Shown here: positions 1-32,127 of the stretch, in pieces
How positions within the stretch are numbered: position 1 is the stretch's first letter
Layout: every line of letters begins with the position of its first letter
Source of the DNA: a virus
Virus record (IMG/VR): IMGVR_UViG_3300006802_000307
Location: 1-32,127 of that record
Reading direction: 5' to 3' (one strand)
DNA length: 32,127 bases
The notes under the pieces: model-generated
What the model saw: only the letters and a program-made list of their open reading frames with translations
Databases searched by the model: none
Told to the model about the DNA's origin: nothing
Made by a program: the position numbers and the translations under genes

Positions 1-7
1 CCATTTT

Positions 8-310
8 ATGCTCTGGCAATATTTAAAAGGAGATAAAAGACCAGAAGTTTGTAATGTAGCTTTGGTATCAGAAATATTTATTTACAAAGAGATTGGTTTA
101 ATAACAGAAGAAGAGATGGAAAGAATGATTAGTCTTTTAGCATCTGATGATGAAGATAACTTCTTTATAGGACTTACTACCTTTGAATATTTCTATAATA
201 ATTTAGATGATAAGGCTAAGAAAAACAAAAAGAAGTATCTGATAAAGAATCAGGATGAGATATTTAAAAACATTATGAAGTTAAAAAAAGAAGAAATCGT
301 TTCACATTAA
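8..310 (+). CDS. Small acidic protein with 'LLxSxDEDN' motif; possibly 5' partial
   Basis: I do not recognise a named family. The reading frame is open to the left edge of the window (two codons before this ATG), so the true start may lie outside and the gene may be longer than 100 aa. Residues 32-62 contain a helical phrase of the form TEEEMERMISLLAS-DDEDN-FFIGLTTFEYF. The same phrase occurs in three other products of this window (7982-8365, 8355-8666, and residues 228-262 of 11349-12494), so it belongs to a family that has spread within this genome. The C-terminal third is rich in Lys and looks soluble. Its TAA stop overlaps the stop of the facing minus-strand gene (307-606). Function is unknown. 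The coding call is supported by the family resemblance. Confidence 0.7.
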   Translation: MLWQYLKGDKRPEVCNVALVSEIFIYKEIGLITEEEMERMISLLASDDEDNFFIGLTTFEYFYNNLDDKAKKNKKKYLIKNQDEIFKNIMKLKKEEIVSH

Positions 311-606
311 GCTTCTTTGTTATCTAAGTTATTAGAATATTCATCTAAAAGATCTTTACTCAGCTTTTCATTAATGATTGATAGCATAACAATAGAGGCA
401 GCTTCTTTCCATGTTTCATCAACAATTTCTGATAATACATCTAAAGGAGTTGCTGTTTTTAATATTTCACCTGTTCTTATGTGAATATTAGTTCCGGCAT
501 CAGGATTTTTAACACTTACAAATGTAAGTCTAGTTATGTGTGCAACATTCAGTCTTTCAAAGTATCTGGAACCATCAGCATCTCTAAATTCAACTCCTAT
601 AAACAT
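307..606 (-). CDS. Small conserved phage-type protein, FlbD-like fold (weak)
   Basis: A 99-aa product with no certain function. The N-terminal half (MFIGVEFRDADGSRYFERLN, then VAHITRL and an HIRTGEIL-like strand near residue 46) has the layout of short FlbD-like phage proteins: a first strand, a 'N-x-x-x-I' strand, and a final '(T)GE' strand. That comparison is from memory and is weak. The C-terminal half (residues 55-99) is a predicted acidic helical tail. On the minus strand it faces two plus-strand genes: its stop overlaps the stop of the gene ending at 310, and its ATG (604-606) is separated from the divergent start at 640 by only 33 AT-rich bases. A plus-strand extension covering 481-639 competes for the same DNA but has unnatural composition, so I prefer this minus-strand reading. 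Confidence 0.65.
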   Translation of the reverse strand: MFIGVEFRDADGSRYFERLNVAHITRLTFVSVKNPDAGTNIHIRTGEILKTATPLDVLSEIVDETWKEAASIVMLSIINEKLSKDLLDEYSNNLDNKEA

Positions 607-639
607 GAAACTTCTTTTATTATAAATATAATATATTAT
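607..639. promoter_or_regulatory. 33-bp divergent intergenic region
   Basis: This gap separates the ATG of the minus-strand gene at 606 from the ATG at 640. It is almost pure A/T, with alternating TATAAATATAATATATTATA on the plus strand. Promoter elements for both directions would have to lie here or inside the neighbouring coding regions. I see no exact Bacteroidota TAnnTTTG element, only the near match TATATTTA on the minus strand. Confidence 0.35.
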
Positions 640-1017
640 ATGCTAACAGTAAAATTAATTAAGAAAAACGGCAAGCTTGACTATGTTGATAAAAAAGATA
701 AAGTCAAGTATAATTTGTTCTTAGATAAAGTATCTGAAGGAGACACTGTTGAAATATTTTTTAATATTCAGACAGATAAAGCTTCAACAGCTCAAATATC
801 TAAAGTTCATGCATGCATAAGACACATAGCAAAAGAACTAGGTTATTCTTTTGATGATATGAAGTCTATGATAAAAATGAAGTCAGGTCTAACATTTTTA
901 GATGGAGAAGATAATGTAATTAACAAATCTTTTGCTGAATGTTCTAAAGATGAAATGAGTTTGACTATACAAACTTGTGAAGATATAGCAAGAGATAATG
1001 GAATTATTCTTGGGTAG
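640..1017 (+). CDS. NinB-like recombination-associated protein (tentative)
   Basis: The 125-aa product begins MLTVKLIKKNGKLDYVDKKD. An earlier in-frame ATG at 481 exists, but it would run through the antisense of the 307-606 gene and give a low-complexity N-terminus, so I place the start at 640. The middle and end (HACIRHIAKELGYSFDDMK near residue 57, then SKDEMSLTIQTCEDIARDNG at the C-terminus) recall NinB/YbcN-type phage proteins. In those, a 'HAxIRxIA' helix is followed by a 'skDEfxxxIexixxxAxxxGI' helix. NinB proteins act with phage homologous recombination. No catalytic motif is known to me that would settle this, so the assignment is tentative. The TAG stop overlaps the 3' end of the facing minus-strand gene (1004-1318) by 14 bp. 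Confidence 0.6.
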   Translation: MLTVKLIKKNGKLDYVDKKDKVKYNLFLDKVSEGDTVEIFFNIQTDKASTAQISKVHACIRHIAKELGYSFDDMKSMIKMKSGLTFLDGEDNVINKSFAECSKDEMSLTIQTCEDIARDNGIILG

Positions 1018-1318
1018 GAGGTACATAACCTTCATCCTCCGGTTCTAAAATTTCTTTTTCTTCATACAGATTAGCCTTCTTAGCATTATTTTCAATATCT
1101 GCTAGAAGAATAGTTAATGTATAGAAAGCTCTTTCCCAGTCATTCATGTCTTCATACTTACCTTCCATTACTTGCTTAAGATGCTTTTCTCTTTCATCAT
1201 CATCTTTAATATGTTGAAACAGATAAAAAAGAGCAGCTTTTGCCATTAGGTAATATGATTTATTTACTTTGATCTCTACAAGAGCATCATCTTTTAACTC
1301 TTTAACTTTAATAGCCAT
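1004..1318 (-). CDS. Conserved phage protein of unknown function, helical, acidic C-terminus
   Basis: A 104-aa product beginning MAIKVKELKDDALVEIKVNK and continuing SYYLMAKAALFYLFQHI. From memory, this 'KVKELKDDALVxVKVNKxYYLM' opening occurs in small proteins of other Bacteroidota phages, but I cannot name a function. Residues 20-85 look all-helical, and the end is acidic (EEKEILEPEDEGYVPPTQE). A start 39 codons further upstream would read antisense through the uracil-DNA glycosylase and gives an unnatural leader, so I use the ATG at 1316-1318. That ATG overlaps the UDG ATG on the other strand (CATG at 1316-1319). The promoter must therefore lie inside the UDG coding region. The gene converges with 640-1017. 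Confidence 0.75.
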   Translation of the reverse strand: MAIKVKELKDDALVEIKVNKSYYLMAKAALFYLFQHIKDDDEREKHLKQVMEGKYEDMNDWERAFYTLTILLADIENNAKKANLYEEKEILEPEDEGYVPPTQE

Positions 1319-2033
1319 GAATAAAACTTTAGATTTAGACGAAATTAAAGAAAAAATATTAGAAAAACTAAAAAGTTCCGGGTGGGATAGAATTTTAAAA
1401 GGTTTTATCAAAAGTTCTGAATTTGATGCTATCATAAAAGAACTTGTTAAACAATCACGGGATGGTAAAAAATTTACACCAACACTTAAGTATATCTTTA
1501 GAGCTTTTGAGGAATGTCCTTATGAAGATCTTAAAGTTGTTATGGTTGGTCAGGATCCTTATCCAGGATTTGAAGTTGCTGATGGCATAGCATTCAGCTG
1601 CAGCAGAAAAGAATATGAGCAACCTAGCCTTAAGTATATGCTAGATGCTATTGACAGAACAGTTTATGATAATAAAAAGATTGTTGATAGAAATCTAGAT
1701 TTAAAAAGATGGAGTAACCAAGGTATGTTAATGCTTAACACAGCTTTAACAACTAATATTGGTAAAATTGGTCAACATTACTTAATTTGGAAACCTTTTA
1801 TTGCTTATTTATTTGATTGGCTTACTTGGCATAACAATGGACTTGTGTATATCTATTTAGGTGCAGAAGCTAAGAAATGGTCAGATGTGGTAAATGACAA
1901 TAATTATAAACTGTATGCTTCTCATCCTGCTAGTGCTGCTTATAGCAAAAGTGCTGAATGGAATTGCGGAGATGTGTTTGTAAAGACTACACAAATTGTA
2001 AAAGAAAATTATAATCACGAAATAGAATGGTAG
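1317..2033 (+). CDS. ung: Uracil-DNA glycosylase, family 1
   Basis: A 238-aa enzyme that would excise uracil from DNA in the cytoplasm, leaving an abasic site for base-excision repair. The water-activating motif is GQDPYPGFEVADGIAFS at residues 78-94, with catalytic Asp80 and the thymine-excluding Tyr82. The usual His after that Tyr is Pro, a variation I associate with phage forms. LNTALT (140-145) is the uracil-binding Asn motif, and SHPASAAY (202-209) is the His-containing leucine-loop motif, here without the usual SPLS. Length is normal for family 1. An ORF start at 1269 exists, but MNKTLDLDEI at 1317 fits the family and avoids an antisense leader. Its ATG overlaps the start of the divergent gene. 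It overlaps the next gene by 7 bp and heads the replication block. Confidence 0.93.
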   Translation: MNKTLDLDEIKEKILEKLKSSGWDRILKGFIKSSEFDAIIKELVKQSRDGKKFTPTLKYIFRAFEECPYEDLKVVMVGQDPYPGFEVADGIAFSCSRKEYEQPSLKYMLDAIDRTVYDNKKIVDRNLDLKRWSNQGMLMLNTALTTNIGKIGQHYLIWKPFIAYLFDWLTWHNNGLVYIYLGAEAKKWSDVVNDNNYKLYASHPASAAYSKSAEWNCGDVFVKTTQIVKENYNHEIEW

Positions 2034-2611
2034 ATATATTTAATAAGCTCATAAAAGCTGGTTTAACTCCTAATACATTTTATGTATTGTACTGTATTAA
2101 GAATAAAACAAAACCAGCTGATTTTGTATCTCTTGAGTTAGAAAAACACAGACTTATAGAGAACGAATGGATAACAAAAGATTTTAAATTATCAGATAAA
2201 AGTGTTATCTTTATCCAAGAAATAGATTCCTATTTCAGAAAGAAAAAGAAAGAAACTTCTCAAGATTTAATGGGTGATAGCTTTATCAGTAAGATCAAGT
2301 CTTATAATGAACTATTCCCCAAGCTTAAGCTCCAAAGTGGCAAGTATGCTAGAGTAAATGCTAAAACTTTAGAAGGAAACTTTAGATGGTTTTTTAAAGA
2401 ATATGATTATGATTGGGATACAATACTAAAAGCAACTCAAAGATATGTAAGCGAGTACAGTCTAAACAATTATGCTTACATGCGCACAGCACAATACTTT
2501 ATTAGAAAACAAAACATTGACAAGTCTTTTGATTCAGACCTTGCTACTTATTGTGAGATAGTGATGTCAGACTTAGATGACTTTAATTACTTCAAAGAAA
2601 ATGTAATTTAA
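2027..2611 (+). CDS. Winged-helix-like phage replication protein (possible initiator or helicase loader)
   Basis: A 194-aa product. Residues 1-65 look like a small winged-helix domain: a helix with LTPNTFYVLYCIKNKTKP, then a recognition-type helix ELEKHRLIENEWI and a wing. A Lys-rich linker (RKKKKETS) follows. Residues 85-194 form a second domain (YNELFPKLKLQSGKYARVNA, FRWFFKEYDYDWDTILKAT, YMRTAQYFIRK), a pattern I associate with conserved proteins beside phage DnaB helicases. A DNA-binding domain plus a second domain directly upstream of the helicase suggests an origin-binding protein or helicase loader. This is inference from position and architecture; no catalytic motif is visible. It overlaps UDG by 7 bp and the next gene by 1 bp (TAATG), consistent with translational coupling. 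Confidence 0.75.
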   Translation: MVDIFNKLIKAGLTPNTFYVLYCIKNKTKPADFVSLELEKHRLIENEWITKDFKLSDKSVIFIQEIDSYFRKKKKETSQDLMGDSFISKIKSYNELFPKLKLQSGKYARVNAKTLEGNFRWFFKEYDYDWDTILKATQRYVSEYSLNNYAYMRTAQYFIRKQNIDKSFDSDLATYCEIVMSDLDDFNYFKENVI

Positions 2612-2796
2612 TGAGTAAATATAAAAACTTAATATTACTAGTTACTGCAATTATTGGAACTGTAATAGGATACAATCTAGGAAAACTGTTCCTAGATATC
2701 ACTTTAGTTGATTATATACTAATTGAACTAATTATCTCTTTATTTCATTACTTATACAATAGTGTTAAAAGAGATCTTATAAAACAAGAAATATAG
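2611..2796 (+). CDS. Small two-helix membrane protein
   Basis: A 61-aa product with two hydrophobic segments, residues about 7-24 (ILLVTAIIGTVIGYNLG) and about 32-50 (LVDYILIELIISLFHYLY), joined by a short loop. The C-terminus is positively charged (KRDLIKQE). This suggests a hairpin in the inner membrane with both ends in the cytoplasm. I do not recognise a family. The first helix has a glycine pattern (GTVIGYNLG) typical of tight helix packing. It starts at TAATG overlapping the previous stop and ends immediately before the helicase ATG with no gap. It may anchor replication proteins to the membrane or be an unrelated host-acting peptide; the sequence does not decide. Confidence 0.65.
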   Translation: MSKYKNLILLVTAIIGTVIGYNLGKLFLDITLVDYILIELIISLFHYLYNSVKRDLIKQEI

Positions 2797-3813
2797 ATGG
2801 AAAGATTTAATGGAGCAAAACCGTTAATTCCTGTAAGTGAGAGAGATGCTCTTAGAAAAGCAATCATTAAAATTAAAGCTAGAAAGACAGGGCAGTTAAA
2901 ATTTCTTAAGACAGCTTGGCCTAAATTTAATGATGCTTTTTGTGATGGCTTGGAATGGCGTACAATTACTGTTGTTGGAGCAAGACCTGGTACAGGTAAG
3001 ACATTGTTTATGGAACAACTTGTTTCTGATATAATTGACATTAACACAGACCAGGAATTTAGAGTATTAAAATTTCAAATGGAAATGCTTGATGAAACAA
3101 GTGGTGTAAGAAAGTTATCTCAGCATACAGGTAAAGACTACAACACTCTTATGAGTAAAGAAGAATCTTTAGAGGATCAGATTTATTGGAAGTGTGTTGA
3201 GTTGTATGAAAAAACAGCTGATAAGGATTTTGTAAATGTTATTTATGATCCTTGTACAATAGATACAATGTGTGCAACCATACATTATGAGTTGGAAAAA
3301 TATAAAAGAGTAGTTGGAAAAGATGATGATGGAAATCCTATTTATCAATACACTAATACTTTGGTTACCATAGATCACTCTGCTTTATTTAAACAAGCCA
3401 AGAATGAGCGTGATAAGTTTCAGACTTTGAATGCATTGGGTGAAGCTTTGACTTATATGAAGAAGCATTATCCTATAGCATTTATTGTTCTTAGTCAGCT
3501 AAATAGAAATATAGATGACCCTAAAAGAACAATGGATGGTGAATATGGTAACTATGTCTTAGATTCTGATATCTATGGTTCTGATGCTTTACTTCAGCAT
3601 GCTGATGTTGTAGTTGGTATTAACAAACCTTCTTTAAGAAAGATAAGACAGTATGGTCCGGAAAGATTTATTATTGATGATCCAGACTTATTACCATTTC
3701 ACTTCCTTAAGTCTAGAAATGGTACTACAAGGTTAAGCTTTTTCAGATTTGATAGAAACACTATCAGAATTGAACAAGCTCCAACTCCAGGTTCAGGAAT
3801 TAAAATAACATAA
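2797..3813 (+). CDS. Replicative DNA helicase, DnaB/SF4 family, lacking the N-terminal domain
   Basis: A 338-aa hexameric-type 5'-3' helicase core that would unwind DNA at the phage fork. Walker A is GARPGTGKT (61-69). The H1a strand with the catalytic-type Glu is FQMEML (93-98). Walker B is LVTIDH (189-194), with the usual second acidic residue replaced by His. The sensor-like motif is LSQLNR (232-237). GSDALLQHADVVVGI (261-275) and KSRNG (305-309) carry the conserved H4 and arginine-finger region. It lacks the DnaB N-terminal collar domain, so it is shorter than bacterial DnaB (about 450-470 aa), as in many phage SF4 helicases. It lies between the winged-helix/membrane gene pair and the Sak4-SSB genes, and starts with no gap after the previous stop. 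Confidence 0.92.
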   Translation: MERFNGAKPLIPVSERDALRKAIIKIKARKTGQLKFLKTAWPKFNDAFCDGLEWRTITVVGARPGTGKTLFMEQLVSDIIDINTDQEFRVLKFQMEMLDETSGVRKLSQHTGKDYNTLMSKEESLEDQIYWKCVELYEKTADKDFVNVIYDPCTIDTMCATIHYELEKYKRVVGKDDDGNPIYQYTNTLVTIDHSALFKQAKNERDKFQTLNALGEALTYMKKHYPIAFIVLSQLNRNIDDPKRTMDGEYGNYVLDSDIYGSDALLQHADVVVGINKPSLRKIRQYGPERFIIDDPDLLPFHFLKSRNGTTRLSFFRFDRNTIRIEQAPTPGSGIKIT

Positions 3814-3815
3814 TA

Positions 3816-4436
3816 ATGATTGACAGAAAAAGAAAAGAGGCTGAGTTTTTTGCTGAGCACAAAGAAACTTTTAAAAAGTTAAAGTTACATGATCCTTTCT
3901 TTACAATTAAAACAGCTTTCTATAAGAAAGGTAAAGAAGGAAGACAAGTACAATTTTTTGAGTGGGAGCTTGAAAAAGGTGCTGACATTTACGTAGAATT
4001 TTATGATTATGAAGAAACATCTCATGGTAAAGATATGGTACCTATGTATGAAAGCAGAAATCTGTTTAAGTATACACACAATCCATTCTTTAAAGAAGAA
4101 TATGACATTAAATCTAATGTGAATAAAAAAGGTGAAGAATACATTACTTATATGATTCCTGTATCTGAATTGTCTGTTGTTCTGAAAGATGGTAATATGA
4201 TTACATATCCTGATTTTGAAGCTGGTAATTATATAGAACCGCAAGAACAATCTAAGATTAGCATTTTCCCGGATTTTGAGCAAGAGTTAGGACTAAACAG
4301 TTCTTCTGAAGATGCTCCTTTTAGTGAAATGACTATTAAAGATTTTTGTGCAGTGATGTTTAAAAAACCAGTAAGTGATAAAGAATGGTTAAATAATTTA
4401 ATTAAAAACGCAAAGTATGGAAATAGTACTTCCTAA
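3816..4436 (+). CDS. Conserved replication-block protein of unknown function
   Basis: A 206-aa product I cannot assign. Residues 1-130 alternate short beta-like segments with aromatic and charged residues (for example QVQFFEWELEKGADIYVEFY at 44-63 and YITYMIPVSELSVV at 109-122), which would fit a small beta-rich domain. After an acidic linker, residues 172-196 (MTIKDFCAVMFKKPVSDKEW plus LNNLI) form a short helical module. The form 'MT(I/L)(K/R)D(F/Y)xAxxxKxPxSxxxWL' is familiar to me as a C-terminal tag on unrelated small phage proteins. The gene overlaps the Sak4 gene by 20 bp, so it is probably co-translated with the recombination/SSB genes. It could be an accessory of helicase or SSB; this is only inferred from position. 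Confidence 0.8.
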   Translation: MIDRKRKEAEFFAEHKETFKKLKLHDPFFTIKTAFYKKGKEGRQVQFFEWELEKGADIYVEFYDYEETSHGKDMVPMYESRNLFKYTHNPFFKEEYDIKSNVNKKGEEYITYMIPVSELSVVLKDGNMITYPDFEAGNYIEPQEQSKISIFPDFEQELGLNSSSEDAPFSEMTIKDFCAVMFKKPVSDKEWLNNLIKNAKYGNSTS

Positions 4437-5139
4437 AAAGAAGGTATCTGCTACCAGAACTAATCCTAAAAGAATGATTATTTATTCTAAACCTAAGACA
4501 GGTAAAACAACTGCCTTTGCTGGTTTAGATGATAACCTGATTATTGATTTAGAAAATGGTTCTGATTATGTAGAAGCTTTGAAAGTAAAAGCTAATAGTT
4601 TAGAAGAGCTGATTGCTATTGGTAAACAGATTAAAGAACAAGGTAAACCTTACAAGTATGTTACTCTAGATACAGTAACAGCATTAGAAGATATGGTAAA
4701 GCCTTTAGCTGCAAAATTGTACCGGGAAACACCAATGGGTAAGAATTTTTCTGGTGATGATGTAATTAAATTACCAAATGGTGCTGGATATTTGTATATT
4801 CGGCAAGCATTTTTTCAAGTACTTGACTTTGTTGATACTCTTGCTGATACTGTGATACTATCAGGTCACATTAAAGATAAGCAGGTAGATGATAAAGGAG
4901 AGCTTGTTATGTCAGCTAATATAGATTTGACAGGTAAGATTAAATCTTTAATCTGTGCTAACGCAGATGCTATAGGTTATATGTTCAGAAAAGGTGATAA
5001 AGTAATTCTTAGTTTTAAAACTAATGAGGAAGTTACTTGTGGTGCAAGACCTGAACATTTAAGAAACCAAGAAATAGTTATTTCTGAATCAGTTGATGGT
5101 AAGATTATCACTCACTGGGATAGAGTATATGTTAAATAA
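4417..5139 (+). CDS. Sak4-like RecA-type ATPase (AAA_24), single-strand annealing/recombination
   Basis: A 240-aa small RecA-fold ATPase. Walker A is SKPKTGKTT (24-32) and Walker B is YVTLDTVT (81-88, Asp85). VILSGHIKDKQ (near 146-156) matches the strand with the conserved His seen in Sak4 proteins. LICANADAIGYMFRKG is the following conserved helix-strand. Length is typical (about 220-250 aa). Sak4 proteins are phage RecA/Rad51-core paralogues that promote single-strand annealing and depend on the cognate SSB. Here the SSB-like gene follows directly, which fits. It overlaps the preceding gene by 20 bp and ends 14 bases before the SSB ATG. Confidence 0.88.
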   Translation: MEIVLPKKKVSATRTNPKRMIIYSKPKTGKTTAFAGLDDNLIIDLENGSDYVEALKVKANSLEELIAIGKQIKEQGKPYKYVTLDTVTALEDMVKPLAAKLYRETPMGKNFSGDDVIKLPNGAGYLYIRQAFFQVLDFVDTLADTVILSGHIKDKQVDDKGELVMSANIDLTGKIKSLICANADAIGYMFRKGDKVILSFKTNEEVTCGARPEHLRNQEIVISESVDGKIITHWDRVYVK

Positions 5140-5153
5140 TAAAATAAAATAAA
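5140..5153 (+). promoter_or_regulatory. A/T-rich leader of the SSB gene with AAAAT units
   Basis: The 14 bases between the Sak4 stop and the SSB start, with the start itself, read TAAAATAAAATAAAATG, a triple AAAAT unit running into the ATG. There is no Shine-Dalgarno sequence. In Bacteroidota, efficient initiation is associated with A-rich, unstructured leaders rather than with a Shine-Dalgarno pairing. This is the one gene of the 1317-5834 block with such a spacer, so it may be translated independently and strongly. Confidence 0.45.
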
Positions 5154-5834
5154 ATGGGATTAAGTACAAAAGGATTAGTAGAATCAGCAGGGAGTGGAAT
5201 GCCTAAAACAATTTCTCCTGGTAATCATACATTGAAAATTAATAGAGTTTATCTAGAACCTTTTAAGTTTATTGATGATGCATATCATCTATATTTAGAT
5301 GTGGAGACAAAACCTATTGATGGGTTTGAAGGTTTTATGCTTGACAAAGATGATCCAACTAAAGGTAACCATAAAGGTCAGGTTGGTAGAGTTAAAGCTA
5401 GTCAATATGCATTTGCTGATGGTGAAACTAAATCAGGTATTAAAATTCAAAGAGATAGATCAATGTTGATCTTCTTGCAAAATTTGTGTAAAGCACTAGA
5501 TATTAATGAATGGTTTACATCTCAAGATGGTAAACATGATACTATTGAAGAATTTGTTAAAGGCTTTAATAATGATCAACCATTTAAAGATATTTATCTT
5601 GACATGTGTATTGCAGGTAAAGAGTATATGAGTAAGTCTGGCTACACAAATTATGATATGTGGCTTCCTAAATCTAGTAAAGATGGTTATGCATTTTCTG
5701 CAGAAGAAAGCGGTAAGACTGTAATCTTTAATGAGAATGACCACCTTAAAAAGCTAGAAGTTAAACAAGTAGATTCTTTTGGGAGTGATTTAGATATTGA
5801 TTCTAAGTCATCTTCTGACTTTTCCTTAGATTAA
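5154..5834 (+). CDS. Single-stranded DNA-binding protein-like, with acidic C-terminal tail
   Basis: A 226-aa product of the type found beside Sak4 in Bacteroidota phages. The N-terminal half has the pattern of an OB-fold: SPGNHTLKINRVYLEPFKFI (21-40), then AYHLYLDVETKPIDGFEGF (43-61), then a Lys/Gly-rich loop and KIQRDRSMLIFLQNLCKAL (97-115). The last 25 residues are acidic and Ser-rich and end SSSDFSLD, resembling the SSB tail that recruits partner proteins. No strict SSB signature is visible, so the call rests on architecture, tail and neighbours. It would coat single-stranded DNA for the helicase, polymerase and Sak4. A strong hairpin (5851-5884) follows 16 bp after its stop, closing this unit. 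Confidence 0.75.
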   Translation: MGLSTKGLVESAGSGMPKTISPGNHTLKINRVYLEPFKFIDDAYHLYLDVETKPIDGFEGFMLDKDDPTKGNHKGQVGRVKASQYAFADGETKSGIKIQRDRSMLIFLQNLCKALDINEWFTSQDGKHDTIEEFVKGFNNDQPFKDIYLDMCIAGKEYMSKSGYTNYDMWLPKSSKDGYAFSAEESGKTVIFNENDHLKKLEVKQVDSFGSDLDIDSKSSSDFSLD

Positions 5835-5850
5835 TTAGTTAATAGTTAAT

Positions 5851-5884
5851 AGAGGGGAGGTCAGATTTGGTCTCCCCTCTTTCT
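5851..5884 (+). terminator. GC-rich hairpin after SSB, rho-independent terminator-like
   Basis: AGAGGGGAG (5851-5859) pairs with CTCCCCTCT (5872-5880), a 9-bp perfect stem with a 12-nt loop, followed by TTCTATT. The U tract is short. It ends 18 nt before the primase ATG, so if it terminates, the next unit needs a promoter overlapping it. Confidence 0.75.
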
Positions 5885-5898
5885 ATTAAAACTTAATT

Positions 5899-6882
5899 AT
5901 GATTTCTACTAAAAACTTAATAGGTCATATTAATGACGTACCAAGAGAATGGGTATTTGAATATTATCTTAATCTAAGAGAAAAGCTTTGCGGGCAAGAT
6001 GTAAAAATCTTATCAGTATTTAACTCAAAAGATTCTGTACCTTCAATGTTTATTTACTTTGATACAAGTTCTAATGAGTACAAGTTTAAAGATTTCTCTT
6101 CAGGATATCAGGGAGATCACATACAGCTTGTGTTGCATTTATTCAATCTTTCTGTAAGATGGAAAGCAACTTATAAGATTATTAATGACTATTCTGAATA
6201 TTTAAAAACACATAAAAGATTTGACAAAGTTGAAATAAAATTTCACAGTAAATATCAAGTATCTGATTATCAAATAAGATCCTGGAATAATCTTGATGCC
6301 AAGTACTGGACCAATTTTGGTATATCATCTAACACTCTTAAAAAATATAATGTACATCCATTAGAATTCTTTACCATGAGTAAAGAAGAAGATGGTAAAG
6401 CATATACTATTACTTCTAATAAGCATTATACATATGGTTATTTTAGAGAAGATGGAGAGTTGTTTAAGATATATATGCCTAAGAATAAAGATAAAAAGTT
6501 TATCAAGGTTCAGAATTATATTCAAGGTATGGATCAACTTACATATGATTCAGATTATCTGATTATACTATCTAGTCTAAAAGATTTAATGAGCTTTGAA
6601 GAGCTTGGTATATCTAATATAGAGAAGATTGCACCGGATAGTGAAAACAGTGTAATTCAAGAAAGTATAATCAATGATCTTAAAGAAAAATACAAAAAGA
6701 TTGTTGTTATGTTTGACAATGATGAGCCTGGCATAAAGTCTATGCAGGTGTATAATAACAAATATGATTTAAATTTTATTAATTTAAACCTATCTAAAGA
6801 TCTTTCTGATTCTGTATTAGAATTTGGAATAGACAAAGTAAAGAATGAATTATTTCCTTTATTAAAACATACTGTAAAATGA
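5899..6882 (+). CDS. DnaG-type primase with degenerate zinc-binding domain and TOPRIM domain
   Basis: A 327-aa primase that would make RNA primers for the phage fork. Residues 35-85 follow the DnaG zinc-binding fold (IL-SVFNSKDSVPSMFIYF, then YKFKDFSSGYQGDHIQLVLH and LFNLS), but the CHC2 cysteines and histidine are absent, so zinc is probably not bound. Residues 215-305 form a TOPRIM domain. LIILSSLKDLMSFEELG (221-237) replaces the usual 'EGxxD' opening, with Ser at the Glu position; APDSEN (245-250) follows; FDNDEPGIKS (272-281) is the metal-binding DxD loop; KDLSD (300-304) is the last acidic motif. At 327 aa it is much shorter than bacterial DnaG and has no helicase-interaction domain. It overlaps the next gene by 4 bp (ATGA). 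Confidence 0.87.
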   Translation: MISTKNLIGHINDVPREWVFEYYLNLREKLCGQDVKILSVFNSKDSVPSMFIYFDTSSNEYKFKDFSSGYQGDHIQLVLHLFNLSVRWKATYKIINDYSEYLKTHKRFDKVEIKFHSKYQVSDYQIRSWNNLDAKYWTNFGISSNTLKKYNVHPLEFFTMSKEEDGKAYTITSNKHYTYGYFREDGELFKIYMPKNKDKKFIKVQNYIQGMDQLTYDSDYLIILSSLKDLMSFEELGISNIEKIAPDSENSVIQESIINDLKEKYKKIVVMFDNDEPGIKSMQVYNNKYDLNFINLNLSKDLSDSVLEFGIDKVKNELFPLLKHTVK

Positions 6883-7307
6883 GTTGGATATATAACAATG
6901 TAGAATTTGAACCAAGTATGATACCTGATAAGGCTGTAGGCTTTGTCTATGAGATGTCTGCTATTATAAATGGCAAACCTGTTAAGTACATTGGTAAAAA
7001 AGCTTTTTACTCTAGAAGAAAAAAGAAGTTTTCTAAAAAGAATATGCCTACTGATCGTAGAAAAAAGAACTATGAAATAGTGGTTAAGCTTAATTATGAA
7101 AACTATTATAGCAGTAATAAAGATTTAAAAGAAGCGCACAAAAAAGGAATTCCTATAAAGCGCATTATTCTACAAATATGTTATTCCAAAACAGAATTGA
7201 CATATCAAGAAACTAAATTGCAATTTGTAAATGAGGTTCTTGAAAAAGAGGAGTATTTAAACGGAAATATTTTAGGTAGGTTTTACAAACAAATTAAAAA
7301 TGAATAA
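6879..7307 (+). CDS. GIY-YIG-like nuclease domain protein
   Basis: A 142-aa basic protein. GFVYEM (21-26) and KYIGKK (36-41) correspond to the GIY and YIG strands, with Arg46 in the following basic helix. YQETKLQF (109-116) supplies the catalytic Glu111, and YLNGNILGRF (126-135) gives the conserved Asn and the closing 'GRF' seen in phage members. This order (GIY, YIG, Arg, Glu, Asn) matches GIY-YIG endonucleases, although GIY is altered to GFVY. Possible roles are branched-DNA processing, a homing-type enzyme or host DNA degradation. No second DNA-binding domain is present. It overlaps the primase by 4 bp and the next gene by 8 bp, so it is more likely a regular operon member than a recent homing insertion. 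Confidence 0.75.
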   Translation: MSWIYNNVEFEPSMIPDKAVGFVYEMSAIINGKPVKYIGKKAFYSRRKKKFSKKNMPTDRRKKNYEIVVKLNYENYYSSNKDLKEAHKKGIPIKRIILQICYSKTELTYQETKLQFVNEVLEKEEYLNGNILGRFYKQIKNE

Positions 7308-7641
7308 TAAACAGTACGAAGAGTTTACTGCAAAATTAATTGCAGAAGGAATCCATTATATTATTGGAACATTCTCTGGCTCAGGAGACAGTGGATATAT
7401 AGAAGATTATACTTTTTTAGATAAGAATGAAGAGTTAATAGATACTAATTTTGAAGTAGTACATAATACAAATGAGTTTGAGTCATTTATTACTAATTAC
7501 ATTTCAGATTATGATTGGTGGAATAATGACGGTGGTTACGGAACTTTTAAAGTTGACTTAAAAGAAAACAAGATAAACACTGATTATTATATAGCTGAAA
7601 TAACATATCAAGAGTTTAATGAATCTAAAAATATAATTTAA
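7300..7641 (+). CDS. DUF6878-like small acidic protein
   Basis: A 113-aa acidic protein. The features I recognise are the FSGSGDSGYIE segment (25-35) and DWWNNDGGYGTFKVDLKENK (72-91), which match the 'GxGDSG...W...nDGgyGxfxxdvxxxxi' layout of DUF6878-type proteins in phages and bacteria. The family assignment is from memory. No catalytic residues are known to me. In this window it opens a run that also contains a DUF6915-like gene, a metallopeptidase-like/VWA gene and a MoxR-type ATPase, so it may be an accessory of that system. Its start overlaps the previous stop by 8 bp, and TAATG couples it to the next gene. Confidence 0.72.
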   Translation: MNNKQYEEFTAKLIAEGIHYIIGTFSGSGDSGYIEDYTFLDKNEELIDTNFEVVHNTNEFESFITNYISDYDWWNNDGGYGTFKVDLKENKINTDYYIAEITYQEFNESKNII

Positions 7642-7982
7642 TGTCACATCCTATTCAACATGCTAAATCTTCTGCTAAAAAGTTTGGTGGTGTGTGGCAA
7701 GATTATATTCATATTCACGAATGGTTTGATGAAACTAAAGCTTGGTATGGACATGCTAAGCACAGAATGTTCAGACACCATAGTGAAGGTATATTTGAAT
7801 GTGAGAAAAGATTTGGTAAAACAATGATTAATTCTGAAAACAAGACTGTATATACAAGATATGTTGGTGAACAACATGTTAGAGAGGACTGTAATAATTA
7901 TATACCTTCTGCTAAAGAATGGGTGGATAATCTTACTGAGCCTAAAGAATGGATGCTTAGAACATTAAAATTAGATGATTAA
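7641..7982 (+). CDS. DUF6915-like protein
   Basis: A 113-aa protein strongly resembling the DUF6915 pattern as I remember it: HPIQHAKSSAKKFGGVWQDY (3-22), IHEWFDETKAWYGHAKHRMF (25-44), RHHSEGIFECEKRFG (45-59), then RYVGEQHVREDCNNYIPSAK (73-92) and EW. It is rich in conserved His (H3, H7, H24, H26, H38, H41, H46, H47, H79), which could bind metal, though no function is established to my knowledge. It is cytoplasmic with no signal peptide. It is coupled by TAATG to both neighbours. Its presence beside a MoxR/VWA pair and the DUF6878-like gene suggests a shared pathway, which is inference only. Confidence 0.8.
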   Translation: MSHPIQHAKSSAKKFGGVWQDYIHIHEWFDETKAWYGHAKHRMFRHHSEGIFECEKRFGKTMINSENKTVYTRYVGEQHVREDCNNYIPSAKEWVDNLTEPKEWMLRTLKLDD

Positions 7983-8365
7983 TGACATTTGATGAAGTTA
8001 AAAGATTAGCAGATTTGCTATCTAATAGTGAAGAAGATTTTACAATTGGATTAGAAAGCTTTAGACATTATCATAAAAGTGGTGAGCTAAACAGTGATAT
8101 TGTAGCTTATATTGCATATCAACGTTATTGGAACGGAAAAAGAAGTAACGGTATTTCTGCAGAATTTGATAATTTTCTAAAAGAGTATGACATAGCTCCT
8201 GATAAAGGAATATTTAAAACTCCTCTTTTAAATAAATTAATCAGATCTAAAGATGATAATTTAAGAGAGTTTGCAGAAAAAGAAATACTTCAAGCACTGT
8301 ATCTTATGTGCAATTATTATGATTTAAGTAAATATGAAATTAAATTAGTTAGAAATGAAATCTGA
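7982..8365 (+). CDS. Small paralogue with 'LLSNSEED' motif
   Basis: A 127-aa unrecognised protein. The N-terminus (MTFDEVKRLADLLSNSEEDF then TIGLESFRHY) is the same helical phrase found in the products of 8-310, 8355-8666 and 11349-12494: an acidic start, a Leu-rich helix, Ser/Asn, an acidic 'DEDN'-like knot and a second helix 'xxGLExF'. The rest (AYIAYQRYWNGKRSNGISAE, then EKEILQALYLMCNYYDLSKY) is predicted helical with many aromatic residues. It overlaps the following paralogue by 11 bp. Two paralogues side by side suggest tandem duplication followed by strong divergence. Function is unknown. Confidence 0.78.
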   Translation: MTFDEVKRLADLLSNSEEDFTIGLESFRHYHKSGELNSDIVAYIAYQRYWNGKRSNGISAEFDNFLKEYDIAPDKGIFKTPLLNKLIRSKDDNLREFAEKEILQALYLMCNYYDLSKYEIKLVRNEI

Positions 8366-8666
8366 TTTCACAAAAGAAGAATGGGAGAACTTGTATGCTA
8401 TGGCTACTTCTAAAGATGAAGGAAACAAATTCTTAGCATTAGAGATGCTCAAAGATACAAAAAATGAGGCAGACCTTGTATTGTATGATTTTCTTAAAGA
8501 TGTAGGTAATAGTGATACCAGAATAATGGGAAAACTATCTAATCTTGATGATATAAAACTATGTGAATTTATATTAGGCAAGTTTTTAATGATGAAAATG
8601 CAATGGTATTTTTCATTTAGTTCTTTTAAGGCAGAATCTATTACAGTAAAATTAAAAGAGAGATGA
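8355..8666 (+). CDS. Small paralogue with 'TSKDEGN' motif
   Basis: A 103-aa unrecognised protein. Residues 4-34 (FTKEEWENLYAMATSKDEGN followed by KFLALEMLKDT) repeat the motif of the preceding gene, with Leu-rich helix, Ser, acidic knot and second helix. The central part (LVLYDFLKDVGN) and C-terminal part (FSFSSFKAESITVKLKER) are not familiar to me. Its start lies within the end of the preceding paralogue (11-bp overlap) and its TGA overlaps the ATG of the metallopeptidase/VWA gene (ATGA). Translation is therefore probably coupled to that gene, which suggests roughly matched amounts and perhaps a shared complex. Confidence 0.72.
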   Translation: MKSDFTKEEWENLYAMATSKDEGNKFLALEMLKDTKNEADLVLYDFLKDVGNSDTRIMGKLSNLDDIKLCEFILGKFLMMKMQWYFSFSSFKAESITVKLKER

Positions 8667-9889
8667 GTAAAGAAATTAGTTTAAGTAAGATCAGTAAAGA
8701 TCTTATTCTGAAAGAGCCCTTTTACGGGTTCTTTCTTATTATGTTGAATAAAGTTTGGAGAAAAGATGTTCCTACAGCAGGTGTGTCTAAGAATGGTATT
8801 AATTACCAACTTGCAATCAATGAAGAGTTTTGGAATTCTTTAAGTGATGACCATAAAACAGGTTTACTTAAGCACGAGCTATTACATATAGCATATTTTC
8901 ATTTAACTAAAGTGTTTGAATTTCCTGACAGAAAGCTTGCTAATATAGCAATGGATATGGAAATCAATCAATATATTGATGATAGCTTACTTCCTGAAGG
9001 CGGTATAGATATAAAAAATTATCCTGAGCTAAATCTAGATGAAAGAGCAGGTACCAGATATTATTATGAAGAGCTTCAAAAAGCTAGAGATAAAAAGAAT
9101 AAGAATGGTACTTCAGGCTGTCCTAATTGGGATAATATGTGTGATGCTTTAGATAATGGAAATCCTTCTGCTATTTGTCAAACAGGATCAGGTCAAGAAG
9201 AAACTCAGATTCCAGGACATGGGACTTGGGAAGAGTTTGAAAATCTTCCTGAAGCTGAAAAGAAGATTATGGAAAAGCAGTTAGCTAAAGTTCTTAATGA
9301 AGTTTCTAAACAAACTGAAAAATCTAGAGGTACTATACCAGGATCAATCAAAGATTGGTTACTAGAAATGGATAAGTTAGAACCAGCTAAGTTTAATTGG
9401 AAAGCTTATCTAAGAAGATTTACCGGAACTTCTACAAAGATTTTTACTAAGAAACTTAGAAGAAAGGAAAACAAAAGATTTGCTGATAATCCAGGTCTTA
9501 AGATTAAAAAGAAACAAAGGCTTCTTCTTGCTATAGATACTTCAGGTTCTGTATGTGATGAAGAACTTAAAGAGTTTATGAATGAGATTCATCATATCTA
9601 TAAAATGGGTATTGAGGTCACTGTTATTCAGTGTGACACAACCATTAGATCTATTGATGAGTATAAAGGAGATTTGCAAATTAATATTGCAGGTAGAGGC
9701 GGAACCATGTTTGATCCTGTCTTAGAATATTTTAATGAAAACTATAAAAAGTTTACAAGCTTAATTTATTTTACAGATGGTGAGGCTCCTGCAAATGTAA
9801 AACCTAGAAACAGAATGTTATGGGTTTTGTCAGAGCGGTCATATATGAATGATACTTTACCAGGTCATGTAATAAGATTAGAATTATGA
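8663..9889 (+). CDS. Metallopeptidase-like/VWA-domain protein (DUF2201 type)
   Basis: A 408-aa two-domain protein. The N-terminal part has a zincin-type HELLHIAYFH (71-80), with a later conserved MDMEINQYIDD helix (98-107) as in the DUF2201_N putative metallopeptidase domain. A Gly/Cys-containing linker (150-180) and basic helical region follow. The C-terminal VWA domain has MIDAS-like elements: DTSGSV (292-297), GRGGTMFDP (344-352) and YFTDGEAP (369-376). In known MoxR-VWA pairs, the VWA protein binds targets and the AAA ATPase remodels them or helps metal loading. Here the MoxR gene follows after one small zinc-ribbon gene, so a working pair is likely. An unusual stable hairpin lies at codons 17-24 (8711-8734). 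It overlaps the next gene by 4 bp. Confidence 0.88.
   Translation: MSKEISLSKISKDLILKEPFYGFFLIMLNKVWRKDVPTAGVSKNGINYQLAINEEFWNSLSDDHKTGLLKHELLHIAYFHLTKVFEFPDRKLANIAMDMEINQYIDDSLLPEGGIDIKNYPELNLDERAGTRYYYEELQKARDKKNKNGTSGCPNWDNMCDALDNGNPSAICQTGSGQEETQIPGHGTWEEFENLPEAEKKIMEKQLAKVLNEVSKQTEKSRGTIPGSIKDWLLEMDKLEPAKFNWKAYLRRFTGTSTKIFTKKLRRKENKRFADNPGLKIKKKQRLLLAIDTSGSVCDEELKEFMNEIHHIYKMGIEVTVIQCDTTIRSIDEYKGDLQINIAGRGGTMFDPVLEYFNENYKKFTSLIYFTDGEAPANVKPRNRMLWVLSERSYMNDTLPGHVIRLEL
8711..8734 (+). promoter_or_regulatory. Hairpin inside the start of the VWA gene
   Basis: AAAGAGCCC (8711-8719) pairs with GGGTTCTTT (8726-8734), a 9-bp stem with one G-U pair and a 6-nt loop TTTTAC, followed by CTTATTATG. 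It sits about 48 nt inside the coding region. The shape is like an intrinsic terminator with a poor U tract, so it could act as an attenuator or an mRNA processing site. It could also be chance from codons KEPFYGFF. Confidence 0.35.
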
Positions 9890-10077
9890 TTTGTTGTATA
9901 TGTAGCAAAGAATTTGATGAATTTGAAAAAGTAGAACTTGCTGGCCAAGAATGGATAGCTTATAGCGGACATAATCCTTCTCCTGTTAAAGAAGAAGGAA
10001 GATGTTGTTCTGATTGCAATTATAAGGTAGTTATACCTGAAAGAATGAAAAGAATTTATAACCAACAAAAAAAGTAA
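9886..10077 (+). CDS. Small zinc-ribbon protein
   Basis: A 63-aa protein with two cysteine pairs: C3-x-x-C6 (with an extra C4) near the N-terminus and C41-x-x-C44 (with C40) in GRCCSDCNYKVVIPERM. This is the usual four-cysteine zinc ribbon separated by about 35 residues. The 'GRCCxDCNxxVVxxRM' ending is familiar from small phage proteins, but no biochemical role is known to me. It lies between the VWA and MoxR genes, overlapping the first by 4 bp and ending one base before the second, so it is probably produced with them. It could be an adaptor or a metal-handling partner; this is inference. Confidence 0.8.
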   Translation: MICCICSKEFDEFEKVELAGQEWIAYSGHNPSPVKEEGRCCSDCNYKVVIPERMKRIYNQQKK

Positions 10078-10078
10078 C

Positions 10079-11248
10079 ATGAGTCAAGTAGAATTAAACA
10101 TTGATGAATTAAAGGATTTTATGAAGCATATGGTTAGCAATAACCAACATATTCAAAAAGAAGGTAAGGTACCTGTTTCTGTAAATGTAGAGGGTGAAGC
10201 CGGTCTTGGTAAAACTTCATCTATTATCCAACTTGCCCAAGAATTAAACTTTGATGTAGAGAAAATAAATCTATCACAGATAGAAGAGTTAGGTGACCTT
10301 GTAGGTTTTCCTGTAAAAGAATATCAGATACAAAATAAAGAGGGGCAAACTAAATGGATTGCAGAACCTCAACTTGCTGCAGCTACTAAAGCTGGATTTA
10401 AAGTAGTTGATAAAAGAATGACACATGCTGTTCCTGAATGGATTCAAGGTAAAACTGAAGGTGGCTTCTTAATTCTTGATGACTACACTCGTGCAGACCC
10501 AAGATTTATGCAAGCTACTATGGAATTAATAGATAGACAAGAATATATTTCTTGGAAATTACCTAAGAACTGGCATATTATTCTTACAACTAATCCAGAT
10601 AATGGTGACTATAATGTAACATCACTTGACATAGCTCAGAAAACAAGATTTATTTCTGTTGATATCAAGTTTGATGCTAAAGTATGGTCACGTTGGGCAG
10701 AAAAAGCAAACATTGACGGTAGATGTATTAACTTTCTATTGATGAATCCAGAGGTAATTAGTAAAGATGTTAATCCTAGATCTATTACTACTTTCTTTAA
10801 TGCAATTAGTTCTATTCCTAAGTTTGAAGATCAGCTAGGCTTAATTCAAATGATAGGTGAAGGATCAATTGGCTCTGATGCAGCATCAATGTTTACTTTA
10901 TTTATTAATAATCAATTAGATAAAATTATTTCTCCTGAAGATATTATGACTAAAGATGAGACTTATGTACTAGGTGCTCTTAATAGTTGTGTAGGAAAAG
11001 GAGATGACTTTAGAGCTGATATTAGTAGTATACTAGCTACTCGTGTTATTAATTATTCTTTAACCCTTGCTGAAAAAGGCAGTGTAGGTAAAGATATTAT
11101 TGACCGATTAATTAAGTTACTTACTGATTGTGATTCTTTCACAACAGATCTTAAGTATTATATGATTAAAGAGATTGTTAACGGTAACAAAGTTAAGTTT
11201 GCTAAGCTCATGACTCATCCTGATGTGGTGAAGATGGCTGTAAAGTAA
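10079..11248 (+). CDS. MoxR-like AAA+ ATPase
   Basis: A 389-aa AAA+ protein. Walker A is GEAGLGKTSS (39-48). Between Walker A and B there is the long insertion with FPVKEYQIQNKEGQTKWIAE typical of MoxR-type ATPases that sense an exposed beta-hairpin. Walker B is GGFLILDDYTRADP (128-141), with Asp-Asp where most AAA+ proteins have Asp-Glu. Sensor 1 is ILTTNPDNGDY (168-178). RFISVDIKFDAKVWSRWAEK (199 onward) leads to the lid domain. MoxR ATPases act as chaperones together with a VWA protein, which is encoded just upstream. In a phage the client is unknown. The gene ends the 5899-11248 unit and is followed by a hairpin at 11304. Confidence 0.88.
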   Translation: MSQVELNIDELKDFMKHMVSNNQHIQKEGKVPVSVNVEGEAGLGKTSSIIQLAQELNFDVEKINLSQIEELGDLVGFPVKEYQIQNKEGQTKWIAEPQLAAATKAGFKVVDKRMTHAVPEWIQGKTEGGFLILDDYTRADPRFMQATMELIDRQEYISWKLPKNWHIILTTNPDNGDYNVTSLDIAQKTRFISVDIKFDAKVWSRWAEKANIDGRCINFLLMNPEVISKDVNPRSITTFFNAISSIPKFEDQLGLIQMIGEGSIGSDAASMFTLFINNQLDKIISPEDIMTKDETYVLGALNSCVGKGDDFRADISSILATRVINYSLTLAEKGSVGKDIIDRLIKLLTDCDSFTTDLKYYMIKEIVNGNKVKFAKLMTHPDVVKMAVK

Positions 11249-11303
11249 ATCAACATAAAACAGTTACCCTTTTATAAAAACAATAATATAAGTTTAACCA
11301 GTG
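11249..11303. other. Short AT-rich spacer before hairpin
   Basis: These 55 bases between the MoxR stop and the hairpin hold no ORF. AT-rich runs such as TTTTATAAAAACAATAATATA could hold a promoter for the following unit, but I see no clear TTG/TAnnTTTG pair. Confidence 0.3.
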
Positions 11304-11330
11304 ATAAGGGGAGGATAAAACTCCCCTTAT
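11304..11330 (+). terminator. Perfect 10-bp hairpin between transcription units
   Basis: ATAAGGGGAG (11304-11313) pairs perfectly with CTCCCCTTAT (11321-11330) around a 7-nt loop GATAAAA. The following sequence (TGCATATAATAAAATTTTATG) has no real U tract, so it may be a transcript end-protecting or processing hairpin rather than a full intrinsic terminator. It ends 18 nt before the next ATG. Confidence 0.6.
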
Positions 11331-11348
11331 TGCATATAATAAAATTTT

Positions 11349-12494
11349 ATGAGTAAGATAGTTTATATAAATCTTTCATTTAATTACAAAGATAAAGAAC
11401 TTGAACTTCAGATACTTTCTGATCAGTTAACATATATTGAAAATACAGAAGAGCTGAAAGAATTAAAGAAAAAATTTAATGAACCAATAACTGATTATAG
11501 TTTAGAACTTAAAGATAATTTGTATTTCTTACCAGGAACAAATGTTCCTAGATCTAAACTAAAAGAAACTCACTCTAATCTAAACATCAAATCTACTAGA
11601 GATATTACAACTGCTACTAAAATAATCAGTGGTCGGAACTCTATGGATGCAATGTTTGAGCATACTTATGGTAGATTTATAAAAGTAAGTTTCTTTCAAA
11701 AGCTGATTACTATATTTCAAGAGTTGGATTATGATATATATAATCTTACAGAAGTAAATGATTTACTAGAAGATTATGAAAATGACTACATAAGAGTTAA
11801 TTATTTTAACTTTTTGAACCAAAATGCTTTTGAAAAAGATTTCATTAAAAAATATCCTCAAGAACTTTTTGACAAAATTAGAGATATAGCCACAAGCAAA
11901 AGTTCAAAGTGGTACTATAAATTAAAGACAAATAAATTCTCTGAAGAAGACCTTGAAGACTTCTTGAAAGCTGACATATATAGTGATAAAACTATTTTAG
12001 CAGGTATAAATGGTGATGACTCTGTAGAGATTGATGAAGAAGTGTTTGATAATCTTAAAAAGATGCTTGGTAGTTTAGATGAAGACAACCATACTGTAGC
12101 TGCAGAAATTATGGCTAATTGTAATTACGAAGATTCTGCCGGGTATTTACTTTGCTTATTACGTGATTATGATTATGCTTTGGGTGGCTGTAAAGGTTCA
12201 AAACATGTAAATTACAGAAGCTTTCTTTCTTATTTTGATCATAACCACAGATATGGTTTGGATACACTAAGTCTTTATAATAAATTAGAAGCTACAGGTA
12301 ACTTTAATCTAAAGCAAGTTAAAATTATTTTTGAAGCTTACATTCATGAATTAACTCGTCCATCTAATAGATATGCTCTAGTAAGTGAAATAAGACTTTC
12401 AAAAGATGCAGCTGATAAAATTGGTTATGATTTAATTTATGATACAGAATCAGAAACAACAAAAGTAATAGCGCATGAACAACAACCCGCCTGA
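11349..12494 (+). CDS. Large unknown protein containing a copy of the small-paralogue motif
   Basis: A 381-aa protein with no family I can name. The N-terminal 70 residues look mixed alpha/beta. Residues 81-110 contain STRDITTATKIISGRNSMDA, a conserved-looking phrase. Residues 120-215 are Asp/Tyr-rich and helical. Residues 228-262 (EIDEEVFDNLKKMLGSLDED then NHTVAAEIMANCNYE) clearly repeat the motif of 8-310, 7982-8365 and 8355-8666, here as an internal domain followed by a helical C-terminal region (AGYLLCLLRDYDYALGGCKG, then YGLDTLSLYNKLEATGNFNL). It starts the third unit of the plus block after the hairpin and overlaps the nuclease gene by 20 bp, suggesting a link with DNA recombination. 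Function is unknown. Confidence 0.82.
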   Translation: MSKIVYINLSFNYKDKELELQILSDQLTYIENTEELKELKKKFNEPITDYSLELKDNLYFLPGTNVPRSKLKETHSNLNIKSTRDITTATKIISGRNSMDAMFEHTYGRFIKVSFFQKLITIFQELDYDIYNLTEVNDLLEDYENDYIRVNYFNFLNQNAFEKDFIKKYPQELFDKIRDIATSKSSKWYYKLKTNKFSEEDLEDFLKADIYSDKTILAGINGDDSVEIDEEVFDNLKKMLGSLDEDNHTVAAEIMANCNYEDSAGYLLCLLRDYDYALGGCKGSKHVNYRSFLSYFDHNHRYGLDTLSLYNKLEATGNFNLKQVKIIFEAYIHELTRPSNRYALVSEIRLSKDAADKIGYDLIYDTESETTKVIAHEQQPA

Positions 12495-13485
12495 GTTAGA
12501 AGAATTCTATAACAAAGAATTTTTCTTTAGTTATAGCAGTATAAACAAGCTTATGTTTTCTCCTAATGCTTTTTACAAGCATTATGTTTTAAATCAACGA
12601 GAAGATAGTGTTGATGCTCACCTGATTGCAGGTAGAGCATTACACTGCTTCTTACTAGAAGAAGATAAGTTTGATGACCAGTTTATAATATTGCCTGGAA
12701 AGTTTCCAAGTGATAGCATTAGAACTGTAGTAGATAATATTTTTAACAAACATTTCTTGCAACAAGAAAATAATTCATTAACTTTAGATGATTTCAATTC
12801 AGAAATACTCAACGAGCTCTTACAAATAAACTTATACCAAAAACTTAAAACAGATACTCAAAGATTAGGTAAAGTAAAAACAGATGATGCTTTAGAATAC
12901 TTTGAATTCTTAAAGAAGAAAAAAGATAAATCTGTAATTGATCTAGATACTTACAATAGAGCTAAAGAATCTGCAGAAGTTATTAAAAGCAATGAAACCA
13001 TTTCATCCTTAATGAATTTAAAAGGTGACGCGGCTGATGGAATCAAAACTTTTAATGAGCTTAAACTGCAAACCAAACTATCAGACCAACCATTTGGATT
13101 AAAAGGTATACTTGATAATGTGTTAGTAGATGAAGAATCTAAAACAGTATTTATCAATGACTTAAAAACAACTAGTAAACCAATTCAAAAGTTTCCTGAA
13201 TCAATAGACTATTATAACTATTGGATACAGGCAGTTGTTTACTTTATTTTAACTGTAAACAGTCTACTGAAGGATGAAGTAGATCTAGATGATTGGAATA
13301 TACATTTTACTTTTGTTGTGATAGATAACTATAATAATGTATATCCGTTTCAAGTAAGTGATGATACTTTTTCTAAATGGCTATTAGCTTTTGAGAAAGA
13401 AGTATTAAAGATTGTAAACTATCACTACACTAAAAAAGATTTTACTCTTCCTTATGAACTTGCATTAGGTAACGTAAAATTGTAA
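12475..13485 (+). CDS. PD-(D/E)XK nuclease, RecB/Cas4-like exonuclease
   Basis: A 336-aa nuclease. Its motifs follow the PDDEXK_1 order: FSYSSINKLMFSPNAFYKHY (18-37) as the N-terminal 'S-x-L-x-x-F' segment; GRALHCFLLE (53-62) with the conserved His57 of motif I; GLKGILDNVLVDE (208-220) with the metal Asp214; INDLKTTSKP (227-236) with Asp229 and Lys231 of the catalytic 'D-x-K' strand; and YNYWIQAVVYF (247-257) with the Q-x3-Y motif. It would degrade or resect DNA ends, feeding Sak4/SSB annealing, or process replication intermediates. A helicase domain is absent, so it is a stand-alone nuclease. It overlaps the previous gene by 20 bp and ends 3 bases before the next. Confidence 0.88.
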   Translation: MNNNPPELEEFYNKEFFFSYSSINKLMFSPNAFYKHYVLNQREDSVDAHLIAGRALHCFLLEEDKFDDQFIILPGKFPSDSIRTVVDNIFNKHFLQQENNSLTLDDFNSEILNELLQINLYQKLKTDTQRLGKVKTDDALEYFEFLKKKKDKSVIDLDTYNRAKESAEVIKSNETISSLMNLKGDAADGIKTFNELKLQTKLSDQPFGLKGILDNVLVDEESKTVFINDLKTTSKPIQKFPESIDYYNYWIQAVVYFILTVNSLLKDEVDLDDWNIHFTFVVIDNYNNVYPFQVSDDTFSKWLLAFEKEVLKIVNYHYTKKDFTLPYELALGNVKL

Positions 13486-13488
13486 CAT

Positions 13489-14046
13489 ATGGCATTAACT
13501 TCCATTTACAGAAAGTATTTTCAAAAGTCCAGGGTGTTTGTTTATCCGCTCCTTGGAATAAAAAGAGGCTCACCCGTTATACCTGAAGAGACATATTTGT
13601 CTTGGAATGGTATGCATGAAGCCGAGGATAAAAAGCTAATTTGTCTATACCCTAAGAGAACAGATGATTCTTTCAAACTGTTTAACAGAAACATTATTCT
13701 TAATCACAAGAGATTGCATAATGTTTATGACTTAGGAGAAGACAAAATAGTATATGTATTTGATTTCTCTGATTTAAATGATGATTGGAACAATATAGTA
13801 AATGGAAAGTATAGTAAAGTAAACCCTTCAATTAAAAACAAAATTTTAAATTTCTATGATAAGAATACAGGTAATTACTTATATGTAAAGAGTTATTTGT
13901 ATCCTGATAAATATTTTAGTGAATATGCTGAAATGTTGGGAGTAACGGAATCTTGTTTGAAAAAGGTTGGTGAACTTTGCTCACTACCTGATTATGAAAA
14001 AGAATGTTTAATGTTAGAGTACGCTAACTTAGAAGAAATTAATTAA
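13489..14046 (+). CDS. Conserved crAss-type protein of unknown function
   Basis: A 185-aa protein. The N-terminal half (YFQKSRVFVYPLLGIKRGSP at 10-29, then YLSWNG and KKLICLYPKRTDDSFKLFN) and the phrase VYVFDFSDLNDDWNNIVNGK (88-107) with YSK match a hypothetical protein I associate with crAss-like phages. The function is not known to me. The fold appears to be mixed beta/alpha with many aromatic residues, with no signal peptide or membrane segment. It follows the PD-(D/E)XK nuclease by 3 bp (TAA-CAT-ATG) and ends the operon segment before a 37-bp gap that may hold a promoter. Confidence 0.83.
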   Translation: MALTSIYRKYFQKSRVFVYPLLGIKRGSPVIPEETYLSWNGMHEAEDKKLICLYPKRTDDSFKLFNRNIILNHKRLHNVYDLGEDKIVYVFDFSDLNDDWNNIVNGKYSKVNPSIKNKILNFYDKNTGNYLYVKSYLYPDKYFSEYAEMLGVTESCLKKVGELCSLPDYEKECLMLEYANLEEIN

Positions 14047-14051
14047 TTTTG
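14044..14051 (+). promoter_or_regulatory. Candidate Bacteroidota-type -7 element (TAATTTTG)
   Basis: TAATTTTG exactly fits the TAnnTTTG consensus of the primary sigma factor of Bacteroidota, and lies 32 nt before the ATG at 14084, in one of the few intergenic gaps. I do not see a convincing TTG element about 19 bases upstream, so this is a weak candidate. Confidence 0.3.
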
Positions 14052-14083
14052 TATATTAGCAAAACTCACAAAACCAACAATTT

Positions 14084-14455
14084 ATGACATCAGAAAACTC
14101 AATGCTCCTTGTAAAATCTACATGGAATGAAAATAAGACATTTAAAATGCTACCTATTACAGCAGAATGTCCATATGTAGAATGTCTTTTTGATCCAGAA
14201 AGCAAAGTCTTTGTAGTAATATCTAAAATTAAGAAAGTAAGTTTTCACATGCTTCCTAAATTAGATGACAACGGAGACCCGCAGCCTGTTAAAAAAGCTA
14301 CTCCTAGTAATAGATCTGTAAAAGAGGAGCGCAGAACAATTGAAACATTTCAAGAATATTATATAGAAGAAAAGGATTCTATAGAAAGCATAGTTAAACA
14401 TTTTAGTTTAAATGCTGATGAATTTGATTACAACGCTTTCCTTTCCTCAATCTGA
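14084..14455 (+). CDS. Conserved small protein of unknown function
   Basis: A 123-aa protein. The N-terminal half (MLLVKSTWNENKTFKMLPIT, then ECLFDPESKVFVVISKIKKV) looks like a small beta barrel or beta sheet. The linker (KATPSNRSVKEERRTIETFQ) is basic, and the C-terminal tail (EEKDSIESIVKHFSLNADEF) is acidic and helical. The pattern 'ITAECPYVEc.fDpxskvlvviSk' is familiar to me from conserved crAss-like phage proteins of unknown role. It lies alone between the candidate promoter at 14044 and the hairpin at 14471, immediately before DNA polymerase, so it could be a monocistronic unit. Confidence 0.8.
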   Translation: MTSENSMLLVKSTWNENKTFKMLPITAECPYVECLFDPESKVFVVISKIKKVSFHMLPKLDDNGDPQPVKKATPSNRSVKEERRTIETFQEYYIEEKDSIESIVKHFSLNADEFDYNAFLSSI

Positions 14456-14470
14456 CAAAGAGTGATAGAG

Positions 14471-14503
14471 AAGAGGGAGTGTTTGTGAATGCTCCCTCTT
14501 TTT
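14471..14503 (+). terminator. Intrinsic terminator-like hairpin before DNA polymerase
   Basis: AAGAGGGAG (14471-14479) pairs with CTCCCTCTT (14492-14500) around a 12-nt loop, followed by TTTCTTTAATT, giving a five-T run with the end of the stem. It begins 15 nt after the previous stop and ends about 20-23 nt before the DNA polymerase ATG. A GTG at 14479 that would extend the polymerase ORF lies inside this stem, which argues against that start. Confidence 0.78.
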
Positions 14504-14523
14504 CTTTAATTAAACATTTTACT

Positions 14524-16521
14524 ATGCGTACACACTGGGTAATGGACTACGAAACATTGTCAAATTGTTTTGTGGCAGTATTTGAAGATATAAAATCTGA
14601 AGAGAGAAAGATATTTGTTCTACATGATTTAAGAAATGATCTTGATCCTTTTCTAGATTTTTTAGAAAAAAACATTACTCAAAAAGAATGGCATGTAAGT
14701 TTTAATGGTTTAAGCTTTGACGGTCAAATAACAGAATATATTATCCGGAATGGAGAATTGTTATTAGATATGTCAGGTTCAGAGGCTGCAGCTTGGTTAT
14801 ATGAGAAAGCACAGTATATTATTGAAACTCAAAACAGAGGTGATTTCTTGGAGTTTTCTCCTAAAGACCTTACTATAGAGCAGATAGATATATTTAAACT
14901 TAATCATTGGGATAACCCTGCAAAAAGATCCAGCTTAAAATGGATACAGTATACAACTGATTGGCATAATATACAAGACATGCCTATTCATCATGCTACA
15001 AAGATTGAATCTTTGGATAAGATTGATGAGATAATCAGTTATTGTATTAATGATGTTAGCTCTACTAAAAGTATAATGTACTTAAGTAAGAGTCAGATTG
15101 AATTGAGAGCTAAGCTTACTGATGAGTATAAGATTAATCTTTACAGTGCATCAGAACCTAAAATCTCTAAAGAGTTATTCTTACACTTTTTGAGTAAAAA
15201 GACAGGAATTAAAAAATATGATTTAAAAGCTTTAAGAACATATAGGCAAGAGATAGTAGTAAAAGACATTATCCTGCCTTACTTAGAATTTAAAACAGCA
15301 CCTTTTCAGAATCTTCTAAACAAGTTTAAAGAAGTGGTTATTAACCCTAATGAAACTAAAGGAGGATTTAAATATTCTATAAGATATAAAGGTGTTAAAA
15401 CAGACTTTGGGCTTGGTGGTATCCACGGAGCAAGGAATGAAAAATATAGCATATATGAGTCTACTGAAGATACAGTAATTATGACTTCTGATGTTACAAG
15501 TTTTTATCCCAACCTGGCTATTAGAAATAAATGGTCTCCTGCTCATTTGCCTAAAGAAGACTTCTGTCAGCTGTATGAATGGTTTTTTGAAGAAAGAAAA
15601 AAGATACCTAAAAGTAATCCAAAAAACTATGTATATAAGATTGTCCTGAATAGTACATACGGTTTGAGTAATGATCAAAACAGTTTTCTGTATGATCCTC
15701 AGCTTACTATGCGTATTACTATTAATGGTCAGTTAAGCTTGGCATTGCTTTATGAAATGATATGTGAGGCAATACCAGAAGCAGTTCCTCTAATGCAAAA
15801 CACTGATGGTCTTGAGACTATTATTCCTAAGTCTAAAGTAGATTTGTATTATGAGATTTGTAAACAATGGCAAGACTTAACTAGTCTTGAACTAGAACAT
15901 GATAAGTACCAAAAATTGGTACTTGGTGATGTAAACAACTATATTGCTTTAAATGAATATAAGGAAGTACCTAAAGATGACTTTGATAAAATCAAGTCTG
16001 GTAACCCACATTATTTATTTAAAGAAGAGGATGGTAAATATTATTATGCCGCTGCTAAGTGTAAAGGTAGATTTGAGTTTAACAACTTAGCTCTTCATAA
16101 AAACAAAAGCTTCTTAATAATTCCAAAAGCTATTTATTATTATTTCATTCACGGCATTGAGCCTGAAGATTACCTAGCTAGTCAGAAAAATATTTTTGAT
16201 TATTGTGCAGGTAAAAAGATAAAGGGTAATTGGAAGTTTGTTATTGAAGATATAGTAAATGGAGAACATACACTTACAGATGTGCAGAATACTATTAGAT
16301 ATTATATGTCTAAGAAAGGTTATAAAATTATCAAGAAAAATTATGTAGATGGTAGAGAGACAAAAACTGAAGCTGATAAAGCTTTACAAAAACTCTTTAT
16401 AAACTATGAGGATAAACCTTTTGAAGAATATAATATTGATACCAATTATTATCTGAAAAAAATTAGATCTGAAATTAACAATCTGAGTCCAATAGTAAGA
16501 CAAATAACCTTAAATTTTTAG
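14524..16521 (+). CDS. DNA polymerase, family B, with 3'-5' exonuclease domain
   Basis: A 665-aa replicative polymerase. The exonuclease motifs are VMDYETL (Asp8, Glu10; Exo I), SFNGLSFDGQ (Asn61, Asp66; Exo II) and YCINDV (Tyr173, Asp177; Exo III). The polymerase motifs are SDVTSFYPNL (322-331; motif A, Asp323), YKIVLNSTYGL (371-381; motif B with Lys372 and Tyr379) and MQNTDGLE (424-431; motif C). In motif C the first Asp of the usual DTD is Asn426, while the catalytic second Asp428 is kept. I start at 14524 (MRTHWVMDYETL), because upstream GTG initiation at 14479 would translate the terminator hairpin. It is shorter than cellular PolB (above 750 aa). It ends 2 bases before the DUF932-like gene. 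Confidence 0.92.
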   Translation: MRTHWVMDYETLSNCFVAVFEDIKSEERKIFVLHDLRNDLDPFLDFLEKNITQKEWHVSFNGLSFDGQITEYIIRNGELLLDMSGSEAAAWLYEKAQYIIETQNRGDFLEFSPKDLTIEQIDIFKLNHWDNPAKRSSLKWIQYTTDWHNIQDMPIHHATKIESLDKIDEIISYCINDVSSTKSIMYLSKSQIELRAKLTDEYKINLYSASEPKISKELFLHFLSKKTGIKKYDLKALRTYRQEIVVKDIILPYLEFKTAPFQNLLNKFKEVVINPNETKGGFKYSIRYKGVKTDFGLGGIHGARNEKYSIYESTEDTVIMTSDVTSFYPNLAIRNKWSPAHLPKEDFCQLYEWFFEERKKIPKSNPKNYVYKIVLNSTYGLSNDQNSFLYDPQLTMRITINGQLSLALLYEMICEAIPEAVPLMQNTDGLETIIPKSKVDLYYEICKQWQDLTSLELEHDKYQKLVLGDVNNYIALNEYKEVPKDDFDKIKSGNPHYLFKEEDGKYYYAAAKCKGRFEFNNLALHKNKSFLIIPKAIYYYFIHGIEPEDYLASQKNIFDYCAGKKIKGNWKFVIEDIVNGEHTLTDVQNTIRYYMSKKGYKIIKKNYVDGRETKTEADKALQKLFINYEDKPFEEYNIDTNYYLKKIRSEINNLSPIVRQITLNF

Positions 16522-16523
16522 AA

Positions 16524-17750
16524 ATGCCTAGAAAAATCAAAGAAACAACGAAAGATTATTTAGTTAATGTTCCACTTCCACAACATGGTGGTAAGTATAC
16601 TGTAATATCCCATAAGTCTATTATGGATTATGCCCTTGCTGAAATTCAAAAGCAAGGTTTTGCTGTTGTAGATGAGCACTATAGAGCTACACATGATGGT
16701 CAGATTGCTCAAGGTGTATATAAACTTAATTATGGAAAGGATCCAGAATTATCTTTAATGTTTGCTTGGTCAAACAGTTACAATAAACAAGTTAGATTTA
16801 GATGTGTTGTTGGTGGTTACATCAATGAGAATTCTACAGTTATGATTACAGGAGACATGGGTAACTATTCTCGCAAACATATTGGTAGTGCAGATAAAGA
16901 AACTACAGAAAATATGGAGGCTCAGCTTAAACAAGCCTCTAAGTATTATGATATGCTATTTGATGCTAAAGAAAGTATGAAGAAGATCACTTTGAGCTCT
17001 AGAAAGAAAGCAGAGCTTTTGGGTATTCTCTTTGCTGAATATAATATCTTGACTACAGAACAGGCAAGTATTATCAGACAGCAAATGGAGAAACCAACAT
17101 TCTTCTATGCCGGAGGTGCAGATAGCCTGTGGACATTCTACAATCATGCTACTCTTGCATTGCAGCAATCACATCCTAGAACTTGGTTAGAAGATCAAAG
17201 ACTTCTTCACTGGTTTATTGAGTCTGAGTTTAAACTTACTCAAGCTACTCCTCAAGTTGTTCAAGCTACTGTAGTTCCTAATGTTACTCCTATGAGTGCA
17301 GAGAATAATTATGGTGAGCCTGAAAATCAGCTTAATCTAATCAATGAGATAGAAAATAATCCTGTTGATACTCTTGTACCAACTGCAGAAGAAGCAGAAA
17401 TTATAGAACAAGAGATGCTGACTAATGATGAAATTGTAGATAACTTATACTCTGATTCAGAAGAAGTAGCTCCTGTATATGATGAAGATCAAATTAAAGA
17501 AAGAATAGCTGAAGATGAAGCAGCTGTTGCAGAAGTTTGTGATTCAGAACCAGCAGGAGATGAAGATCATATTGATAGTGTAGATGAACTTCCTGAAGAG
17601 TCTAATGAAGAATTAACAGTTGAAGATAATGTATCTGACATACCTGTTATTCAAGCAGAAACTGTAACTACAACAAATGTTGAAGAAGATAGTTTTGACT
17701 TAGTATCTGATGAAGAAGATGATGATGAAGATTTCACATTTGACTTCTAG
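16524..17750 (+). CDS. DUF932-like protein with long acidic C-terminal tail
   Basis: A 408-aa protein. Residues 20-110 (KYTVISHKSIMDYALAEIQK, YRATHDGQIAQGVYKLNYGK, MFAWSNSYNKQVRFRCVVGG) and the later DSLWTFYNHATLALQQSHPR segment (about 200-219) match the DUF932 phage/plasmid family layout as I remember it. The biochemical role of that family is not known to me. From about residue 250 the chain becomes disordered and very acidic, with repeated Glu/Asp and a final SDEEDDDEDFTFDF. An acidic tail ending in aromatic-hydrophobic residues resembles SSB tails that bind partners. It follows DNA polymerase by 2 bp and is closed by a strong terminator, so it is probably made at high levels as a DNA-metabolism accessory. 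Confidence 0.75.
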   Translation: MPRKIKETTKDYLVNVPLPQHGGKYTVISHKSIMDYALAEIQKQGFAVVDEHYRATHDGQIAQGVYKLNYGKDPELSLMFAWSNSYNKQVRFRCVVGGYINENSTVMITGDMGNYSRKHIGSADKETTENMEAQLKQASKYYDMLFDAKESMKKITLSSRKKAELLGILFAEYNILTTEQASIIRQQMEKPTFFYAGGADSLWTFYNHATLALQQSHPRTWLEDQRLLHWFIESEFKLTQATPQVVQATVVPNVTPMSAENNYGEPENQLNLINEIENNPVDTLVPTAEEAEIIEQEMLTNDEIVDNLYSDSEEVAPVYDEDQIKERIAEDEAAVAEVCDSEPAGDEDHIDSVDELPEESNEELTVEDNVSDIPVIQAETVTTTNVEEDSFDLVSDEEDDDEDFTFDF

Positions 17751-17773
17751 TAGTTTTAATTGGTTATAAAATT

Positions 17774-17802
17774 GGGGTAGCTTCGGCTACCCCTTTTTTT
17801 TT
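17774..17802 (+). terminator. Strong rho-independent terminator with TTCG loop
   Basis: GGGGTAGC (17774-17781) pairs perfectly with GCTACCCC (17786-17793) around a TTCG tetraloop, followed by nine T (17794-17802). This is the clearest intrinsic terminator in the window, after the DNA polymerase/DUF932 unit. A reverse transcript would lack the U tract, so it acts on the plus strand. Confidence 0.95.
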
Positions 17803-17835
17803 CTTATATTTATTATATAATCTTAAATCATTCTT

Positions 17836-18213
17836 ATGAAAAAGCAGTTAGATTCTGTTGCAGAATTCCATAAAGCCTTTAATATACAAGACTCTCATCT
17901 ACCTAAAAGACTAGATGAAGAAAAATATGTTCTCCGTCATAAGCTTATGGAAGAAGAAAACAATGAATACTTAGAAGCTTGCTTTCAAGAAGATGTCATA
18001 GGTGTTGCTGATGCTTTAGGTGATCAGCTATACATTCTCTGTGGTACAATTTTACAACACGGTCTTCAGCATATAATACAAGATGTATTTGATGAAATAC
18101 ATGATAGTAATATGAGTAAACTAGATGAAGATGGAAAGCCTATTCTCAGAGAAGATGGTAAAATTCTTAAAGGCAAAAAATACTTTAAACCTGACCTCAA
18201 AAAATTTCTATGA
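17836..18213 (+). CDS. MazG/PRA-PH-like nucleotide pyrophosphohydrolase
   Basis: A 125-aa all-helical protein of the MazG-like NTP pyrophosphohydrolase group, which cleaves NTPs or alarmones to the monophosphate and pyrophosphate using Mg2+. The metal-binding motif EEENNEY is at 39-45 (Glu40, Glu41, Glu44). The second motif VADALGD (57-63, Asp59, Asp63) follows as E-x-x-x-D. The C-terminal block DEIHDSNMSKLDEDGKPILR (86-105) and GKKYFKPD is a conserved feature of this subgroup. Phage MazG-like enzymes may adjust nucleotide pools or host stress signalling; which applies here is not visible. It begins 33 bp after the terminator, probably with its own promoter, and overlaps a very small gene by 4 bp. 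Confidence 0.87.
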   Translation: MKKQLDSVAEFHKAFNIQDSHLPKRLDEEKYVLRHKLMEEENNEYLEACFQEDVIGVADALGDQLYILCGTILQHGLQHIIQDVFDEIHDSNMSKLDEDGKPILREDGKILKGKKYFKPDLKKFL

Positions 18214-18386
18214 AATTAACATTTGAAAATGAAAACACTGAACTCTCATTTAGTCTAAATAGCAATGATGAACTTGTTGTGGAAATTAAAGAAAACGGTG
18301 TCCCTTTATCAATAAACTTAGATAATAAGCAAATGGCTAAATTGTTAGATGCCTTAAAACTAGTAATTTATGAAAGTGACTTATAA
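18210..18386 (+). CDS. Very small protein (58 aa), unknown
   Basis: This frame starts MKLTFENENTELSFSLNSND and ends KLLDALKLVIYESDL. It starts at ATGA overlapping the MazG-like stop and overlaps the next gene by 17 bp, the same tight packing as the rest of the block, and shows no internal gap. The content (two short beta strands and one Leu-rich helix) is like a small folded protein. I recognise no family. The coding call rests on the overlaps and on amino-acid composition. Confidence 0.6.
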   Translation: MKLTFENENTELSFSLNSNDELVVEIKENGVPLSINLDNKQMAKLLDALKLVIYESDL

Positions 18387-18564
18387 CAAAAAAGAATATT
18401 ATATCAAACATGTCTCACTGGACTATCAATATGCACTGATAGGACCACACAAAAACAAAAACAAGAACCTTTATAAAGTTGATTTACAAAACTTAGAAGG
18501 TTTAAATAATAAAGATTTAAAACTTAAACTAAAAGAATTTGCAATAATGGGGAGCTCTATATGA
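18370..18564 (+). CDS. Small basic protein (64 aa), last gene of the plus block
   Basis: A 64-aa Lys-rich protein (MKVTYNKKEYYIKHVSLDYQ, then GPHKNKNKNLYKVDLQNLEG), probably a small beta-hairpin plus helix that could contact nucleic acid. I recognise no family. It overlaps the previous small gene by 17 bp. Its last codons and TGA stop (18562-18564) lie inside the terminator hairpin that ends the plus-strand block, so translation and termination could interact. The gene may be real or only a by-product; the overlap pattern favours real. Confidence 0.6.
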   Translation: MKVTYNKKEYYIKHVSLDYQYALIGPHKNKNKNLYKVDLQNLEGLNNKDLKLKLKEFAIMGSSI

Positions 18565-18578
18565 GTTCCCCTTTTTTT
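18549..18578 (+). terminator. Terminator at the convergence of the two gene blocks
   Basis: GGGGAGCTC (18549-18557) pairs with GAGTTCCCC (18563-18571), with one G-U pair and a 5-nt loop, followed by seven T (18572-18578). It stops plus-strand transcripts 2 bp before the 3' end of the giant minus-strand gene. In the opposite direction the tail reads CCCCATTATTGC, a poor U tract, so it is mainly one-directional. Confidence 0.88.
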
Positions 18579-18579
18579 C

Positions 18580-21500
18580 TTAGAGTCTTTCAGAATTTAG
18601 TTTGAGACTTTTGATTAAGCTTTCCGGATCTCCTGTACCTCCTGTAAAACCAACAGTTTTAAACAACCTTTTCCATATTTTTAAAGTACCTTTTTCTTGC
18701 CACCAATACGGACCTGTGTCTCGCTTATATCTTACTGCATCATCATTACCAGTAAGTATATTAAGAACATCACCAAAGATTTGGAAGTATAGGGTCAGAG
18801 TATTATAGAATGCTGATGTATTACTTGTAAGCATTTTATTATATTCATCTAAACCAAAGTTTATTCCTAATATTTTAGGTAAAGGAATAAATGTAGAAGT
18901 CTCTGCCTGCACTCCCATAAGTAAAAGAAGCATATGGTTTGACATGAATCCCCAAGTTCTAAATTCATCTGTACCTAAAGCACCTGATTTTTCTTTTAGT
19001 TTTTTCCATTTATCTGGATCATCATCATAGAATCCAAAGAGCATAGAGAAAAGCAAAGACATAGCAACAGTAAACAATCCTTCCGCAGTGGTTTTAATAA
19101 CAGCTGCCTTTTCTTTTGGAGAAAGCATACTGTACTTAACTCCTTTATTAACAAGGACTTTGTATAAAGCTTGGAAAGCACTGATATAATAACCTTTAGT
19201 ATAAGTATTGGTTGCCCAATCATATCTATATCCTCCAAAGTTTTCTTTATCTGTAGCCATCCCAAATCTATTAACAAACATTGGAGTAAACCATTTTCTC
19301 ATAAAGAAGAACATTCTGTATCCTATATACTTGTTACCTTCAGGTTGTCCAAAGTCATCATATGCACCATACAATCTTCTAGAAACTCCTTGAATTTTAT
19401 TCTTAAGTGCTTTAAACTTTTCTGAACGTGCAATTATAATTTCTTCCTGATCATCTAATTGAGTTTCAGATTTAATATTGTTACGTTGTTCTAATTCAGA
19501 TCTTGTAACATTATATTTCTTAGCTATCTCATCTAATGTTTCACCTTTAGTATATATATGCTTAACTGTTGTACTTCCCCAAGCAGGATCTATACCTGGT
19601 TTTAGTCTAGCTATTCCATTCTCATCTGTTTCCCAAGCATCCATATATCTAATAGATTTTACAGTACCATCAGATAATACTTGATCTATTTTTTCAGCAT
19701 GTAGAAAAGCAAAAAATAACTGAAGAGCTACTTCCATTTCCCCAAACTTACGATGCATATACATCCATTCACCATTTATTAAATCTTTTACAACACTTCT
19801 TGTAACAGAACCTCCTAATTGTGATCTTTTAGCATCTGCAGTTTTAAATATAGGATCCAGCATAATAATTAGCTGAGAAGTTAAAGTTTCAGGACCTACT
19901 GCATATATATCTTTTGATGACCAATTCATCATTGCTTTAGCAGCAGTAACTCTAGCAAGAGCTAAATCCTTCAAAGTAATAAACTCACCTCCTGCAGCTT
20001 CTATAATGTTGTTAACCCACTGACCACCTCTGTTCTTTAAATCAGATGGAATATTAACAGCAAGGGAAGCTCTAGATGAAATCTTTTGTATACTAGTTAA
20101 TGATGCTGCAAGAGTAGGTGCATATTCTCCAATACTTTGAAACTTAACTCCAAAGTATTCTCTTTCTATTAATGATCTAAGCTGCCCAGCTCTATTATAA
20201 GTAGAAGTTTTCTTGTTTGGTCTCTTTAATTGATTAGCCATTGTAAAAGCATCTCTTCTATAAGCATCCATATTTTTAGGTTGGTTATCAGGATTCTCTA
20301 AAGTAGATAAGAGAGCTTGAACCATACCTAAACTTTCATTCAATTTAGACTGTCTTGTGAGTGATGTGGCATAAGTGAAGATACCCTCCAAGATATCAGC
20401 ACTAACTTGTTCTTTTTCTAAACGGTATATACCACTTACAGGGATATAAGAAACTTGATTACCATCTAGATCTGTATTAACTAAGTTATTTTTTACATCA
20501 TAGTTGAAGTCATTCTCAACATTGACTACTGATCTACCAATAGCTTGTTTACCTTTTTCTATGATTGCCTCTTTAATTTGTTTGAATCTATCCAAACCTT
20601 TACCGGCTTGTATAGTTTCTAAAACATCATTAACAGCATATCTTGGAACATCTAAATACAATCTTGCATAAACACTCTTTCCTTTTTGCATCTCTAGATG
20701 AAATTCTTTGATAGCTTCTAGAAGTTGATACTCAGCAGTATTAGCCTTTTTCATCTCCATGTATCTTTTATTTACAAATCTATCATCTATAGCACTGTTA
20801 GGATTTCCTGGCTCATAAGGTCTTGGTAAAAAGTTACCCTTATTATCAATAACCTTACCTACAAATTTTTCTTTAGACTCACCAAAAGGAATAGTTCTGT
20901 ATTCATTCTTAACTCTTTGTATTGAATGTCTTGAATTTGGAGTTCCTTCTAATACAATTTCTTTATTAGTTTCAGGATCTATAATGGTAGTAGTCTTTAT
21001 AAAGTTTTTATTTGTTGGTATCTTATAAGTATTTGCTCTAGAAGGAATGTAATACTTTATATACTTTTTCTTCTTTTTGTCATATCTATAAGTATAAACA
21101 TGATTTCTGTCAAACCACTTTTTAAAGTTCTTATCTTTATCCAGTAACTCAAAAAACTCATCTGAATTAATAAGATCTTGTACTTCACTTTCTTTAGCTT
21201 CTTTAGCTTTTACTTTAGATAAGTTATAACTTAGTTGATCCATGTAATATTCTGTAGGAACAGTATTAGATAAACTTGATAGTTCAGAAAGAATTGAATT
21301 AAATTCAAGTGCTTCTGCAGAACTTAATCCGTCTACTTTCTGTTTTTCAATTAACTTAACATACTCTTCTTTTTGAGTATCTGTTAATTCAGAAGTTTTA
21401 AGCTTTTGATTTAAGTCATTTAATCTGTCAAGTTCTTCTCTTGTTAATCCTGATTGAATATTAAAGTTGTGTTGGAAGTCTATAATATTTTGCTGAATCT

Positions 21501-24500
21501 CTTGAATATCTTTAACTCTTTTAGAACCTAGTGCTTCATTGTCTGGTTGACCATAAGAATCTTTAAAAGATATAAGTAAGTCTGTAATTCTTTTATAACC
21601 ATCAGCTGGGTTAAAATCATACTTATCTGCAACTTTATCTTGCAGCTCATTGAGTCTAGTAAATAATCTATTTAATTCAGAATAATATTCATCAGAATAT
21701 GTCATTCTGAGATTTATTTTTTTCCATTCAGCTATTCTCTGATCCCATTCACCATCTGTCTTTGTCAAACCTTCTCCTCTTAAACTATTTACAAATTCTG
21801 TGTATGAAGTTTGAAGAGATCCTTCTAATGGAACATATTCATAAAACTTTCTAGTTTGCTTTCTATGTTCTATTAGAATCTTAGCTTTAGTAAGGTCATA
21901 AATACCATTTTCCGGATCATCTATTTTAGGTGACCCATCTTCATAAGATAAAGAATATAATTGTTGATAAGCTCTAAATTTTGCTTCTATAGTAGAATAG
22001 TTCTGAAGTCTTTCTAGCTCATTATTAAACTTATTGTTTTCAAGATTATATTCATCTAATGCGTTTTGTCTATCTAACCAAGCTTCTTTTGCTATGGGTG
22101 AAGATTCAAATATCTCATCCTTTTCATAATACTCAGGAACATATTCTCTCCACATGTAGTTATCTCTAAACTCTTTTAATTCTGCAAAGGCTTTTCTTAT
22201 AGCATCTTTATCTCCAGAGTCTCTAGCTTCTTTTAATGCATATTCTAATCTATCTTCTTCAAATCTCCAACCATTACCAAACTCATTTAAAAAAGTATAT
22301 ACTTCAAAAGCTTTTGCCTCTCCTGTTTTTTGATCTGCAACAAATACTTTGTCTATATCTGTTAGCATATCTCTAAGTTGCTGAGTGTTTAACTTATTAA
22401 ATCCAACTTTAGGAAGTAACTTAGCAAGAGTTAATCTAAATGCTTTAGAAGCCTCATATACTTCCATATCAGCTTCTCTTTTTCTATCTTCTATAAAGAC
22501 TGAAACAGGACCTACTATGATGTCATCTGATGATGAATAAGATTCTAAGTATCTATTAAACCAACTAACGTCTCTTGTTTCTCCTTGTAAAGTACTTTGA
22601 ATTTTTTCAGCAGTTATAACAAAAGTATCATACTCTTTTATATAATCTTTTAGGAGTTTTTCATTTACACCTTTTTTAAGAACTGCTTTAAGATCTTCTT
22701 CAGTAAGCTTTTGCTGTATAGCCTTATCATAAAATTCTTTAAACTCTTCATCTGTTAGATTATCTTTCATTATGCCAGAAAGATTTTCCTTAAATGTATT
22801 TGAGACATACTGATTCATTAAGCCTGTTATTTCACTAATAAAATACTCAGAGCTTTTATGATATATCTTATCTATGTTTTGCTGAATTTGAGATATGTTA
22901 CTTTCTATTTCAGATACAGTTTTGTAAAAAATACTAGATGTTACACCTTCAGGAGTCCCTTGTGTAATATCATTGATATTCTTAATCATATTTTTCCAGG
23001 CAGTAATTTGACTTGTATATAGACCTAGTAAGTGTATAATAGATCTATCATTAATGTCTCTCCTTTTTAATATGTTTTTGGTAACAAGATTAATCTCTTT
23101 AGCTGATATGTTGATAGTATCAAGTGATGTTATTATGGCTATAGAAGCTTTGGTTATTTCATTTAATCTTCTTTCTTCTGCATCTAGAACCTCATCTATA
23201 ATTTGGTCTTTATTCTTATTGTTAGTAGAAATAGTTTCATAACTAGAAAGACCTTTTTTTACTCCCGGTGCTAATTGAGTAGTTCCTTTTTGGAACATAC
23301 TTTCTTCAACCCATTTACGGATTTTTTTATTCTTTCTAAACTCTTTAGCCATTTTTAATACGGCATCATTACCAGAGTATATGCTATTAACTATTTTAAT
23401 AACACCTTCTGCAGAAGATAGTTCTCTTAATTGCTGAGCTCTTTCATTTACTAATCTTGCATAAGCAACTAAATCAGTGTCTTGTAATTTAAACTGATCA
23501 AACTCAAAAGCTTCATTTAAATATTTTTCTGCAAGTTCAGTAAGTGTAGTGTTTACATCAAGATCTTTAATGCTATTTTTAGTTTTAAAAATTTTCTTAA
23601 AAGCTTTCTTTATTAAATACAATGCTTTCTGCACCCAGTTTTTAAATTCTTTAGTTCCTTGCTCTTCTTTTAATTTTAAAGTAGCTTCATGCTGTAGACC
23701 AAACACTAGTGCTTCTTCTTTAAATCTATCTGTTCCTTCAGAAAGTTCTGAATAATGAGTCTTAAGCATATTAATAATTGCCTCACCCTCAGAAGTAGAT
23801 TTTAATAGATTGTACAAGTTTGTAAAGAGTTCTGGATTTTCTGAACGTATTGCTCTAAACAAAGGGTGCCCAAATTCGTGTAATACAGAATTTGTACTAA
23901 CTCTATCTGCTATAAAGTATAAGATTCCTCCATAATAAAAAGCAGGTTCTCCTTTATAAGGTATATCTGAGTTCTTCAGAATCTCTTTAGCTTCTTCTTG
24001 ACTTATTTTAACATAAGCAGTCTTCAAAGATTTAGAGAATCTTGTTAATAGTTTATTAGCAATATCTTTAGAATAGTTATCATTTAGAATATCCAGGTTT
24101 ATATCTAAAAGTTGAAGAACTTCTGGATAACTAGTCTCTCTATAAAAACTTGGATCAGAAAGACTTTTGTTTACAAATTCCTTAAACTCTTCTATATTTT
24201 TTTCTTTTTGTTGTGGAGTTATTTGATTAGTATTTTCATTAGGAATAAATCTATTATAATCCCAAATATCTTTGTATCTAGCCCAATCTAATTTTGCATT
24301 AAATGTATCTTTCCAATTAGCTAGTGAAATTGTGTAACCTTCCTTTGTAGTATAACTAAAAGGATCATTTCTATTCATTTTTTTGTAGTTATTGTAAATG
24401 AAAAAGTCAATTACTTTTCCTTCTACACCTTCAACTATCTCTTGACCTTCAACGTTTCTATAAGTTCCTACAATCTTACCATTTTTATCTACAACATTAT

Positions 24501-26484
24501 AAGAATCAATAATAGTCTTTACAACACCTTTACCATCAATGTATTTATTTACTTTATAGTCTTTAATGCTATGACCTTCAGGAGCAATTATATATGAATC
24601 TGTTCTATAGTTATCATTTTCAGAAATTGTTCTTACAAATATAGCATCTGGATAAACTTTTAGAAATTTAGATATAGTATCTTCTAATGTAAAAGGACTA
24701 ATCCAATCTATATCATGTAATGGATTTTCATCAGGTCTATAAATTGTTCCTTGTTCAGCTAATGAAGTACTACCTGTAAGAATAAAACCTAATTTAGCTA
24801 ACCTTTTTACTATTGAAGCTCCAAATTCATCTTTACTTAAAGCTTCTTCTAGAGATACTTGTGATACTGGTTTACCTATAGCTCCTGGTTTATATAATGA
24901 TGCGGTTACTAATTTTTTATTTTGTTGTAAAATATTATTGGTAATGATACCAATATTAGTATTAATTAGCTCTACATTTACTTTTGCAACAATATTGAAA
25001 AACTTTTTAATTAACTGTTTAATTAGATTTAATAATGAAACAGAGTTCTTTTTATTAATTTTATTTTGTAGATCTTCAGCAATTAGTTCCCCAATAAGTT
25101 TAAAGTATTTGCTCTTACTTAAACCTTTATAATCATCTGTTTTAGATAATTCAACTATAATATCTTTTATAAGATTATTATGTTGCATCATGTAAGCAAT
25201 GAATTCTCCTGCTAATGGAGCAATGCTTTCTTTATCTTTGGTATAAATAATTTTAGATAGCATATCAGCAAACCCAAATTCATCAATACCAATTCTAGAT
25301 TTCATTTCATTGATATCTTTTACAGTAATTCCAAATCCAGATAAATATGTTTGTAAAACTGCTGATGCATCTTTACCAGCTTTTTCTATTAATTCTCCTT
25401 TTATTTCAACAGGTGTATAACGCAGTTTTTGTGAATTATTATACTCATTTATATCTTTAGCTGAAAGATCTTTTAACGCCTTACCAAAAACTTTTATAGA
25501 TACATTAGGATTGGATACGGCCAGATATTTAAGCATATCTTCTCCTTTAAAATTATAATCAAAACTTTGAGTGCTTAAACTATAACCACTTCTTTTGTAT
25601 TTATTTGCAACATCTATAGGTACAAAAGAAGCGAAATCTATACCTTGCTTTACTAATGTTGGTAAAGCTTCTGCTAATAATTCTTTAGATGAAGGAGAAG
25701 AATTTAATCTTGTAATAAATACCGCGTTATCAGCATCATATTGTCCAAATATATAGGTATCTTTATAATTAAAAACTTGATAGGAACTTAATAAATTTTT
25801 AAATACATCTTTAGATATTTCTTTACCCTTTCTAGCTCTTCCCATTAAAGCAACATAGTTATTATATATCTGATCAATTTGCTCATCTGTTATATTGGGA
25901 ATTAACTCGTAAATTGTAGAAGCAATATTAGTTGAAGATTTTTCAGGTGTTTTACCTCCTTCTTCTAAATATTTAGCGTAAACCTTTATGGCTGTGACTC
26001 TTTGCTCTTGAGCCATATTCATAAGATCAACAACTTGATATTTATACCTTTGAGTATCATCCATAAAGCCTAATATAGAATAAACCTGTGATGCAAAGTT
26101 CATATCTGAGTCAAGCATTTCTGCCACAGCAGTTTCTGTCTCAAAACTAACTGGTGTATTAATGTTGTTAGTATTTTCCAAAAGCTCTTTTTGAGTTAAT
26201 AACTCATTTAGCTTTTCAAATAGATAAGTTTTTGGTTCAGCAAAATATATTTTCTTCTTATCAGTTCTTCTATAAGAAGTTTTAGCATATTCTTTTTCTA
26301 CTAAATTTGTATCAAACAACAGTTCTCCTTCAGTATCTAAATTATATACGCTTTGAGCATATTTAGTATATGCTTTATTAAACTGATCAAATCTATCTCT
26401 GTTACTGATAATTCTAACTTCATCAATAATACCTAACTTTTTTAGGCTATCTAAAGCATTTTGCTGAGTATCACAAGCTGACAT
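18580..26484 (-). CDS. Giant polyvalent-type virion protein with NTase-like, zincin-like and LysM-like regions
   Basis: A 2634-aa protein without signal peptide. Regions in order: helical N-terminus; PolyVal-like segment with FIAYMMQHN; nucleotidyltransferase-like GSTSLAEQG (571-579), HDIDW (590-594) and VIDFF (about 691-695); zincin-like HEFGH (869-873) with a downstream KEEALVF (922-928), whose Glu could be the third metal ligand; more than 1200 residues of mainly helical, charged sequence; a LysM-like module (about 2309-2352, TKGETLDEIAKKYNVTRSEL); and a C-terminal region with a hydrophobic stretch (about 2469-2485) near RMFFFMRKWFTP. The combination resembles large polyvalent proteins injected with phage DNA, in which such domains modify host components. 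It lies one base after the RNA polymerase stop (TAG-T-ATG), so both are co-expressed and probably co-packaged. Domain calls are by motif only. Confidence 0.8.
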   Translation of the reverse strand: MSACDTQQNALDSLKKLGIIDEVRIISNRDRFDQFNKAYTKYAQSVYNLDTEGELLFDTNLVEKEYAKTSYRRTDKKKIYFAEPKTYLFEKLNELLTQKELLENTNNINTPVSFETETAVAEMLDSDMNFASQVYSILGFMDDTQRYKYQVVDLMNMAQEQRVTAIKVYAKYLEEGGKTPEKSSTNIASTIYELIPNITDEQIDQIYNNYVALMGRARKGKEISKDVFKNLLSSYQVFNYKDTYIFGQYDADNAVFITRLNSSPSSKELLAEALPTLVKQGIDFASFVPIDVANKYKRSGYSLSTQSFDYNFKGEDMLKYLAVSNPNVSIKVFGKALKDLSAKDINEYNNSQKLRYTPVEIKGELIEKAGKDASAVLQTYLSGFGITVKDINEMKSRIGIDEFGFADMLSKIIYTKDKESIAPLAGEFIAYMMQHNNLIKDIIVELSKTDDYKGLSKSKYFKLIGELIAEDLQNKINKKNSVSLLNLIKQLIKKFFNIVAKVNVELINTNIGIITNNILQQNKKLVTASLYKPGAIGKPVSQVSLEEALSKDEFGASIVKRLAKLGFILTGSTSLAEQGTIYRPDENPLHDIDWISPFTLEDTISKFLKVYPDAIFVRTISENDNYRTDSYIIAPEGHSIKDYKVNKYIDGKGVVKTIIDSYNVVDKNGKIVGTYRNVEGQEIVEGVEGKVIDFFIYNNYKKMNRNDPFSYTTKEGYTISLANWKDTFNAKLDWARYKDIWDYNRFIPNENTNQITPQQKEKNIEEFKEFVNKSLSDPSFYRETSYPEVLQLLDINLDILNDNYSKDIANKLLTRFSKSLKTAYVKISQEEAKEILKNSDIPYKGEPAFYYGGILYFIADRVSTNSVLHEFGHPLFRAIRSENPELFTNLYNLLKSTSEGEAIINMLKTHYSELSEGTDRFKEEALVFGLQHEATLKLKEEQGTKEFKNWVQKALYLIKKAFKKIFKTKNSIKDLDVNTTLTELAEKYLNEAFEFDQFKLQDTDLVAYARLVNERAQQLRELSSAEGVIKIVNSIYSGNDAVLKMAKEFRKNKKIRKWVEESMFQKGTTQLAPGVKKGLSSYETISTNNKNKDQIIDEVLDAEERRLNEITKASIAIITSLDTINISAKEINLVTKNILKRRDINDRSIIHLLGLYTSQITAWKNMIKNINDITQGTPEGVTSSIFYKTVSEIESNISQIQQNIDKIYHKSSEYFISEITGLMNQYVSNTFKENLSGIMKDNLTDEEFKEFYDKAIQQKLTEEDLKAVLKKGVNEKLLKDYIKEYDTFVITAEKIQSTLQGETRDVSWFNRYLESYSSSDDIIVGPVSVFIEDRKREADMEVYEASKAFRLTLAKLLPKVGFNKLNTQQLRDMLTDIDKVFVADQKTGEAKAFEVYTFLNEFGNGWRFEEDRLEYALKEARDSGDKDAIRKAFAELKEFRDNYMWREYVPEYYEKDEIFESSPIAKEAWLDRQNALDEYNLENNKFNNELERLQNYSTIEAKFRAYQQLYSLSYEDGSPKIDDPENGIYDLTKAKILIEHRKQTRKFYEYVPLEGSLQTSYTEFVNSLRGEGLTKTDGEWDQRIAEWKKINLRMTYSDEYYSELNRLFTRLNELQDKVADKYDFNPADGYKRITDLLISFKDSYGQPDNEALGSKRVKDIQEIQQNIIDFQHNFNIQSGLTREELDRLNDLNQKLKTSELTDTQKEEYVKLIEKQKVDGLSSAEALEFNSILSELSSLSNTVPTEYYMDQLSYNLSKVKAKEAKESEVQDLINSDEFFELLDKDKNFKKWFDRNHVYTYRYDKKKKKYIKYYIPSRANTYKIPTNKNFIKTTTIIDPETNKEIVLEGTPNSRHSIQRVKNEYRTIPFGESKEKFVGKVIDNKGNFLPRPYEPGNPNSAIDDRFVNKRYMEMKKANTAEYQLLEAIKEFHLEMQKGKSVYARLYLDVPRYAVNDVLETIQAGKGLDRFKQIKEAIIEKGKQAIGRSVVNVENDFNYDVKNNLVNTDLDGNQVSYIPVSGIYRLEKEQVSADILEGIFTYATSLTRQSKLNESLGMVQALLSTLENPDNQPKNMDAYRRDAFTMANQLKRPNKKTSTYNRAGQLRSLIEREYFGVKFQSIGEYAPTLAASLTSIQKISSRASLAVNIPSDLKNRGGQWVNNIIEAAGGEFITLKDLALARVTAAKAMMNWSSKDIYAVGPETLTSQLIIMLDPIFKTADAKRSQLGGSVTRSVVKDLINGEWMYMHRKFGEMEVALQLFFAFLHAEKIDQVLSDGTVKSIRYMDAWETDENGIARLKPGIDPAWGSTTVKHIYTKGETLDEIAKKYNVTRSELEQRNNIKSETQLDDQEEIIIARSEKFKALKNKIQGVSRRLYGAYDDFGQPEGNKYIGYRMFFFMRKWFTPMFVNRFGMATDKENFGGYRYDWATNTYTKGYYISAFQALYKVLVNKGVKYSMLSPKEKAAVIKTTAEGLFTVAMSLLFSMLFGFYDDDPDKWKKLKEKSGALGTDEFRTWGFMSNHMLLLLMGVQAETSTFIPLPKILGINFGLDEYNKMLTSNTSAFYNTLTLYFQIFGDVLNILTGNDDAVRYKRDTGPYWWQEKGTLKIWKRLFKTVGFTGGTGDPESLIKSLKLNSERL

Positions 26485-26500
26485 ACTATTTACATTTAAA
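26485..26500 (-). repeat. Short repeat before the second giant gene (copy 1)
   Basis: On the minus strand TTTAAATGTA followed by AATAGT leads into the ATG at 26484. TTTAAATGTA also occurs just before the RNA polymerase ATG (32102-32111), and TAAATAGTA occurs both here (26484-26492) and at 32119-32127. Part of it codes for the end of the RNA polymerase, so it may be a translation-leader or promoter motif, or coincidence. Confidence 0.35.
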
Positions 26501-29500
26501 CGGATCTTCTTCCAGCTCCATCATTATTTCTATTTCCTCATCTGTAATTGGTTCTACAGATTTTACTAATTCATTAAAACTATCAAACTCTAAAGATCCA
26601 GGATTCAGATATCCAAATTCTTCATAAAGCCTCTTAGATAAATATACAAATAATTCTTCAGGCATAAGCTTAGGATCACCATACCCTACTGTTGAAAATG
26701 CTATAGGTAAGTTTTGTTCTAATCTAGCTTTCATTTCATCAATTCTTCTCTCCCACAAACCTTTTATTGAATTAAATTTATCAGGACTTAAGTCTTGCAT
26801 GTTATCATTCTTCTTCAACATGTCTGTAGGAAGAGATATGTTTCCGGCAGAATCTGCATAATGTAATGCTGACTGACCACCAAATACTTTTAAAGTATCT
26901 TCTTTAAGACCAAGAATAGGTATTGAATATACCATAGCCACATCAGAGTTATCTTTTGATACTGTTTTGTATGTATCATTATTCCATTTAGAATCATTAA
27001 ACTCATAAATGTTTTCTCTTGAAGTTGTGCTTATACCAACTCTTTTAGTTTCTTCATCAACCACTTCAAGTTTTAGCTTTGATAAGTAATCTTTAAAATT
27101 ATTTTTAGTATAGTTATAAGAACTGTTAACTGTCATAAAACTAGCCATATACTCTTCCATTACAGTTTCAGGATTACTTTCTAAGGCGTTGATAAACTTC
27201 TTAGACTCTTGAGTCATCATGCTTAAAAAGTCTGACATATCTAACACTTTCATTAAGTTATACTTAGTGTTATTAAAACCTGTCTGCATAAACCCTACTA
27301 AAGGAAGTAGTCTAAAGAACTCTGATATCTCTAGATTCTCTTGAGGATCTGAAGATTTGATTACAGTAATATCAGCTAAGTCTTTAAGATTTTTTCTATA
27401 AAGATTTGATGTAGTACTTGTTAAATCTTTGTCTCCAAAGAATATATTAAATACTGTGTTCTTAGAATTAGAATCTAAAGTTAACCAGTTTAGAACTTCA
27501 TATTCTGATTTTAGATTTTTATTCTTTAAAAGTATATTGTTAAGCTTAACTGCATAAGCACTTTCTTTATTTTCAAATAACTGATGCGGATTAAGTAAGT
27601 TTTCTAGTGCTCTTTCAGCAATAAACTTCTCATATACATATCTAGCTTTCTTTTCTTTAGATAGATCTTTTATCTCATCTAAAAGTAAATCTGCTTTAAC
27701 TGACGGTCTCTGAAGAACTTCCTCAAAAGAATAAATACTTCTGAGCAATTCTCTTTCTATGACAAAATTTAAGAACTCTGCTCTACCCTCATTCTTATCT
27801 TTCAAAAATACACCATAGTCCACGGCATACAAACCTCTATTTAGATAAGAGTTTGGTTCATCAGTATCTTTAGCCCAAAGCTTTTTATCATAATCTTTCT
27901 TTATTTGCTTTCTATCAACATACATTACTACGTTTCCACTTGCATCTTTAACTGCAAAAGCTCCAGTCTTCTTTAACTCTTTAGCTAATTTTACAGGAAC
28001 AGTCTCTTTTAAAGTATAAGACTTATAAGACTCTCCCATTTTATACTTACGTACAGCATTTTGGAAAATATAAGATACTAAATCGTTTCTAAAGGTTTTA
28101 ACAAAAAGCTCTTTTTGACTTTCTCCAAAAGTTTCTTTAGCTAAATCATAAAGTTGATTTTTATTTTGGATTAAGAAAGATGTTATTTCCGGATGGAATC
28201 TTAATTGGAAAAGTGTTTTACTCAAATCCAAAGCAAGTTTTCCATTAAAGAATGAACTAATTACTGAATCAGTCTCTAATGCTTTTAATAAATCTTGATC
28301 AATCTTAGATTCATACAATAATTCATCTAAGTTAGCTTCAGTTTCTTCAACAGCATATATATTAGATTTAGTACTAGTATCAGGATTAGTATTCATTTTT
28401 AACTTAGTTAATCCTGAGATTTGCTGCTCTATAGTAAGGTAATGCAAGAACATTGTTTTAGACAAGTCAGATCCTGCAACTTCTTCATCTGTTTTAAAAT
28501 CTTTTATTAGCTGATACATTTCATCTGTAGTAAACTCAGACTTTTCTCTATCTTCAAAAAATTCAGTTTGTGAACTTTCAAATAGATCATATCTAGCAAA
28601 AGTTTTAAGTTTTTGTAATTTAGGATCAATGTACTTAGCTAAAACATTATTAGCAGATACATGCCTTACTAAACCTAAACTAGAAGGCTTTTTACCTAAG
28701 ACATCTGCAAAAGTTGATTTAGCAAGTCTTTGTTCTTCTACATATTTTCTTACAAGAGGTTGTGATACAAAGTATATAGCATCCTTTACAGGAACTCCTG
28801 TTTTAATAAGATATAATAATACTGGAGCCACTTCATAGTTACCCTGAATGAAAAATATCCAAGCGTCTTTTTCTACGTCCACCCAACCATTCATCATTTG
28901 AGAAATGATATCTGCTATTTTATTTTCATTATTAGCATCATATCTACTAGCAATTGAAATAACTTCTTTGCCATTCTTAACTACAGAATTGTGTTTTAAG
29001 AATAGTCTGCTCATTCTTAGTTGCTTTTTGACTCCTGATACATGGAAATACGAGTTAGGCATTGTTGCACCACCAGGAATATTTAAAGAGTTAATCAAAG
29101 AATGGAATGTGTTTTCAATAGCTCCTAAACCTAAAGTCTTTTTACCTACTACATTTGACTCATGCTTATATAAGTTATACCCAGCCTCTATAATTCTTGT
29201 AGGACTGATAATTCTTTTTTGCTTACCGTCTTCATCAAGAGGTGTAACATTTTCTTGAGTCATTTTATTTTTCAATGGATTGTAATCCATTACATACTGA
29301 GCTAAATCATCTGCTATATCCTTTAATAGATAAATACCGTTAGGTTTTATCAGGGATACAAAGTTTTGAGGTAATGCTAATATATTTCTCATATCATCTA
29401 TTAGCTCATTTTCCAAACCTGCCTTTTGCATCTCAAATAAGAAATCAGTATTCTCTTCAAGCTCTAGTAAGGTATTTAACTCTTCTTCAAACTCTTCCAT

Positions 29501-32098
29501 GCTTGCAGAAAATTTCTGAGATGTTTTACCATCTGAGTCTATGTTAGTCATAAACATAGTAAGCTTATCAATATCAAAGTCAGCTCCTGATTTGGCAACA
29601 ATTTCAGCCGGAGGAACAATAATATTTCCTGCTTGTGGTGGTAAGAAGTGATATACTTCAAAGAATTCCATTGAGTTAAGACCCTGAACTGGAATACGAG
29701 CACCTACCAATGTTATTGCTTTTCTAGCATTTTGATCATTAGCATCTAGCCAAGCATCATCTTTAATCTTTTCATTTAGTCTTTCTAATGATTCATTCAT
29801 TAAGATGTTACCTTCTTCATCATATACAGCTATTGTTGAATTTTCATCATACATTAAGTTTAAAAGATTCTCATAATCTCCTTGAAGCGCTATCATTACT
29901 TTAGCTGCAGCTGTAGTACCATCAGCATTCTTTTGATAATTTGGTAAAAAGTTTGACCCAGCATACTTTTTAATTTCTTTGTTTGTGGCTTTCTTAAGTT
30001 TTTGTAGAGGTGTTGTAAAACCACCAGCGAGCATAGAAGAAGCAACTTGAACAAGTGGTTCTCCTTTTACTTTTTGTTTAATTACTCTTTTGTTAATTAA
30101 AGAAAGCAAAAGCTTTTCTATCTTTTCTGCTTCAGGATGTAGTGATAAGTCATAAAGAACATTACCATTTTCATCTGTGTCTATTATTTGTAAAAGATCA
30201 TCACCTAGGATATCTTCTCTTTTTAAATTATTTCTTACTAACTCTACTAACTTAGTAGTACTTTCTTTATTAATTGGTTCGTAAGATCCTTTAACTTCTC
30301 TAAATCCTATTTCTGTAAGTAATTCTAGTTTAACAAGTTCAGTATATTCTGATACATCATCTAAATACTTTTTAACTAGATTATTAACTACTTTTGATTC
30401 ATCTTTAGTAGCAATTACACCTTTCTCAAAAAGACCTTCTAAAACAAGCTTACGCATCTGTGTTGAAAAGATTGATACTCCTTTGTATTGCTTGTTTACT
30501 TCAGTTTGATTTTTTAGATACTCTGCAAAAATTATATTTTTTGTAAAAGTCTTAGTTGTGTAATTACCATCCTTATCAAGTACTGCTGTACCATCACCTA
30601 ATTGGTTTACTTTAGATCCTGATTCAAATAAAACATAATCTAATTGTTGATCCATCATGTCTTTATTCAGCTGCTCTAAAGCTGTGTTTTCCATAACAAA
30701 TCCTGGAATAAGAGGCATTAATGAAAACTTATGGAATGAATTTACAGGAAGACCTTCTGCTTTTATATTACCAAAATACTGAACTTTATATGGTGGAAAG
30801 TATTCAATAATATCCTCTGCTGATACTTGCTCTTTATTTACAATTTTTTGATAAAGTCTTTCTTGTTCTTTAGACCAGTTATCCTCTAAATTCTTTAACA
30901 TTCTATATGAATCTAAATTTATATAACCTTGTCCATCACCAACAGCCATCTTTTTATATTCTTCCATGGCTTTTGTAGCTAATTCTTTAGCTTTCTTTTT
31001 ATCCTTTATCCTATCATAAATATCTTTTTCTAGTATTTTGAAATATTCATCATAGTAGATAGACTCAATTTCATCTTCTTTTATAATACCTGTATGTAGA
31101 GTTCCATCATAAGCTCTTCTCTTATAACCTTCACTAACTGTATAAGCAGCTCCAAAGTTTACAGAGTTAATAAATGCTTGAGCTCTTAAATCAGCTCTGA
31201 ATGATCTACCACCCGCAGCAAGACCAGCATTTCTTTTATGGAATTCTTCTTTTACATGATTATACTGAACAGCATCTCCGTAAGCCAATATGATAGTTTC
31301 AAACTTATGTATGAAAGTATTATAAGTATAAGCTTTTGCTACAGTCTCATAGATCTGAGCATCGCTTAAACTACCATTATCTATATTTTGTAAAATACCT
31401 TCATTAACATATGGATTCTTTAATAATCTATCCAAGTTATCTTGAGTATCTAGATTAAAATATTCTATTAAATCATTTTCTACTTTAATGCTTAGGTCTA
31501 AATTATCCTTAAAGATATCAGCAAGATTAAAATCTCTATTGTTTTTTACACTATCTTCTATAAGATCATATAGCTCTTCTTGTACTTCTTTAGTCAGCAT
31601 GTCATCAAATATGGTAAATGCTGCACCAGCTTTAGTAGTTTTACCATCTTTTCTGACAACCTCTTTATTGTAAGCAGCATAGTTAGCAAACTGCTTCTCA
31701 TTTTTTAAGAATCTGAATATTCTGTTAGCTTCCCCGGCTAAATAATCTTTTACTATTTCTGTACCTCTTTGCTCACCATAGTTATTACTTGTTGGTCTAA
31801 ATGCTTCTATATCAATGTAGAGCTTATCTTTAACTTTACCGTCATAAGTTTCAATAGGTGTTGTTGCAGTAGTGATACCCATTGCTGTATTCTTGGAGGC
31901 GTGTCTCATAAATTCTTCAACACCATTAAGCAGCATAGTATTTAACTCTTGTAAGAATTTACTTGTTACATCCGTTGAAGCAGTTAATGATCCTATATTA
32001 CTTTGAGAAGAATTTTTAGTAACTAATTGAGTACCTGCTACATTTTGAAGTAAAAGCTTTGCATCTTTCTTTTTATTACCATATCTGGTATCTGACAT
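26486..32098 (-). CDS. crAss-type virion RNA polymerase (two-barrel, DFDID signature)
   Basis: A 1870-aa protein. The decisive signature is GADFDIDKL, with DFDID at residues 840-844: three Asp that would bind catalytic Mg2+ as in crAss-like phage RNA polymerases related to YonO and to the two-barrel RNAPs. It is preceded by RIPVQGLNSMEFFEVYHFLP (801-820), the conserved approach of that barrel. Earlier, GDGQGYINLDSYR (387-399) and HKFSLMPLIP (456-465) fit the other barrel. The rest is helical. Such proteins are packaged in the virion and transcribe early genes after injection. The frame is open upstream to the window edge (NSIFYLNVP before Met), so the start could lie further right, but the ATG at 32098 has a credible polar N-terminus. 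The TAG stop is one base before the next gene. Confidence 0.87.
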   Translation of the reverse strand: MSDTRYGNKKKDAKLLLQNVAGTQLVTKNSSQSNIGSLTASTDVTSKFLQELNTMLLNGVEEFMRHASKNTAMGITTATTPIETYDGKVKDKLYIDIEAFRPTSNNYGEQRGTEIVKDYLAGEANRIFRFLKNEKQFANYAAYNKEVVRKDGKTTKAGAAFTIFDDMLTKEVQEELYDLIEDSVKNNRDFNLADIFKDNLDLSIKVENDLIEYFNLDTQDNLDRLLKNPYVNEGILQNIDNGSLSDAQIYETVAKAYTYNTFIHKFETIILAYGDAVQYNHVKEEFHKRNAGLAAGGRSFRADLRAQAFINSVNFGAAYTVSEGYKRRAYDGTLHTGIIKEDEIESIYYDEYFKILEKDIYDRIKDKKKAKELATKAMEEYKKMAVGDGQGYINLDSYRMLKNLEDNWSKEQERLYQKIVNKEQVSAEDIIEYFPPYKVQYFGNIKAEGLPVNSFHKFSLMPLIPGFVMENTALEQLNKDMMDQQLDYVLFESGSKVNQLGDGTAVLDKDGNYTTKTFTKNIIFAEYLKNQTEVNKQYKGVSIFSTQMRKLVLEGLFEKGVIATKDESKVVNNLVKKYLDDVSEYTELVKLELLTEIGFREVKGSYEPINKESTTKLVELVRNNLKREDILGDDLLQIIDTDENGNVLYDLSLHPEAEKIEKLLLSLINKRVIKQKVKGEPLVQVASSMLAGGFTTPLQKLKKATNKEIKKYAGSNFLPNYQKNADGTTAAAKVMIALQGDYENLLNLMYDENSTIAVYDEEGNILMNESLERLNEKIKDDAWLDANDQNARKAITLVGARIPVQGLNSMEFFEVYHFLPPQAGNIIVPPAEIVAKSGADFDIDKLTMFMTNIDSDGKTSQKFSASMEEFEEELNTLLELEENTDFLFEMQKAGLENELIDDMRNILALPQNFVSLIKPNGIYLLKDIADDLAQYVMDYNPLKNKMTQENVTPLDEDGKQKRIISPTRIIEAGYNLYKHESNVVGKKTLGLGAIENTFHSLINSLNIPGGATMPNSYFHVSGVKKQLRMSRLFLKHNSVVKNGKEVISIASRYDANNENKIADIISQMMNGWVDVEKDAWIFFIQGNYEVAPVLLYLIKTGVPVKDAIYFVSQPLVRKYVEEQRLAKSTFADVLGKKPSSLGLVRHVSANNVLAKYIDPKLQKLKTFARYDLFESSQTEFFEDREKSEFTTDEMYQLIKDFKTDEEVAGSDLSKTMFLHYLTIEQQISGLTKLKMNTNPDTSTKSNIYAVEETEANLDELLYESKIDQDLLKALETDSVISSFFNGKLALDLSKTLFQLRFHPEITSFLIQNKNQLYDLAKETFGESQKELFVKTFRNDLVSYIFQNAVRKYKMGESYKSYTLKETVPVKLAKELKKTGAFAVKDASGNVVMYVDRKQIKKDYDKKLWAKDTDEPNSYLNRGLYAVDYGVFLKDKNEGRAEFLNFVIERELLRSIYSFEEVLQRPSVKADLLLDEIKDLSKEKKARYVYEKFIAERALENLLNPHQLFENKESAYAVKLNNILLKNKNLKSEYEVLNWLTLDSNSKNTVFNIFFGDKDLTSTTSNLYRKNLKDLADITVIKSSDPQENLEISEFFRLLPLVGFMQTGFNNTKYNLMKVLDMSDFLSMMTQESKKFINALESNPETVMEEYMASFMTVNSSYNYTKNNFKDYLSKLKLEVVDEETKRVGISTTSRENIYEFNDSKWNNDTYKTVSKDNSDVAMVYSIPILGLKEDTLKVFGGQSALHYADSAGNISLPTDMLKKNDNMQDLSPDKFNSIKGLWERRIDEMKARLEQNLPIAFSTVGYGDPKLMPEELFVYLSKRLYEEFGYLNPGSLEFDSFNELVKSVEPITDEEIEIMMELEEDPFKCK

Positions 32099-32101
32099 TG
32101 G

Positions 32102-32127
32102 TACATTTAAATAGAAAATACTATTTA
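32102..32127 (-). repeat. Short repeat before the RNA polymerase gene (copy 2), window edge
   Basis: The minus strand reads TAAATAGTATTTTC, a few bases, then TTTAAATGTA and CCA-ATG. Both 9-10 nt blocks match those before 26484. The window ends inside the motif, so its full length and any further copies cannot be seen. Confidence 0.35.

Follow-up and report, generated by a model that had tools for sequence, protein, structure and literature searches.

A candidate three-part module of MoxR ATPase, zincin-VWA protein and helical-repeat partner among the replication genes of a crAss-like phage

NorQ/NorD, RavA/ViaA and CoxD/CoxE resemble the phage locus described here in pairing a MoxR ring with a VWA cochaperone; to our knowledge, none of them carries an N-terminal zincin domain. 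For NorQ/NorD, the VWA protein has been found to enter the pore of the MoxR ring, with remodelling driven by the ATPase (PMC13036017). A viral example is provided by ATV, in which the MoxR protein p618 and the VWA protein p892 bind each other and p892 stimulates the ATPase (PMC4124505); however, this pair lacks a peptidase domain, and p618 is present in the virion. The pairing of MoxR with a metallopeptidase-vWA protein has been described in jumbo phages by Iyer and others, who suggested that it serves in the virion; the pair of group 2.2 jumbo phages has the same two-protein architecture as ours and was reported without a third partner (PMC7824862). In phage AR9, g028 and g029 encode an AAA ATPase and a 'zincin-like protease fused to vWA domain', which are adjacent as in our locus but occur in the opposite gene order and belong to a distant clade. 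Phage N4 likewise has a MoxR-type ATPase beside a zincin-VWA protein, gp24/gp25, both of which are matched by the profiles and are core, middle genes of the N4-like phages (Schitoviridae) (PMC4193335). The N4 pair differs in its order, MoxR preceding VWA, in falling into another clade and in that no repeat-domain partner was seen. Given these precedents, the pair of MoxR and zincin-VWA proteins is itself already known in phages. We found no literature report of its client, and the main text of the CRISPRi-ART paper does not mention N4 gp24/25.

We analysed a 32,127-base virus record from IMG/VR (the window). Judged by its sequence, the source is an uncultured crAss-like phage, because the second of a pair of giant ORFs on the minus strand (2634 and 1870 aa; 18580-32098) matches crAss-like RNA polymerases. 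This 1870-aa ORF contains GADFDIDKL, and the matches listed for it come from crAss-like phages or unclassified faecal contigs, with E values down to 1e-23 and no named group other than crAss-like phages among them. Within the 32-kb record, we recognised no capsid, portal or terminase of Crassvirales. The plus-strand genes end at a classical intrinsic terminator (17774-17793, GGGGTAGC-TTCG-GCTACCCC-T9) that faces the giant ORFs. Primase, nuclease and polymerase genes surround the locus of interest, the upstream neighbours being a Toprim primase-like protein (5899-6882, plus strand; Pfam, PHROGs) and a GIY-YIG SegE-like endonuclease (6879-7307, plus strand; Pfam). Domain calls are profile-based throughout, and ORFs on contigs were called mechanically.

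A sequence-only reading of the window had grouped seven plus-strand ORFs downstream of the endonuclease, and these are indeed present at 7300-7641, 7641-7982, 7982-8365, 8355-8666, 8663-9889, 9886-10077 and 10079-11248, neighbours overlapping by 1-11 bases or lying 1 base apart. The first two belong to DUF6878 and DUF6915, as proposed (Pfam E 3e-9 and 1e-40, respectively), and a PHROGs search of the window genes returned families 8143, 1314 and 1297.

The central protein of the locus (8663-9889, PHROG 1314) had been read as a HELLH motif joined to a VWA domain, which the Pfam matches to DUF2201_N (PF13203, E 1e-15) and DUF2201 (PF09967, E 4e-18) bear out; both exceed the curated cut-off (66.1 versus 26.4 and 58.5 versus 23.2 bits), and Pfam describes the former as a putative metallopeptidase and the latter as VWA-like. 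Alignment of 73 phage and bacterial sequences places the HELLH zincin motif at residues 71-75 (8873-8887) and the DTSGS of the VWA MIDAS at residues 292-296 (9536-9550). Invariant residues are H71, E72, H75, H80, N94, A96, D98 and N102 in the zincin domain and D292, S294, S296, D325 and D372 in the MIDAS, where T348 is conserved in more than 90% of sequences. These invariant residues make proteolysis by the zincin domain plausible, and we would guess that D98 or H80 serves as the third zinc ligand. The AlphaFold model has a mean pLDDT of 88.9, and its C-terminal half is recognised by Foldseek as a VWA fold, while the zincin half gave one borderline profile match in the PDB, to MJ1213 (E 0.005). 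PHROG 1314 and RefSeq phage annotation label this family, N4 gp25 included, 'HNH endonuclease'. We rejected this label for the window protein, as no HNH family occurs among its Pfam matches up to an E value of 1.

The last of the seven ORFs (10079-11248, PHROG 1297) encodes a MoxR-class AAA+ ATPase (Pfam AAA_5, E 2e-4), whose profile matches midasin best in the PDB (E 7e-34), followed by NorQ (E 8e-7) and CobS (E 4e-5). Across 265 sequences, there is little or no variation in the Walker A motif (GEAGLGKT, residues 39-46, 10193-10216), Walker B (acidic pair DD at 10478-10483), sensor 1, arginine finger and sensor 2. A hexameric AAA+ ring is predicted. As the second Walker B acid, the crAss-like lineage and 20 of 61 bacteria have aspartate, whereas the named phages and the remaining 41 bacteria have glutamate; the Schitoviridae member tested has DE where the window has DD. 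Between the VWA and MoxR genes, the proposed zinc ribbon exists as a short Cys-rich ORF of CxxC type (9886-10077), but it occurs only in some branches (10 of 154 loci, and in addition at L406, L407, L408, L412, L413 and L414).

MoxR and the zincin-VWA protein form a genuinely co-inherited pair, adjacent in unrelated phages and bacteria far beyond chance. Where VWA has at least 3 kb of sequence on either side, a homologue of MoxR is found no more than 3 kb away at 87 of 87 crAss-like, 46 of 46 other viral, 6 of 6 named-phage and 41 of 47 bacterial loci, the viral loci containing near-duplicates, so that the counts are not independent; beyond this distance, about 1,200 kb of flanking sequence gave zero MoxR matches. 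The named phages with the pair (AR9, Thermus phiFa, S-TIM54, AD45-P4, Moorella MTATph1 and Pseudomonas Ab09) differ greatly in hosts and genome sizes. phiKT1024 has a MoxR relative, with no VWA detected beside it. One viral contig carries an in-frame fusion of the full-length zincin-VWA and MoxR proteins in a single 786-aa ORF (L235:2593-4950), and the two are jointly absent from another contig, discussed below.

This tight association does not extend to the first two genes of the block, which come and go apart from the pair. With both block ends in hand, 32 loci have the module and neither DUF6878 (7300-7641) nor DUF6915 (7641-7982), and both DUFs are found without the pair in Streptomyces phages and plasmids. 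Co-occurrence in other phages and bacteria thus holds for MoxR and VWA but not for the DUF proteins, and this two-way dissociation rules out the seven genes as one functional set. As for the wider distribution of these families, DUF6915 of Streptomyces phages lies near a gene for a Ro-like RNA-binding protein (L162), and plasmid records contain DUF6915 in 224 cases and DUF6878 in 19, mostly on conjugative plasmids of marine alphaproteobacteria.

To avoid bias toward the pair, we also collected loci seeded on the DNA polymerase with at least 9 kb of upstream sequence (n=61). VWA, MoxR and the repeat domain described below are present in 60 of them. The exception, L404, reads SegE, DUF6878, DUF6915, Cas4-like; the small gene that precedes VWA, VWA itself, MoxR and the gene that follows it are all missing, the DUF6915 stop overlaps the Cas4-like start (TGATG), and the 58-kb record holds no other copy of the missing genes. 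Among the ten other relatives nearest to L404 by the Cas4-like protein, nine keep VWA, MoxR and the gene after it, with the small gene undetected, and one has all four. This joint absence and the fusion are each seen in a single contig.

The gene after MoxR (11349-12494, plus strand), which the earlier grouping had omitted, shares a domain with the small genes upstream of VWA. These small helical-repeat-domain proteins, copy A (7982-8365) and copy B (8355-8666), had been called motif paralogues; in profile comparison they form one family, although their direct pairwise match is weak. In most relatives, the gene immediately before VWA is a member of the copy-B family, as a rule overlapping the VWA start, and a single member there is the usual state. 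Copy A, a duplicate of this gene, is separate only in the four nearest loci, and no small gene was detected before VWA in L406-L415. The C-terminal half of the partner encoded after MoxR is homologous to the small-gene family (hhalign 97.6%, E 3.7e-12), versus 0.08% for its N-terminal half used as a control, and the repeat domain matches the designed helical-repeat proteins 4rv1 and 4hxt. The N-terminal half weakly suggests a BRCT-like topology (best Foldseek E 0.07; BRCT probability 0.63 at E 0.39; PARP-1 BRCT at E 0.48), no Foldseek match of the partner being significant; Pfam and PADLOC gave no match for it. Weaker copies of the repeat domain occur at other sites in the same phages, and a small ORF at 8-310 of the window, distant from MoxR-VWA, carries the repeat motif too. 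The conserved set reaches 12494, and neither DUF6878 nor DUF6915 is needed for it.

Just upstream of the partner gene lies a conserved RNA hairpin (11304-11330, plus strand; z -4.6), which was found in 114 of 130 relatives versus 1 of 650 mononucleotide-shuffled gaps and has no match in Rfam. Seven of its eight base pairs vary on both sides, the loop GTAAnA is conserved, and the distance from the hairpin end to the next start is fairly steady at about 13-20 nt within a gap of variable length. Weaker matches to the hairpin model precede the primase (5848-5889) and polymerase (14469-14508) genes. An ordinary terminator is not the best reading, given the conserved loop, the fairly steady start distance and a window copy without a T-run; many relatives' hairpins have T-rich tails. 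The element could be a terminator, a processing site or a translational operator, and its position between MoxR and the partner gene may put the latter in a separate expression unit.

In both the VWA and the MoxR trees, the crAss-like viral clade is sister to a clade dominated by Bacteroidota, and the order VWA-MoxR is common to most members of the two clades. In both trees, pairs of the N4, Thermus and cyanophage types cluster with, or close to, a MoxR-VWA clade of other phyla, the places of several named phages being unsure because their branches are long. Transfer between Bacteroidota and their phages, in either direction, is likely on these trees. The chromosomal DUF2201-MoxR pair, found in Bacteroidota such as Cellulophaga baltica, shares the window's gene order, and in some cases a neighbouring LRR/BRCT protein has the phage repeat motif; it differs in that its partner is a large LRR protein and the phage replication context is absent. 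More generally, LRV/HEAT proteins flank the bacterial pairs in cyanobacteria, Deinococcota and Chloroflexota, and LRR proteins do so in Bacteroidota; in a small near/far control, repeat proteins made up 27 of 74 adjacent versus 5 of 141 distant genes (Fisher p 4e-10). When seven bacterial genomes were searched with the profile of the phage repeat domain, there were two matches, one each in two Saprospiraceae, and both sit in the MoxR-VWA cluster, as the next gene in L263, with a BRCT domain (E 6e-6) in the encoded protein as well, and as the second gene after MoxR in L270. Our argument for the bacterial partner is drawn from this whole-genome search, since a regular expression for the repeat motif gave only p 0.04 near versus far in Bacteroidota.

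We lean towards reading window positions 7982-12494 as a three-part, ATP-driven protein-remodelling module that acts in the replication phase and is possibly proteolytic, in line with the target-remodelling machine of the sequence-only reading. By analogy with NorQ/NorD, MoxR subunits would assemble into an AAA+ ring, with the VWA domain of the zincin-VWA protein as its docking site, and the helical-repeat partner, comprising the small gene and the gene after MoxR, would recognise and present a client. ATP hydrolysis would then pull or twist the complex, and the zincin domain would cut or hold the client, during the replication phase. A bolder proposal, which we advance tentatively and think doubtful as it stands, is that MoxR, the zincin-VWA protein and a BRCT/helical-repeat protein constitute an undescribed ATP-dependent protease or remodeller common to Bacteroidota and their phages, acting on DNA-bound targets selected by the repeat protein.

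If the pair had the virion role that has been suggested for its counterpart in group 2.2 jumbo phages (PMC7824862), it would be a chaperone-protease that folds and trims structural proteins during assembly or maturation. The binding of ATV p618, which has been assigned a role in tail development, to p892 (PMC4124505) and a virion protein gene one small gene downstream of the pair in S-TIM54 agree with this. We nevertheless consider it unlikely here, and a client in the replication phase is favoured because the module is encoded among replication genes. The N4 pair, too, lies upstream of the rII, helicase and DNA polymerase genes and consists of middle genes (PMC4193335), the AR9 pair follows an early promoter, and the VWA protein is absent from seven Crassvirales genomes searched (Steigviridae and Suoliviridae).

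Patchy occurrence across phages, apparent gain in separate phage lines and dispensability in L404 are what one would expect of a device that takes apart or degrades a protein complex of the host in takeover or counter-defence, and ternary MoxR-VWA systems of bacteria act in conflict (PMC7159879). Retention in 60 of 61 loci of its own lineage is, however, high for an accessory counter-defence gene, and this explanation seems to us quite improbable. PADLOC matched no defence model to any part of the module or to the bacterial sets, so a known defence system was discarded. It is very improbable that the module inserts metal into a client, as the metal theme of the sequence-only reading implied and as NorQD does elsewhere (PMC13036017): the HExxH is part of the zincin domain PF13203, the zinc ribbon is optional, DUF6915 is separable and dispensable, and no metalloenzyme was recognised as a client candidate in the window.

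Besides being core to the N4-like phages, the MoxR and zincin-VWA pair is also present in AR9, cyanophages and crAss-like phages, and N4 on E. coli K-12 makes it readily testable. The working unit is delimited by the natural deletion, the fusion and the partner that is shared, which together suggest the third protein as bait.
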